DNA from: Akkermansiaceae bacterium
GTDB taxonomy: Bacteria > Verrucomicrobiota > Verrucomicrobiia > Verrucomicrobiales > Akkermansiaceae
Direction: 5' to 3'
Length of the DNA: 64,000 nucleotides
NCBI GenBank assembly: GCA_903908495.1
Contig: CAIVSK010000014.1
Coordinates: 27,315-91,314 of the forward strand
The position numbers and the translations under genes are program-made. Below the pieces are notes generated by a model. That model ran no database searches and was not told the origin of the DNA. It saw nothing but the letters and a program-made list of their open reading frames with translations. This document shows, in pieces, positions 1 through 64,000 of this stretch. The number at the start of each line of letters is the position of its first letter. Position 1 is the stretch's first letter.

Positions 1-922
1 AAGTGGGGCAGGCCCCGAGCGGGTTATTGAAGGAAAACAGTGCGGCGGTGGGTGGACGCAGGGTGAAGCCGGTGCGTGGATTGGTCCACGTGTTGGTGAA
101 GATTTTGGCGGGGACTGCGGTGGCGTGGGGGGGGGCGCTGGCATCGGCCGCGACAATGCCGGCACTGCCTTTTCCTAGCGAAAATGCGGCTTCGAGGGCT
201 TCGAGGAGGCGCGAGTGGTGTTCCGGGGTGAGTGTGAGGCGGTCCTGGATGACCTCCACCGGTGATGTTAGCGTCTTGATGTCAGCGGGCAATGGCTCGT
301 CGCAGCGGTAGATCCGCCGCTGGATGAGGACGCGCAGGTAGCCTTGGGCGTTGAGAAACGGGAATAGGTCAGCCGCCGCGGTGGCGGCTGGGATCGGCAC
401 CGGAAAGGTGATCAGGACCGCTTGTCCAGCCAGATTGGCGAGCGCCCAGGCGGCGGCGGATTCGGGCGAATCCGGGCGGATTTCCTCGCCGGTGTGGGGG
501 TCATGACCGACGCCGAGGCGGGCGAATAGCAATTTGAGATAATCGTTGATCTCGGTGAGGGTGCCGACCGTCGAGCGGGTGGTGCGGACGTTGTTCTTTT
601 GCTCGATGGCAATGGCGGGCGGAATGCCGTCGATGCGATCGACAGCGGGTTTGTCCATGCGATCGAAGAATTGCCGGACATAGGGCGAGAAGGTTTCGAC
701 ATAGCGGCGCTGGCCTTCGGCGTAGAGCGTGTGAAACGCCAGCGACGATTTGCCGGAGCCGGAGGGGCCGGTGACGACGCTGAGCTTGCCGAGGGGGATT
801 TCCAGATCGAAGCCCTGGAGGTTATGTTGGCGACAGCCGCGCAGTGAAATAGCCGCGTTGGGGAGGCGGGGAGGGCGGTTGGTTGGCGGAGGCGTGTGAG
901 GGGAGGACGATTTGCGCGGCAC
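1..922 (-). CDS. uvrA: Excinuclease ABC subunit A, N-terminal part, truncated by window edge
   Basis: Reverse-strand frame (not in the ORF list because it runs off the edge) reads ...[65 protein letters not shown]...IEQKN...[12 protein letters not shown], with Walker A and the UvrA FSFN..GACP motif. Start placed at a GTG at 922 (uncertain). Confidence 0.93.
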
Positions 923-1067
923 GCGGAGAGTTTAGGCGAGAATCGCGGGTTCGCCAGCGCAACCATTCAAGCTGGCCCGATCGGGCTGGAAACCGCGGTG
1001 AAAATCCGTGCGGCGGTGGTGGAACCGGCGGCTTGTCCGGCCGCAGGAAAAGGTTGGGCCGGGGGGC

Positions 1068-2990
1068 TCAATTCCTGCTGTTCACCTTGCCCGGAGCTGG
1101 CGTGCTGGCGGGGTCCGGTGCGGGACCATTGCCGATACCGGTACCGGTACCTTTGATGTCGACGGCAGGCAGTTTCGGGGCATCCGGGTCGATCCCGCGC
1201 ATCAGATCGCTGAAGTAGCTGGGGCGGTTCTGGGTGTTGGCGATTTCCGCCCGAATCAAGCCGACGGCGGGAGCTTCGTTGGGATCGGTGAGCCGCTCGA
1301 TCTGTTTGGTCAGGCCGGTGACGTAGGTGGAGGCCAGTTCGAGCAAGTCGGTTTCCAGATCGTGATCGAGCTTGTCCTGCTTGGCCAGGAACTTGGCATG
1401 AATCACGGTGACCTTCTCAAAGAAGTCTTTTTCCTGATCGACGCCACCGCGGCCACGGCCGCCACCACCACCGCCACCCTTGTCCGACTTGATTTGGACG
1501 AGGTCCAGCACTGCGGGTACGCGAGCACCGGCAGCGCGCCACTTCTTAAAGACTTTATCGACTTGTTGTTTGATGCCGGTCTGTTTGTCCTTATCGATTT
1601 GGTGGACCTTATAAATGATCTGGCGTTCAAAAGCCTCGTAGTTTTTTTCAATTTCCTTGGCCGAGGTCGCGTAAATCGGGGTGGCCTTGAGCCGCATCAT
1701 GTCGCGTGCCCGATCGAGGAATGCAGGCACATCAAAGCCCGGCAGCGGCGCAGGGGCCGGGATGACGGGCTCCACTGCAGGTGGCAGGGGCTCGATCTTG
1801 ACGATTTCGGGCTCGGGTTTTGGCTCAGGTTTGGGTTCGGCGCTGGCGCTTGGCGGGGTGGGGATGGAGGGCCGATCGATGGTCGGCGGCGTCTGCCGCG
1901 TGGGGGCGGCACTTGGTGTCACAGGGGGCTCCGGAGGGGGGGCGGGTTGGGTGGTATTGGTGAATTTGGGCACCAGAAAGAAGATGGCCACGGCCACCAT
2001 CGCCAGCCCCAGCAACACGACGTTGACGATTTTCCCGGATGAATCCGGTGCCGCGGCGGGCGCTCGCCGGTTGGCGGGCATTGAGCGGGCACCCGCAGGA
2101 GCGGCGACGCGTCGTTTCGCGGTTTTGCCGTGGGTTGGGGCGTGGGCGGGGGAAGCTGCGTGGGCGGCGGCCGGAGTTGCCGCGGCAATGGAGCGCAGAT
2201 CCTTGGCCATTTCCGCGGCACTGGGGTAGCGCAGATCCGGCACGGGATGGGTCGCGCGGCGGATGACCGCATCAAACCGCGCGTCACAACCACAGATGAC
2301 CGAGGTCGGGCGCGTGTCGGCGGCCGGCAGTCGGCCGGTCAACAGCTCGTGAAGCACCACTCCCACCGAAAAAATATCCGCCCGTGCGTCGACCTGGTTG
2401 GGATGCATGAGCACCTCCGGCGCGGTGTAATGGGGAGTGCCGAAGATGGTTTCGCCGGCCTTGACGGCTGCGCCAATGGGGCGCGCGAGTCCGAAGTCGC
2501 CGATTTTCGGCCGTGCCTGTTGATCGAGGAGGATGTTGCCGGGTTTGATGTCGCGATGGAGGATGCCGTGTTCGTGGGCATGGGCGAGGCCCTGGCAGAC
2601 GCCCACGGCGATGCGCGCGGCGGCCTCGGGGGCGATGGCGATGCCATGGGCCGAATGGAACAAGGTCTTGCCCGCCACAAACTCCATGATGATGAAGAGC
2701 ATGCCGGCCACCTCGCCAAAGTCGTAGACGCCGATGAGGTTGGGGTGGTTCAGGCGGGCCATCGCCTTGGCCTCCGCTTCAAAATTGGCACGGAATGATT
2801 CATCCTCGCCAAACTCACGCGGCAAAATCTTGATGGCCACGGGCCGATCCAGCGAAAGTTGCACCGCTTTGTAAACCGCTCCCATGCCGCCAGTGGCAAT
2901 CAGCCCCTCGATCTCATATCCCGGAAAAAGTGGGGCGAGACGGGCTGGCTCGGGTGCTTCGAAGGCAGCAATGGTGTTAGGGTCAGTCAT
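1068..2990 (-). CDS. Serine/threonine protein kinase (Pkn type) with TM segment and C-terminal region
   Basis: GYEIEGLIATGGMGAVYKAVQLSLDRPVAIKILP...HRDIKPGNILLD...DFGLARP kinase motifs; TM segment VVLLGLAMVAVAIFFLV. Confidence 0.93.
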   Translation of the reverse strand: MTDPNTIAAFEAPEPARLAPLFPGYEIEGLIATGGMGAVYKAVQLSLDRPVAIKILPREFGEDESFRANFEAEAKAMARLNHPNLIGVYDFGEVAGMLFIIMEFVAGKTLFHSAHGIAIAPEAAARIAVGVCQGLAHAHEHGILHRDIKPGNILLDQQARPKIGDFGLARPIGAAVKAGETIFGTPHYTAPEVLMHPNQVDARADIFSVGVVLHELLTGRLPAADTRPTSVICGCDARFDAVIRRATHPVPDLRYPSAAEMAKDLRSIAAATPAAAHAASPAHAPTHGKTAKRRVAAPAGARSMPANRRAPAAAPDSSGKIVNVVLLGLAMVAVAIFFLVPKFTNTTQPAPPPEPPVTPSAAPTRQTPPTIDRPSIPTPPSASAEPKPEPKPEPEIVKIEPLPPAVEPVIPAPAPLPGFDVPAFLDRARDMMRLKATPIYATSAKEIEKNYEAFERQIIYKVHQIDKDKQTGIKQQVDKVFKKWRAAGARVPAVLDLVQIKSDKGGGGGGGRGRGGVDQEKDFFEKVTVIHAKFLAKQDKLDHDLETDLLELASTYVTGLTKQIERLTDPNEAPAVGLIRAEIANTQNRPSYFSDLMRGIDPDAPKLPAVDIKGTGTGIGNGPAPDPASTPAPGKVNSRN

Positions 2991-3152
2991 CAGACGGGCG
3001 GGGGAGTTTTGTCCAAGAGGCGTTCGGGTTCAAGCACAATCCCTCACAGAATGGTGGCGGGCTCAAAGTGTTTACCCTGAGTGTGCGGATTAAACCCCAC
3101 GGTGGGGGAAAGTTGCGCGAAGCAAGGCCTGTGTTACGGCGATGGGAGGAGT

Positions 3153-3541
3153 GCCGCTCCCCTGTAAGCCGGATTTTGTCCGCCCCGCTCGCGCGGGGTT
3201 GTACGGTCATTTCTCTCACTCCGCCGGAGCGAAGCGCCCCGCTGACGCGGGATGCGACTAGTACCCGGAGAGTAACGGGCGGGCCGCCCTTCCCCTGTTA
3301 TGTCTTGCACCACGCGGGGTTTGCCGTGCCACCTTGGTTACCCTTGGCGCGGTGGGCGCTTACTCCACCATTTCACCCTTACCTGTGCCCTTGCGGGCCA
3401 TCGGCGGTATGCTTTCTGTTGCACTTTCCATCCGGCAGTCTCGCGACTGCCGTTCCTTGCTTTCACAAGGCACGTTGCCCTATGGTGTCCGGACTTTCCT
3501 CAAGCACGCTTGCGCGTTCCTGCGACCGTCCGGGGAGCGGC
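3153..3541 (-). ncRNA. rnpB: RNase P RNA (bacterial type A-like)
   Basis: Minus strand has GAGGAAAGTCCGGAC near the 5' end and GACAAAATCCGGCTTAC near the 3' end. Ends pair perfectly as P1: gccgctcccc (revcomp of 3532-3541) with ggggagcggc (revcomp of 3153-3162). Also ACAGAAAGCATACCGCC and GGTAAGGGTGAAA core segments. Confidence 0.95.
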
Positions 3542-3807
3542 GTGGCGACTGTCGTCCGGATTGGGGGCCGCTGCCAAGGAAAACTTGGGCTCATGGTGAA
3601 AAAGTCGGGGCGGGCGAGTGAGGTCAAGCGTACAAGGAGCGTCGGCCGCCGAGTCGTCGAGCCCATGGGGAGGCAGTGGGTGGTGGAATTCCTCAGCCCA
3701 TTGACCTCTCATGGTCCCGGGCGATGCGGAGATCGCCCTTCCCTGGTTTCGCCGTCATGCGGCCGTTTGGTGCTTTCATGCAGGTGGTAACTCGCTACTA
3801 TGTGTGC

Positions 3808-4305
3808 ATGCGCCGCCGGATCACGATTTTCGCCCTTCTCGTCATGATTCTGCTGGCGGTTAGCGCTTGGTGGTATTCACCGACGCAAGTACTGAAGCGT
3901 CGGTGCAACCGGTTTTTCGACGCCATTTCCTTCACCGAGAAGGCCAAGCCGGAGACTCGCCGCCTGCAAGTGCTCAAGCTGGGCGATTTTCTGGATCGGA
4001 CGGTCGCGCTTGCCGGAAAGGACCTGCCCGAGGAGATTTCCAGCCCCGCCCAGCGCGATGAATTCCAGGCCATCTTCGCCATCGCCTGTGACGCCTGCCG
4101 CTTTGTGGCCATCACCGAGCGCAAGATCGAATTCATGGGCATCGACGGCGAGACGGCCTCGGTGCAAGTCACCGTCAGGGTGGGCATCGGCCACCCGGAA
4201 GGCGGCAAACTCTTCAATGGCACCCATCGCTTGATGCTGACCTGGCATCACACCACGCCGGGTTGGTGCCTCAGCGGTCTGGCGTGGGATAAGATCGGCC
4301 CGTGA
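3808..4305 (+). CDS. Hypothetical protein with N-terminal TM/signal anchor
   Basis: ORF open from ATG at 3808: MRRRITIFALLVMILLAVSAWWYSP...; no family recognised. Confidence 0.7.
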   Translation: MRRRITIFALLVMILLAVSAWWYSPTQVLKRRCNRFFDAISFTEKAKPETRRLQVLKLGDFLDRTVALAGKDLPEEISSPAQRDEFQAIFAIACDACRFVAITERKIEFMGIDGETASVQVTVRVGIGHPEGGKLFNGTHRLMLTWHHTTPGWCLSGLAWDKIGP

Positions 4306-4371
4306 GCGCCGGCTTGAATCGCGAGTGCTGCAATTGACACCGGCGGGTGGCAGCGCCATGGTCCGCGCCCC

Positions 4372-5130
4372 ATGAAAATGCGCAGTCGTTTCTTCACCCC
4401 GCTCCGCCCCGGCGGCATCCTCCGCTGGTCCACCGCCTGCATTTTGGCGGGCGGGATGGTCGGGATGACGGGATGCGAGCGGAAATATGTGGCCACCGAG
4501 CGGGATCAGAAGATGGCTCAAGTCCAATCCAAATTGGTGGCCTTGGACGCGCAGAAGGCGAAGCTGGCCGGCGGCGAAGTGGAGAACAACTTCAACCTGC
4601 CGGGGCTGGGGTTCTATCATGCCGAGGCCCGCGATTTTTTCGAATACCCGTATGGTTTTGAACAGGACGGGCGCTGGTTCGTCAATGGCAAGTGGCAGGA
4701 CCAGCCGCAGGCGGAAGCCGCCGTGGCGGCCAGTCGGCCCACCCCGGAGGCCTTGAAGAAGGTGGAGGACGCGTTGGACCGCGAGCAACAACTGCTGGCC
4801 AGCCAGGACAAAGGCGCGTTTGCCACTGCCGGGCACAATTCCAACCAGGGGCTCGGTTGCGGTACTGCGTTGATGATGTACTGGCTCATTTCCGGCAATC
4901 GCGGCAGCTACCGGCCCGGCCCGGGTTTCCAACAAGCGGGCGTCCAAGCGGCGACCTGGCAACGCGGCGTCGACGACCAACGCCGCAGCGTGAGCGCCTA
5001 CGCCTCGGCCAATCCCGGTTACAGCCGGTTGGTCGCGCAAAGCAACCGCAGCGGCAACACCGTCACGGCGGGCCAATCGGTGCGCGGTGGTTTCGGGGCG
5101 AGCGGCAAGAGTTCTTCCTCCGCCACTTGA
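4372..5130 (+). CDS. YgiB-like (DUF1190) lipoprotein
   Basis: Signal peptide and lipobox-like ...GMVGMTGCERKYVATERDQ; Ser/Gly-rich C-terminus; directly upstream of a YgiC-like gene. Confidence 0.65.
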   Translation: MKMRSRFFTPLRPGGILRWSTACILAGGMVGMTGCERKYVATERDQKMAQVQSKLVALDAQKAKLAGGEVENNFNLPGLGFYHAEARDFFEYPYGFEQDGRWFVNGKWQDQPQAEAAVAASRPTPEALKKVEDALDREQQLLASQDKGAFATAGHNSNQGLGCGTALMMYWLISGNRGSYRPGPGFQQAGVQAATWQRGVDDQRRSVSAYASANPGYSRLVAQSNRSGNTVTAGQSVRGGFGASGKSSSSAT

Positions 5131-5134
5131 ATCC

Positions 5135-6286
5135 ATGGCCGTGCGCTCTAACATCCGCCTGCTGTCCCGCCTGCCGCGCCCGGGGTGGAAGCCACGCGTC
5201 GAGGCCGCCGGGCTCATCTGGCACGGCGAGGGCGGCATCCCCTATTGGAATGAAAACCAGCATCTGGTGCTCACCCTGGAGGCGGCCGAGGTGTTGGAGG
5301 ATGCCGCCACCGATCTGCACGCCTTGTGCCTGGACGCTTGTGAGCAAATCGTGCGCCGCGGGTGGTGGGCGCGCCTGGCCATTCCGGACGCAGCCGCCGG
5401 CTTGATCCAAGCGTCGTGGCTGGAGCGCGATTTCTCCCTCTATGGCCGCTTCGATCTGGCCTGGAACGGCAGCGGCCCGCCGAAAATGTTGGAATACAAC
5501 GCCGATACGCCCACATCATTGTTAGAGGCGGCGGTGATCCAGTGGCACTGGCTGGAGGATACCTATCCGGAGTGCGACCAACTCAACTCGATCCACGAGG
5601 CATTGGTGGATCGCTGGCGCGCGGTGAGCGAGACGACCGTGCATTTTGCCTGCGCCTGGGACCAGGTGGAGGACCGCCAAACCATCGCCTACCTGGCCGA
5701 AACCGCTGAGCAGGCCGGCAAATCCGTGGTGCTCATGGACATGCACGAGATCGGCCTCTCGCCGGATGGCCGCTTCACCGACACCGGCGAACGGCCGATC
5801 GACAAGCTGTTCAAGCTCTATCCGTGGGAGTGGATGGCGCGCGAGCCGTTTTTCGCCGAAATCGGCCCTGAGCGCCACCGCTTCGTCGAACCTGCCTGGA
5901 AAATGATGTTGTCTAACAAAGGATTGCTGCCGGTGTTGTGGGAACTCAATCCCGGCCATCCCTTGTTGCTGCCCGCCGCCCTGTCGCGCGAGGAGCTCTG
6001 TTCACAAGGAATCTCGCGGTGGGTGGAAAAACCGTTTTTCGGCCGCGAGGGGGCGGGGGTTGCCATGTTGGAGGACGGCATCCGCGTGGCCCGGGGTGCC
6101 GACGGCCACCCTGGCGAACCGCTGGCCTATCAGCAATCCGCGGAGCTCTTCAGCGCCGGTGGCAAACATTTCGTGTGGGGGCTGTGGATGGTCGGCGACG
6201 CCTGCCGCGGCCTCTCCGCGCGCGGCGACTCGTCGCCTGTCACCGGCAACCTCAGCCAGTTCTATCCGCACCGCATCGAGGGCTGA
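5135..6286 (+). CDS. Glutathionylspermidine synthase family protein (YgiC/YjfC-like, ATP-grasp)
   Basis: WHGEGGIPYWNENQHLVLT...LEYNADTPTSLLEAAVIQWHWLED...KPFFGREGAGVAML motifs of the GSP_synth family. Confidence 0.88.
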   Translation: MAVRSNIRLLSRLPRPGWKPRVEAAGLIWHGEGGIPYWNENQHLVLTLEAAEVLEDAATDLHALCLDACEQIVRRGWWARLAIPDAAAGLIQASWLERDFSLYGRFDLAWNGSGPPKMLEYNADTPTSLLEAAVIQWHWLEDTYPECDQLNSIHEALVDRWRAVSETTVHFACAWDQVEDRQTIAYLAETAEQAGKSVVLMDMHEIGLSPDGRFTDTGERPIDKLFKLYPWEWMAREPFFAEIGPERHRFVEPAWKMMLSNKGLLPVLWELNPGHPLLLPAALSREELCSQGISRWVEKPFFGREGAGVAMLEDGIRVARGADGHPGEPLAYQQSAELFSAGGKHFVWGLWMVGDACRGLSARGDSSPVTGNLSQFYPHRIEG

Positions 6287-6460
6287 GCCGCCAAGCAGCA
6301 AAGGGAAATTGATTGAAGAAGCCGCTGATGAGCACCGTATCAGCGGGGCTGGGTGGCCATGGCGGTGAGACATCCGGCCATGGAGCTGCCCAAACTCCGC
6401 TTGTGAAGCGATTTTTCATTCCAGCCACCCCGCCACCCCGAACCTCCAATGCCAAGATCC

Positions 6461-9400
6461 ATGAAAAACATCGTCATCCCGTTGCTAGTGACCGCCTGCC
6501 ATGGCCTGCTGTTGGCTGTGGTGCCGGCTGCCGAAGCCAGAACCCTCTGGCAAATTGGCAAGACCGATCACAGCAACGCCGAATTCGCGTTGGCACCTAA
6601 CGGATTCTCTCAATTCAAGCAGGACGCGTTCTTCGTGATCGGTGAATCCGACCCGCACCACGACTGGCCCTATGTGCATCCCGGCCCCGGCGACTCGTGG
6701 GCCGGGGCGCGCCCGCACACTTTCACCATCCTCTTCGGCGTGCAGGGCGTGCCCGCTGCGGGTGAATGCAAGTTGTGTTTCGATCTGCTCGACACCCAGC
6801 ACAGCTCGCCGCCGAAGCTGCACATCGAGGTGAATGGCACCCAGTTCGATCAGCAAATGCCAGCCGGTGCCGGCGATGCTTCGGTGCTAGGTGACCCCGC
6901 GAAAGGCAAGCCCTACCAGTTCTCCGTGGCATTCCCTGCGGACCTGCTGAAGCCCGGCAACAATCAAATCGATATCTCCAACGTGGCCGGCAGCTGGGTG
7001 TTGTACGATTCCGTTAGCCTCGTGACCCAAGCCGCCATAACGACGGCACCGGTGGTGAATTTCGCTGACGTGCGCTCGGTCCGGAGCACGCCCGCGCTGG
7101 TCGATAAGGGCGGCAAGCTGTTCCAACCGGTGGCCTTGTCGGTGGTGTGCCTGGGCACCCCGCAAGACGCCGCTGTGTGCGTCAACGGCGCGGAGACGGG
7201 CCGCGTCAAGCTTGCCCAGGGCAGCCAGGAGTTTGAAACCCTCGTCCCCGCGGTGGACAAAGTCACCCAAGCCACCATCTCGCTGGTGACGGATGGCAAA
7301 ACCCTGGCCAGCCGGACTCTGACGCTCACGCCGGTTCGCAAATGGGAGGTGTATGTGCTGATGCATTCACACACCGACATCGGATACACCGACATCCAGC
7401 CTAACATTGAGAAGAAGCAGGCCCAGAACGTCATCCGTGCCCTGGACTTGATCCGCGCCACCAAGGATTATCCCGCGGGTGCCAAATTCAAATGGAATCT
7501 GGAGGTGATGTGGACCGCCGACCAGTTCGCCCGCGTCGCCACGCCGCAGCAACTGCGCGAGTTCGACCAGGCGGTCCGCGATGGCGATATCGGTGTGGAC
7601 GCGATGTATGGCAACCTTCTAACCGGTCTGTGCCGCTATGAGGAAATGGTCCGCCAGATCAGTTATGCCACCACGCTGGGACAGCGCAACGGCCGCCAGG
7701 TGGACTCGATGATGATCAGCGACGTGCCGGGCATGACCTGGGGCGTGGTGCCGGCCCTGGCCAGCCACGGGGTTAAATACATCTCCAACGGGCCCAACGC
7801 CTCGCGCACCATGGACGGCGACCGCATCGGTTACGTGCGGGTGCAGTGGGAGAACACCCCGTTTTACTGGGAGTCTCCGTCGGGCACGGAGAAAGTCCTG
7901 TATTGGGGGGCTCAGGGCGGTTATTCGTTCGGCCATCACTTCGCCTCCATCCAGCAGGGGCTGCCGTTTCTGTTGGATCGATTGGAAGAGCAGAAATATC
8001 CCTATGACATCGTCCAGTTGCGTTGGACCAAGGGCGACAACGGCCCGCCCGATGAAGGGGTCATGCCAGCGCTGCGCGAGTGGAATGCCAAGTATGCCTA
8101 TCCGAAGCTTGTCATCGCCACCACCAGCGAGGCGTTTCATGCTTTTGAGAAACGCTACGGCGACAAGTTGCCAACGTTCCGTGGTGACATGACGCCGTAC
8201 TGGGAGGATGGTGCCGGTTCGTCCGCCCGCGAGACCGCGCTCAACCGCCACTCGGTGGACCGCCTGCTGCAAGCCGAGACGCTGTGGGCCATGCGCAAGC
8301 CCGGCGCCTTTCCGCTGGCCGAGTTCGCCGTGGCCTGGAAAAACGCCGCGATGTATAGCGAGCACACCTGGGGTGCCCATAACAGCATCAGCCAGCCCGA
8401 TCTGGCATTTGTCAAAAACCAGTGGAATTACAAGCAAGGATACGCGCTCACCGCCGACAGGGTTTCACGCGAGTTGCTCGGCAAGGCTCTGGGTGGTTTA
8501 GGCCGCGGGGACGGGGCGGTGGATGTCTTCAACACCGCGTCATGGGAGCGCAGCGACCTGGTCACCTTGCCGAAGGAAACCCGCGGCGATTGCGTCAAGG
8601 ACGCGGATGGCAAGCCGGTGCCCTCGCAACGTCTCGCCTCGGGCGAGTTGGCATTCCTCGCCGGCGCAGTGCCGCCATTGGGTTCCAAACGCTTCCTCAT
8701 CGGCTCCGGTACCCCGGGCACAGCCAAGGCCGCGGTGGCAGCAACCTCGTTGACCACGCCGCTGCTGCAAATCAAGCTCGACCCCGCCAGCGGCGATATC
8801 GTCAGCTTGCGGCGCGAGGGCATCGACGGTGAGCTGGCAAACGGGAAAATCAACAACTATATCTATCTGCCAGGCGGCAACCTGAAGGACGCCAAGCCCG
8901 CCGGTGCGGCAAAGATAAGCGTCAAGGAGGCCGGTCCGCTGGTCGTTTCGTTGTTGGTGGAAAGCGATGCGCCGGGATGCAACAAGCTGGAGCGTGAAGT
9001 TCGCCTGATCGACGGCATTGACCGTGTTGAGATCATTGACTTGGTTGACAAACAGGCGCTGCGCGCGGTGGAAGGCGTGCATTTCGGCTTCAGCTTCAAC
9101 ATCGCCGAGCCGAAGGTGCATATCAACAGCCCCGGGGCGATCGGCCAGCCGGAAATCGATCAATTGGCCGGTGCGTGCAAGAACTGGTTCTCGGTGGAGC
9201 GCTGGGTGGACATTTCCAACGCAACGCAAGGAGTGACCTGGTCCACCGCGGATGCGCCACTCATGGAGATGGGCGGGTTGACGGCAAACCTGCCGCGCAG
9301 CCAACCCGATCCCAACGCCTATCTGAAACGCATCGAGCCGTCCGCCACGATCTATTCATGGGTGATGAACAACCATTGGCACACCAATTACCGCGCCGAT

Positions 9401-9781
9401 CAGGAGGGGCCTACCTGGTTCCGCTACGCGCTGCGGCCGCACCGCGGCTATGATGCCGCCGCCGCCACACGCTTCGGGGTGGAGAGCACCCAGCCGCTTA
9501 TCGCCGCGCCGGCCACCGCCGGCTTGCTGCCGGCTGCGGGCTGGCTGCGGCTGGACGGCGATCAGGTGATTGTATCGTCGCTCAAGCCTAGCGAGGACGG
9601 CCAAGCCTGCATGCTGCGGTTGTACAATCCAACCGAACAGGCGCAGACGACCACCTTGCATTGGAGCAAGCCCGTCGGCCAAACGTGGTTGTCCAGCGCC
9701 TTGGAAGAGCAGGGCCGGAATGCGCCCGCCGCGATCACGGTGCCGAAACTTGGAACGGTCACCTTGCGGGTGATGCCATAG
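6461..9781 (+). CDS. Secreted GH38-like alpha-mannosidase-type protein with N-terminal rhamnogalacturonan lyase domain III-like module
   Basis: N-terminal LWQIGKTDHSNAEFAL...HHDWPYVHPGPGDSWAGARPHTFTILF...NQIDISNVAGSWVLYDSVSL (RGL domain type), then VYVLMHSHTDIGYTDIQPNIEKKQAQNVIRALDLI (GH38 HSHxDIG motif). Confidence 0.85.
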   Translation: MKNIVIPLLVTACHGLLLAVVPAAEARTLWQIGKTDHSNAEFALAPNGFSQFKQDAFFVIGESDPHHDWPYVHPGPGDSWAGARPHTFTILFGVQGVPAAGECKLCFDLLDTQHSSPPKLHIEVNGTQFDQQMPAGAGDASVLGDPAKGKPYQFSVAFPADLLKPGNNQIDISNVAGSWVLYDSVSLVTQAAITTAPVVNFADVRSVRSTPALVDKGGKLFQPVALSVVCLGTPQDAAVCVNGAETGRVKLAQGSQEFETLVPAVDKVTQATISLVTDGKTLASRTLTLTPVRKWEVYVLMHSHTDIGYTDIQPNIEKKQAQNVIRALDLIRATKDYPAGAKFKWNLEVMWTADQFARVATPQQLREFDQAVRDGDIGVDAMYGNLLTGLCRYEEMVRQISYATTLGQRNGRQVDSMMISDVPGMTWGVVPALASHGVKYISNGPNASRTMDGDRIGYVRVQWENTPFYWESPSGTEKVLYWGAQGGYSFGHHFASIQQGLPFLLDRLEEQKYPYDIVQLRWTKGDNGPPDEGVMPALREWNAKYAYPKLVIATTSEAFHAFEKRYGDKLPTFRGDMTPYWEDGAGSSARETALNRHSVDRLLQAETLWAMRKPGAFPLAEFAVAWKNAAMYSEHTWGAHNSISQPDLAFVKNQWNYKQGYALTADRVSRELLGKALGGLGRGDGAVDVFNTASWERSDLVTLPKETRGDCVKDADGKPVPSQRLASGELAFLAGAVPPLGSKRFLIGSGTPGTAKAAVAATSLTTPLLQIKLDPASGDIVSLRREGIDGELANGKINNYIYLPGGNLKDAKPAGAAKISVKEAGPLVVSLLVESDAPGCNKLEREVRLIDGIDRVEIIDLVDKQALRAVEGVHFGFSFNIAEPKVHINSPGAIGQPEIDQLAGACKNWFSVERWVDISNATQGVTWSTADAPLMEMGGLTANLPRSQPDPNAYLKRIEPSATIYSWVMNNHWHTNYRADQEGPTWFRYALRPHRGYDAAAATRFGVESTQPLIAAPATAGLLPAAGWLRLDGDQVIVSSLKPSEDGQACMLRLYNPTEQAQTTTLHWSKPVGQTWLSSALEEQGRNAPAAITVPKLGTVTLRVMP

Positions 9782-9830
9782 ATTTGACGCTTCTAACTCA
9801 GTGTATTCGAAGCCCGGCCGGAACCCCGAA

Positions 9831-11018
9831 ATGCGCCACCTGTTGCACGCAGGCTGGCTCGGGCTGTGGCTTTGGTGGGCCGCCGCGCTGCCGGTATTGG
9901 CGCATATAACTTCACTGCCGATGGCGACGGCGACCATCCAACCCGATGGCAAATATGCGCTCGATCTGACCTTTGACGTGCTGGCGTTCGCTCTCGACGA
10001 TTTTCCGGAGAATGTCAACGATCTGGCAATGAACGAGTTGCTGGACGGGCCGGCTGCCACCTTGGATGCCCGGCTCGCCAGGGCGCAGGTGCGCTTCAAA
10101 AACGAGTTCGCGGTTTTGGAAAACGGAAAATCAGGCACTGTGGAGACCTTGGTCTTCCCCACCGTGGCTGATATCCAGCGCCATGCCGAGGCGTCGCCGT
10201 TGCTGCGGCTGCCGGTGATGTTAGTGCTCTCGCTGGACGGGCGCTTGCCGCAGGGGGCACGTTCCGTCGCCTTTCGATTGCCTGCCAAGTTGGGCATGGT
10301 TTCGCTGACCGTGGTCCGGCCTGAGCAGCCGATTGGTGTGTGGGTGGTCAATCCGGGCGAAGTCACGGCCCCCATGCCGGTGATGCTCGATGCCATGGCG
10401 TCGGCATCCGCTGCGGATGGCCCACCCCTTCCGGCCATCGCCGAGCCAAGCCGCTGGGAATGGGCGCGGCGCTACGTCGTGCTGGGCTATGTGCATATCC
10501 TGCCGCGGGGGCTGGATCATATTCTGTTTGTGCTCGGTCTTTTTTTGCTAGGCAACCGCCTGCGGCCCTTGCTCATGCAGGTGACGGCTTTTACGCTGGC
10601 CCATTCCATCACCCTCGCTCTATCAATGTACGGGATCATCCAGCTGCCTCCGCAAGTGGTCGAGCCCTTGATCGCGCTGTCGATCGCCTTGGTGGCCATG
10701 GAGAATCTCTTCACCGCAAAACTGCACCGCTGGCGCTTGTTTGTGGTGTTTGGCTTCGGTCTGATCCACGGTCTTGGCTTCGCCAGTGTTCTAACGGCGC
10801 TGGGGCTGCCGCGGCACGAGTTTGCCACCGCGCTGGTGTCGTTCAATCTCGGCGTCGAGGGTGGCCAGTTGTCGGTGATCGGCTTGGCGATGCTGGCGGT
10901 GGGCTGCTGGCGGCAGCGCTGGTGGTATCGCCGGGCCATTGTCCTGCCCGCGTCCGGGGCGATTGCCGCGGTGGGCTTGTTTTGGGCCATCCAACGCGTC
11001 TGGCTCTACAGCCGATGA
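9831..11018 (+). CDS. HupE/UreJ family membrane protein
   Basis: GYVHILPRGLDHILFVLGLFLLG...LAHSITLAL...VEPLIALSIALVAMEN...FGLIHGLGFA typical of HupE/UreJ_2. Confidence 0.85.
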   Translation: MRHLLHAGWLGLWLWWAAALPVLAHITSLPMATATIQPDGKYALDLTFDVLAFALDDFPENVNDLAMNELLDGPAATLDARLARAQVRFKNEFAVLENGKSGTVETLVFPTVADIQRHAEASPLLRLPVMLVLSLDGRLPQGARSVAFRLPAKLGMVSLTVVRPEQPIGVWVVNPGEVTAPMPVMLDAMASASAADGPPLPAIAEPSRWEWARRYVVLGYVHILPRGLDHILFVLGLFLLGNRLRPLLMQVTAFTLAHSITLALSMYGIIQLPPQVVEPLIALSIALVAMENLFTAKLHRWRLFVVFGFGLIHGLGFASVLTALGLPRHEFATALVSFNLGVEGGQLSVIGLAMLAVGCWRQRWWYRRAIVLPASGAIAAVGLFWAIQRVWLYSR

Positions 11019-11407
11019 AAATTGCGGGGGAATCGAATATGCCAAGGTATATCTATCGCGGACGGAAATTCCGATAGACCATCCTGCGATGTTTGAAGTC
11101 TACAAGACCGAATTTGAGGCAGACCGGCCGTCGTGTCGGCCTCCAACCGCCTTTCCTAATGTGGCGACTTGTCGCGTCAGGGATGCCGGGCTGGGCGGGC
11201 TGCTGGATTGTTTGGGCTTGGATTCCAGTGATTGCCCCCATCACCTCAGCTTTGGCTTCGGCCATCATTTTTGTCTGCATCCGAGCGCTGCGGAGACATT
11301 GCCGCGATCGGAGGCTGAAGGTCGCGCCGGAGCCCGCCAAACCCTACGAGGGTCGGCATGTTGGCCGGGGTCATCCGGAGAAAGTGCCGCATCCGCGTGA
11401 TGGGTGG

Positions 11408-13012
11408 TTAGTGCGCCTTCCACAGCAGCGCCGTGCCAGCGGGCATCAGGCGAGCGGCGCGGGCGATGTCCCAGTTGGCGAGGCGCAGCCCGCCGATGCC
11501 TTGTTGGGTGCTCATCCGGGCAGGGATGCTGGTGCCGTGCAAGCCGTAGGGCAGGGGATCGGTGCTGCCGGATTTGGCGAGGTTGATCCAGATGATGCCA
11601 ACGGGATTGTTGGGGCCGGGCGGGAGGTATTGTTCCTTTTCCAGGGCGGGCGCTACGGCGGGTTTTGCGGCCGCAACCTCAGTGCCTGGCGGCGCGGGTT
11701 TGTCTTTCGGGGTCTCACGCGCCTCACGTTTGGTGGCCATGCGCGGTTGCGGGATGGCATCCAGCACGGTCCATGAGCCGCGGCCACGGAGGCCCGGGCG
11801 CGCCGAGGCGAGCGGCATGACGGCGATGAGTTTGCCGTCACGCGAGATTTCCAGGCGGGTCAATTCCACCACTGCGGCGGTGACCGGCTTGCGCGGATCG
11901 GCGGCCGGTTGCAGCGGGGACTCGAGTGCCTTGTCGATTTCAAACGGAATGACGTTGGGAACCACAAACTCGGCAGCGACGGCGGGCATGGGTTTCAATT
12001 GGGGGTTGATCCGGTGCAGCAGTGCTTCGTCGCAATGGAAGCGTTCCGCGACGAATTCCCACGCGCTGGTGTAGCCGAGGAAGCCCGCGGCAACCAGTTC
12101 GTCGATCGTGGCGGGTGGCGGCGGGGGCGGGATGTTGCCTGGCTTGGCGCTTTTCTTGCGGGCGGCGGGTGTCGCGCCGCCGCCGCCGCGTGTCGCCGTC
12201 ACTTCGGCCTTGGGGGGCTTGATGAATTTAAAATCCTCCGCGCGCAGGCTGTAGCTCGTGTAAGGTTGCTTCAGTTCGGCCTCGGCTTTGGTTTGCAGCA
12301 ACCCGGGGTCGGCGGCGTCGGCGTGCGTGTTTTCATAAATCTGGCGGACCTTGAGGAATGTGGGGCCGGACTTGCCGTCGATCGCGCCCGGCGCAAACAT
12401 CTCCCGATCCAAAAACACCTGCTGCAGCACGTTATCAAGCTCGCGCTTCGCCTCGGCACCGGGCTCGGGATCGGGTTCCGCGGCCGGCTTGTCCGGCTTG
12501 TCCGGCTTGTCCGGCTTGTCCGGCTTGTCCGGCTTTTTCTTCCCGGCGACTTCCTTTTTCGGCTCCGCCGGCGGCGCTGCCAGCGTGAGCAGTTGCTCCA
12601 GGGTGGGAATGCGCAGCACCTGCCCGATGCCGATGCGGTCGTCCTTCAACTCGTTGAACTGCTTCAATTGCGCGGCGCTCATGCCGAATTTTCTCGCAAT
12701 CTTGATGATTGCGTCGCCCTTCTTCACTTCATAGGTGTCTGGCCGCTGCGCTGAAGGCGGGGCCGCTTCCGCCGCGGGAGTGCCGGTCTTTTTGGGCACC
12801 AGCGCCTCCGGCAGCGGCATGCCCCAGTCCTTTGTCGCCGACGGCACGACCCACCATTTCCAATTGACGCCGAGTTCGAGGCCCGGTTCGACTCTGGACG
12901 AGGCGGTCGACGGTGTGCCGGGGGTTTGGGCAAACAAACTGGCGCACGCGAATCCGAGGATCGCGATCGGCGCCAGAGGACGCACAAGGGGGGCAAGCAT
13001 GGAAGTCATCAT
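11408..13012 (-). CDS. LysM-containing protein with degenerate YkuD (L,D-transpeptidase) domain
   Basis: LysM: YEVKKGDAIIKIARKFGMSAAQLKQFNELKDDRIGIGQVLRIP. C-terminal YkuD-like LPYGLHGTSIPARMSTQQGIGGLRLANWDIARAARLMPAGTALLW. Confidence 0.82.
   Translation of the reverse strand: MMTSMLAPLVRPLAPIAILGFACASLFAQTPGTPSTASSRVEPGLELGVNWKWWVVPSATKDWGMPLPEALVPKKTGTPAAEAAPPSAQRPDTYEVKKGDAIIKIARKFGMSAAQLKQFNELKDDRIGIGQVLRIPTLEQLLTLAAPPAEPKKEVAGKKKPDKPDKPDKPDKPDKPAAEPDPEPGAEAKRELDNVLQQVFLDREMFAPGAIDGKSGPTFLKVRQIYENTHADAADPGLLQTKAEAELKQPYTSYSLRAEDFKFIKPPKAEVTATRGGGGATPAARKKSAKPGNIPPPPPPATIDELVAAGFLGYTSAWEFVAERFHCDEALLHRINPQLKPMPAVAAEFVVPNVIPFEIDKALESPLQPAADPRKPVTAAVVELTRLEISRDGKLIAVMPLASARPGLRGRGSWTVLDAIPQPRMATKREARETPKDKPAPPGTEVAAAKPAVAPALEKEQYLPPGPNNPVGIIWINLAKSGSTDPLPYGLHGTSIPARMSTQQGIGGLRLANWDIARAARLMPAGTALLWKAH
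12486..12530. repeat. 9-bp tandem repeat (GGCTTGTCC)x5 encoding Lys-Pro-Asp repeats
   Basis: Five exact copies read directly; encode KPDKPDKPDKPDKP linker in the LysM protein. Confidence 0.95.
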
Positions 13013-13105
13013 GCCGCAGCCCTGCCTTGCTGCAAAGCGAAATCAACGGCCCGGGTGATGAACCCTGCCGGCGAGCGCCCCTGCGCCCGCTCCCTCCCCC
13101 GCCCA

Positions 13106-14344
13106 TCAGAGATTCCGGCGCTTCCCGTCCTGACTTCTGGGCAAGCTGACCTTGAAAGTCGATCCACGGCCTGGCTCAGAAGTCACGGTCAGCATGCCGC
13201 GATTGCGTTCCAGGATTTGCTTGCAGAACACGAGGCCCAGTCCGGTGCCCGTTTCTCCTGACGTGCCGGCGGTAGAGTGCGTGCTATTCCCCGCCATCAA
13301 CTGCTTGACTCGACCGGGCGATATTCCCAGTCCCGTGTCACGAACTTGGCATTCAACCACTTCTCCCTCCGCAAAAATCACGACATCAACCGAGCCGCCC
13401 GGGCGAGTGAATTTGAGCGCGTTGGAGACCAAATTTTGAAACAACGATCGGCACATGTCGGCATCGGCATGCACCCGCAGAGGCTCATCCGAATGAATCG
13501 TGAGATCGATTCCTTTTTGTTTAGCCACTGGGGAGAGCGTCGATTGCACCTCTTCCACCAAGAGGCCCAGATCAAAATCCGTTGTCCCCTTGGTGAAGCC
13601 CTTGCCCTCCAGCATGGCCCATTCCAGCATTTGCTCGACGAGGCGCAAGCCACCTTCCGCCGAAGTCGCCAAATCATCGGCCAGTTCCTTGATTTCTTCC
13701 CTCGGCATGTCCTCCCAACCCTCGCAGAGCATATGCGACAATCCGACAAGCCCGAAAAACGGCGTTTTCAAATCGTGGCTAAAGATGGATAAGAGCCTGT
13801 CCTTGCTGGCATTGTTGCTGCGCAGATCCTGGCTGGTCTGATCCAATTCGTGCACGGTGCGGCGAAGTTCGAGCAATTGCATGACTTGATGGGAAAGAAT
13901 TCCCAATGCCCTTTGTTGAAAGTCATTCAGCGCATTCGGCTTACTATCGATAGCACACAAGGTCCCCAGCGCGTGGCCGTCATGGCTGTAAATCGGCGCG
14001 CCGGCGTAAAAGCGAATATTCGGGGCTTGGGTCACCAGGGGATTGTCACAAAACCGCTCGTCCAAGCTGGCATCAGGAACAATGAACAGCTGGCGGCCAT
14101 GGATGGCATGGGCGCAGAAAGCCAGATCTCGCGAGGTTTCGGCGGCTTCCAATCCGACTCGGGCCTTAAACCATTGTCTGTCTGCATCCACCAGGGTGAT
14201 GACCGCAATGGGCGTATTGCAAATGGCCCCCGCCAATTCTACAATATCCTGATAGGCTTTTTCAACACCGGTATCCAATATCCGATAGCTGTGCAAAGCC
14301 TCCAATCGTCCCGTTTCGTCAGCGGTGGGTGGGGCAATTTTCAT
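13106..14344 (-). CDS. GAF domain sensor histidine kinase
   Basis: GAF: ITLVDADRQWFKARVGLEAAETSRDLAFCAHAI...GTLCAID; HisKA FSHDLKTPFFGLVGLS; HATPase NLVSNALKFT...TGLGLVFCKQI. Confidence 0.93.
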   Translation of the reverse strand: MKIAPPTADETGRLEALHSYRILDTGVEKAYQDIVELAGAICNTPIAVITLVDADRQWFKARVGLEAAETSRDLAFCAHAIHGRQLFIVPDASLDERFCDNPLVTQAPNIRFYAGAPIYSHDGHALGTLCAIDSKPNALNDFQQRALGILSHQVMQLLELRRTVHELDQTSQDLRSNNASKDRLLSIFSHDLKTPFFGLVGLSHMLCEGWEDMPREEIKELADDLATSAEGGLRLVEQMLEWAMLEGKGFTKGTTDFDLGLLVEEVQSTLSPVAKQKGIDLTIHSDEPLRVHADADMCRSLFQNLVSNALKFTRPGGSVDVVIFAEGEVVECQVRDTGLGISPGRVKQLMAGNSTHSTAGTSGETGTGLGLVFCKQILERNRGMLTVTSEPGRGSTFKVSLPRSQDGKRRNL

Positions 14345-14575
14345 GGGAAAAACTCTCTAAGGAGGTACTAGCTGTTCGGTCAGCGTTGTCAAGAGATTCC
14401 CCGATTCATGGCATTACGCGGGCACCCCGTTGCCCGGAATTTCCGGAAAATTCGGCGAGCTGTTTCCATTTCAGCACCAGAACCCGGCGGGCCGGGTGTG
14501 GCACGTTGAGCAACTGCCAAATGCTTACCGCAAAGAGCACTGCGGCCGGAAGCACCCGGCCATGATGCACCAGGT

Positions 14576-17500
14576 TTACGGATTGCCGCTGGCCTGCACG
14601 CGGACGAATTTCCGGCTGCCATCAATGGCGATGGTGGCTTGCTTGAGGACGTATTCGGCGGAATAGACGCTGCTCTGGTCGGCGGCATCGGTGATGACCG
14701 CGGCGCTGGTGGTCCATGGATCCGCGAGGGTGCTGCTCTCCTGGAGGATGTAGGTGGTGTTGGCCCGCTCGGACCAGCGCACGATCAAGCCACTCGGCGT
14801 GCTCTCGAAGGTGGTGAGTGCACCGGTGTTGGCGATGGGCGAGGTGCCGAACAGGTATTCCTGCAGGTTGCTGAAGCCGTCGCCATCGGGGTCGGCCGTG
14901 GGGACGCGATCGGCTTCATTCGCAATCACCGACGACCAGGCGATGTAAGGATCGACGTACGGATTGGTGGTCACGGTGAGGATTCCCGTGCCTGAGAAGC
15001 GGGTGTCGTCCTGATGCGCGGCACTGGAACTGGTGCTGCCGTAGGTGCCCGCGAGTTGTTGGGTGCTGCCGAAATACAGCGTGCCCACGACCTCATTGGC
15101 CCCGATCGCAACGTCGACTTTGCCGCCGTCGATGACCAGTTTGTTGGTGTCTACGATGGAAGTACCGCTCACTCCGAGCGTGCCCGCAGTGACGGTGGTG
15201 TCGCCGGTGTAGGTGTTGGCAGCGGTCAGCAACATCGTGCCGGCACCGGTCTTGGTCAGCGGGGAGGGGTTCCCGCCGACGTTTTGCAGGATCGAGTTGA
15301 CCGTTAGATCAACATTGCTGTCAGCCGTGACATCGGCCACTTGGAAGGTGGTTCCCAACAATCCTAACGAGCCCAGCGAGATATTGGCATAAGCACCGGT
15401 TCCCGAGGTGGAAATGACCGTTGGAGTGGTGCTCACGCCCCCGACGACGACGGTTCCCACAAATGTCATGTTGGTGTTGAAACCACCCGCCGTTGAGCCG
15501 GTGGTCACGTCGACGGTGGCACCATCCAGGTTGATGTTGGCGAGGAAGGCCAGGTTGACGCCTTCGCCGCCCCAGAGTTTGCCGCCCGGTTCAATCATGA
15601 TGGTGGGGGCGAATTGCGGCATCACAAATGAGTTCCCCAGCGGCGCTATGCTGCCGACTCCCATGGTGGCACCGCTTAGCACGGTGATCACGTTGGTGGG
15701 ATCCATCGGACCGGCGACGCAGAACTGGCCGGCGGCGTTGCCTTCGCCGGTGGATAGGCCGTTGGAGTAGAACTTCAGGATGCCTTCCTTGATCACGGTG
15801 CCACCGGTGTAGCTGTTGGCGTTCAAGATGCCGTCCACATTGCAGAGGCTGATCATGCCGGTTCCCGTTTTCACGAGCTGGCCCTGGCCCGAGACGGTGC
15901 GGAAGAAATTCCACGCCCCCGCGAGTTCGAAGAAGGCTCCACTGGCGATGGAGACATTGGAATTCCAACTGCTTTGGTTGCTGACAAAATTCAGCTTCAA
16001 GGTGCCCGCGTTGATAGTGGTCGCACCATTGTAGCTAAATCCCTGGACCTGGGAGTTCTTGAATTCCTGGGTGCCGAGGCCGCTCTTGACGATGGACACG
16101 GCCCCCCCGATTTCCTGGCGGATGAGCCCGTAGAAACTGTAGGATGTGTCCACCGGAGTATTGATCGTCAGGGTGGCACCACCGAGCGAGGGAATGGCGA
16201 CGTAGTCCGGCACCGTGGCGTCGTCATTCTGAATGATCGAGACAAACGTGTTGGTCGGGCTGTCCAGGCCGGCGATGGTTTGATGGGTGCCGCGCAGGTT
16301 GACTTTGGAATTGGCACCATTGGATGTCAGGTTGGTCAAGTGCAGCACGGAAGTCGGGCCGAACTGGTTGTCCGCTGCCATGTTCAAGAACACGGAACTC
16401 GCCCCGTCGCCCGCAATGTCGTCGCCCAAGTAGACATCCCCCGAGAGCGAAACACCGCTGGAATTGGCCGCATTGATCGTCCCCTGGGTCATCGTGGTGG
16501 CCCCTGAAAAGCTGTTGGTCCCGGTGAGCGTCAGCGCAGAGGTTCCCGACTTGAAGAGATTGAGCGGCCCGCTGATACTGCGGGTGAGGGTGAAATTCGC
16601 GGTGGTATTGATGCCCAGGCTGGCACCGCCGGCGAATCCGCCGAGGCCCACCGTGTTCAAATCATTGTCGGTGAATTCACCCGTGCCGCCGACATTGAAG
16701 CCCAGCGTCGCACCGGCGTCCACCAGCAGGTTAAAGCTGGTCCACGATGTGGTGGCACCGCCGTAGAGCGACTGCTCCTTGGCGAACTGCAGCGTCCCGG
16801 CGCTGCCGGACGGTCCAACCAAAACATGGGTGGTGCCGGTATAGGTGTTCAATCCGCTGAGGGTCAGGGTGCTGTCACCATCTTTGATGAGGCGGCCGCT
16901 GCCGGTTGCCTGTGCAATATTCCCCCCAAAGACCATGGCTTGGGACTTGATGGAACCGGTGCCGATAGTCAACGCCGTGTTGCTGAGGTTGACGGTTCCC
17001 GCGGTGCCGGTGAGGCCTGCTAGAAACGGTGCCGCGGTGGTGAAATTGGCCGTGCCAGCGGTCATTGCCAGCGAGGCGGCATTCAGCGCCAGATCGTCGC
17101 CGATATTGAGCGTGCCGTTGTTGACCGAGGCGGTGCCGGTGAACAGGGAAACGGCGGAATCCACGTTGTCGGCGTTGAGGCTGATAGTGCCCACTCCGCT
17201 CAGTACCAGGCCGGGGGATTCCAGGTCACCGTTGAATGTCAGGCTGCCCGGTCCCGACTGTGTCACACCGGTGGTGGCCTTGACGGGTCCGTTAAAGGTC
17301 GCCGCGCCGTTGCCGGTGGTGGAGGTGATGCCGTTGTTGACGGTGATCTTGCCACCGCTGAAGGCATAGGCCGCGGCCGTGCTGTTGGTGAACTTCAGCG
17401 ACGATGCGCTCAGAGCGGTTGGAACCGTGATGTTGCGGTTGGCTCCACTGTCGGTGAAATTGAGTGGAGAGGTCGGATCGAAGTTGCCCGGCGTCCAGTT

Positions 17501-18781
17501 GCTGTCCGCCGTGGTGATCCAGCTGGCATTGCCTGCCGAGCCGCTGTTGCCGGTCCAGGCGATCGGCGTGGTCAGCGGGGCGGCCTGCCCCAGGGCAATG
17601 AATTCGCGGTAGCCGACAAAGCTGTTTTCCTGATTGTTGAAGTAGAACTGCAGCGCGGCGACGCCGCTAACCAGATTGCCAGATACCGGAGTCAGGCGGG
17701 TATGGGTGGCCACTTGGGTGCCGAGGTCATGATTGACAACGGGCACCAGCGGCAGGAACACCGTCGGGTTGTCCCAAGTGGAATAGCGCACGAGAAGGTC
17801 CAGGTTGTCGCGTCCGCTGTCCTGCCAGGCACCGTAGAAATCCAGCTCTGACAGGTCATAGCCCTTGATGTTGACCGACAAATCCAGTGGGAAGATGACG
17901 TTTTGTTCATTGTCCGGGGCGACACAGGAGAGCGCGCCACCTGAAGCGGGGCCGAGCAGCCCGTCGGTCAGCGTCGTCCAGCTAGACGAAGTTGTCGTGT
18001 TGCCGGAAGCATGGTAGGACGTGGGTGCCGCCGAGGATAGCGAGGGAGAGTGCAGCAGGTTGGTGCCGGCAGGCAGTGTCCACACGTTGGTGGTGTTCGC
18101 CTCGTTGAGCGTCGTGACGAGGGTCGCTGGTGGAGTATCGGTGAGGACGAACTCGCTGTAACCGGCATTGCCGTTTTCCTGCGCGCCGAAAGTGATCTGG
18201 ATGGCGGCGACGTGCAGAGCCAGATAACCGCTCGTGTCGCTGATCCGGGTGTGGGTGGATTTGGCTCCGTCACCCGGGTTGGCGGTATGGTTGTTGACGC
18301 TGGTGAGGGTGGTGAAGACGGCGGGAGTTGCCACCGTCGAGTAGGCAATGGTGTAGGTCTGGTCATCGCGACCGGGGTCATTCCACAAACCGTAGGAATC
18401 GAAGGCGGTGATGTCATAACCTACAGAGTGAGCGCCGGAAAGATCCAGCGCGAAGGTGACCACCGCACCATTGTTGGGCATCACGACCGTGTTCATTTGA
18501 GACGTGTACGGAATGCTGCCGCCCGGAGTGGCACTGCCGACGCTGCCATTGGTCAGGGTGCCCCAGCTGTTCGACGCACCGTAAATTGTGGTCGACGTTA
18601 GCGGCGTGGGCGTGGCAGTGGCCAACAGATTGGTGCCGGCAGGCAGCACCCATGGGTTGCTGTTGCTATGCTCGTTGTATACAAAGGGCGCGGCCGATGC
18701 GCTGGCGCAGGCGAGCACGGAACCGAAACAGACCACGAAGGTCCGCGGAAACATCAGGATGGAATTGGCTTTATTTTTCAT
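14576..18781 (-). CDS. Autotransporter-associated beta-strand repeat protein with duplicated N-terminal domain and C-terminal DPDGDG module
   Basis: Signal peptide; repeats such as LTKTGAGTMLLTAANTYTGDTTVTAGTLGVSG; two related N-terminal segments (PWVLPAGTNLLA... and VWTLPAGTNLLH...); C-term TADPDGDGFSNLQEYLFGTSP. Confidence 0.9.
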   Translation of the reverse strand: MKNKANSILMFPRTFVVCFGSVLACASASAAPFVYNEHSNSNPWVLPAGTNLLATATPTPLTSTTIYGASNSWGTLTNGSVGSATPGGSIPYTSQMNTVVMPNNGAVVTFALDLSGAHSVGYDITAFDSYGLWNDPGRDDQTYTIAYSTVATPAVFTTLTSVNNHTANPGDGAKSTHTRISDTSGYLALHVAAIQITFGAQENGNAGYSEFVLTDTPPATLVTTLNEANTTNVWTLPAGTNLLHSPSLSSAAPTSYHASGNTTTSSSWTTLTDGLLGPASGGALSCVAPDNEQNVIFPLDLSVNIKGYDLSELDFYGAWQDSGRDNLDLLVRYSTWDNPTVFLPLVPVVNHDLGTQVATHTRLTPVSGNLVSGVAALQFYFNNQENSFVGYREFIALGQAAPLTTPIAWTGNSGSAGNASWITTADSNWTPGNFDPTSPLNFTDSGANRNITVPTALSASSLKFTNSTAAAYAFSGGKITVNNGITSTTGNGAATFNGPVKATTGVTQSGPGSLTFNGDLESPGLVLSGVGTISLNADNVDSAVSLFTGTASVNNGTLNIGDDLALNAASLAMTAGTANFTTAAPFLAGLTGTAGTVNLSNTALTIGTGSIKSQAMVFGGNIAQATGSGRLIKDGDSTLTLSGLNTYTGTTHVLVGPSGSAGTLQFAKEQSLYGGATTSWTSFNLLVDAGATLGFNVGGTGEFTDNDLNTVGLGGFAGGASLGINTTANFTLTRSISGPLNLFKSGTSALTLTGTNSFSGATTMTQGTINAANSSGVSLSGDVYLGDDIAGDGASSVFLNMAADNQFGPTSVLHLTNLTSNGANSKVNLRGTHQTIAGLDSPTNTFVSIIQNDDATVPDYVAIPSLGGATLTINTPVDTSYSFYGLIRQEIGGAVSIVKSGLGTQEFKNSQVQGFSYNGATTINAGTLKLNFVSNQSSWNSNVSIASGAFFELAGAWNFFRTVSGQGQLVKTGTGMISLCNVDGILNANSYTGGTVIKEGILKFYSNGLSTGEGNAAGQFCVAGPMDPTNVITVLSGATMGVGSIAPLGNSFVMPQFAPTIMIEPGGKLWGGEGVNLAFLANINLDGATVDVTTGSTAGGFNTNMTFVGTVVVGGVSTTPTVISTSGTGAYANISLGSLGLLGTTFQVADVTADSNVDLTVNSILQNVGGNPSPLTKTGAGTMLLTAANTYTGDTTVTAGTLGVSGTSIVDTNKLVIDGGKVDVAIGANEVVGTLYFGSTQQLAGTYGSTSSSAAHQDDTRFSGTGILTVTTNPYVDPYIAWSSVIANEADRVPTADPDGDGFSNLQEYLFGTSPIANTGALTTFESTPSGLIVRWSERANTTYILQESSTLADPWTTSAAVITDAADQSSVYSAEYVLKQATIAIDGSRKFVRVQASGNP

Positions 18782-18884
18782 TAGGGCGGGAATTTGTAGC
18801 TTCGCAGCGGGCGGGCGGGGGCTCGCGTAGTCCTAACTGCGAGATTAAGGTGACAGCCAGAGTCGCCCTTGGGAATGGACGATT

Positions 18885-18914
18885 TGGCAATTCTCATGTA
18901 TAATTTGGCAATTC
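18885..18914 (-). promoter_or_regulatory. Candidate operator: TGGCAATTC-N12-TGGCAATTC direct repeat (21 bp period), element 1
   Basis: Plus strand TGGCAATTCTCATGTATAATTTGGCAATTC, 104 bp upstream of the start at 18781 (minus strand). Same architecture at 28160 and 32859. Confidence 0.75.
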
Positions 18915-19131
18915 AAGAGCCCTTCGGCCAGAACGCGTTGACCGTCTTCAGCCATTCCAGCAGGAACGGCTGGCCCAGCACGACCCGGGTGTTGGGCAAG
19001 GCGGCCAGCGCGACGGCCACGGATGTCAGAATCTTCATGGGATAAATGTCGCGAGTTTATTTGGCGGGGATGATTTGCGTGGTTCGCAGCGCCACCGGGG
19101 CGAGTAAGCCCGATTCCAGCAGTTTTGAGTC

Positions 19132-21954
19132 TTATTTGCTCGCCTCGAACTCCCAAGTTCCGGGCGCGACGGTAAAGCTGGTGCGGTTGGTATCGTCCGC
19201 CACCGGCGTGACGCCTTCGATCCGCTCGACGGCTACTCCCATCTGCCACAAGGTCTTGCCCTGCACCTGTATGGTATTGAGACCCAGCTCTGCGAGTGGA
19301 ATGCACACCGTGGCGTTGGTCTTTGCCGGGGAAGTGAGTTTGAGCTTGAAGCTCTCCGGGCTGCGCACGATGCCGACCTCGATGCGGCCATTCACGGTGT
19401 CAAAGCCTGCGTTCACGCGCTTGAGTTTGCTGAGTTGAGGTCTGACCCGATAGGTAGCGAACCCCGCCGCTGTCGGTGCCACGCCCGCGACGTATTGCAT
19501 CATCAAAGTGAGCGGTCCGCCGGCCCAGCCATGGTTGTAGCTGCCGCCGCCATAGCCTTCCGCCCCAATGCCCCAGCCTTCCCACAGCGTGGTGTACTTG
19601 CTCTCCACCATTTTCTGGTAACGCGTCCGCATGCGGGCCAGCGCGGCATCCGCAGCGTTCATTTGGAACAGCGCTTCTAGCACGTATTTTTCCATGTAGG
19701 GACTGCCGTGGAATTGTTTGGCAAGCACCGCCTTGATCGCAGGCCATTGCTCCGGAGTGGCCAACCCGACGAGCACCGCCAGAGCATGGCCGCGTTCATC
19801 CGTCTCCCCCTGGTATCCCGGTGAGCGGTATTCGGTGCCGGTCCACAACAACCGGTTGTAGTTGTTGGATAGGCTCGTCCGCATTGCCTCATAGTGGGCC
19901 ACATCGGCGTCATTGCCGGTCAATCGCGCCATCCTGATGGCCGCCTCCAGCGCTTGATAGAACCAAGCGTTGTCGAGCACCGGCACATCGATGTTCTCGC
20001 CCCAGTCGGCCCAATCCCAGTCACCGCGACGATGAGCCACCAGGCCGTCCGCTCCGAGTTGATAGAGCTCCAGATAGCGTTTCACCGCCGGATAGGCATG
20101 GGCGATGGTCGCCCGGTCGGCGGTGTGGAGATAATACGTCCAGAAGCCATAGTTGCCAATGCTGGCGAGCGACTGCATGGGCAATTCATGGTCATTGCTG
20201 CCGGATGGCATTGGGGCGAAGAGCGCGCCATCGGGTTTCTGCCAGTCCACCAGATTGTAGATTCCCTTGCGAATCAGGGCGTGGGCGCGAGCATCGCAGG
20301 TGTACAGGATCTGGCCCAAGACAATGACTTCATCGCCCCACCACTGGGCGCGCTCGCGGTCGGGATCCTGGATGCAGTCGCGCATGTTCAGGTTCATCGT
20401 GTTGCGGGCTTTGATCCACAGGCTGTTGAAAAAGGCATCATCGCAGGTGAAGCTGCCTGTGAAGTCGGTGTCATAGCGCGTTTCTCGGTAACGCAGCGCC
20501 AGAATCTCAACTCCCGCCGGAATCGAGTAAATCATCCAGTGGCCGTTGAGATAGGCCAAACTCTCGAATTCCTGCTCGCCTTCCTTGGTCACATACTCGG
20601 CGCGGTAGTTGTATTCGCTGCCGCCCTTGTAGTTGTCCGTGCGCATGTCAATGGTCAGCCCGGCGTGCGCCTTGATTTTCAGATAGGGCGAGATCGACAA
20701 ATTGCGTGGCAGTAGAGCGATGATCGGTTTGCCGTCGCTGACGCGGGGCAAGTCGCGGGCGTTTTCGTAGGGAGTGAACTGGCCGATGCGCCATAGCGGG
20801 ATTGGCCGCTCAACGAGTTGATGCCATGGCGCGACGGGCGGTTGGCCCAAGGTGGCTGCTGCCGGCCATGCTGAGTCGTCAAAGTTTGCCGCAGCCCAGT
20901 TGCCGGGATCGAGTCGTGCATCAAAATGGATGTTGTCGTCGGACATGCGATAATTCGGATGGGGCTCGCCGGTGGTGCCATAAGCCGGGTGGCGGAGCAA
21001 TTTCCATGAGGCGTCCGACGTCACCTTGGTGGCCCCGGCATCCAGTTCGAACACCAGTCCCGCCTTGCCGCTGCTCTTGTGCGAATAGCCGTCCTTACCC
21101 CAATACCAGGCCAGCACCGCAAGGGTGTTGCTGCCTTTCCGCAAGTACGGCGCAAGCTCAACCCGGTCGAAATACGTATCTAGCGGATTTGGGCCGCGTT
21201 TCAATTCGCCTTCGTAAACCACTAATGTGCCATTCACCCAGAGCCAGTATTTCGAGTCTACTGCAAGGCGTGCGACGGCGGTTTGCGGTTTGTCATCCAA
21301 CATGAAACTCTTGCGATAGCAGTTCCACTGGTTGGCCGGCGCCGCCCTGCTCAGCGCGATGGCCGACCAGGGGGTGATGCCATTCTTACCCAACACCCGG
21401 GCCGCTTTCCAATCGGTCACCTCCAAAGTTCTGGCACCCATCCATGTGGCATCGGTGACAATTTCCAGTGGCGGCTGGCCACTGCGTTCGATGTGAAGCT
21501 TCCCCAGCAACCCGGCAGCGTTGGTTGGGCCGGTTGCCGGATCGTTTTCGGCTTCGACGACGACCCGGTTCATTCCCGGGCGCAGCGCCGAAGTGATGTC
21601 GATGCCGGTGGCCGTCTTCCAGGTATCACCCCGGCCGAGCTCCTTGCCGTTGATGAAGAGCTTGAACCGATCGTCGGCAGCAAACGCGGCGACTGCGGCG
21701 GTGACCCGCGCGTTTCCCGCCAGCTCAACGTCCCGCCGGAAATACCGCTTGCCCGCCGTGGCGTTGCGCGTGGCATCAACCCCGGCCTCGTCCGTCCAGA
21801 TCCACGACGCGTCCGCGAGATCGAGCGCCGGCAAGGTGGCCGTCCCGAGCCATTGGGCCTGCCAGGGTTGATTGGCGGGCAATTGCGCGTTTGCCGGGCC
21901 TGCTGCAAGCCGCGCAACGAGGATTAGAAGATTGAGTATTGCGAAGTTCTTCAT
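19132..21954 (-). CDS. Alpha-L-rhamnosidase (GH78 type)
   Basis: YFRRDVELAGNARVTAAVAAFAADDRFKLFINGKELG; DCIQDPDRERAQWWGDEVIVLGQILYTCD; DWDWADWGENIDVPVLDNAWFYQALEAAIRMA six-hairpin motifs. Confidence 0.85.
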   Translation of the reverse strand: MKNFAILNLLILVARLAAGPANAQLPANQPWQAQWLGTATLPALDLADASWIWTDEAGVDATRNATAGKRYFRRDVELAGNARVTAAVAAFAADDRFKLFINGKELGRGDTWKTATGIDITSALRPGMNRVVVEAENDPATGPTNAAGLLGKLHIERSGQPPLEIVTDATWMGARTLEVTDWKAARVLGKNGITPWSAIALSRAAPANQWNCYRKSFMLDDKPQTAVARLAVDSKYWLWVNGTLVVYEGELKRGPNPLDTYFDRVELAPYLRKGSNTLAVLAWYWGKDGYSHKSSGKAGLVFELDAGATKVTSDASWKLLRHPAYGTTGEPHPNYRMSDDNIHFDARLDPGNWAAANFDDSAWPAAATLGQPPVAPWHQLVERPIPLWRIGQFTPYENARDLPRVSDGKPIIALLPRNLSISPYLKIKAHAGLTIDMRTDNYKGGSEYNYRAEYVTKEGEQEFESLAYLNGHWMIYSIPAGVEILALRYRETRYDTDFTGSFTCDDAFFNSLWIKARNTMNLNMRDCIQDPDRERAQWWGDEVIVLGQILYTCDARAHALIRKGIYNLVDWQKPDGALFAPMPSGSNDHELPMQSLASIGNYGFWTYYLHTADRATIAHAYPAVKRYLELYQLGADGLVAHRRGDWDWADWGENIDVPVLDNAWFYQALEAAIRMARLTGNDADVAHYEAMRTSLSNNYNRLLWTGTEYRSPGYQGETDERGHALAVLVGLATPEQWPAIKAVLAKQFHGSPYMEKYVLEALFQMNAADAALARMRTRYQKMVESKYTTLWEGWGIGAEGYGGGSYNHGWAGGPLTLMMQYVAGVAPTAAGFATYRVRPQLSKLKRVNAGFDTVNGRIEVGIVRSPESFKLKLTSPAKTNATVCIPLAELGLNTIQVQGKTLWQMGVAVERIEGVTPVADDTNRTSFTVAPGTWEFEASK

Positions 21955-22017
21955 ACGTCTGATGGATTCATGTGGTCGGGGTCATGGAGCTTTCTTCAAC
22001 AAGTGCGTGAGCCCGTT

Positions 22018-25000
22018 CTACTTCTCCTCCCGCTGCAACGTCACCGGTCCTAACAAGCCTGAGCGGATCGGTGAGGTCTTCTGGGTGAGCATATCAAATC
22101 GAAACGCATCGTGGGTCTTGGTGAGGCGTTTCTCCTTGGGCTGGCCAAGATCGCCGATGACGCGGTTCGCCCACAGGTTGATGACGTCAATTTCCAACTG
22201 GTTGCCGGTGGGCTTCACGGCCTTGCTGATATCGACGCGCCACGGGAAGCACCACAGGATGCCGAGTTTCTGGCCGTTGAGCCGCACCTCGGCGACCTCC
22301 TTGACGTCGCCTAAATCGAGCCAGACTCGTGCTGCCTGGCTGCCGGTGGGTAGCTCAGTGTTGGCTGCGGCGCTCAAATCGAATTCTTTCCGGTAGGTGG
22401 CCTTGCCCGAATAGAATTTGATGCCCTCTTCGGGCCGCAGCGTCCAGCTAACCAACTCAGGAAACTCGGCCGCGGTGGGGCCGCCCCAGGCGGGATCGAA
22501 GGCGACGTTCCACGGGCCGCCGAGAGTTTGCACTGGCAGGAGCTTGGGCGAATTGCCGTCCGCCTGTCCGGCCGCCTCCTTGGCGATCGGCTGGCGAAAC
22601 ACCACGAAACAGGCACCGAAGCGGTCAAAATTCAGCGGCAACGTGGTGCCGCCATCGGACTGCCGGAAGGCTGCGGCCGCCTGCATGCTGCCGCTGACGG
22701 GATCAAAGATCTCAGGCCGCTTGCCGCTGACACGGAAGGTGAAATCTTGTGCCGTGGGCTGGTTTTTGCGGTTGCACACAAAGAAGATCTCGGCGTCGCC
22801 TGCCGTGCGATGGATGAAGTCGAAGTCATCCGGCCGCTCGGCCTGACCGGCGTAAGTGAGGTCGGGCTTCACTCCATCTGCTAGTAGCGTTTCCCGCGGT
22901 GTCTTGCCCCAGATCACGCGACCTTTGCCGAAGCGGCGCTCGGTGCGGGCGGTGCCGTCCAGATCGCCCCAGATCTCGGCGGCGATCGCTTGCACCTCAG
23001 CATCACATTTTGGATAGCCTTGCAAGCCGCCAGCGTTTGCGGGCGGGGCGCCGATGATGGTGATTCCCTCGTGAACCAACCAGCGGAGCTTCCTGATGAC
23101 CTCGACCGACATCGCCTTCGAGGGAACCGCGGAAACCGTCAAGCTCTGATAGCCCCCGACCCGCCTGGCGACTTCCGGCAGGGGTGAAACACAATTTTGC
23201 AGCACCAACAACCGGTAACTCATGCCGTCCGGCAGCACGATCCGGCCGTCTTTGACCGACATCCGCGTCGCCAGCACTTCGGCATTGCAATAATCACAAT
23301 CGTAGCCGGAACCCAGCGCCGGGTTGAGATATTTGGGCGGGGCAAGGGTGGGCGGTTCTTCGCCCAGATAGAAACATACGTCACCGACAAAGTTGCCCTG
23401 CTGCAACATATATGAGCAACGCGATAGATAGGTAAAGAAAGCGGGCGACTGCTCCCACCACGTGATGTTCGGGGTGAAATGCTGGCCGGCGCAAAATTCA
23501 TAGCCCGGCTTGCCGTCTGACGGCGGTTGGCAGGTCGCCTGATGCAGCATGATGCGGTTGATGCCCCAGCAGAAGGCGTCGTTGGCGTAGGGTTTCAACT
23601 CGGACGGGCCGAATGACCAATGGGTGCGGTCGCCTTCCATTTGAGTGAATGATTCGGCCTGGACTTGGCGCCGCCCGTACACGTGGGCAGCGGCGGCGGT
23701 CTGTTTGAGGTTGAGTTTGAGTCCCGGGTCCGGGTTATAGTGGTCGGGCGAATTGTAGTTCACCCAGAACTCGCCAGCCGGAAAGTCGCAGCGCCCCAGG
23801 TTTTTCAGCGCGTCCTCGGGCGGAATGTTGTTAGGTCCGGCCGCTTCGCTGCCCATGATCATGCCGTTGTCATGGCACAGCTCGGCAAAATGGCCGTAGA
23901 AGTTGTCAGCCAGGCAATCCTGAATGGTTCGATCAAAATCCGCGCGGAAGCGGGCTGTCACATCCTCATTCACGATGACAATCCCAGTGCCCGGCTTGTA
24001 GCTGCCAATCACTGCGCTGTCGAGTTTGACGTCCCACGTCTGCGCGTTGCCAGGGCGCTGCGCCGCAGCGAAGGTCAGGGTGTAGTCGGTCCCGGGAGTC
24101 AGTCCGGAGATGGCCTGCGAGATCGTTCCATGTGCCTGCAGAAATGCCACTTGCACCCCTTGTGGCGCATTCGGATTGCCAAAGGCGCTGGCATTGCCGC
24201 AGATGCCGGATCCGGTGGGAATGGCCCCATTGCCATTGAAGGCCCACGATCCGCCGGTGGGGTTGTATTGATGGTGGCCAACTCCCAGGCCGGGGGTCTC
24301 AAAATCGGGGTTGGGCACTGTCACCGATGTTCCCTTCTCGGGAGCGATTTGCACGTGGTCAAGAAAGACGGTGTTGTCGCCGCCAGTCAGGTCGGTGCCA
24401 ACGAAGGACAGAGTTTGCGTGGTTCCAGTGGCCTTGAAGCTCGCCGAGTATTCCGACCAAGTGATCGCTCCCTCCAGCGCCGGCAGGTAGGCTTTGAGGT
24501 CGTAGCCACGATACTTGCGGAACTGGTTGGGAAAATCCTGCGTCCAGGTGAGCTTGCCAGCTTCCCAGCTGTCAGACCACAAATAGGCCAGGTGACCGCC
24601 GGCCTCCCGCGCGGCCTTGAGCAGCGGTTCGCCAAGGTGTTTGAAGTGGTCGTCCAGAGCGGCGGGATTGAGGAAGTCAATCTGATAGCCGTTGCCTCCT
24701 TCGTAGGTGTCACCGTTGGGATAGGCGTGCTTGAACTGGCCTTCCGTGGTGACCGTGTAGCCGGTCCGTAGAATCGTCCAGCCGCCTGCGGGAACGTTCC
24801 AATCCAGCCGGCCGCCGGCTTGCAGCTTGTCGGTTAGATCAATGATTGCTTCGGGGTTGATCGCCATGCCGGCCCGCTGGTGCGGGATGGCCTGCACACA
24901 ATAGTCGTGGTAGTAGCCGTCCACTGTTGTCGGCTGCGGAAGTTTGCCCGAAAACTTTTGCGGACCTTCCACGTTCAAATCCGCCTGCACGACCTTTTTC

Positions 25001-25440
25001 ATGGCGTTGTCGGCGGTGACCCACGGCCCTAACATCACCCAACAGCTGGCGGATAGATTGACGCCCAGCTCGATGTTGACCCGCTTGGCCTCCTTGACCG
25101 CGTGGCGGAACAAATCCCACCACTCGGGGCTTTGATACTTCACTCCGGGTAGCGGCGCGGTGCCGGCGTAGCCGCCGTTGCAGATCAGGTTGACGCCGCT
25201 GATGCCTTTGGCCTTGAACTGCTCGAGGTCGCGGGTGATGCCAGCCTTGTCCACCCGATTGAACAGCCAAAACCAATAGACCCGCGGCTGTGCCGAGGCC
25301 GGTGGCTTGGCAAATCCCGAGTCAAGACCGCCTTGCGCCAAAACCGCGGCTGCGGCGCTGACGAGTAGGGTGGCAGCAAGCGCCGCCGACGACAATGAGC
25401 AGAACCGCCGCCCGGGGAGCTTCACAGGTGAGTTTATCAT
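22018..25440 (-). CDS. GH106-type alpha-L-rhamnosidase with inserted, apparently circularly permuted beta-sandwich domain
   Basis: GH106-like N-term FAKPPASAQPRVYWFWLFNRVDKAGITRDLEQFKAKGISGVNLICNGGY and YYGHF-type ...CLADNFYGHFAELCHDNGMIMGSEAAG; insertion at about aa 324-484. Confidence 0.85.
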   Translation of the reverse strand: MINSPVKLPGRRFCSLSSAALAATLLVSAAAAVLAQGGLDSGFAKPPASAQPRVYWFWLFNRVDKAGITRDLEQFKAKGISGVNLICNGGYAGTAPLPGVKYQSPEWWDLFRHAVKEAKRVNIELGVNLSASCWVMLGPWVTADNAMKKVVQADLNVEGPQKFSGKLPQPTTVDGYYHDYCVQAIPHQRAGMAINPEAIIDLTDKLQAGGRLDWNVPAGGWTILRTGYTVTTEGQFKHAYPNGDTYEGGNGYQIDFLNPAALDDHFKHLGEPLLKAAREAGGHLAYLWSDSWEAGKLTWTQDFPNQFRKYRGYDLKAYLPALEGAITWSEYSASFKATGTTQTLSFVGTDLTGGDNTVFLDHVQIAPEKGTSVTVPNPDFETPGLGVGHHQYNPTGGSWAFNGNGAIPTGSGICGNASAFGNPNAPQGVQVAFLQAHGTISQAISGLTPGTDYTLTFAAAQRPGNAQTWDVKLDSAVIGSYKPGTGIVIVNEDVTARFRADFDRTIQDCLADNFYGHFAELCHDNGMIMGSEAAGPNNIPPEDALKNLGRCDFPAGEFWVNYNSPDHYNPDPGLKLNLKQTAAAAHVYGRRQVQAESFTQMEGDRTHWSFGPSELKPYANDAFCWGINRIMLHQATCQPPSDGKPGYEFCAGQHFTPNITWWEQSPAFFTYLSRCSYMLQQGNFVGDVCFYLGEEPPTLAPPKYLNPALGSGYDCDYCNAEVLATRMSVKDGRIVLPDGMSYRLLVLQNCVSPLPEVARRVGGYQSLTVSAVPSKAMSVEVIRKLRWLVHEGITIIGAPPANAGGLQGYPKCDAEVQAIAAEIWGDLDGTARTERRFGKGRVIWGKTPRETLLADGVKPDLTYAGQAERPDDFDFIHRTAGDAEIFFVCNRKNQPTAQDFTFRVSGKRPEIFDPVSGSMQAAAAFRQSDGGTTLPLNFDRFGACFVVFRQPIAKEAAGQADGNSPKLLPVQTLGGPWNVAFDPAWGGPTAAEFPELVSWTLRPEEGIKFYSGKATYRKEFDLSAAANTELPTGSQAARVWLDLGDVKEVAEVRLNGQKLGILWCFPWRVDISKAVKPTGNQLEIDVINLWANRVIGDLGQPKEKRLTKTHDAFRFDMLTQKTSPIRSGLLGPVTLQREEK

Positions 25441-25476
25441 GTTAGTAAGGATTCCAGGATTGAAGGTAGTGCCATA

Positions 25477-28050
25477 TCACCGTTGTATCGCGCGATCTTT
25501 GTCAGTTGCAGGAGGTGTATCAAAAAACACGCCGCTGATGACGGCGTTGTCGCCCCACACGTGGTCGATGCGGAAGATCGCTGGCTTGTTATAGGTGTAG
25601 ACGAGGTATTTGCCGTTTTGGAAATCGGACACCACTTGCACCGGGGCGATCATGTCGAGGGTTTCCGCATCGAACATCTCCACGGCGGCACGCCTAACCG
25701 CTTCGCCCTTGCCGTCCCAGTCGAGGAAGTAGAGCGCCACCTGGTATTCCCGCGTCCCCTTGCTGTGGATGGTGAGCGTCATGGTGTTGAAGGTTCCCTC
25801 CTGCTTGGTGGTGGCGACACAAGTGGCATCTCTGGGAAACGAATTCTTCCGGTCCGGTGCGAGCGCCCGGGGATCGTTCACGCGCGAGGCCCACACCGCA
25901 CCGTTGGGTCCACCGCGATTCAGTTTGAACCCGACCGAGGACACGTAGGAGGGCAGGGTTTTGTCGTTGCCGGCAGCGTGGCACAACAGGTAGCCGTCCT
26001 TGCCATAGACGCCGCCCCAATTGCCGCTGGTGGTGGTGTCCTGCTTGACGAATCTGGCGGCGTAAGTCTCCACGGGCGGCTGATAGGTCGGCGTCTTTCC
26101 CTTGTAGGAAACCACGGCCGTGTAATCGCCCGGTTGAACGCCGGAGAAATTGATGAAAGCAGCATCCTCATTGGCACCGGCAATACCGGGAACCGCATGG
26201 AAGGATCCATCCCACGCCAGCTGGCCATTGATGATGATGCGCCCGATGGTCTTTTCGACCTTGGGAATGCCGACCTTGCCGATTGTGCCTTGGGGCGCAG
26301 AGAACGCGCAGTGGCCGGTATTGACGTTGAAGCTCGCCGCGATCCCGCCAAGGGGCGTCGGCGTTTTGCCAGACACGTCGGTGAGCGTCCTGCCGAGATG
26401 GGGAAGGATCTGATAGGACTTGAATCCCCCGGACATCGGCTTGATACCGAGAATCTCCTCGCTAAGCCACTTCGTCACGCCGGAGCTCCATGGGTGGCAG
26501 AGACTGCTGTGGCCGCACTGGGCATTGGGGATCGGGTCGTTGATCCCGATCACCTGGTTCCACGAGGGGCGATAGACTTCGAAAAATGTGGTGGCTCCGT
26601 AGCGGATCTGGCCGCCCCAGATGTCGTCGATGGTGTTGAGCGCATCGTCGAATTTGTCGATCCGGGCGAAGGCCTGGAGGATGAAATACTGGTTGAACGG
26701 GGACAGCGACAGACGGTTGACCCGATTCGACAGTTCTTTGCCGAAGATCGCGTTCTTTTCCCCATCGTTCAGCAGGCCCGTGTTGAGCGCGTCCGCGGCT
26801 GAATGCAGCGTGAACTCCGTGTGCCATGTTGGATTCTTGCGCAGTTCCGCAATCTTCTCACTCGCATAGCCGTTGTACTTGTTCTGAAGATCCCTCTTGC
26901 CGACCGCGCCCATCAGGCTAGCGAATTCCACCCAAGTGCGGATCGCCAGCATTTTGTATGCCCGCTGTGATTCCGGGCAGCTTGGCTGCTCGAATCCGCC
27001 GGTCCGTTCATCCCAGCCAATAAACACCAGACTGGGGTTTTTCCCATAGACTTGGTAGGCTTCCTCAAGGTTGTGCACGGCCATTTCGATATATCCATCG
27101 ACGGCCGCCGCATCGCCCGTGTATTTGTAATAGTCCACCACGCTCAGGACCCAATACAGGTTGTAGCCGATAATGCCTTGGGCGGTACCCTTGGTCCGGT
27201 CGATGTTCTGCTTGACGAAGTCATAGTTGCCGAACGCGACTAGGGACGCGGCCTGCGAGGCGTGGGCATCGCCGGTGAACGAACCGCGGTCGCCGCGGTC
27301 AACGAGGATTGCGCCGAATTCATCGCTCAGCAGGTTCAATTTGACGCTGTAGGCTCCCGTGTACCAGATGCGCGTGAGCATCGGGTCGCTGCACGCGAAA
27401 CTACCGTCGTAGTTGGTCGGCTTCGTCTGGCAGACGAGGCGGATGCCGGTGATATGCCATGCGGACGTGAACGATTTTACGTGGATCCAGCCGAAACGAA
27501 CGCCCTCATAGAGCAATTTGTTGAGTTCCAGTCGGTAGGTGTTGCCGTATTTGACGGGCTTGAGCGTTTTCACGCTGGTGGCACCGCCGCGCTGGGTGAT
27601 CATGGGCCGGTTGTATTCGCTCACACTCATCTCGACGTCGCCGGTCAGGTCCGGGCTGTCGAATTCCAGCCAGGCCGCGCTTTCGCGCCCGAAGTCCATC
27701 TGGATCGAGCCCGTGCCGTTGACCGTCACGTTAGGCATTTTGCCGGTTAGTGATTGGAGATTGTCAAAGGCGGTTGCTGCGTCGGCGGTGACTTTCTCCG
27801 GCCTCTGCAAGTAGACCTGCAGTCCATCGCTCGCCTTGGGGCTCGGCCACCGGTAGGAGACGAGCGGATCGGGCGAGAGCGCCACTGCCGGACCGCAAAA
27901 GCCGCGGGAACTCATCGCCGGATAGGGCTCCTTGATCGGCGAGGTGTCCCACAGGGATTGGGCGCACGCAGCGAACCCGGAAAGTAGAATAACGATCGGG
28001 ATCAGGATGGTGATTAATATCGGCCTCCTTGACGGGTCTTCAGGATTCAT
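25477..28050 (-). CDS. GH78-like (six-hairpin) glycosidase with uncharacterised C-terminal domain; start re-assigned from 28389 to 28050
   Basis: DRGDRGSFTGDAHASQAASLVAFGNYDFVKQNIDRT; SSLCHPWSSGVTKWLSEEILGIKP. Signal-peptide-like start MNPEDPSRRPILITILIPIVILLSGFAACAQ at 28050; sequence upstream of it is non-coding and carries the operator element. Confidence 0.82.
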   Translation of the reverse strand: MNPEDPSRRPILITILIPIVILLSGFAACAQSLWDTSPIKEPYPAMSSRGFCGPAVALSPDPLVSYRWPSPKASDGLQVYLQRPEKVTADAATAFDNLQSLTGKMPNVTVNGTGSIQMDFGRESAAWLEFDSPDLTGDVEMSVSEYNRPMITQRGGATSVKTLKPVKYGNTYRLELNKLLYEGVRFGWIHVKSFTSAWHITGIRLVCQTKPTNYDGSFACSDPMLTRIWYTGAYSVKLNLLSDEFGAILVDRGDRGSFTGDAHASQAASLVAFGNYDFVKQNIDRTKGTAQGIIGYNLYWVLSVVDYYKYTGDAAAVDGYIEMAVHNLEEAYQVYGKNPSLVFIGWDERTGGFEQPSCPESQRAYKMLAIRTWVEFASLMGAVGKRDLQNKYNGYASEKIAELRKNPTWHTEFTLHSAADALNTGLLNDGEKNAIFGKELSNRVNRLSLSPFNQYFILQAFARIDKFDDALNTIDDIWGGQIRYGATTFFEVYRPSWNQVIGINDPIPNAQCGHSSLCHPWSSGVTKWLSEEILGIKPMSGGFKSYQILPHLGRTLTDVSGKTPTPLGGIAASFNVNTGHCAFSAPQGTIGKVGIPKVEKTIGRIIINGQLAWDGSFHAVPGIAGANEDAAFINFSGVQPGDYTAVVSYKGKTPTYQPPVETYAARFVKQDTTTSGNWGGVYGKDGYLLCHAAGNDKTLPSYVSSVGFKLNRGGPNGAVWASRVNDPRALAPDRKNSFPRDATCVATTKQEGTFNTMTLTIHSKGTREYQVALYFLDWDGKGEAVRRAAVEMFDAETLDMIAPVQVVSDFQNGKYLVYTYNKPAIFRIDHVWGDNAVISGVFFDTPPATDKDRAIQR

Positions 28051-28159
28051 GGGTTGCGGGGGATTTGGTATTTGATTTCTGCGGTGGCGCGGGAACAAAC
28101 GCTCAATGGTTCGGTAGAGCGATTGTGCCGCAGTATCCTGTGCCTGGGAATGGATTTTC

Positions 28160-28189
28160 TGGCAATTCGCATGTTGATTTTGGCAATTC
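28160..28189 (-). promoter_or_regulatory. Candidate operator: TGGCAATTC-N12-TGGCAATTC direct repeat, element 2
   Basis: Plus strand TGGCAATTCGCATGTTGATTTTGGCAATTC, 110 bp upstream of the re-assigned start at 28050. Confidence 0.75.
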
Positions 28190-28382
28190 AGGGGCCAAAC
28201 GGCGGCCGGAGTCCGCCGCACCAAGGAGGGGCGGCTTCCAGCCACCCCGGCCCATGCACAGTGCCATGGCGGCCGTTTGACGGCGTCCTCTTGCACGATC
28301 CATGGGCATCGGGACAAGAGGCCCCCCTCCTTGACGGCCTGCGGCGGGATTGACAGATCGCTACTGGCGACCCTATTGCCGT

Positions 28383-29046
28383 ATGACACGCTTTCTTGAT
28401 CCCCGCGGCGACATTGTGTTCAAACGGATTTTCGGTGAGCACCCGGAGATTCTGCGGGAGTTTCTCAACGGGGTGCTGCCAGTTGAGGATGAAAGCGAGT
28501 TCATTGTCTCGCTGGAATATCTTCCCGGCGAGCAGGTGCCGGACATCCCACTGATCAAAAACAGCATCGTCGACGTCCGTTGCAAGGATGCCTCCGGCCG
28601 CCAATTCATTGTGGAAATGCAGATGGCCTGGACCAATGCTTTTCTGCTGCGCGTGCTGTTCAAAGCCAGCAAGGCATACCTGCGCCAATTGGAGAATGGC
28701 GAGCGCTACGAAATGCTCTGCCCAGTCTACGGCCTGAGTATTCTGGACGATACCTATGATCCCGATCCGGACGCTTATTATCACGATCACAGAACCGTTG
28801 CGAAGAGCAATGAGCATCGCCGAGGAATGCGGATTCAGTCCGGCGCAGTTGGAACACTATGACTCGTTCTGGGACGCGGTGAGCCGCGAGCGCACGCTGA
28901 TGAGTGCCAAATTCGCCGAGCGTCTCGCCGAGGGCGAGACGCTGGGTTTGCTCAAGGCGGCGGTTGGAATGAAGGCGCTCGGCATTGACGCGCAGGTCAT
29001 TTTCCAGGCCACCGGTCTATCAATTGAGCGGATTGCCGAGTTGTAG
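28383..29046 (+). pseudogene. Rpn/PDDEXK_2 family nuclease-transposase remnant (frameshift plus internal deletion)
   Basis: Frame 1: MTRFLDPRGDIVFKRIFGEHPEILREFLNGVLP...DVRCKDASGRQFIVEMQMAW...YYHDH. C-terminal part continues in another frame: RRAMSIAEECGFSPAQLEHYDSFWDAVSRERTL...; middle of the family is missing. Confidence 0.85.
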
Positions 29047-29188
29047 TCCTTTGATCGCTGATTCCATTTGACAAAGCCGGCCCAGTCGCTAATGGCTAGG
29101 CTATAGCTGGCTTTGCGATAGATCTTACAATGCACATCATTCGCTGCGGCGATCACAGAGTGCCGCTACAATGGCCCTCAAATGACGG

Positions 29189-32100
29189 CTATTTCAAACT
29201 GACGCGGGAGGTGAATTGATAGGATCCGGAGCTCACCTGGAACACGGCCGTGCCGTTGTCCTGCCGCAAGAGCTTCACACCCTCGGCCTGTGCCGTCGGC
29301 TTGGCGGATTCCGTCACTGAATTGGCATCCGATGAAGGGACAAATACAGTGGCGGTGGTATTGGGGGGGACGGTGACTGCCAGGGTGAATTTGTCGCCTT
29401 CGATTTTCCAGCGGGTGGCGATTTTACCGCGGATGGAATCGTAGCTGGCATTGCACCAGTTCACTTCCTTGGTTGGCAGCGGACGAATGTTGAATGATTG
29501 ATAGCCGGGATGTTGTTCATCGGGATTAATCCCGGCGACGTTGCGCCAGAGCCACTCGCTGACCGCGCTGTGGGTCCAGTGATTGAGTGATAGATTCTGG
29601 CTATTGGCGTTGAATGCTTCCCAGAAAGTGGTGCTGTGATCGACCATATATCCCCAGGACGGCTGGTCGCGCTGGTTTAGCATTTCCGCCGCATCCTCGT
29701 GGTAGCAGGTGTTGGACAGCGAAAGCAGCAATTCGATGCTGCTCCAGAAGCCGGTGGTGGGATGATGGCCATTTCTCACCACCAACTGTGCCAAGCGCTT
29801 GGCGGCGAGCGCGCGCAACGGTTCGTCGAGGAGACCGAATTGCAGGGCAATGGCATAACTTCCCTGCGCATCGCCCGGATCGGCGGCGTCATAGCCATAG
29901 GAGGCCGCGATGATTTCCAACGGCTTGCCAGCCTTGCCAGTGAGAAGTACCGCGGCATTTTCGCCAAATTCCTGCTCCTGCGCTGCGGTCCCGTTGCGGG
30001 TGCTCAGGTGCAGACTCTTGACATGATTCAATGCCGGATCTCCTCCCAGCACCTCGTTCTTTACAGTGAAGGCCAGCTTGCCATTTTTTACCAGGCCGCG
30101 GACGATGGTCGTCACATCCCGCATGATGGGTTGTCCGCCCGTGGTGCCGCCGATGATTCCATTGGCGCTGACGTGATCTTTCACGAAGCCCTGCCGGATG
30201 CCTTCGAACAACGTGTGATATTGCCCGGCCTCGGCCTTGCGGCCCAACACTTGTGCCATCCGCGATACCAAATCGGCCGAGTGGGCAAAAAAGGCCGTCG
30301 CCCCGATATCCTTGGGTGTCGCCCGACCGGCGCTCAGCCAGTCGCCCCAATCCTGGCCGCGGTTGTTGCGCCAGCGCAAATCCGGATTGCTGGCATGGAT
30401 GGCATCCACCCAACGCCTGGCCGCGTCGAAATGTTGGGAGAGGAGGCGTTTATCCCCGGTATTGACATAAACTTCCCATGGCAGGGAGACACCCGCATCC
30501 GCCCAACCCGGCGAACCGACGCAGATCGTGCAGCCGCGCAGATGGGCGTGGGGAGCGATGTCGGTGAAGCGCCCGTCGGCAGTCTGGTCGTCGCGCTGAT
30601 CGATGGCATACTTGTTGAGAAATGCCGCGGTATCAAAATTGAACATCAATGCCTGCACGCAGGGCCGGATGTCTCCCGACCACGCCAAACGTTCCGAGCG
30701 TGCGGCGCAGCCGTTGGGCACGTCAAACATCATGTTGGCCTGGGTCCACGTGGCGGCCGTCTGGATGCGGTTGTATAAGTCGTTGGAGGATTCGAAGCGG
30801 CCAGCAGTTGATACGTCGCTGCGGAGGTTGACTGCTATCAACGAGTCGGATTTGGGTTTGCCGGGCAGGCCGGTTAGTTCCACATAACGAAATCCATGGT
30901 AAGTGAAGTGCGGCTCCAGCGTGCGTTCGGCCTTGCCATCGAGGATATAGTCTTCCTGTTGCAGGGTGCCCCAGAGGTTTCCGACATCAAGGGCGCCATC
31001 GGCACCAACCAATTCGGAATGGCGCAGGCGCACATGGCTGCCTGCCGGGCCATTCACCTTCACGCGGCACCAGCCGCTGATCTCCTGGCCGAGATCAAAC
31101 ACATATGTGCCCGGCCTGACCTCCTTGACGGCCACCGGCTTGACCTCCCGAATGGCGCGCACCGGTTGGCAGCGCGGCCACACCAGTGGCGTTGCGTCGC
31201 GCGGTTGCGACCACACCGGTTGCCAGGCCCGATCATTGAATCCCGGTTGATCCCAGCCGGACAATTCCCGGCGGCAATCATATCCTTCGCCGTCCAACAG
31301 GTCTGACCAACGCACAGGGCCTTCCAGGGTGCTGCGCCACTGGCCATCCGTGCCCAGGCAAACATTCGTTCCATCCATCAGCTCGACGTCGAGTTGCGCA
31401 AGAAGCTGGGGGAAGTAGCCATAGATGCATTTCATATCCATCAGGTTCAGGTGGCCGGCATACCAGCCGTATCCGATGAGTGCGCCGATGGCGTTGTTGC
31501 CCCTGCGCAACAACCGGGTCACGTCGTGACTCTGGTATTGGAGCCGGGTGCCATAGTCGGTGAATCCCGGAGCGAGCAGGTCCTCGCCGACGCGCTTGCC
31601 ATTGATGCGCACCTCATAAAACCCCCGCGCGGAAACTGATAGAGTGGCGCGCCGGACTCCGCCTGCCAGATCGAATTCCCGCCGCAGCATCGGCACCCGC
31701 GAGACGGTGGCCGTCGCCTTCGCGTCCGGCATGCCCGCGTCCAGGACCGGCGCTGCGCTTGCCAGGGCAACGGCGGCTTTGCCGTCCACCAGAAACTTTT
31801 TCGACCATTGGTCGGTTTCCATGGAATCCGAGCATTCCACCCCGGCACCGACGGCGATGGACTGGGCACCGTCGAACACAGCGAACCCGCCCAGCGCGAT
31901 TCCATAGTCCTGACCGTCCCATTGCGCCAGCCGGGTTACGGTTAGACGCACATAGCGCGCAGTGTCGGCGGTGAACGGATAGCGGGATGAATTGCTGCGG
32001 GGACCGACCTCGTCACTGGTGGTATGATCCACCACGGTATGTGCATCACTGAAGTCCCGCTTGTCGGCCAGCTCCAGCTTGAAGCGGCGCGGGAACATTG

Positions 32101-32728
32101 CGGTGCGGAAATCAGGGTTCTGGCCCTGTGGCCGGGCAGGCATCAGGTCGACCGCATCCATGTGTTTGGCAGTGCCTAAATCGAGAACGATCCACTTGGC
32201 GGCATCGGGGCGGGTTGCCAGTTCGCTGCGGTAGCAATGGGTCGGCGTCATGGGGCGATTGGCCGGGTCCGCCAAGGTTGGGTCACTGATCCACAGCGAC
32301 TTCCAATCGGAAGCTTGGAGCAAACCCATGCTCCACGCGGCGGTCTGGCTCCAAGCCGACGCCGTGCCGTCGCGATCCCAAATCCGCACTTTCCAGACGC
32401 ACTGGCCGCGCGATGCCAGCGCTTGGCCGGCATATTCCACCTGTGCCGTGGCACCCGATGCCACTTTGCCGCTGTCCCACAGGTCGCCCTTGTCAGCGGC
32501 AAGCAACTCGCTGGTGGAGGCGGCCAGAACCTGATAGGCCGACTGCGTCTCGCCACGCCGCTCCGAGGTGATCAACCAACTGAGGGCGGGCCGCGCCTCA
32601 TCGAGGCCGTTTGGATTTTTCAAATGTTCGCAACGCAAGCCAGCGACTGTGGCGGCGGCGGCCACATTCGCCAATCCGGTGCCCAGCACCAGCAACCATC
32701 TTGGCAGTTTTTTCATCATGGGTGTCAT
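29189..32728 (-). CDS. Alpha-L-rhamnosidase (GH78); start re-assigned from 32950
   Basis: LRCEHLKNPNGLDEARPALSWLITSERRGETQSAYQVLAAS; SERLAWSGDIRPCVQALMFNFDTAAFLNKY; signal peptide MKKLPRWLLVLGTGLANVAAAA. Confidence 0.92.
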   Translation of the reverse strand: MTPMMKKLPRWLLVLGTGLANVAAAATVAGLRCEHLKNPNGLDEARPALSWLITSERRGETQSAYQVLAASTSELLAADKGDLWDSGKVASGATAQVEYAGQALASRGQCVWKVRIWDRDGTASAWSQTAAWSMGLLQASDWKSLWISDPTLADPANRPMTPTHCYRSELATRPDAAKWIVLDLGTAKHMDAVDLMPARPQGQNPDFRTAMFPRRFKLELADKRDFSDAHTVVDHTTSDEVGPRSNSSRYPFTADTARYVRLTVTRLAQWDGQDYGIALGGFAVFDGAQSIAVGAGVECSDSMETDQWSKKFLVDGKAAVALASAAPVLDAGMPDAKATATVSRVPMLRREFDLAGGVRRATLSVSARGFYEVRINGKRVGEDLLAPGFTDYGTRLQYQSHDVTRLLRRGNNAIGALIGYGWYAGHLNLMDMKCIYGYFPQLLAQLDVELMDGTNVCLGTDGQWRSTLEGPVRWSDLLDGEGYDCRRELSGWDQPGFNDRAWQPVWSQPRDATPLVWPRCQPVRAIREVKPVAVKEVRPGTYVFDLGQEISGWCRVKVNGPAGSHVRLRHSELVGADGALDVGNLWGTLQQEDYILDGKAERTLEPHFTYHGFRYVELTGLPGKPKSDSLIAVNLRSDVSTAGRFESSNDLYNRIQTAATWTQANMMFDVPNGCAARSERLAWSGDIRPCVQALMFNFDTAAFLNKYAIDQRDDQTADGRFTDIAPHAHLRGCTICVGSPGWADAGVSLPWEVYVNTGDKRLLSQHFDAARRWVDAIHASNPDLRWRNNRGQDWGDWLSAGRATPKDIGATAFFAHSADLVSRMAQVLGRKAEAGQYHTLFEGIRQGFVKDHVSANGIIGGTTGGQPIMRDVTTIVRGLVKNGKLAFTVKNEVLGGDPALNHVKSLHLSTRNGTAAQEQEFGENAAVLLTGKAGKPLEIIAASYGYDAADPGDAQGSYAIALQFGLLDEPLRALAAKRLAQLVVRNGHHPTTGFWSSIELLLSLSNTCYHEDAAEMLNQRDQPSWGYMVDHSTTFWEAFNANSQNLSLNHWTHSAVSEWLWRNVAGINPDEQHPGYQSFNIRPLPTKEVNWCNASYDSIRGKIATRWKIEGDKFTLAVTVPPNTTATVFVPSSDANSVTESAKPTAQAEGVKLLRQDNGTAVFQVSSGSYQFTSRVSLK

Positions 32729-32858
32729 GTATTCGCTTGGGTGCTGGCTAGCGCTGTTAGCCTCGGAGGCGGGGCCCAGGGAGAGCGTGGGCGTTGCGCA
32801 GGGGCGTGGAAAGCCGTTGATGACTGGCAGGAAAGCCTGTTCTTGTAAATGTAAATTC

Positions 32859-32888
32859 TGGCAATTCGCATGTATGAATTGGCAATTC
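32859..32888 (-). promoter_or_regulatory. Candidate operator: TGGCAATTC-N12-TGGCAATTC direct repeat, element 3
   Basis: Plus strand TGGCAATTCGCATGTATGAATTGGCAATTC, 131 bp upstream of the GH78 start at 32728. Confidence 0.75.
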
Positions 32889-32997
32889 CGGGCACAAGAA
32901 GACGCAAGATTGCAAGACCCATCGCGCAACGGACAGGTGAAGCCCACCAAAGCCCGTGAGAACTCCTGGCGGGTAAGTGCACCGCATCAAGCTCAAA

Positions 32998-35535
32998 TCA
33001 CGGCTTGCCCGGCGGGTCAAAGAACAGACCGCTCATGACGGCGTTGTCGCCGCGGATGTGATTGACCCGGACGCGCACGGATTGCCGGCAATTGTAGACG
33101 GCATAGGTGCCACCCGTGAAGTCCGAGAACACCCGGGTCGGAGCGATCAACTTGAGGGTGGTTAGATCAAACAGCTCGACCGATTGGCGGCGGCCCTTGC
33201 GGTCGAGGTCCACAAAGTAGAGTGCGAGTTGATACTCAGCGGGTTGTTTGAGAGCGACGTCCACAACCAGGCATTGTTGGCAGGCGGCTGGATTGCCGCA
33301 GTAGAGCACGCCGCCACTCCGCGCTGAACCGCTGCCGGGGCCTTCGGCCAATGCCCGCTCATCCGCCGGTGAGGTCCAGCCGCCGGTTTTGCCTTGGCGG
33401 TGGGTCACACTGGCGACGTAGCCCGGCAGTTGGATCCGGTCCTTGCCGGTGGCTTCGCCGAACAGATAACTGCCGGCACTGCCATATTTTCCTATCCAAT
33501 TTCCGCGGGTTGTGTGGTCTTCCCTGACAAAGGTGGCGGCGAAGTGCCAGGGCACATCGGTGAACTTCGGTGTCTCCCCGGTGGCCTCCACCGCGATTTG
33601 GTAGATGCCGGGTTGCACGTCGGTGAAAATCACAAAGTCCGGCGTCAGGCTCGCGCCGCCAATTCCCGCCACGGAATGGAAGGCACCATTTTCCCAGGCC
33701 GGCTTGCCATTGACTCGGATGCTCTTGATGGATTTTCCGACGCTGGGAATGCCGAGTCGCCCGACGCAGCCCGCCGGGGCGACCAGGCTGGCTTGGCCGG
33801 TGGTGACATCGAAGCTGGCGCGGATAATGCCCATGGGCGTGGGAACGGCGCCGGACACCGCCGTGAGAGTGCGTCCCAGGTGGGGAAAAACCTCGTAGGT
33901 TGCGAAACCGGGAGTGACGGGTTTGATGCCGAGGGTTTCTTCGGTCAGCCATTTGGTGATGCCCGCACCCCACGGATGACACAGGCTGGTGTAGCCCGAC
34001 TGGCAGTTGGGAACTGCGCCATTGGGTTCCAACACATGCGACCAGGCCGGCCAGAATGTTTCAAAAAAGCAGGTGCCGCCATATTCCAACTGGCCGCCCC
34101 AATGGTCGCGGATGGAGGCCAGTGCCTCATCGTAACGGTTCATGCGGGCCATCGCCTGAATGACGAAATACTGGTTGAAGGAGGAAAACGAACAACGGGT
34201 GGCGCGCTCGCTGAACTCGCGGGCGAAGAGCTGCGCCTGCTCCGGCAGCGTGGTGACACCGGCATTGATGGCATCGGCGGCCGCATGCAGACCAAAGCGC
34301 TCCAGCCAGTGGCCATCCTTCCGCAGTTCCGCGCCGCGCTGGACGGCGATTTTCTGGTAGGTTGTGCCCACCTCGGTTTCGCCGATAGATGTCATCCCCT
34401 GGGCAAATTCGCCGCAGGCACGGATGAAGAGCATGCGGTAGGCGTCCTTGGTTTCGGTTATGTTGTTAGGGTCTTCAAACCCCGCGCCCAGCCGCTCGTC
34501 CCAGCCGTAAAACGAGATGCCCGGGTTGGCGTAGATCTGGCCGGCGTGCTCGAGCTTGGCCTTCGCGTTGGCGGCGTGTTGTCGCAGAGTGTCACCGTCA
34601 CCACTGTATCGGTAGTAGTCCATCAAACTCAGAATCCAATATAGCGAATAGCTTTCAATCCCGTTGTCGCCAGTGGCGGTGCGATCCAAATTGGCTTTCA
34701 CAAAGTCGCGATTGCCGAAGGCCACCAGCGCCGCCGCCTGCGCCGGGTGCGCGTCGCCGGTCCAGGAATGGCGGTCGCCGCGGTCCATGAGAATCGCGCC
34801 GAAATAGTCCTGCAGCAGATTCAACTTCACGGTGTAAGCGCCAGTATACCAGATGCGGGTGAGCAGCGGATCGCTGCAGGCAAACGAGCCCGCGTAATTC
34901 GCCGGTTTGACCTGGCAAACCAGCCGCACCGCCGTGATGTGCCACGGCTTGTCGAAAGTGCGGACGTGAATCCAGCCGAAGCGTGCCCCTTCATACAGGC
35001 TCTGGTTCAGTTCTAGCCGATATGTCCGGCCATGATTTACCGGCACCTTGGTTTTCACCGCGTTCTCTGGTCCGGCATTCACCACGGCGGATTCGTTGTA
35101 CTCGCTGATGCTCATGTCCACGGCACCGGAGAAATCCGGACTATCAAATTCCAGCCAGGCGGCGCTCTCCACCCCAAAGTCAAATCGCATGGTCCCGGTG
35201 CCATTGACCACTACCTGACAATGCCCGCCGGTGGCGGATTCGAGATTTTTGACGCTATCCGGTCGGTCAGTGGATGCGGCCACCGGCCCGAGAAGATAGG
35301 TTTGCAAGCCATCCGACGCCTGCGGGTGGGTCCAGATGAAATTCACGAGCGGGTCGGGCGATGCCGGATTGGCCACCTGGGCGCTTTCGTGGGCTTGCAG
35401 TGCCGGATAGGGTTCGGTGATCGGAGAAATTCCCGGGAGAATGCGCGGGCCGGCGGCCTGCATGCCCGCGCTGGGCCATACCAGCAGGCTGACGGCCAAG
35501 GCCCCTGACATGATCGACGACTTGGAATGTGGCAT
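32998..35535 (-). CDS. GH78-like (six-hairpin) glycosidase, paralogue of 25477-28050
   Basis: Same architecture: SPITEPYPALQ...; DRGDRHSWTGDAHPAQAAALVAFGNRDFVKANLDRT; SLCHPWGAGITKWLTEETLGIKP; shared C-terminal domain. Confidence 0.83.
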   Translation of the reverse strand: MPHSKSSIMSGALAVSLLVWPSAGMQAAGPRILPGISPITEPYPALQAHESAQVANPASPDPLVNFIWTHPQASDGLQTYLLGPVAASTDRPDSVKNLESATGGHCQVVVNGTGTMRFDFGVESAAWLEFDSPDFSGAVDMSISEYNESAVVNAGPENAVKTKVPVNHGRTYRLELNQSLYEGARFGWIHVRTFDKPWHITAVRLVCQVKPANYAGSFACSDPLLTRIWYTGAYTVKLNLLQDYFGAILMDRGDRHSWTGDAHPAQAAALVAFGNRDFVKANLDRTATGDNGIESYSLYWILSLMDYYRYSGDGDTLRQHAANAKAKLEHAGQIYANPGISFYGWDERLGAGFEDPNNITETKDAYRMLFIRACGEFAQGMTSIGETEVGTTYQKIAVQRGAELRKDGHWLERFGLHAAADAINAGVTTLPEQAQLFAREFSERATRCSFSSFNQYFVIQAMARMNRYDEALASIRDHWGGQLEYGGTCFFETFWPAWSHVLEPNGAVPNCQSGYTSLCHPWGAGITKWLTEETLGIKPVTPGFATYEVFPHLGRTLTAVSGAVPTPMGIIRASFDVTTGQASLVAPAGCVGRLGIPSVGKSIKSIRVNGKPAWENGAFHSVAGIGGASLTPDFVIFTDVQPGIYQIAVEATGETPKFTDVPWHFAATFVREDHTTRGNWIGKYGSAGSYLFGEATGKDRIQLPGYVASVTHRQGKTGGWTSPADERALAEGPGSGSARSGGVLYCGNPAACQQCLVVDVALKQPAEYQLALYFVDLDRKGRRQSVELFDLTTLKLIAPTRVFSDFTGGTYAVYNCRQSVRVRVNHIRGDNAVMSGLFFDPPGKP

Positions 35536-35665
35536 TGCGGCGGGATGGTGGCCAATTCAGCGCCAAATTGCAAAAGGCAATGCGGAAATTCTCAGGGAAC
35601 CGGGCAGGGTGGAAGTTAGGATTCCCGGCAAGTTCAGCGATGTGCGAATTTCTAACTCCTGCCCG

Positions 35666-36313
35666 CTATTTTTTGTGTTCCCGCCGCAGGCGCAGGGCCT
35701 CGCGTGCCTTGGCGACGTTTTCCGGTGGAAACGCGGAGCTGAACATCTCTTTGGGCAGCGAGCGAGCGGCCACCGTCGCGGACGTCTCAACCAGAACGAT
35801 CACGACATCAAAATCCTCCAGTTTGGAGAAATCCTCGATCACGGAATCCGTTTCCAGCAATTGCGCGACGAGCGCCTGTTGGGCATCGGCGATGTGCTGC
35901 GCGGCCTCCTGCCTGAGGGCCACGGCCTTGGCCAACGATTCCTTTGAGGCCACCTCATTGATCCGGCCCAGGATATTCGGCTTCATCCAATCCTCTGAAA
36001 TGCGCTCCTTGCGCCGCGCCTCGATCGCGGCCTGCTTGCCCGCCTTCACGGCCTCCGTCAATTGGTATTCGGCACTGAACAGGTTCTTGATGAGCACCGC
36101 CAACCGCTCGCTCTGGGCCTTGGCGGCACCGCTTTGGGTGGTTGCGAGTTTTGTTAGGTTGGTGACCGTCCATTTGGCATTGGCCAGATCCGGGTTTTGA
36201 AGTGGCCCGAGCGCTACCGGCAAACCGGCGGCGAGGACGCTGGTGAGGCACGCCAGCGCGCACCAGGCACTGGTTCCCAAGCACCCTCGCGGATTGCAGA
36301 TTGTCCTTGTCAC
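35666..36313 (-). CDS. Hypothetical secreted protein
   Basis: N-terminal hydrophobic signal; Ala/Lys/Glu-rich helical body; no family recognised. Confidence 0.55.
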   Translation of the reverse strand: MTRTICNPRGCLGTSAWCALACLTSVLAAGLPVALGPLQNPDLANAKWTVTNLTKLATTQSGAAKAQSERLAVLIKNLFSAEYQLTEAVKAGKQAAIEARRKERISEDWMKPNILGRINEVASKESLAKAVALRQEAAQHIADAQQALVAQLLETDSVIEDFSKLEDFDVVIVLVETSATVAARSLPKEMFSSAFPPENVAKAREALRLRREHKK

Positions 36314-36343
36314 GGCTCCCCTTGATGCAAAAAATCAGGGCAC

Positions 36344-36700
36344 TCAGTCAACCACAAAAATCCGGTCCTCGGTGCGCCGGGCGCGGGCGCTGCCAACCGC
36401 GGAATAGATCCGCGCCAGAGCGATGAGGCGGGCCAGGCCGGTGGTGAGGCCCAGCAGTCCGGAGTCGGAAAACCCGTCAATGGCGTGCCGGTAGGTTTCC
36501 TCGAAGGCATCGCGCATCACCGGCTGTTTCGGGACTTCGAGCAGCGGGCGATCCTCTCTGAGTGCCAGCGCCTTCACAAAATCGTCAACCCGTTCCCCTG
36601 CGAAGTGAAGCCAGAAAATGCTCCATGGATCGGCAGCGTCGGCGGGGTAGGCATGGCACTTGCCACGATTCAAGGCGAATCCTAGGGATGTCCATCTTTT
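36344..36700 (-). pseudogene. AraC-family regulator remnant (part of sensor domain; HTH absent)
   Basis: Frame reads GFALNRGKCHAYPADAADPWSIFWLHFAGERVDDFV..., matching the AraC-family sensor motif (H.Y.AD..DPWsiyWvHFsG). In-frame TAA just upstream; stop before any HTH. Confidence 0.7.
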
Positions 36701-36920
36701 TTAGAGAATCATCCATTGTGGCAGGGCGGGCGTTGGTGTATCCCTGTGGTACGGAAGTGCGTCCTGCGTCCGGAAACCTGACGCCTGCCGTGGAAACCTT
36801 GATTCATCCATCTGAACTTCACGAAGATAGCCATTCGTCCGCTCCAGACAATGGCGCAGGTGGGGATCAGCGCTTCGAAATAGCCCACTCCGCTCTGCCA
36901 ATCACTTTGCCCAAGCCGCC

Positions 36921-37493
36921 ATGTCTGTTATCGCCAAACTCGAACCGCTGGTCCCATGGTCAAATCGGATTTCCGGCGGCGGCTTTGTCTATCAGGATCG
37001 ATTTCATCCCCTGGCAGCAAATTGGCCACCGCAAAAGCATCCACTTCACGGCAATGGTTTCCAAGTCCCGTGGCAGGTCGTGCAATGCTCAGGCAACACC
37101 ATCACCTTGGGATTGCGCGACGCGGCAGTCGGCCCTTTCCGTTACGCGGAATCAGTTTGCTATGAGATTCGCGACTGCTCATTGGAAACGTCGCTGACCG
37201 TGGAAAATCAGGCGGACGCGGTCCTTCCCTACGGCATGGGGTTCCACCCGTGGTTCCCGGGCCACCCGGGGACCCGCTTGCGGGCACCCGCCACCAGCGT
37301 CTGGCATGAAAACGCGGACCACCTGCCGACGCATGAACAGCCGCTTGCCGCAGTGCCGGAATGGGATTTCAGCGACCCAGAGTCGCGAAAGGATACCGGC
37401 ACGGCTGTGGTGCGTGTGGTGCCCCCTATTTTTCCACCTCCGGCCCGGCCACCGGCGTTCTCAAGGGCCGTCACTAAACCAGTAAATTCCTAA
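36921..37493 (+). pseudogene. Aldose 1-epimerase-like fragment (N- and C-terminally truncated)
   Basis: PLVPWSNRISGGGFVYQDRFHPLAAN...KHPLHGNGFQVPWQV...PYGMGFHPWFPG are GalM-type motifs; first strand region and the C-terminal third are missing. Confidence 0.7.
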
Positions 37494-37499
37494 CAATCC

Positions 37500-40400
37500 A
37501 TGAAACGTAGTTTGAGTCTGATGTTAAGTGCTTGTGTTCTCACCGGCGTGTTGAACGCGGCGGAGTCCCCGGCGCTGAAGGGGCAGCGTTTTTTCACACC
37601 CAACACGGTGATCCGCGAGAACCAGATCGAATCGGCGCGGAATCCCAAGGTCGGCCACGATGGGGCCGGGATCCACCCGCCGGATGCGATGGCTGCGTTT
37701 CACGACCCGGCAACGAATGGGTCCGACAACACTTCTCTGGCCGGCGAATGGAAACTCCGGCTCGATGAGAAGCGCTCCGGCAGTCTGGACCATTGGTTCG
37801 CCGCGCCGCTCGCCGGTAGCGGAAAAATCAACTTGCCCGGCACGCTGGATGACGCCGGCCTGGGGCTGGAGAACACCAAGCCTGCCACTCTGGAAGGGCC
37901 GTATCGCTTGCATGACTATGCCGGTCCCGCATGGTATCAACGCGACATCGAGATTCCCGCCGCATGGCAAGGAAAGCGCGTGAGCTTGCTGCTGGAACGC
38001 TGCCGGTGGGTCACCAGCGTCTGGTTCGACGAGCAGCCACTGGGCTCGCAGGACAGCCTGATCGCACCCCATGTTTATGATCTCGGCTGCGGCCGCGCTC
38101 CCGGCAAACACCGACTGACCATTTGCGTGGACAACACGGTCAAACTCGACATGGGCCGCTTCGTCTCCGCGTTGTTCGGCGGCACCTGGGGCAACATGAA
38201 TGGCATCATCGGCCGCATCGAATTGCATGCCACCCCGCCGGTTTGGTTGGACGTGGTGCAGGTCTATCCGGATGTCGACAAGATGCAGGCGCGCGTGGCG
38301 GTGAAAATCGGCAATGCCAGCGGCCGGGCCGGGCACGGGGTGTTGCGCGTGGGCAACCAGCAGGTCGATGCGGCGTGGGATGAAAAGGGCGGCCGCGCCG
38401 AAGTGAATGTGGACATGCGCGGAGCGAAGTTGTGGGATGAATTTTCACCCTTCCTGAGCGAGTTGAAGATACAACTCGGCGACGACCGTTGCACGGTGCG
38501 GTTTGGCATGCGCCAATTTGCGGCGCGCGGCAGCCAGTTCACCTTGAACGGCCGGCCGCTGTTTTTGCGCGGCACCCTGGAGTGCTCGGTGTTCCCTCTA
38601 ACCGGCTACCCGCCGACCGATCCGGCGGCCTGGCAGCGGATCTATCGGATCATGAAATCCTATGGCCTCAATCACATCCGGTTCCACTCGTGGTGCCCGC
38701 CCGAGGCGGCATTTGTGGCAGCCGACCTCGAAGGCATCCTGATTCAGGCGGAAGGCCCGATGGCCAATGTCAATGCCGGGGCCGACCCGCAACGCGACGC
38801 TTTCATCGAGGCCGAGTTGCAGCGCATCGTGGACACCTACGGCAATCATCCGTCGTTTTGCACCATGACCCTGGGCAACGAATACGGCGGCAATAACGCG
38901 CTTCTAACCCGTTGGGTGGAGATGTTGATTCAGCGCGATGCCCGCCACCTCTATTCATCGGCGTCCTGTGCGCCGACCACCGCCAACCGCCAGTGGACGG
39001 AGCTGATGGACGGCCGCGGCATCGGCGGCCCTGCCACGCAGCGCGATCTGCGCGGCGTGGTGGCCAGCGACGCCCGGCCGATCATCGGCCACGAGATCGG
39101 CCAATGGATGTATTTCCCGGATTTCAACGAGATCAAGAAATACACCGGCGTGATGGCGGTGAAGAATTTTGAAATCATCCGCGAGGATATGCGCAACAAA
39201 CATCTGCTCGACCAGGCCCCGCAATTCGTATCCGCCAGCGGTCACTTCGCCACTCTTCTCTACAAGGAGGAAATCGAGGTCCTGTTGCGTACCCCGGGCT
39301 ATGCCGGGTTCTCATTGTTGGATCTCCACGACTATCCGACCCAAGGCACCGCGTTGGTCGGCCCGCTCGACCCGTTCTGGGATTCCAAGGGCTTCATCAC
39401 GCCGGCAGCCTATCGGCGGTTTTGTGCGCCGAGCGTGCCGTTGCTGCGCCTGCCCAAACGCTGCTACACCACCGACGAACCGTTGGTAGCGACGGCGGAC
39501 CTCGCGCATTACGGTGCCGCCGACCTGCCCAACGCGCAGTTGCTGTGGTCGGTCAAAGACCCGCAGGGGCGCGAGGTGGCGGCGGGCAAACTGGCCGCGG
39601 TGAACGCCCCGACCGGCAAGCTAACCGAACTCGGGAGGCTCAGCGCGTCGCTGGCCGGGGTGGATGCGCCCGCCAAGCTCACGGTCACGCTGTCGCTGCC
39701 CGGCACGGAGATTGCCAACGACTGGGAGATCTGGGTCTATCCGCCAAGGCCCGCGAGCGAGCCAGCGGCCAATGTGAGAGTCAGCGAGAATTGGGATGAG
39801 GCGAAAGCCGCGCTGGCGGCAGGCGAGAAGGTGGTGTTGTTTCCGCGTGCGGCCAACCCGGCGCAATCCATGGCCGGGGCGTTTCTGCCGGTGTTTTGGA
39901 GTCCGGTCTGGTTTCCGAGTCAGAAGCCTAACACGATGGGCCTGCTCTGTGATCCGCAGCACCCGTTGTTCGCGCAGTTTCCCACCGAAGCCCACAGCAA
40001 CTGGCAATGGTATGAGCTGATGCAGAAATGCCAGCTCTTCATCCTCGACGATACCCCGCCGGAGTACCGTCCGCTGGTCCAGGTGATCGATAATTTCGCC
40101 CGCAACCACAAACTCGGAATCACCTTCGAGGGCCGCGTGGGCAACGGCCAATTGCTGGTCTGCGGCTTCAAACTCACCGACCTCAAGAGCAATCCGGCCG
40201 CCCGCCAATGGCTGGCCAGTCTCTATCACTATGCCGGTTCGGCCGATTTCAAACCTGCCACCCCACTCACCACGGATTTTCTGGACGGGTTGTTCGTGTC
40301 GCAGATGACCAACAAGTTACAGGCGCTCGGTGCCAAGATCCACGCTGACAGCGAGGCACCCGGATATGGCGCGGAGCTGGCGATCGACGGCGACCCTAAC

Positions 40401-40754
40401 AGCATGTGGCACAGCCCCTGGAACGAGCCTGCGGCAGCGTTTCCGCATGAATTGGTCATCGAGTTGCCCAAGCCGGTGAAACTGGCGGGCATCAAATGCC
40501 TGCCGCGGCAGGATAACAACCCGAACGGCTGGATCAAGGGTTACGCAGTGTGCACCAGCGCCGATGGCCGGACCTGGGAGGCCCCCGTCGCCCACGGTGA
40601 GTTCGGCCACAACGCCAACTGGCAGTTGGTGAAATTTGCCAACCCCGTCACCACCCGATTTATCAAACTGGTGGCCCTCGGCGGCTTCGACGCGTCCAAG
40701 CCGTATGCCTCGCTGGCTGAATTCACTGTGATGCCTGCGGAAACTACCCCTTGA
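37500..40754 (+). CDS. GH2-family glycoside hydrolase with C-terminal F5/8-type (discoidin) domain
   Basis: SLAGEWKLRLDE...GPAWYQRDIEIPAAWQGKRVSLLLERCRWVTSVWFDEQPLGSQDSLIAPHVYDL; C-term AELAIDGDPNSMWHSPW...LVIELPKPVKLAGIKCLPRQD. Confidence 0.9.
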   Translation: MKRSLSLMLSACVLTGVLNAAESPALKGQRFFTPNTVIRENQIESARNPKVGHDGAGIHPPDAMAAFHDPATNGSDNTSLAGEWKLRLDEKRSGSLDHWFAAPLAGSGKINLPGTLDDAGLGLENTKPATLEGPYRLHDYAGPAWYQRDIEIPAAWQGKRVSLLLERCRWVTSVWFDEQPLGSQDSLIAPHVYDLGCGRAPGKHRLTICVDNTVKLDMGRFVSALFGGTWGNMNGIIGRIELHATPPVWLDVVQVYPDVDKMQARVAVKIGNASGRAGHGVLRVGNQQVDAAWDEKGGRAEVNVDMRGAKLWDEFSPFLSELKIQLGDDRCTVRFGMRQFAARGSQFTLNGRPLFLRGTLECSVFPLTGYPPTDPAAWQRIYRIMKSYGLNHIRFHSWCPPEAAFVAADLEGILIQAEGPMANVNAGADPQRDAFIEAELQRIVDTYGNHPSFCTMTLGNEYGGNNALLTRWVEMLIQRDARHLYSSASCAPTTANRQWTELMDGRGIGGPATQRDLRGVVASDARPIIGHEIGQWMYFPDFNEIKKYTGVMAVKNFEIIREDMRNKHLLDQAPQFVSASGHFATLLYKEEIEVLLRTPGYAGFSLLDLHDYPTQGTALVGPLDPFWDSKGFITPAAYRRFCAPSVPLLRLPKRCYTTDEPLVATADLAHYGAADLPNAQLLWSVKDPQGREVAAGKLAAVNAPTGKLTELGRLSASLAGVDAPAKLTVTLSLPGTEIANDWEIWVYPPRPASEPAANVRVSENWDEAKAALAAGEKVVLFPRAANPAQSMAGAFLPVFWSPVWFPSQKPNTMGLLCDPQHPLFAQFPTEAHSNWQWYELMQKCQLFILDDTPPEYRPLVQVIDNFARNHKLGITFEGRVGNGQLLVCGFKLTDLKSNPAARQWLASLYHYAGSADFKPATPLTTDFLDGLFVSQMTNKLQALGAKIHADSEAPGYGAELAIDGDPNSMWHSPWNEPAAAFPHELVIELPKPVKLAGIKCLPRQDNNPNGWIKGYAVCTSADGRTWEAPVAHGEFGHNANWQLVKFANPVTTRFIKLVALGGFDASKPYASLAEFTVMPAETTP

Positions 40755-41865
40755 TATAGGCACCGCAGGATTCGCGGACCACCAGGCTCGGGGTCAGGCT
40801 GATGCTGCGCGGCGGAAATGATGGATCGACCAGGCGGTCGAGCATCGCGCGAAATGCCGAGATGGCGATCTCCTGGCAGGGTTGGCGCACCGTCGTGAGG
40901 GGCGGTGTCACTAAACTGGCAAAGCCGGCGTCGTCAAAGCCCACCACCCGCACGTCGCCCGGCACTGTGATTCCCAGTTTTCCCAAACTCTGGATCAGCA
41001 CGGCGGCCGTATGGTCGTTGGCACAGGCAATCACGTCAGGCCGCGCGGCCATGATCTTGTGCGCGAAAACCGGGTCGGCAACGTCGCCACGCTCAGTTCC
41101 CAGCGTGCATGCAGCGCCGCCGGAGCGGCGGAGAGCCTCCCACAAACCTGAGTAGCGGGCATCCACCGTGGAGGCCGACCACGGTCGCGCCACGTAGGTG
41201 AACTTCCGGCAGCCGAGCTTGAGCAGGTGTCGACCTAACATATATCCGCCGCCGGTGTTGTCGACGCCTACCAGATCGAACTCGCTGCGTTCCGGAAACG
41301 GGGTGATGTCGCGATCGACGAGCACCACCGGGATGCCGGCGTCGCGCAAGCGCTTGATCATCCTGCCGTTGGCCTCGATCCCACCCTCCACCAGTTCATA
41401 GGGCGCAAAGAACACTCCATCGATGTGCTTTTCGATGAACTGCTGGCACAATTCCTCGCCATGTTCCAAGCGGGTATCGGCATCGAGCTTCGGCTGGGTC
41501 GACCCGCCCCAGACCAGACCGTATTCATGGTGGCGGGCCAGGCTGGCCAGATGGCCTGCGATGAGTTGGAACACCTCGGTGTGGCCGAAGTCCGGGATCA
41601 ACAAGGCCAGCATCCGGGTGGCTACCATACCGCCCAGCTGCCCTGGCGGCCGTGCATAGGTGCCCGATCCCGCCCGCCGCGTGATTAATCCCTCCTCGCG
41701 CAGGGTGCGCAGCGCCTGGGCGACGGTCGGACGCGATACCCCGAAGCGTCGGACCAGTTTGGCCTCGCTGGGCAGGCGCCCTTCCGCGCCGTACCGGCCA
41801 TCGGCGATTTCCTTGCGCAACTCGGCGGCGAGCTTGGTGTGTTTGGCGGATACGGATAGGGCCAT
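40744..41865 (-). CDS. GntR-HTH / LacI-type sensor transcriptional regulator
   Basis: LAAELRKEIADGRYGAEGRLPSEAKLVRRFGVSRPTVAQALRTLREEGLITRRAGSGTY, then a periplasmic-binding-protein-like sensor ...VRVVGFDDAGFASLVTPPLTTVRQP. Confidence 0.93.
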   Translation of the reverse strand: MALSVSAKHTKLAAELRKEIADGRYGAEGRLPSEAKLVRRFGVSRPTVAQALRTLREEGLITRRAGSGTYARPPGQLGGMVATRMLALLIPDFGHTEVFQLIAGHLASLARHHEYGLVWGGSTQPKLDADTRLEHGEELCQQFIEKHIDGVFFAPYELVEGGIEANGRMIKRLRDAGIPVVLVDRDITPFPERSEFDLVGVDNTGGGYMLGRHLLKLGCRKFTYVARPWSASTVDARYSGLWEALRRSGGAACTLGTERGDVADPVFAHKIMAARPDVIACANDHTAAVLIQSLGKLGITVPGDVRVVGFDDAGFASLVTPPLTTVRQPCQEIAISAFRAMLDRLVDPSFPPRSISLTPSLVVRESCGAYIKG

Positions 41866-42224
41866 GGGGAGGCTGTCATGACAGGAATCAGGCCGGGCCG
41901 CCAGCTAGTAATCGCTATTGTAACATCTTCGGCTGCTTTTTCGCATGCCACACCCCATTTGCCGATTTTGGCAGGGGATCGATCAACCATGCGTTCGGGC
42001 ATGGCGCGGCGTGTGAGCACCGCAGGGCACATGGCTCGCCTGCGGCATTTTCAGTCATGCGTGCTTTCAAAGCAGTCAAGACAGGAACTTTGCCGATTTT
42101 CTCATCCCCGCTTGCCGTCACGGCTAGAGCCAGCATGAATCCAGCGGCGCAACGTGGCCGTCGTTAGCCAAGGTGCTGCGCTTCAGCATCCGATTCGACG
42201 ATCACCGATAGCCGCGGCAGCCAG

Positions 42225-45200
42225 CTAACGGGAGTGCAGGGTGGCGGTGGCGGGTGCCAGGCCCTCCGCGGTGGCGGTGACGCGGATCTCGCCGGGCTGA
42301 CCGCGGTGGGCGCGGACGATGGCCAGGGCGAGGCCGTTGAAGGTGGTGCGGCGCGATGCTTGGAACGGCTCGAAACTCGTGGCATCGCCATTGTCCACGG
42401 CGATGACCTCGGCCGGCCCGGTGAGGGTGAAGGTCACCGGCAGGGCGGCGCGGGGGACCAGGGTGCCCACCGCGTCGCAGACCCGCACGGTGAGAAACAC
42501 CAGGTCGTCACCATCAGCCTTGAAGTCGGCGCGGTCGGCCGTGAGATCGAGCTTGGCCGCCGCGGTGGCCGTGCGCTGGACGGTTTGCGCCCACGGCGCG
42601 CCGTTTTTGTAAGCGACGAGACGCAGCTCGCCGGGTTCATATTTCACGTCGTCCCAGCGCAGCCGATACTCGCCTGCGGCGCGGTGTTTGCGGCCTAGCG
42701 ATTTGTTGTTGAGAAACAACTCCGCCTCGTCGCCGGAGGTGTAGGCATGCACCGGGGTGACCTGGCCGACGCGTTCGGGCCAGGACCAATGCGGCAGCAG
42801 GTGAGCCATCGGAAGTTCCGGCCGCCAGCGTGCCTGATAGAGATAGTAGCGGTCCTTGGGGAAGCCCGCCAGATCGATGATGCCGAAATACGAACTGCGG
42901 GCCGGCGATTGGCTGCCGATTTTTGCCAGCAACGCCTGGTGCGCGAGTTTTTCCGCCTCACTGTGGAAATTGGTCAGTGTGGAGGCACCTCCGTTGTAGG
43001 GCGTGGGTTCACCGAGGTAGTCGAAGCCGGTCCAGACGAACTCGCCGGCACAGCCGGGGTTGCGGTCGAGGCCGGCGAATTCGACGTCGGGGTGATAGGC
43101 CCAGCCGGGCGCGTAAAGGTCGTACGAGCTGACCTGATAGTTGAAGAATCCGCCACCCTTGTTGTTGGAGACCGGGAAAAAATACTCGCCGCGCGAGCTG
43201 ACGCAGGAGGCGGTTTCGGAGCCGAACAACGGCCGTTGCGGGTGGTTTTTGAGGAACTCGCCATACATGTGCGGCTTGTAGTTGTAGCCGAAGACGTCGA
43301 CCGCGTCCTGCATGCCATTGTTGCCGGAAGCGGGATTGTCACAGCCGATGCCAACCTGGCGGCTGGGGTCCTCGCGGTGCACGATGCCGCGCAACTCGGT
43401 GGCCAGCGCCGGGCCGGTCTTGGCGTTGCCGGCTTCCGGGATTTCATTGCCGATGCTCCACAGCACCACGCACGGGTGGTTGCGGTCGCGCCGCACGAAA
43501 TCCGTTAGATCTCGCTCGTGCCAGCGCTCGAAGTCGCGGGAGTAGTCATTGGGAGTTTTGCCTTGTTTCCAGCAATCGAACGCCTCGTCCATGACCACAA
43601 AACCCATGCGGTCGCACAGATCGAGCAATTCAGGCGCGGGCGGGTTGTGGGAAGTGCGGATGGCGTTGCAGCCCATGCTGCCGAGTATCTCCAACTGGCG
43701 GCGCAGGGCCCGCGTATTGATCGCGCTGCCGAGCGCGCCGAGGTCGTGGTGCTCGCAGACGCCGCGCACATCGAGGCGTTGGCCATTGACCAGGAGCCCG
43801 CGCTTGGCGTCGAAGACCGCGGTGCGGATGCCGAAAGTCGTCTCGGCGGTGTCGGTCAATTTACCGGCCACGGTGATGTTGCAGCGCACGACGTAGAGGG
43901 CGGGAGCGGCGGGATTCCACAGCATCGGGTTTGCCACGGTGAACGTCTGCTCGGCGCTGGTCCGGGGCGCGCCCGCAGCGAGGGTCAGGCGGGTGAGCTG
44001 GGGGGCGGCGGCGGCCCTGGGAGCGCCCGCAGCGGCGATGCCGAGGGCGAAGATGCGGGTTTCAATCACCGCTTCCGCGGCCTGCACGCCGGGGTTTTCA
44101 ATTTCTAGCGATACCTTCACGGTGGCGCGGGCGGTCTCGACCGCCGGGGTGGTGACAAACAAGCCGCCCGGGGCGACGCGCAGCGCGCCGGTGGTGACCA
44201 GGCGGACGTTGCGATAGATGCCGCCGCCCGGATACCAGCGTGACGAGTTGGGGGGATTGTTCAGGCGCACGGCCACCGTGTTGGGCGCGCCGGGTTTGAG
44301 ATGCGCGGTGAGTTCGACCTGGAACGAGGAATAGCCGTAGGCGCGTTCGCCGACCGGTTGGCCGTTGAGCCAGACCTGGGCATGAGACATCGCGCCGTCG
44401 AATTCGAGAAACACCCGCTTGCCCGTTAGATCCGCCGCGGCTTGGAACGTCTTGCGGTACCAGCCGACGCCCGGCCACGGCAGGCGGCCGGTTTCGGCGG
44501 ACACGTCGAAGGTGAACGGCCCCTCGATCGCCCAGTCGTGCGGCAAGTCGAGTTTGCGCCAGCCGGCTGCGTCGAAGGCCGCGCTCTCCGGCGTGGGGGC
44601 GGCGTCGACGAGCTTGGCGCGGCGGATCGGCGCGCCTGCCGCATCCGTGAGAGTGATCTCGCGAATGCTGGCCCAGCCGCCCGCCGGCAGCGCGCTGGTA
44701 GAGATGCGCAAGTGGCGAAAGCGGCCGGCGAGGTGGAGCGCCGCGGCCGGATCGGCACCGCCGGAGGCCAGTGGCGACCATGACTTGGTGTCGGCCGACC
44801 CCTCGACGGTGAAGGCGTAGCCCTGCGGCTTTTCCCAACTGATGGCGATGCTGCCGAGGTCCAGCGGTTTGCCAAAATCGAGGGCCAGCCACTGGTTGGC
44901 GGCGGCATTGGCGGCGCACCAGCGGGTGTCCGCATCGCCGTCGAAGGCCATCTCGGCGGTGTTGCCCCTGTCCGCCTCTTCCGATGAGGCGGTGGCGCTG
45001 ACCGACCAATTCGAGCTGCCGGGCTCGCGGACGACCGAGCCGTCAGGCAGTTTGCCAAATCGCGCGAAGCTCCAACCGGCGTTGAAGTTCTCAATGCTGC
45101 GCGCGGTGTCGCCGGGAATGCCCGCAATGTGCAAGTCGGGTGCGGCGGCGGCTTGCCAGCGGTCCGGCGGCGGCGCGGCGGACTGGCCTGGGTTGGCCAG

Positions 45201-45248
45201 CATGAGCGATGCAAACAGCGAAATGGCCTGGAATTGACAGCGGGACAT
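42225..45248 (-). CDS. GH2 beta-galactosidase-like enzyme with inserted F5/8-type domain; start re-assigned from 45416
   Basis: GWYRKTF...FEFDGAMSHAQVWLNGQPVGERAYGYSSFQVELT; RTSHNPPAPELLDLCDRMGFVVMDEAFDCW; VVLWSIGNEIPE. Signal peptide at 45248 (MSRCQFQAISLFASLMLANPGQSAA). Confidence 0.92.
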   Translation of the reverse strand: MSRCQFQAISLFASLMLANPGQSAAPPPDRWQAAAAPDLHIAGIPGDTARSIENFNAGWSFARFGKLPDGSVVREPGSSNWSVSATASSEEADRGNTAEMAFDGDADTRWCAANAAANQWLALDFGKPLDLGSIAISWEKPQGYAFTVEGSADTKSWSPLASGGADPAAALHLAGRFRHLRISTSALPAGGWASIREITLTDAAGAPIRRAKLVDAAPTPESAAFDAAGWRKLDLPHDWAIEGPFTFDVSAETGRLPWPGVGWYRKTFQAAADLTGKRVFLEFDGAMSHAQVWLNGQPVGERAYGYSSFQVELTAHLKPGAPNTVAVRLNNPPNSSRWYPGGGIYRNVRLVTTGALRVAPGGLFVTTPAVETARATVKVSLEIENPGVQAAEAVIETRIFALGIAAAGAPRAAAAPQLTRLTLAAGAPRTSAEQTFTVANPMLWNPAAPALYVVRCNITVAGKLTDTAETTFGIRTAVFDAKRGLLVNGQRLDVRGVCEHHDLGALGSAINTRALRRQLEILGSMGCNAIRTSHNPPAPELLDLCDRMGFVVMDEAFDCWKQGKTPNDYSRDFERWHERDLTDFVRRDRNHPCVVLWSIGNEIPEAGNAKTGPALATELRGIVHREDPSRQVGIGCDNPASGNNGMQDAVDVFGYNYKPHMYGEFLKNHPQRPLFGSETASCVSSRGEYFFPVSNNKGGGFFNYQVSSYDLYAPGWAYHPDVEFAGLDRNPGCAGEFVWTGFDYLGEPTPYNGGASTLTNFHSEAEKLAHQALLAKIGSQSPARSSYFGIIDLAGFPKDRYYLYQARWRPELPMAHLLPHWSWPERVGQVTPVHAYTSGDEAELFLNNKSLGRKHRAAGEYRLRWDDVKYEPGELRLVAYKNGAPWAQTVQRTATAAAKLDLTADRADFKADGDDLVFLTVRVCDAVGTLVPRAALPVTFTLTGPAEVIAVDNGDATSFEPFQASRRTTFNGLALAIVRAHRGQPGEIRVTATAEGLAPATATLHSR

Positions 45249-45441
45249 GCAGGCAGTGTGAGACCGCCGCTCTGCCCGGTCAAGTCTGCACTGGCGGATC
45301 CTTCCGGGCAACTTCCAGCATGAGTTGCGGAATACACCTAACAGCACACCCACGGCGCAACACCCAGCCAATTTGAAGGAACGGATAGAGACTTTGAAAT
45401 AGAAATTCCTTGCCATGGCCGGCTATTGTCCTACTGCCAGC

Positions 45442-46728
<1,287 letters not shown>

Positions 46729-47107
46729 TGAGTTGATTCAAATTTCGGGAATGCAGGAAAGGGGATGAGTGGCAAGACGGCCGGGCTGGGGGTGGCGGTG
46801 CCGTCAGCGTCGTCTCAGCGTTTTGGGTTTTGTGGGCAGGGTTTTGGCAGTTAGAAATGACAATGGATGAGTGACTCCCAGAGACTATTGGGTTTTACTT
46901 GATTTTTAGTCATCGAATAGATATACTTTAATATATTTGCATTTCCGTAATAGCCGGAGAGCGGAAGCAGTTGCTGATGGCACGTCAGGTGGCCGGACGC
47001 GATGGTGGCCACCGCCGGGCGAATGTCGCCGGGAAGCCCCCCGATGATCCGCATTGTGTTTCGGGGTGCGCTGCGGTATCGCTGTTGCTGATTTTGACCC
47101 CGACCGC

Positions 47108-47512
47108 ATGAAAATTCACACCGTTGGCGAAACCGTGTTCGCATTCGCGATGATTTTGGCAACCCGTTCCGTCGCATACCCGCAAACCGGATCCGCCCCC
47201 AGCGCTGCGGCGAGAGCGTCCATCGATATCGCCGCAGCGAGGCCCGGCGGCAAGGAGGTCCTCATCCCCAGTCGCATCTTCGAGGTTCCCGCGGGCAATG
47301 ACTTCAACGATCCCGCCAGTGATTTCAGTTTGCATCGCAGCAAGGCGACCGACAACTTTGTCCTGTTCTGGGCGAAAGAATACGGCGACGACCCGATGGC
47401 CAACAGCGTCGCCAATCGCCGCTTTGACGCCGCCGCCGCCCTCAAGGAGGCCGACCGATTCCACAAGTTCAACCTCACCGGCACGAGCGCGGATGATTCC
47501 ATCATTCATTAG
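47108..47512 (+). CDS. Hypothetical secreted protein, possibly truncated
   Basis: Signal-like N-term then IFEVPAGNDFNDPASDFSLHRSKATDNFVLFWAKEYGDDP; ends abruptly. Confidence 0.45.
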   Translation: MKIHTVGETVFAFAMILATRSVAYPQTGSAPSAAARASIDIAAARPGGKEVLIPSRIFEVPAGNDFNDPASDFSLHRSKATDNFVLFWAKEYGDDPMANSVANRRFDAAAALKEADRFHKFNLTGTSADDSIIH

Positions 47513-47674
47513 CCGATGGCGCAACAACCCTGCGCTGCTGACTTGGCCAGCGAAAGGGGTTGGCTCCGCAGGTGGATCCGCGCTGGACACAAGACCGGAA
47601 GTCACCGTGAATATTTGTCGCAGGGGCAACTTCGCGCTTGACATGGGGCGTCTGATCCCGTCATTGCCAATGGC

Positions 47675-50600
47675 GTGATTGAACCAAGCGGTACCATTTC
47701 CGATGCGATCCCATGTGGAGGCGCTGATGGTCACCGGTTGCATCCGCGCACGGTCGGTTGGTTTGGCACCACGTGCGTGGCGATGGGAGGCATCAATCAG
47801 AGTTTGTTCTTGATTGGCGCGTTGTTTATCGGTCAGGAAGCAATTTTGGGCCAGGGCAGTGCGGCGGTGCCGTTGCTCATCGTGGGTCTGTTGTTGAGCT
47901 GGGCGGCGACGCCCGGCTGGACCGAATTGATTCTAATGTATCCCAACCGGGTCGGCGGCATTGCTGCGACCTGTGCGGAGGCGTTCCGGCCGTACAGTCC
48001 GGTGCTGGCCAATCTCACCGGAGTGTGTTACTGGTGGGGCTGGGTACCGACCTGCGGGTTGACCGCGTTGCTCTCTGCTTCGGCCATCAACCAATGGTAT
48101 GCGCCGTGGTTTCCGGTGCCGCTCATGGCGGGGTGCATCGTGGCCATTTTTGCAGGGGTGAACCTGTGCGGCGTGAAATGGGTGATGCGGATGGCCATGC
48201 CCATCGCCACGGCCTCGGCGGTGTTGGCTTTCTTGTCGGCCGTCATCCCGGTTTTCAGCGGCACCGTGGATTGGCAGCAGGCGTTTACCTATCACCTGAC
48301 GGTGCCCTTCGCCGGGATCTTCGGTCAGGTCACCAGCGTGATGGCGGGCATCTACCTGATTGGTTTCGCCGCCCCGGCTTTCGAGCAGGCGTCCTGCCAC
48401 GTCGGGGAGACCATCAATCCGAACAAAAACGTGCCGCGAGCGATGTTGGCGAGTGCGGTGCTCGCCTCGCTCTATTTCATCATTCTGCCGGTGGTGTGGC
48501 TCGGGGCGCTGGGGCCTGAGCCGCTGGGCAAGGAGCTCGCGCTGGAGTTGGGGCCGACGTTTGCGCCGCTGCTGGGTGGTGCGGCGAAGGCAGCGGCGAT
48601 CTGGTTCATGATCCTCAACATGTTTCATGGCACGATTGCGCCCTTGGCCGGGGCGGCGCGCACGCTGGCCCAATTGGCCGAGGACGGATTGCTGCCGGAG
48701 TTCATGGCCAAGCGCTCCAAGACGGATGCGCCGTGGGTGACAACGGTTCTGACGGCGGTGATGGCGATCGCCTTCCTGCTCATTGGCGATCCGGTGTGGC
48801 TGATTGCGGCGGCCAATCTCACCTATCTGATTGGCATCGGCATGCCCAACGTCGCCGTCTGGTTGTTGCGCAAGGATGAGCCGGAGATGGCACGGCCGTA
48901 CCGGGCACCGCGTGGCACGATCATGCTGGGAGTCATCGCGGCGGGCATCTGGGGCCTCTCCACCGTGCTCGGTTTCCAACAATTCGGCATGCGCACCGTG
49001 CTCATCGGCATTGCCTTTGCCTATTCGGGGGCCGCGCTATACGCATGGCGCAAGATGGCCGACCGCCACAAGGCGGGACTGCCGCTCATTGCCCGCACGC
49101 TGCATTTGAAGCTCACCGGGGCGATGCTTTTGGTGTTGGCCTTCGATGCGATCGGTTACCTCATCGCCATTGACAACGTGCCCCGCCACGACACCGCGCT
49201 GATCACCGCGTTGGAGGATATTTTTGTGGTGGTGGCGCTGTTGACCATTGCCATCGGGTTGATTTTGCCGGGCATGATCGCCCATTCGGCGGTGGAGGTA
49301 TCCAAAGCCACCGATCTGCTGGTCAAGGGGACATTGGCCGATTTCACCCGCGCCATGCAGGCCTTGGCGGCCGGTGATTTGGAGGCCGCCAAGGCGCATT
49401 TCACGCTGGTGCCTGTGATCGTGCATTCGCGCGATGAGCTCGGCGACATGGCGGAGAATTTCAACCGGCTGCAGGAAGAAATCGGGCTGGCGGCGATGGG
49501 TTTGGCGGGGGCGCGCGAAGGCCTTTGGGCAAGCCGCGAGGCGCTCACCGCCACCAACCAGCAACTGCAGGAAGCCAATGCACAACTGACCCACGAATTG
49601 GCCGAACGCAAAGCCGCGGAGCAATCGTTGCGCGAATCGCAGCAGCGCCTCAGCGACGTGCAACTCGCCTTGGACGAGCACGCCTTGGTCGCCATCACCG
49701 ACCAGAGCGGCCGGATCAATTACGTCAACAACAAGTTCTGCGAGGTCTCACAATATTCCCGCGATGAGCTGCTCGGCGCGGACTTCCGCCTGATCAACTC
49801 CGGTTTCCACCCGAAAACATTTTTTGTCCAGCTGTGGGAGACGATTGGCCGCGGCCAGATCTGGAAAGGTGAGATCCAGAACCGCGCCAAGGATGGCTCG
49901 GCCTACTGGGTGGAGACCACCATTGTGCCCTGCCTCGACGAGCAGGGCAAACCGAGCCAGTTCATTGCGATTCGCACCGACATTACCGCGCGACGCAAAA
50001 CCGAGTTCGAGCTGGTCAGTGCCCGCGATGCCGCCCAGGCGGCCAACCTCAGCAAGTCCCAGTTCTTAGCCAACATGAGCCACGAAATCCGCACGCCCAT
50101 GAATGGCGTCATCGGCATGACCGGCTTGCTGGAGGAAACCTCCCTTGATGCCGACCAGCACGACCTTGTGCAAACCATCCGCAAGAGCGGCGACCTGCTG
50201 CTGACCATTATCAATGACATCCTGGATTTCTCCAAGATCGAAGCGGGCAAGCTGACGTTTGAAATGCACGACTTCAATGTGTGCGATGTGGTGGCGGACA
50301 CCTTGGAGATGCTGACGGAATCCGCCCACGGCAAGGGGCTCAGGTTGCTGGGGTTGGTGGAGGCCGGGCTGTTTGCCCATGTGCGCGGTGACGCCGGGCG
50401 TCTGCGCCAGGTGCTGACCAATTTGCTGAACAACGCGATCAAGTTCACCCATCAAGGCGAGGTGGTGCTGCGGGTGGTTCCGGTTTCCGACGCGATGCTG
50501 CGCTTTGAAATTTCCGACTCGGGCATTGGCATCAGCGCCGACGATCAACTCGGCCTCTTCCAGCCGTTCAGCCAAGTGGATGGATCCACCAGTCGCAAAT

Positions 50601-51271
50601 TCGGAGGCACCGGCCTCGGGCTTGCCATCGCCCGCCAATTGGTTCACCTGATGCAGGGAGACATCGGTGTGACGAGCGAGCCCGGCCGTGGATCGACGTT
50701 CTGGTTCACCGCGCACTTCGCACTGCAGTCAGCCGCCGCGCCACCCACCAGTCATATCATCGTGCTCGACGGCCGCGATGAGGTGGTGGCCGAGAGTGCG
50801 GTGGCGGGCCACCGCGCCAGCACACGCCGGGTGGGCGATTCGCCACTGTCGCCACTGTCGCCACTGCCGGCGTCAGCCACGAGCGGTGCCCGCAACCCGG
50901 CGGTGCGGATTCTTTTGGCAGAGGACAACATCATCAACCAGAAGGTGGCGCTGCGGATGTTGGCCAAACTCGGATATCATGCCGATACGGTGGCCGATGG
51001 CAACGAGGTGCTCGAAGCGCTCCAGCGTATCGATTATGACATCATTTTCATGGATTGCCAGATGCCCGAACTCGACGGCTACGAAACCACTCGGCTAATT
51101 CGGCTGGCGGACGGCCGCCCGATCCACATCATCGCCATTACCGCCAACGCGATGGGCTGGGACCGTGAGAAATGCCTCGCGGCCGGCATGAACGACTACG
51201 TCGCCAAGCCCCTGAAGTCCCCGGATCTCCAGGCCGCCCTGAGCCGCTGGCAGATGACGCCCCTCAATTAG
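47675..51271 (+). CDS. APC-superfamily permease fused to PAS/hybrid histidine kinase with receiver domain
   Basis: N-term 12-TM APC-like (GQEAILGQGSAAVPLLIVGLLLSWAATPGWTEL...NPNKNVPRAMLASAVLASLYFIILPVVW...); PAS INYVNNKFCEVSQYSRDELLG; HisKA SKSQFLANMSHEIRTPMNGVIGMTGLLE; HATPase; REC RILLAEDNIINQKVALRMLAKLGY...IIFMDCQMPELDGYE. Start codon uncertain (GTG 47675 or ATG 47783). Confidence 0.93.
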   Translation: MIEPSGTISDAIPCGGADGHRLHPRTVGWFGTTCVAMGGINQSLFLIGALFIGQEAILGQGSAAVPLLIVGLLLSWAATPGWTELILMYPNRVGGIAATCAEAFRPYSPVLANLTGVCYWWGWVPTCGLTALLSASAINQWYAPWFPVPLMAGCIVAIFAGVNLCGVKWVMRMAMPIATASAVLAFLSAVIPVFSGTVDWQQAFTYHLTVPFAGIFGQVTSVMAGIYLIGFAAPAFEQASCHVGETINPNKNVPRAMLASAVLASLYFIILPVVWLGALGPEPLGKELALELGPTFAPLLGGAAKAAAIWFMILNMFHGTIAPLAGAARTLAQLAEDGLLPEFMAKRSKTDAPWVTTVLTAVMAIAFLLIGDPVWLIAAANLTYLIGIGMPNVAVWLLRKDEPEMARPYRAPRGTIMLGVIAAGIWGLSTVLGFQQFGMRTVLIGIAFAYSGAALYAWRKMADRHKAGLPLIARTLHLKLTGAMLLVLAFDAIGYLIAIDNVPRHDTALITALEDIFVVVALLTIAIGLILPGMIAHSAVEVSKATDLLVKGTLADFTRAMQALAAGDLEAAKAHFTLVPVIVHSRDELGDMAENFNRLQEEIGLAAMGLAGAREGLWASREALTATNQQLQEANAQLTHELAERKAAEQSLRESQQRLSDVQLALDEHALVAITDQSGRINYVNNKFCEVSQYSRDELLGADFRLINSGFHPKTFFVQLWETIGRGQIWKGEIQNRAKDGSAYWVETTIVPCLDEQGKPSQFIAIRTDITARRKTEFELVSARDAAQAANLSKSQFLANMSHEIRTPMNGVIGMTGLLEETSLDADQHDLVQTIRKSGDLLLTIINDILDFSKIEAGKLTFEMHDFNVCDVVADTLEMLTESAHGKGLRLLGLVEAGLFAHVRGDAGRLRQVLTNLLNNAIKFTHQGEVVLRVVPVSDAMLRFEISDSGIGISADDQLGLFQPFSQVDGSTSRKFGGTGLGLAIARQLVHLMQGDIGVTSEPGRGSTFWFTAHFALQSAAAPPTSHIIVLDGRDEVVAESAVAGHRASTRRVGDSPLSPLSPLPASATSGARNPAVRILLAEDNIINQKVALRMLAKLGYHADTVADGNEVLEALQRIDYDIIFMDCQMPELDGYETTRLIRLADGRPIHIIAITANAMGWDREKCLAAGMNDYVAKPLKSPDLQAALSRWQMTPLN

Positions 51272-51283
51272 CCTGCTGGGGTT

Positions 51284-51305
51284 TACATGTCGTTCACATG
51301 ATGTA
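51284..51305. promoter_or_regulatory. Inverted repeat TACAT-N12-ATGTA upstream of MerR-like ORF
   Basis: Read directly: tacatgtcgttcacatgatgta, 18 bp upstream of ATG at 51323. Confidence 0.4.
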
Positions 51306-51322
51306 GAGGTTCTGTGTAGCAA

Positions 51323-51469
51323 ATGCCAGACACCCTCCATCCCATCCAACGGGTCTCCCGCCTCACCGGGCTGAGCATGCACGTCATCACCGGTTACGAT
51401 CTCGCGCATCTGGGGGCGACCCTGGACGACCTGCGCAAACCCCGCCACCCCAAACACCCAACGACCTAA
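51323..51469 (+). pseudogene. MerR-like (LitR/CarH-type) regulator remnant, internally deleted 48-codon ORF
   Basis: MPDTLHPIQRVSRLTGLSMHVITGYDLAHLGATLDDLRKPRHPKHPTT: the start resembles MerR-type HPI..VaRLTGLS.HVI, with the remainder of HTH and effector domain absent. Not in the supplied ORF list (below size cut-off). Confidence 0.5.
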
Positions 51470-51471
51470 CG

Positions 51472-51915
51472 ATGAAAGAATACACCCTGCAAACCGAAAT
51501 CTGGCTGCCACGCCCCCTCGACGAGGTGTTCGCCTTCTTTGCCGAGGCGCGCAACCTCGAGGCCCTCACCCCGCCTTGGGTGAAATTCTCCGTGCTGACC
51601 CCCGGCCACATCGAAATGCGGCCCGGCGCGCTGATTGACTATCAGATCCGGGTGCACGGCATCCCGATCCGTTGGCGCACCGAAATCACCGAGTGGCAGC
51701 CGCCTAACCACTTTGTTGACAAGCAACTGCGCGGCCCCTATCGGCTGTGGCATCACACCCACGCTTTTGAGGAGCGCGACGGCGGCACCCTCTGTCTGGA
51801 CCACGTGCGCTATTGCCCGCGGGGCGGGGCTCTCATCCACTGGTTGTTTGTGCGGCGCGACGTCGAGCGGATCTTCAACTACCGCCAGCAGCGGCTCCGG
51901 CAGTTGTTTCCATGA
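51472..51915 (+). CDS. SRPBCC family protein
   Basis: TEIWLPRPLDEVFAFFAEARNLEALTPPWVKFSVLTPGHIEMRPGALIDYQIRVHGIPIRWRTEITEWQPPNHFVDKQLRGPYRLWHHTHAFEERDGGT. Confidence 0.9.
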   Translation: MKEYTLQTEIWLPRPLDEVFAFFAEARNLEALTPPWVKFSVLTPGHIEMRPGALIDYQIRVHGIPIRWRTEITEWQPPNHFVDKQLRGPYRLWHHTHAFEERDGGTLCLDHVRYCPRGGALIHWLFVRRDVERIFNYRQQRLRQLFP

Positions 51916-52113
51916 AGCCATCCAATGTCGCGACTCGAATTAGAATATCTGCAAGCCATTTCATCGTGAGTGGGATCGTGAAAAGAACCGATGCGCGTAT
52001 CGCCAAAACATATCCACCAAAAGCTAGGGCTGTGGCACCGTGTGATTGAGAAGATGGCGGTTTGAGTTTGTTGGGTGTCGGGAAGGGGATTGGATTGATT
52101 GCCTTTGCAGGAT

Positions 52114-52560
52114 CTAAAACGGACTTGTGTTACCACCAGAAATTTTCACAACTGGCTGTATGGCTTCCTTGGTTACCTGTTCAGGCGGTGATGGTATGGT
52201 GATCTTGAAATACTCTTTGGCATTGCCTCCTATATTGGAACGCAGATACTCGCTAGCCTTGTCAATAAAGACTCCCTTCGAGTCAAAAAAGTCCGCATTG
52301 ACAGTCACACTGGACCACTGCCGTTTACCTAGATTTGTGATTAGCCCAACAATCTCCAGCGAGTTGCCCACACATCGGGTCCGGACTTCGCTGATCTGAA
52401 GATCCTTCGTCGCATCCCCCTTGAAGCAGGTCATCATAATTAACGGCGAAAATCCAATGAGCATCACAGGAATCATAAACCACATTTGCTTTCGACCCCA
52501 ACTCATATTCAGGTTGGAAATTTCAGCCCCACAGTTGGAGCATTTCATTTTGGCTATCAT
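52114..52560 (-). CDS. Zinc-ribbon membrane protein with FxLYD-like domain
   Basis: MKCSNCGAEISNLNMSWGRKQMWFMIPVMLIGFSPLIMM; then VGNSLEIVGLITNLGKRQWSSVTVNADFFDSKGVFID. Confidence 0.6.
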   Translation of the reverse strand: MIAKMKCSNCGAEISNLNMSWGRKQMWFMIPVMLIGFSPLIMMTCFKGDATKDLQISEVRTRCVGNSLEIVGLITNLGKRQWSSVTVNADFFDSKGVFIDKASEYLRSNIGGNAKEYFKITIPSPPEQVTKEAIQPVVKISGGNTSPF

Positions 52561-53035
52561 AGTTTTTTCTGGTTAGGCATTGCTTCTGCGGTGGTGTGCG
52601 TTCTTAGGTTTGAGTTAACAATAGGCCGAGTGCGTGGACTTCGCGCACTGGTACTGATAAGGTCGTTCTCACGTCCATGACTCAAACACCAGCCCGTCGC
52701 CCGAGCAAGGATAATTTCTCGGATTCTCCCCCACCAGCCTTTGCCGCCTGACTATCATTCCCGGTGACTACAGCGTGTAGGATATCCCAGAGCGTAATTG
52801 TAGGTGTGCTCTTGTGCAATTCCGTGCTCGCACTGGTGTGGACTGGCCAAGAAAGTCTATATAGCCACAGTCACTTCTCAGCGGCCACTTGGCACGGATT
52901 TTTTGAAGCATTCCGGGAATTCTCCACCGCCAGCCCAGGTGAGGCCGCCGTCACGCCAGACCAAGCCTGGACAGAGCGGCGTGCCGGGATGGTTAAGATC
53001 GCTTAAACAGTTGCCTCAGGTGGGCCGCCGTGACA

Positions 53036-56000
53036 TCAAGGCATGAGGACCACTTCGAGGCGGGCGAAGTTGCCGGGCAATGGCGGCAGCGGAATGGCTA
53101 GGTAACCGTCTGTCAAAGGTGGCAGCGGGCCTGACTGGGAATCAAACACCACGTTGGTCCAAGCGTTGAGGGTTTGGGTGGTCTGCACGCGCCAGATCAG
53201 ATCGGCTTTGGTGGCATCGAAGGGGAAGCGCAGCGCAAAGGTCGAGCCGGACTTCACCAGCTGCGGCAAGCGTGTGACGACGGGATCATAAGGACCGACG
53301 CCGAGCGCGTAATGCATGAGATTGGAGACCCCGTCGCCGGCGGGCATGGCGTTGGGGCCGGAAATCGCCGGGTTGGCGCGATCCGCTGGGTTGGCAAACC
53401 CGAGACTCACCCATGCGGCGAAGGTCACGGGATTGCCGCCCACCAATACCTCGAGCAGTCGGCCCGCCACCGGGCCGCTGCCGAAATCGACCGCTTGCGC
53501 GGCTACCGACCAGCTCAGCTTGTCGCTGGGAGCGGCGAGCCGGTAGGGGGTGCCGAGGTGGGGAATGGTGCCGCCGGGGTCCGCAACCAACAGACGCACC
53601 TGGGTAGCGGCCAGCGTGGCTGCCAGGTCGTGGGTGGCCGGGGTGAAGAACCCGCCGCCGAGCCGGTCACCCGCTGTGGGATTGGCGATGTTGATAAACA
53701 GGTCGACGCTTGCCGGTGCTGATGGAAACGGCGCGGCTTGGGTGAGACGCAGCATGCTGTTGCCTGCGGTTCCGGCGTGCTGCAGGACGAATTCAGCAGC
53801 GGGCAGCGCGCAGGATGCTGCGCTCAGCGTGGTGAAATAGGGGGCGAGCGTGCCGTTGCCGCTGAGCGGGCCGGTGGTTCCGCTGCCGCTCAGGACGGTG
53901 CCGGTGGCGAATTGGATCGGCGCGGCGGACCAATTTGCGTCAACCTCCAGCGCGCCGTTGGCAACCACGAGGGGACCGGCGAAGGCCGGGCTGGCACCGC
54001 TGAGCACGAGCGCTCCACCGCCGGATTTGGCGAGGGCGGCCGAGCCGGTGACCGTGCCGGTGAGTTCGAGGGTATTGTCGGATCCATTGGTGTGGATGTC
54101 GGTATCGGCGGTGAGGGTGATGGCATTGGTAACGATGGCGCGGTTGATGCCACTCGGGAGGGGATCAAACCGCAGCGCGCCTAACACACCACTGTGATCG
54201 CTGTCGACAATGGCCGCGCCGCGGCCGCCCCCTGCCAATACCAGCGCGCCGCCGAAGGTGTGGCTGCGCGCACCATTGGCGTCGTTGCCCGAGATCAGGC
54301 GCAGCTGGCCACCGGCTTGCACGCTCACGCCCGAGGTCTGGCCGGGAACCGCGGGCTGGGTGACCTGGACCACCCCCTCTTCAATGACCAGCGGACCGCT
54401 GAAAATCTTGCCGTCTCCGGTCAGGCTGGCGACGCCGAGCCCTTGTTTGATCAGGCCGCCGGGGCCGTCCCAAATTTCGCGCAGGCGCAACCCGCCATTG
54501 TCCAAATCGCCCAGGATATTGGAGACATCGAGCCGCAGCGGGGTGGTCAGAAAGACGCCGCCGGGGATATTCAATTCGATGTAGCCGCTGCCGCTGCCCG
54601 CAGCGCTGAGCAGGGCAGGGGATGCGCCACCGTTGAAAGTGAGTGCGCTGCCGGTGGTGCCGCTGATCTGGTTGCAGAATGAGGTCGCGGCAACGTTCAT
54701 TTCCAGCGAGCCGATGGTGACGGGCGCGGTGAAGGTGACCGCACGGTTGGCGCTGGCCGGCGCGTTGATGATGGCGCGTGCTGTCGGCCCGTTAGGCACG
54801 GCGGCGCTGGCCCAGTTGCTGGCGATGTTCCACTCCGCATCGCCGCCGGGGACCAGCACCGGGTCGCCGGGTACGGCGTCGGCCTCGACCGTTAGGTTGT
54901 CGAACCGGTTGTTGCCGGCGATGCCGCCAGCGCCTTGGGCAAACGTGATGCGCAGGCCGAAGTGGGGATTGTTGTTAGCGGCGGCCAGCGCGCGGAAATC
55001 CAGCGTTTCGACCACCGGATCGGCATCCAGGATGGTCAGAGTGGTCCACGGGACATAGGTGCTGCCATCCAGCGTGTAGGCCACCGTCTGGCTGCCCGCG
55101 CCCTGGGTTGAGCGGCGGGATTCATATTTGACGAGGATATTTTGGAATCCGGTGGTGGGCAGGGTCGTGGTGACCATGGTGCCGGCGGTGAGCGGATTGT
55201 TGACGCGCAAGTGGGTGTTGGCGGCATCGCCGTTGCGCGCGTTGAGCCCGGCGAATCCTTGGTTGTTATCCGCCAGACTGGTGCCGGCCACCGCCATGGT
55301 GCCGCCGCCGATGGTCTGGGCGGGATCTAACAAGGTGGAGGATTTATTGAAATTCCAATAATGAATGAGCACGCCGGGCGGTGCCGGGGTGGCACCGAAT
55401 TGGACCGGCTCGGACCAATAACTCCAGTTGCCGGTGCTATCCTTGTGGCGGACGCGGATTCGGTAGGTTTTTCCGGGCTCGGTGATGCCCAGCGGGATGG
55501 AGAACGCGCCGGGTGCGGTGCTGAGTTCGCCGGACGACCACAGCGTTTGCGCCTCATACTTGCGCGGGGTGCCCGCGACGTAGCCGGCGATGCCGGGGGC
55601 TAGAATCTCCGCCACCCGCCATTCGTGCGCCGCATAGGTGGGGGCTCCCTGCGGGTCGCTGAAGGCAGATGACACGAAATTCAAACTGTTGACAGGATAG
55701 CCGGCGGCCCCCGCATAATTGATGGTGGGTTTGTCAGGAAAATCGGTGTTGGCCGCGGTGGTGGGATTGCTGTTGCAATCGACCCATCCGCCATACAGCG
55801 ATTCAAATTCGAGATACTTATATCCATAGCCTTTCTGGCGGTTGGCATCCGTATCCGTGCCGCCACCGCTGCCGGTCATCGCCTTGCGCGTCCAAGTGCC
55901 GCCGGGCCAGGTGTTGGTGGCAAAGTTGACCAGCCACTGCATGATTCCCGCGTGGTCGCTGAATCCGTCTCCATCGGCGTCGGCGAGCGTGCGGATCCAT

Positions 56001-59000
56001 GAGCCGGTCTGGGTGGTGCCGCCCAACCCGCCGCGCGATCCATCCAGGTAGTTGGCGCGGAAGAAATTCCCCTTGTGGCTCGATTGGCCGCTATTGGCAC
56101 CGCTGCCGGCGGTGTGCGGATTGAGGTTCCACATCGCGGCGTCGAGGTTGGCCCAGGTGAGCGACTGGCCGGTGGGATTGACGAATTGGGCGTATTCATC
56201 GATCAATTGGCCGATCTGGCCGCCGTGGGCGCTGCCGTCCGATCCCATCAGCGAGAGCACTTCGCGGCAGCGGTTGCGGTACTCGCGGGCGATGTTAGGC
56301 CAGCGGGAAATCGCCCGGATCACATTGGGTGCGCCGGCCACCACCACCCCGCTGTCCATGGTGCCGCCCCAGTGGTGGGCGGCGATGTACATCATGTCGA
56401 GGTCATAGGGAATGATGACCCAGCGGTTGTCGGTGGGCCGGTGATAGAACCGGTAATTGTCGCCGGGGCGCACATCCACGTTGCCGATGAGGCGGTTCAA
56501 CGCGAGGAAGGTAAAGAGCGTGGGCAGGTCGATGTTGTCGCGGTACCACTGCTCGGTCTGGCCGGCGGCGGCCAGGTTGGTGCTGAAGGTGGACCAGTCC
56601 GAGGAATCGACCACCTGGGAGGAGCCCTGGTGTTTTTTGTCACCGGCGTTGCCTTCGATCGAGTAGATGTTGCCGTCGGCCATGGCGCGTTCGCCGAGAA
56701 AATTGCCCTCGGTGGGTTCGAGGCCGAGGTAGAGGCCCCACAGGTCGCCGTCGTATTGTGAGGTGGTGGAGGTTTCCACGGCGTCGTCGATGACGCGGAA
56801 GTGGAGGTACTGTGTGTTCATCGAGGCCATGCCGAAGAGCTGGAAGATCCGGTTGCTGGACGCCTCCTCAACCCCGGCGGACCCGCGGTTGACAGCCGCC
56901 CACGGGCTGGCGTTGCAGTTGATCAACAGGTTGTTCCAGGTTTTTTGATAGGGGTTGCCGTAGTTGTCATATCCCTGATAATTGCGCGAGCGGTTGAAAT
57001 AGACGTTCCATTTGTTCTTGCCGCTCACATAAGTTGAGCCGATGCCGCGCACGCCGAACTGGATGTGGTCGTAGATGACGCCGCGCTCAATGACGGTGCC
57101 GTAGAAATGGGTGGTGCCGTAGCTGCCGTTGTATTGGCAGTTGGCGACGTCGGTGGCGTTGGCGATGAGGTGGAACGGCGGAATGCTTTGAAGCATGGAC
57201 GATGGAAATGTCTGGCTCGCGGTGGCCGGAAATCCGTTGAATGCGGAAGGACGGAGTGCTCCCGTCCAGGCCGGCACGCCGGCATAGACGAAGTAGGCGA
57301 AGTTCGGTTGATCGTCGTCGGCGTAGGGCACGGTTTGGGCGTTGCCGAGCGCATCGGCGAAGGAGATTTTGTAGCGCACGAGGCTGCGGTTGGTCTGCAG
57401 GCTGGCGGGCAGCACCACGGTGTAGACCGAGTCTCCCGCCACGGCATCGCCGTTGCTGCCGTCGTCCACCATGGCAAGTGTGGTCCACGTGCTGGCATAG
57501 GTCGCGTCGGTCTTGCGGATATACCCACCCGGATTCACCACTTGATAGGCCAGGGTCACCGCGCCCATGCCGTCGGGATCGGTGATGTGGGCGGTGATCG
57601 TGACCGCTTGGTTGGGCGCGGGCGAACTGGGCGCGTGGACGACTTGGCGGGCTTGCGGTGGAATTTTGTTAGTTGCTTTGGCGACGTGGTTGGCGGCACC
57701 TGGGGTGGGGCTCGAGGAACCCGTGGTGGCAGGGGTGGACAAATCCACATCGAAGTTGAAATCCGAGCTGCCATTTTTGGAGACGTTGGCACCAAGGATG
57801 GTGAGCACGTTGGTACCGCCGAATAGATAGGTGTCGGTGCTGGGCAGGGTGATGGTGGACCAGGCGGCGGTACCGACGGTTGCGGTGGCAACCGCGTTGT
57901 ATGCGACCTGGCCAGCGGGCATGCTGCCGCGGAAAACTTCGGTGCCATTGATCCAAATCACGCAGCCATCGTCATAGCGCACTTTGAGGGTTAGTGTTGT
58001 GGGGATCTGGCCCGTCGTGACGGTGAAGGATTTGCGGGCGTAGACGGTCGTGTAGTTGGAGGCTCCGGTTCCCTTCATGTCCGCAAGCGTCGTCGCGCAA
58101 GCCACGGTGGTGCCATATCCGATAGGGGTTTGGCCGCTGAGCCAAGCGGAGTCGCTATACGCCACGGCCCGCCATGCATCGACCGGACTGGATGGCTCCG
58201 CCGTGCCTTTTTTATATTTCCAGCCGGTGGCACCGGCGGCGATGTAGGTAGCGGCGGGGATGCCAGTGGTGCCCGACGAGCGCCAGGATCCGCCGAGGTC
58301 GTTGTCGAGCGAGGGGTTGATCAACTCGCAGGACGGGCCAGCGCCGTCGGCCGCGGTGGGCCATGGAAAGCCGGCCGAGTAGCTCACGCGATCAATCAGA
58401 GCGCCGGTGGCATCGCGGAGGTCGATGGTTTCGCCGGAAGTAGACAGGTGGCCGGTCCATGGGCCCAACACGCCGGTGATGGTGAATTTGGTTTGGAGGG
58501 TGGCCGGGTTTTCGCCGATAACCTTGTATCCCCCGGCGGGAATGGAGGTGCCGGCGGGCATGGTGAAGGTGACAGCGCTGGCGAGCGACCAACCGGAGAT
58601 GTCTAGCGGGGTGTCGCCGGGGTTATACAATTCGATGAATTCCTCGAGGCTGGTGGTGTCGAGCGAATTGTAATGGAACTCGTTGATCACCGCGCTGCTG
58701 GGAACCAGCCCGGTGGTGGTGAAGGTGCCGCTTTCCGATGCCCACGAGGTGGCGGCCGCGTTGACGCCGCGCCAGCGGAAAAAATACGCGGTGTTGGGTG
58801 CCAGGCCTAACACGAAATGGGTGAAATCGCCGCTTTGCACGCCGATGGCCGCCGATGTCGTCCAGGCGGCGGGAGTCGTGCCGCCGTCGGCAGTTCCATA
58901 AAACAGGGTGAGGGACGGCGGGTCATTGCCGGTTTGAGTGACGGTGCCACGCAGGGTGGCGGTGGTCCCGGTGATGCCTTCGGGACTGCGGTTTTCGACC

Positions 59001-60214
59001 AACGTCGCATTGATCGGGAAAGTGGTGAAATCCACCGCGGCGGATGCCCAGGTGCCGCCGGCCGAGTTTTGCGCATAGGCGCGGCAATGATAGATCGTCG
59101 CCGGCGACAGTCCGGACGCCACGGCGCTGAGCAGACCGGCACCGGTGCTCAGGTTCAGCGAGTGGGCCCAGGCGGCGGGGGTGGTGCCGCCATCAGTGGT
59201 GCCGTAGTAAACGGTCACTTCCGGGGCCTCGCCGCCGGTGGCGGTGACGTTCGCGCCGAGAGTGGCGGTGGTGGATCCGATGCCGGCGGCGGCGCTGGTG
59301 ACGACGCTCGGTGCGACGGGCGAGGTTTCAAATGCCTCAGACGGAAACACCCACGAGTCACCGGCCGAGTTGCTGGCGCGCACCGTGAAATAATAGCTGG
59401 TGGCAGCGACGAGCGAGGTCAGCGGGGTGGAGAACGCCCCGCTTTGGGTCTCGGCCAGGGTGACTTGGTGGAGCCAGTTGGCCGGATTGATGCCGCCATC
59501 GGCGGGGCCCCAGAACAGGGTGATGCCCGGAGCGGCGTTGCCAATATTGGTGACGTTGCCGTTGAGGGTGGCGCTGGTGGCGGTGATGGCGGTGGCCGCC
59601 AGATTGCCGACGGTGGCCGCGCCGGGAAGGGTCAGCGAGGTGGCGTCCAGGCGGATGTTGTCGAAGTGCGAGCGTCCGATGCCGCGGGCTTGGAGCAGGA
59701 TGCGCAGGGGCTTGCCGAGCGCGGCGGTGTTGTTAGGGGTGTCGAAAACAAGTACCGGGGCATCCGCAAAGCTGCCTGAGGCAACATTGGCGAAGGCATC
59801 CCATGCGCCGGTTGCGTACACGGTGCCGGTGGCATCCGCCAGCACATACTGGGTGAGATTGCCCGCTTGGCTCACAGCGCTGCGGTTGCCCGCACCGACG
59901 GTCAGCGTGTAGCGGGTGTTGGCTTGATAGGTCGAAGTCAGGTCCTGCCAAACGTCGTAATCCTGCTCCATGCCGAGGTGATCGGTGCCTTGGGAGGCGA
60001 AGCCGGTGATATACTCCTCGAAGGCGTTGCCGCTGTTGGAGCCGCCGGTGCCGGTCCATTCCGGGCTGAGGTCATTGCTGTAGCCGCCGGCGGTGAGCGA
60101 GTTGCCCTCAAACGACGGATCGCCGATGGTCACCGGCGCGGCGCGGGTGGGTAGTGACAGGATCGTGACAATGGCTGTCATCACGAGGAACTGGATGCGA
60201 ATCGACTGTTGCAT
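53036..60214 (-). CDS. Very large secreted protein: NPSFE-type N-domain, three fibronectin-like repeats, lamin-tail domain, CotH-like kinase domain, autotransporter beta-strand repeats, C-terminal module; start re-assigned from 60637
   Basis: MQQSIRIQFLVMTAIVTILSLPTRAAPVTIGDPSFEG; INEFHYNSLDTTSLEEFIELYNPGDTPLDISGWSL (lamin tail); TFLALNRLIGNVDVRPGDNYRFYHRPTDNRWVIIPYDLDMMY (CotH); LTGTVTGSAALAKSGGGALVLSGASPAFAGPLVVANGALEV (autotransporter repeat). Confidence 0.88.
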   Translation of the reverse strand: MQQSIRIQFLVMTAIVTILSLPTRAAPVTIGDPSFEGNSLTAGGYSNDLSPEWTGTGGSNSGNAFEEYITGFASQGTDHLGMEQDYDVWQDLTSTYQANTRYTLTVGAGNRSAVSQAGNLTQYVLADATGTVYATGAWDAFANVASGSFADAPVLVFDTPNNTAALGKPLRILLQARGIGRSHFDNIRLDATSLTLPGAATVGNLAATAITATSATLNGNVTNIGNAAPGITLFWGPADGGINPANWLHQVTLAETQSGAFSTPLTSLVAATSYYFTVRASNSAGDSWVFPSEAFETSPVAPSVVTSAAAGIGSTTATLGANVTATGGEAPEVTVYYGTTDGGTTPAAWAHSLNLSTGAGLLSAVASGLSPATIYHCRAYAQNSAGGTWASAAVDFTTFPINATLVENRSPEGITGTTATLRGTVTQTGNDPPSLTLFYGTADGGTTPAAWTTSAAIGVQSGDFTHFVLGLAPNTAYFFRWRGVNAAATSWASESGTFTTTGLVPSSAVINEFHYNSLDTTSLEEFIELYNPGDTPLDISGWSLASAVTFTMPAGTSIPAGGYKVIGENPATLQTKFTITGVLGPWTGHLSTSGETIDLRDATGALIDRVSYSAGFPWPTAADGAGPSCELINPSLDNDLGGSWRSSGTTGIPAATYIAAGATGWKYKKGTAEPSSPVDAWRAVAYSDSAWLSGQTPIGYGTTVACATTLADMKGTGASNYTTVYARKSFTVTTGQIPTTLTLKVRYDDGCVIWINGTEVFRGSMPAGQVAYNAVATATVGTAAWSTITLPSTDTYLFGGTNVLTILGANVSKNGSSDFNFDVDLSTPATTGSSSPTPGAANHVAKATNKIPPQARQVVHAPSSPAPNQAVTITAHITDPDGMGAVTLAYQVVNPGGYIRKTDATYASTWTTLAMVDDGSNGDAVAGDSVYTVVLPASLQTNRSLVRYKISFADALGNAQTVPYADDDQPNFAYFVYAGVPAWTGALRPSAFNGFPATASQTFPSSMLQSIPPFHLIANATDVANCQYNGSYGTTHFYGTVIERGVIYDHIQFGVRGIGSTYVSGKNKWNVYFNRSRNYQGYDNYGNPYQKTWNNLLINCNASPWAAVNRGSAGVEEASSNRIFQLFGMASMNTQYLHFRVIDDAVETSTTSQYDGDLWGLYLGLEPTEGNFLGERAMADGNIYSIEGNAGDKKHQGSSQVVDSSDWSTFSTNLAAAGQTEQWYRDNIDLPTLFTFLALNRLIGNVDVRPGDNYRFYHRPTDNRWVIIPYDLDMMYIAAHHWGGTMDSGVVVAGAPNVIRAISRWPNIAREYRNRCREVLSLMGSDGSAHGGQIGQLIDEYAQFVNPTGQSLTWANLDAAMWNLNPHTAGSGANSGQSSHKGNFFRANYLDGSRGGLGGTTQTGSWIRTLADADGDGFSDHAGIMQWLVNFATNTWPGGTWTRKAMTGSGGGTDTDANRQKGYGYKYLEFESLYGGWVDCNSNPTTAANTDFPDKPTINYAGAAGYPVNSLNFVSSAFSDPQGAPTYAAHEWRVAEILAPGIAGYVAGTPRKYEAQTLWSSGELSTAPGAFSIPLGITEPGKTYRIRVRHKDSTGNWSYWSEPVQFGATPAPPGVLIHYWNFNKSSTLLDPAQTIGGGTMAVAGTSLADNNQGFAGLNARNGDAANTHLRVNNPLTAGTMVTTTLPTTGFQNILVKYESRRSTQGAGSQTVAYTLDGSTYVPWTTLTILDADPVVETLDFRALAAANNNPHFGLRITFAQGAGGIAGNNRFDNLTVEADAVPGDPVLVPGGDAEWNIASNWASAAVPNGPTARAIINAPASANRAVTFTAPVTIGSLEMNVAATSFCNQISGTTGSALTFNGGASPALLSAAGSGSGYIELNIPGGVFLTTPLRLDVSNILGDLDNGGLRLREIWDGPGGLIKQGLGVASLTGDGKIFSGPLVIEEGVVQVTQPAVPGQTSGVSVQAGGQLRLISGNDANGARSHTFGGALVLAGGGRGAAIVDSDHSGVLGALRFDPLPSGINRAIVTNAITLTADTDIHTNGSDNTLELTGTVTGSAALAKSGGGALVLSGASPAFAGPLVVANGALEVDANWSAAPIQFATGTVLSGSGTTGPLSGNGTLAPYFTTLSAASCALPAAEFVLQHAGTAGNSMLRLTQAAPFPSAPASVDLFINIANPTAGDRLGGGFFTPATHDLAATLAATQVRLLVADPGGTIPHLGTPYRLAAPSDKLSWSVAAQAVDFGSGPVAGRLLEVLVGGNPVTFAAWVSLGFANPADRANPAISGPNAMPAGDGVSNLMHYALGVGPYDPVVTRLPQLVKSGSTFALRFPFDATKADLIWRVQTTQTLNAWTNVVFDSQSGPLPPLTDGYLAIPLPPLPGNFARLEVVLMP
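58715..59625 (-). repeat. Three in-frame tandem domain repeats (about 95 aa each) in the CotH protein
   Basis: ITATSATLNGNVTNIGNAAPGITLFWGPADGGINPANW / IGSTTATLGANVTATGGEAPEVTVYYGTTDGGTTPAAW / ITGTTATLRGTVTQTGNDPPSLTLFYGTADGGTTPAAW. Confidence 0.85.
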
Positions 60215-60401
60215 GGGTCTGGAACCAGCGCTGCTCGCTGGAATGGGTTCGGTTTGCTGCCCGAAAATGCACCTAAACACCCCTCCCAACCAAGCAAAAA
60301 ATCCATTTCCAGCCGGTAGGTGCGGGTGTCGGTCTTGACACGGCTGGCTGCCCGAAGCATGAATCCTCGCGTTCCGTGATTTGTCGACCCATTCAAAGCC
60401 C

Positions 60402-61367
60402 ATGAATATCCAGTCTCCCGCCGCCATTCCGCAGACCGTGATGAAGTTTGCGCTGCTGCTCCTTGGATTGGCCGCCACCGCGCTCGCCGAGGACCTCTGC
60501 CAACAACCCACACCCGTAGACATGGCCAAGGCCGCCGGCGTGACCCTGCCCAAATCCCCTTGGCATCTGATCAACATCTGGTGGGACTTTGATAAACCCG
60601 TCGAACACTTCACCTCGCTGGAGATCGACGTAACCATCGACCGCGACGTGCCCGCCGACTACAATCTGTATGTTTCGCCCTGCGGCATCGCCAAGATCAA
60701 CGACCTTCAGTTCTATGGCGGCCTTCAGACCAACATCAACGGCTGGCCTGACAAAGTGAGCCGCGAGCGCGTGTTCCCCGGCAAGGGGGCGATCTTCTCG
60801 CGCTGGTCGAGTGACAAAAAGACTCCCATCGGCCTCGACCATGTGCGCACGGCGGGAGACGACTGCGTGGTCGAGAGCGCGGGCTACGAGGGCGAATTCG
60901 CCAGCGTGCGGCGGCCGTTCGCGTGGACCAAGGGGACTTATACCTATCAGATCAGCAAGGGCGACTCCGAGACGGTTAACGGCGTGGAATGCACCTGGTT
61001 CAAGTGCAGCGTGAAGGACGCGCAAGGCGGCTTGCACGAGGTTGGCAGCCTGCGCTTCGAGGGCAGCGATTTCACGTTTTGGGCCAAACACAGCGCCTTT
61101 GTCGAAGTCTATAGCACCGCAAAAATCCCCAACTCCGGCATTCCCAAAATCAACATCACCTTCGGTTGGCCCCGCCTCAACGGCCACAAAGCCACCCTCA
61201 AGCGCGCCTCCGCCTACTACCCGCACGACACCGGCCCGGCTGCCCCGGACTGCGCCTGGGTCAAGCCCGATGGCGAAGCGTGCCGCGTGGAAATCGGCCC
61301 GATCTTCCAGCGCGATGAAGCCAAGCGCCGGCATGATCTGCCGATCAAGCTCGCCGACGGCCAGTGA
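60402..61367 (+). CDS. Secreted DUF3472-like protein
   Basis: Signal peptide MKFALLLLGLAATALAED; YGGLQTNINGWPDK...RVFPGKGAIFSRWS...GYEGEFASVRRPFAWTKGTYTYQISKG. Confidence 0.65.
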   Translation: MNIQSPAAIPQTVMKFALLLLGLAATALAEDLCQQPTPVDMAKAAGVTLPKSPWHLINIWWDFDKPVEHFTSLEIDVTIDRDVPADYNLYVSPCGIAKINDLQFYGGLQTNINGWPDKVSRERVFPGKGAIFSRWSSDKKTPIGLDHVRTAGDDCVVESAGYEGEFASVRRPFAWTKGTYTYQISKGDSETVNGVECTWFKCSVKDAQGGLHEVGSLRFEGSDFTFWAKHSAFVEVYSTAKIPNSGIPKINITFGWPRLNGHKATLKRASAYYPHDTGPAAPDCAWVKPDGEACRVEIGPIFQRDEAKRRHDLPIKLADGQ

Positions 61368-61762
61368 CCCGCAGGCGACTTGGCGGCGGCGGGCGCTCGG
61401 CAGGCCTCCGTCGTTCGCGCAGCTATTCATGTCCTTCGGCATTGTCCAACTCGGCCAAGTCTCAGCGAGTCTCGGTCACGGCGAGATTGTTCAACAATGC
61501 ATCCAGCATCTCGCTAACGGATTCTGGCTCAACAACCTTGCCTCCATGCACAACCGCCGCGCGTTGTTCAATATGGACATCAGCGGTGGCCAGCCATCAC
61601 TATCTGCCGGATCAGCGACTGGCGGACGGGGCGGCGCGCATGGACGCGGTGGGCGCACAGCACCTGGGCCGGGCGCGGATCAACCAGCGCGGCACCGGCA
61701 AATGGGGCCCGGAGAGTGGGTCGCTGACGCTCTCCGGTCCCCAGCTCGCGGCGGGGATTGGG

Positions 61763-64000
61763 CTATGGCACGGCGATGTCGAGGCGGGCGAAGAGTTTGG
61801 TGTTGGTGCCGCGCGGAATATAGACCCGCACGCGGGCCGTGTCCGGCGAGGCGGGGACAAAACTGAAGTCGGCATCCACCAGGATCTTCACGCCAGCCTC
61901 GCCGTCGACGGCGGTGGTCCAGCCGCTGAGGTCGCTGCCGAATTGGACGTTCGAGCTGACCGCCGCCGCCACCGATAGATTGCTGCGGCGGAAGGTGAAC
62001 AGGATGTAGTCGACCGAGCCGGCACCGAGGTCGGTGGTGACCCGTTCGAGGGTCGGCGCCAAGGCTGCGTCCATGCCCGAGGCCGGGTTGCCGCCGAGGA
62101 CCATTTCCGCGGCGTTGCTCAGACCGTCGCCATCCGGATCGCCGGTGGGGGTGGTATTGGCGCCGGGAGCGAAGGTGAAGCTGTCCATCCACGAGGTGAA
62201 GGTGGCTGAGGAGGCCAGCGTCAGAACGCCGGTCGCTTCGTCAAAGGTCCATACCTTGGCACCTTCGGTCTTGGTCCACTTGTCGCTGCCGGCGTCGACA
62301 AAGCCGACGACGGTGAAAGTGGCTCCGTAGGCGCCGCTGAGCGAAGCCACGTTTTCCAAGGTCCAGGTGCCACTGGTGAGGGCGGCGGCGGCCGTGGTAT
62401 CGATGGCGAAGTTGCCGTCGATGACCAGGGTGCCGGCACCGGAGATGCTGTTGGTGGTGCCGCTGGTGGCACCGATGGCAAACGCGAGTTGTGCGCCGCT
62501 GGCGAGCGTGAGGGTGCCGGCATTGACGACGGTGTTGCCGGTGCAGGTGTTGGCGCCGGTGAGGGTGAGCAGGCCCGAATTACCCTTGATCAAGGTGCCA
62601 TTGCCGGAAATGACTCCGGCCAGCGTTTGGTTTGCCGTGCTGTTGATGGCCAGTGTGGCGGAGTTGGCAATGGCGATGGCGGCGGCGTAGGTGCCGCTGC
62701 CGAGTTGTCCCGCTCCGCTGGTCTCCACCGTGCCTTCGTTGATCATGGTGGCACCCGTCAATGTGTTGACTGCGGTGAGCAGCATCTTGCCAGTTCCGTT
62801 CTTGACCAGCGGGCTGCTGCCGAGGAGCGGCGCTGCCACCACCAGGTCATTGCCGCTCGGATCTCCGGTGGCTGCAACCGCGAAGGGATTGCCCGAATTG
62901 ACCGAATAGCCGGACGCGCCGGTTCCCGTGAGCGTCGAGGTGGCGGACCCTCCGACGGTCACGCCGTAGTCGATGGTGCTGTATTGGCCGTCGTAGCCGC
63001 CGGCGTAAATGCCGTTGATGGTGCCGCCATTAAGGGTGAGCGGGCCGAAGTGATTGTGATAGGCGTTGAGGGTGATCGTGCCGCCATTGACCGTGACCGG
63101 GGTGAATACCGTGGTTTGTCCCTGCAACACGTTGACGGAGTTGATGACCAGCGTCGCGCCGGCATTGACGGTGATGCTGGTGGTCGGCGAGAAGGCCCGG
63201 ATGTAGTCGGGGGAGCTGAGCTCCAAGGTGCCGCCGTCGACCTGCACCGCGCCGGCAAACGATTCACTCGCGGCCAAGGTCAAGGTGCCCGCGCCGTTCT
63301 TGACCAAGCTGCCGCTGCCGCTGATGACTCCGCCCAAGGTTTGGGTGGCGCTGCTGTTGTAGGCGAGGCTGCCGTTATCGGTGATGGCGGCGCCGTAACT
63401 GCCGCTGCCGAGTTGGCCGGCACCGCCGATTGCAAGCGTGCCCGCGGCGATGGTGGTGGCTCCGGTGAAGGTATTCACGCCGGACAAGGTGATGGTGCCG
63501 GCGGCGGAGTTGAGCGCCAGCGCGCCGCCGGAGACCGCGCCGCTGATGGTGCCGGTGCCGCCGAGGCTGCCGTTGACGAGGGCGAGGGGGCCGTCGCTGA
63601 GGGCTGCCGCGTTGCCGAGGATGAGGGAGCCGCCGTCGAGGACGGTGCCACCGCCGTAGGTGTTGGCAGTGTTGAGGGTGAGGCTGGCTGGGCCGGACTT
63701 GATTAGAGTGGTGGTGGCACCGGCGATGCTGCCGGTGCCGCTCACGCTGTAATCCAGACTGGAGTTGGCAAAAAAGACCGACGCGGGAGCCACGGTGGAG
63801 TCGAGGGTGATCGCCGTGGTGCCGGAAGCCGTGTCGTCAAAGGTCACCACATCGCCATCCATGAAATCGGTGCCGACGTTGGTGATCCAGTTTTTCGGCC
63901 AGGCCAGCGCGCTGCTGGTCCACTCGCCGCTCAGCGCGCCGGTCCACGACGGGTTGATGCCGCTGACCGCATAATCGACGAATCCACCGTGAATGACCAG
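61763..64000 (-). CDS. Autotransporter-associated beta-strand repeat protein, 5' end beyond right window edge
   Basis: The ORF listed as 61763-63862 is open to the window end (LVIHGGFVDYAVSGINPSWTGALSGEWTSSALAWPKNWITNVGTDFMDGDVVTFDD...); repeats NGAGTLTLAASESFAGAVQVDGGTLELSS; C-term TGDPDGDGLSNAAEMVLGGNP. Confidence 0.9.
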   Translation of the reverse strand: MVIHGGFVDYAVSGINPSWTGALSGEWTSSALAWPKNWITNVGTDFMDGDVVTFDDTASGTTAITLDSTVAPASVFFANSSLDYSVSGTGSIAGATTTLIKSGPASLTLNTANTYGGGTVLDGGSLILGNAAALSDGPLALVNGSLGGTGTISGAVSGGALALNSAAGTITLSGVNTFTGATTIAAGTLAIGGAGQLGSGSYGAAITDNGSLAYNSSATQTLGGVISGSGSLVKNGAGTLTLAASESFAGAVQVDGGTLELSSPDYIRAFSPTTSITVNAGATLVINSVNVLQGQTTVFTPVTVNGGTITLNAYHNHFGPLTLNGGTINGIYAGGYDGQYSTIDYGVTVGGSATSTLTGTGASGYSVNSGNPFAVAATGDPSGNDLVVAAPLLGSSPLVKNGTGKMLLTAVNTLTGATMINEGTVETSGAGQLGSGTYAAAIAIANSATLAINSTANQTLAGVISGNGTLIKGNSGLLTLTGANTCTGNTVVNAGTLTLASGAQLAFAIGATSGTTNSISGAGTLVIDGNFAIDTTAAAALTSGTWTLENVASLSGAYGATFTVVGFVDAGSDKWTKTEGAKVWTFDEATGVLTLASSATFTSWMDSFTFAPGANTTPTGDPDGDGLSNAAEMVLGGNPASGMDAALAPTLERVTTDLGAGSVDYILFTFRRSNLSVAAAVSSNVQFGSDLSGWTTAVDGEAGVKILVDADFSFVPASPDTARVRVYIPRGTNTKLFARLDIAVP

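Follow-up and report, generated by a model that had tools for sequence, protein, structure and literature searches.

The three paired elements found in the window, the 64,000-nucleotide stretch of Akkermansiaceae DNA analysed here, are most probably operator-promoters of a class II-type AraC-family activator that controls rhamnosidases and a large PATR-repeat surface protein. Together with two further copies elsewhere in the genome they form a set of five (E1–E5), and the candidate activator is encoded on contig C307, beside E5. The initial annotation had proposed an AraC-type rhamnoside regulon, and this proposal finds computational support in the architecture of the sites, their co-occurrence with orthologues of the regulator, their conservation and their GH78, GH106 and PATR targets.

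A paired element upstream of rhamnosidase and surface-protein genes

The pattern TGGCAATTC-N12-TGGCAATTC occurs three times in the window, at 18885–18914, 28160–28189 and 32859–32888, with both 9-mers exact in each copy, as originally described. No further copies appeared when up to three mismatches were allowed, a threshold at which 0.07 would be expected in the window, and none of 100 shuffles reached three copies. The lone 9-mer was present only at chance level (23 occurrences with one mismatch at most, versus 20.8 expected), so it is the pairing that carries the signal. The [GT]CATGT spacer core was likewise recovered, as was the flank TGGGAATGGA common to the first two elements. All three elements stand upstream of minus-strand genes, although the distances to the starts, given before as 104, 110 and 131 bp, were measured as 103, 109 and 130 bp, each 1 bp off. 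Domain matches bore out the identity assigned to the target genes, namely a PATR repeat protein, a GH78-like gene heading a GH106 and a GH78, and a separate GH78:

14576–18781, minus strand: PATR (beta-strand repeat) surface protein, 1401 aa (PF12951, 2e-24; TIGR02601)
19132–21954, minus strand: GH78 alpha-L-rhamnosidase (PF17389, 2e-34)
22018–25440, minus strand: GH106 alpha-L-rhamnosidase (PF17132, 6e-167)
25477–28050, minus strand: GH78-like gene, first of the operon behind E2 (PF17389, 7e-7)
29189–32728, minus strand: GH78 alpha-L-rhamnosidase behind E3 (PF17389, 4e-74; Rha78A_N; searched from an internal ATG at 32719)

Elsewhere in the window, positions 47675–51271 encode an amino-acid-permease-type transporter fused to HAMP, PAS, histidine kinase and receiver domains, and positions 40744–41865 a LacI-type sugar-sensor domain fused to a GntR-type winged helix.

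Architecture of the element and putative promoters

The 30-bp pair of 9-mers is present but is not the full unit, as the element continues for another 15 bp toward the gene. The complete element comprises 45 bp and contains two direct 17-bp half-sites, nnnCCA-N5-T-[AC]-CAT-[GT], with a period of 21 bp. Read along the gene strand, the elements have the sequence GAATTGCCA-N6-ACATG-c-GAATTGCCA-N6-[AC]CATT, which gives half-sites of the form TTGCCA-N6-[AC]CAT, so the 9-mer noticed initially covers just a portion of the 17-bp half-site. CCA-N5-T[AC]CAT was common to both halves of 14 sites, in which the period was exactly 21 bp (22 bp in the site of the G155 orthologue, described below), and autocorrelation showed a single peak of 0.43 at lag 21, with values of 0.30 or less at every other lag tested. 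The elements and promoters of the window are the following:

18870–18914, minus strand: E1, putative AraC-type operator upstream of the PATR surface protein gene (half-sites 18895–18911 and 18874–18890)
18847–18875, minus strand: putative E1 promoter (-35 TTCCCA at 18870–18875; weak -10 CACCTT at 18847–18852; 17-bp spacer)
28145–28189, minus strand: E2, putative operator upstream of the GH78-like/GH106/GH78 operon (half-sites 28170–28186 and 28149–28165)
28122–28150, minus strand: putative E2 promoter (-35 TTCCCA; -10 CACAAT at 17 bp)
32844–32888, minus strand: E3, putative operator upstream of the GH78 alpha-L-rhamnosidase gene (half-sites 32869–32885 and 32848–32864)
32821–32849, minus strand: putative E3 promoter (-35 TTTACA; CAGTCA at 17 bp, no clear -10)

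The gene-side end of the element coincides with the -35 (TTCCCA or TTTACA), and pooling of the 14 sites revealed a peak of -10-like hexamers 17 bp past the element (P = 0.0002 by shuffling), individual -10 matches being weak at E1, E3 and E4. The sites show two features of AraC/XylS-family operators: a direct half-site repeat of about 21 bp, and a proximal half-site at the -35, followed after about 17 bp by a -10. Class II AraC activation has such a layout, as established for araI1-I2. By this scheme, a dimer of the C307 protein would occupy the two direct half-sites, 21 bp apart, and, with the downstream one abutting the -35, RNA polymerase would be recruited to a weak promoter once the regulator binds its ligand.

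Sites and targets across the genome

Scanning of the whole assembly (6.19 Mb, 432 contigs, 95.7% complete) with the pattern added another exact copy, the fourth, on contig C184 (E4) and a degenerate fifth, with the spacer kept, on C307 (E5). The five elements were made into a 45-nt sequence model (R1), which retrieved exactly those five, with E-values that are rough because of a shortened calibration but lie below 1e-11 (9e-13 for E1), the next match being noise (E = 2.2). To avoid circularity, a second model (R2) was made from regulator-adjacent sites only. This model retrieved E1 (E = 8e-8), E2 (E = 1.4e-4), E4 and a GH78 site in G081, a genome of another genus, all at about 2e-4 or better; E3 was the weakest (E = 0.32). 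Moreover, with a matrix from six regulator sites of other genomes only, E1–E5 were the top five of 358,710 positions, E1 ranking first and E3 fifth.

Rather than being scattered without orientation bias, which would have spoken against an operator, four of the five strong sites lie in the same orientation 60–135 bp upstream of PATR, GH78 or GH106 genes. E4 precedes a GH106 gene. Its contig and C316 overlap by exactly 141 bp and form one scaffold, which carries, besides the GH106 and a second PATR gene, an L-rhamnonate-dehydratase-like gene (303 bits, against a model cut-off of 393) and genes for a Gfo/Idh oxidoreductase, a DHDPS-family aldolase and a GH13-like protein. E5 separates the AraC-family gene from a UroD-like gene that diverges from it. 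The proposed regulon would comprise the PATR protein, the GH78-like/GH106/GH78 operon, the separate GH78, the GH106 of the L-rhamnonate-dehydratase locus and, beside the regulator, the UroD-like gene. A point against it is that most of the remaining GH78 genes in this genome have no element.

Conservation in related genomes, a further point on which the initial proposal hinged, was also observed. G081 has the element before a GH78 and also before a PATR gene that itself comes after a GH78, and the protein encoded by the latter is 53% identical to the window PATR over 1036 residues plus the C-terminus. Since the G081 element precedes the orthologous PATR gene, membership of the surface protein in the proposed rhamnoside regulon, the most surprising part of the initial annotation, is conserved. 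A further, weaker site in G081 lies before a PEP-CTERM protein gene.

From the targets only, the ligand would be L-rhamnose or a rhamnose-containing oligosaccharide. A GH78, a GH106 or an adjoining PATR gene stands behind four of the five sites here, and a GH78 and a PATR in G081. It is conceivable, and we take it seriously without favouring it, that the regulon is real but responds to another component of a rhamnose-bearing glycan or to a methylated sugar. The gene adjoining the regulator does vary between genomes (UroD/MtaA-like here, nucleoside-hydrolase-like in G081), as such a signal might allow; however, the recurrence of GH78 and GH106 as targets in two genera and the position of E4 within a rhamnonate catabolic locus argue for rhamnose.

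The C307 AraC-family gene as the likely regulator

A search for a co-occurring AraC regulator, which the initial annotation had recommended, led to the AraC-family gene on C307. It encodes a protein of 280 aa with an HTH domain (PF12833, 6e-17) and an N-terminal cupin-type AraC_binding domain (PF02311, 4e-7), and on sequence grounds this protein is the likely regulator of E1–E5. Orthologues of at least 50% identity were detected in seven of 260 family genomes, its own included, and an independent search with the motif (R1, E ≤ 0.01) gave four of the 260; all four were among the seven (P = 2e-7, or 7e-6 without its own genome), several of the genomes being incomplete. No orthologue outside the family emerged when 387 genomes of the order were searched.

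The element was found at the divergent promoter of all eight orthologues inspected, the eighth being that of G155, which is 42% identical and falls outside the 50% set. The start methionines of the eight proteins align, and half-site 1 covers the start codon from the opposite strand. An element placed in this way over the regulator's own start codon would activate outward and be self-damping. In G095, G106, G130, G139 and G161 the only well-supported site was that at the regulator itself, which counts against the proposed regulon, and R2 matches in G236 and G069 were partial and at the expected noise level. A scan of 84,980 genomes with the exact pattern gave five matches, of which only Akkermansiaceae contig L020 (contig C240 of G095) was meaningful.

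The surroundings of the regulator are diverse. On C307 it is flanked by GH32, MFS transporter and UroD genes, with no rhamnose genes, a further point against the proposal; in G161 its neighbours are a TIM-barrel, a desaturase-Rieske-NqrF and a GH78-like gene, and in G106 a 1190-aa (alpha/alpha)6-like protein. Fatty-acid-desaturase/Rieske/NqrF-like reductase fusions near the AraC regulator were seen at L051:4918–7173, L052:4508–6757 and L053:5672–6697 (partial), that of L051 coming after a TIM-barrel gene in the divergent operon.

The genome contains 16 HTH_18 AraC-type regulators, a second AraC gene is present in the rhamnonate-dehydratase locus on C184, and in principle a sister regulator could control a target that is itself always autoregulated. 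Reading of E1–E4 by another such protein, for example that of C184, with the C307 gene as a mere member of the regulon, is nevertheless improbable, given that the occurrence of the motif in other genomes follows that of the C307 orthologue, that the C184 frame is interrupted by an in-frame TAG, and that the C184 divergent promoter bears a different 21-bp direct repeat (AAATGGYGA..CAATT).

This second repeat, AAATGGCGAAGCAATTGGCGC / AAATGGTGAGCAATT, has only two copies in the genome, L012:2040–2075 at the AraC/rhamnonate-dehydratase promoter and G000:C316:8369–8404 at the promoter of the PATR paralogue. The latter promoter is an 89%-identical, 226-bp copy of the former, and the duplication includes an AraC N-terminal fragment. 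The interrupted AraC gene itself (L012:1107–1985, minus strand), with its single in-frame TAG, may represent a natural pseudogene or an assembly error.

Finally, a dispersed repeat or mobile-element footprint, intergenic by chance, has a negligible probability despite the very high identity among the E1–E4 cores, and we exclude it because the flanks of the five elements are unrelated (identity 0.27–0.33, against 0.78 in the core), in keeping with the presence of only five copies, four of them same-orientation upstream sites, and with the conservation of the element at orthologous promoters across genera.

The PATR surface protein

The inclusion of a surface autotransporter-like protein in the regulon stood in part: the surface PATR target held, with conservation in G081, but no autotransporter beta-barrel domain was detected in the protein, where only PF12951/TIGR02601 repeats matched. 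The structure of its N-terminal 415 residues was predicted from 19 homologues (mean pLDDT 78.7). The predicted N-terminus (about 400 aa) resembles tandem discoidin/CBM32 domains, such as neuropilin b1b2, CBM32 pairs and fucolectin, with a TM-score by target of 0.69 against a single CBM32; low whole-chain TM-scores are probably due to the uncertain relative orientation of the two domains. Sequence searches gave no Pfam or PDB relatives of this region, so that the likeness comes from fold comparison only. Judging by this model, the PATR protein probably binds sugar.

PATR homologues are present in 16 of the 260 family genomes. A universal pairing of PATR genes with rhamnosidases found no support, as rhamnosidases lie near only about half of the PATR loci examined. 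The paralogue on C316 is 74% identical to the window copy and is not preceded by the TTGCCA element. The PATR genes of L085, L087, L088, L089, L092 and L093 have in common another upstream motif, roughly TAAACTCACAGGTTCACGGA, which suggests a third regulator. On contig C287 of the same genome (L110:6906–19998), a GH78 is divergent from two tandem PATR genes, again without the TTGCCA element.

Comparison with known systems

The arrangement of E1–E5 resembles E. coli araI1-I2 in its two direct 17-bp half-sites 21 bp apart, the proximal one abutting the -35, and half-site 1 of E1 agrees at 10 of 17 positions with the araI1 sequence. The C307 protein, however, is not orthologous to AraC (35.5 bits, against an NCBIfam cut-off of 208). 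RhaS, an AraC-family protein of rhamnose regulation like RhaR, was the best, very weak NCBIfam match of its HTH region, but at 40.5 bits against a curated cut-off of 288 the C307 protein does not qualify as a RhaS orthologue. In addition, the E. coli RhaS/RhaR sites are inverted repeats, those of RhaR having 17-bp half-sites and a 17-bp spacer (PMC3870299), whereas the sites described here are direct repeats.

This kind of operator is already known: in Bacillales, Bacteroides and Enterococcus, the motifs of AraC-family L-rhamnose regulators are direct repeats that are specific to the lineage and have a 21-bp periodicity (PMC3870299). That work names no Verrucomicrobia, and the regulators in it differ from the present one in motif (here TTGCCA-N6-[AC]CAT) and in targets, which are the core catabolic operon in their case and rhamnosidases plus a surface protein in ours. 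A surface-protein target is unusual for the known kind of AraC rhamnose regulon. Richness in rhamnosidases is known for Verrucomicrobiota (PMC8857213), and our literature search found no described AraC operator motif for glycan degradation in this phylum.

In Sus-type loci of Bacteroides, surface glycan-binding proteins are co-regulated with glycanases. The loci studied here are alike in placing a secreted protein with predicted carbohydrate-binding-type domains beside glycoside hydrolases under the same control, but the protein family differs, consisting of PATR repeats plus tandem discoidin-like domains. We suggest tentatively, at somewhat less than an even chance, that PATR proteins with tandem CBM32-like domains are a verrucomicrobial counterpart of such co-regulated glycan-binding proteins, repeatedly wired to AraC-type operators beside rhamnosidases; for the copy in the window this would be the TTGCCA operator, for its paralogue the repeat common with the rhamnonate-dehydratase promoter. 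The same suggestion includes a regulator operator that activates one way and damps its own gene the other.

The analysis links an operator to its probable regulator and to its targets in two genera, providing a testable regulon and a matrix with which to search for it. Large verrucomicrobial surface repeat proteins also gain a concrete hypothesis for their role, in which they may serve as sugar-binding partners of rhamnosidases.
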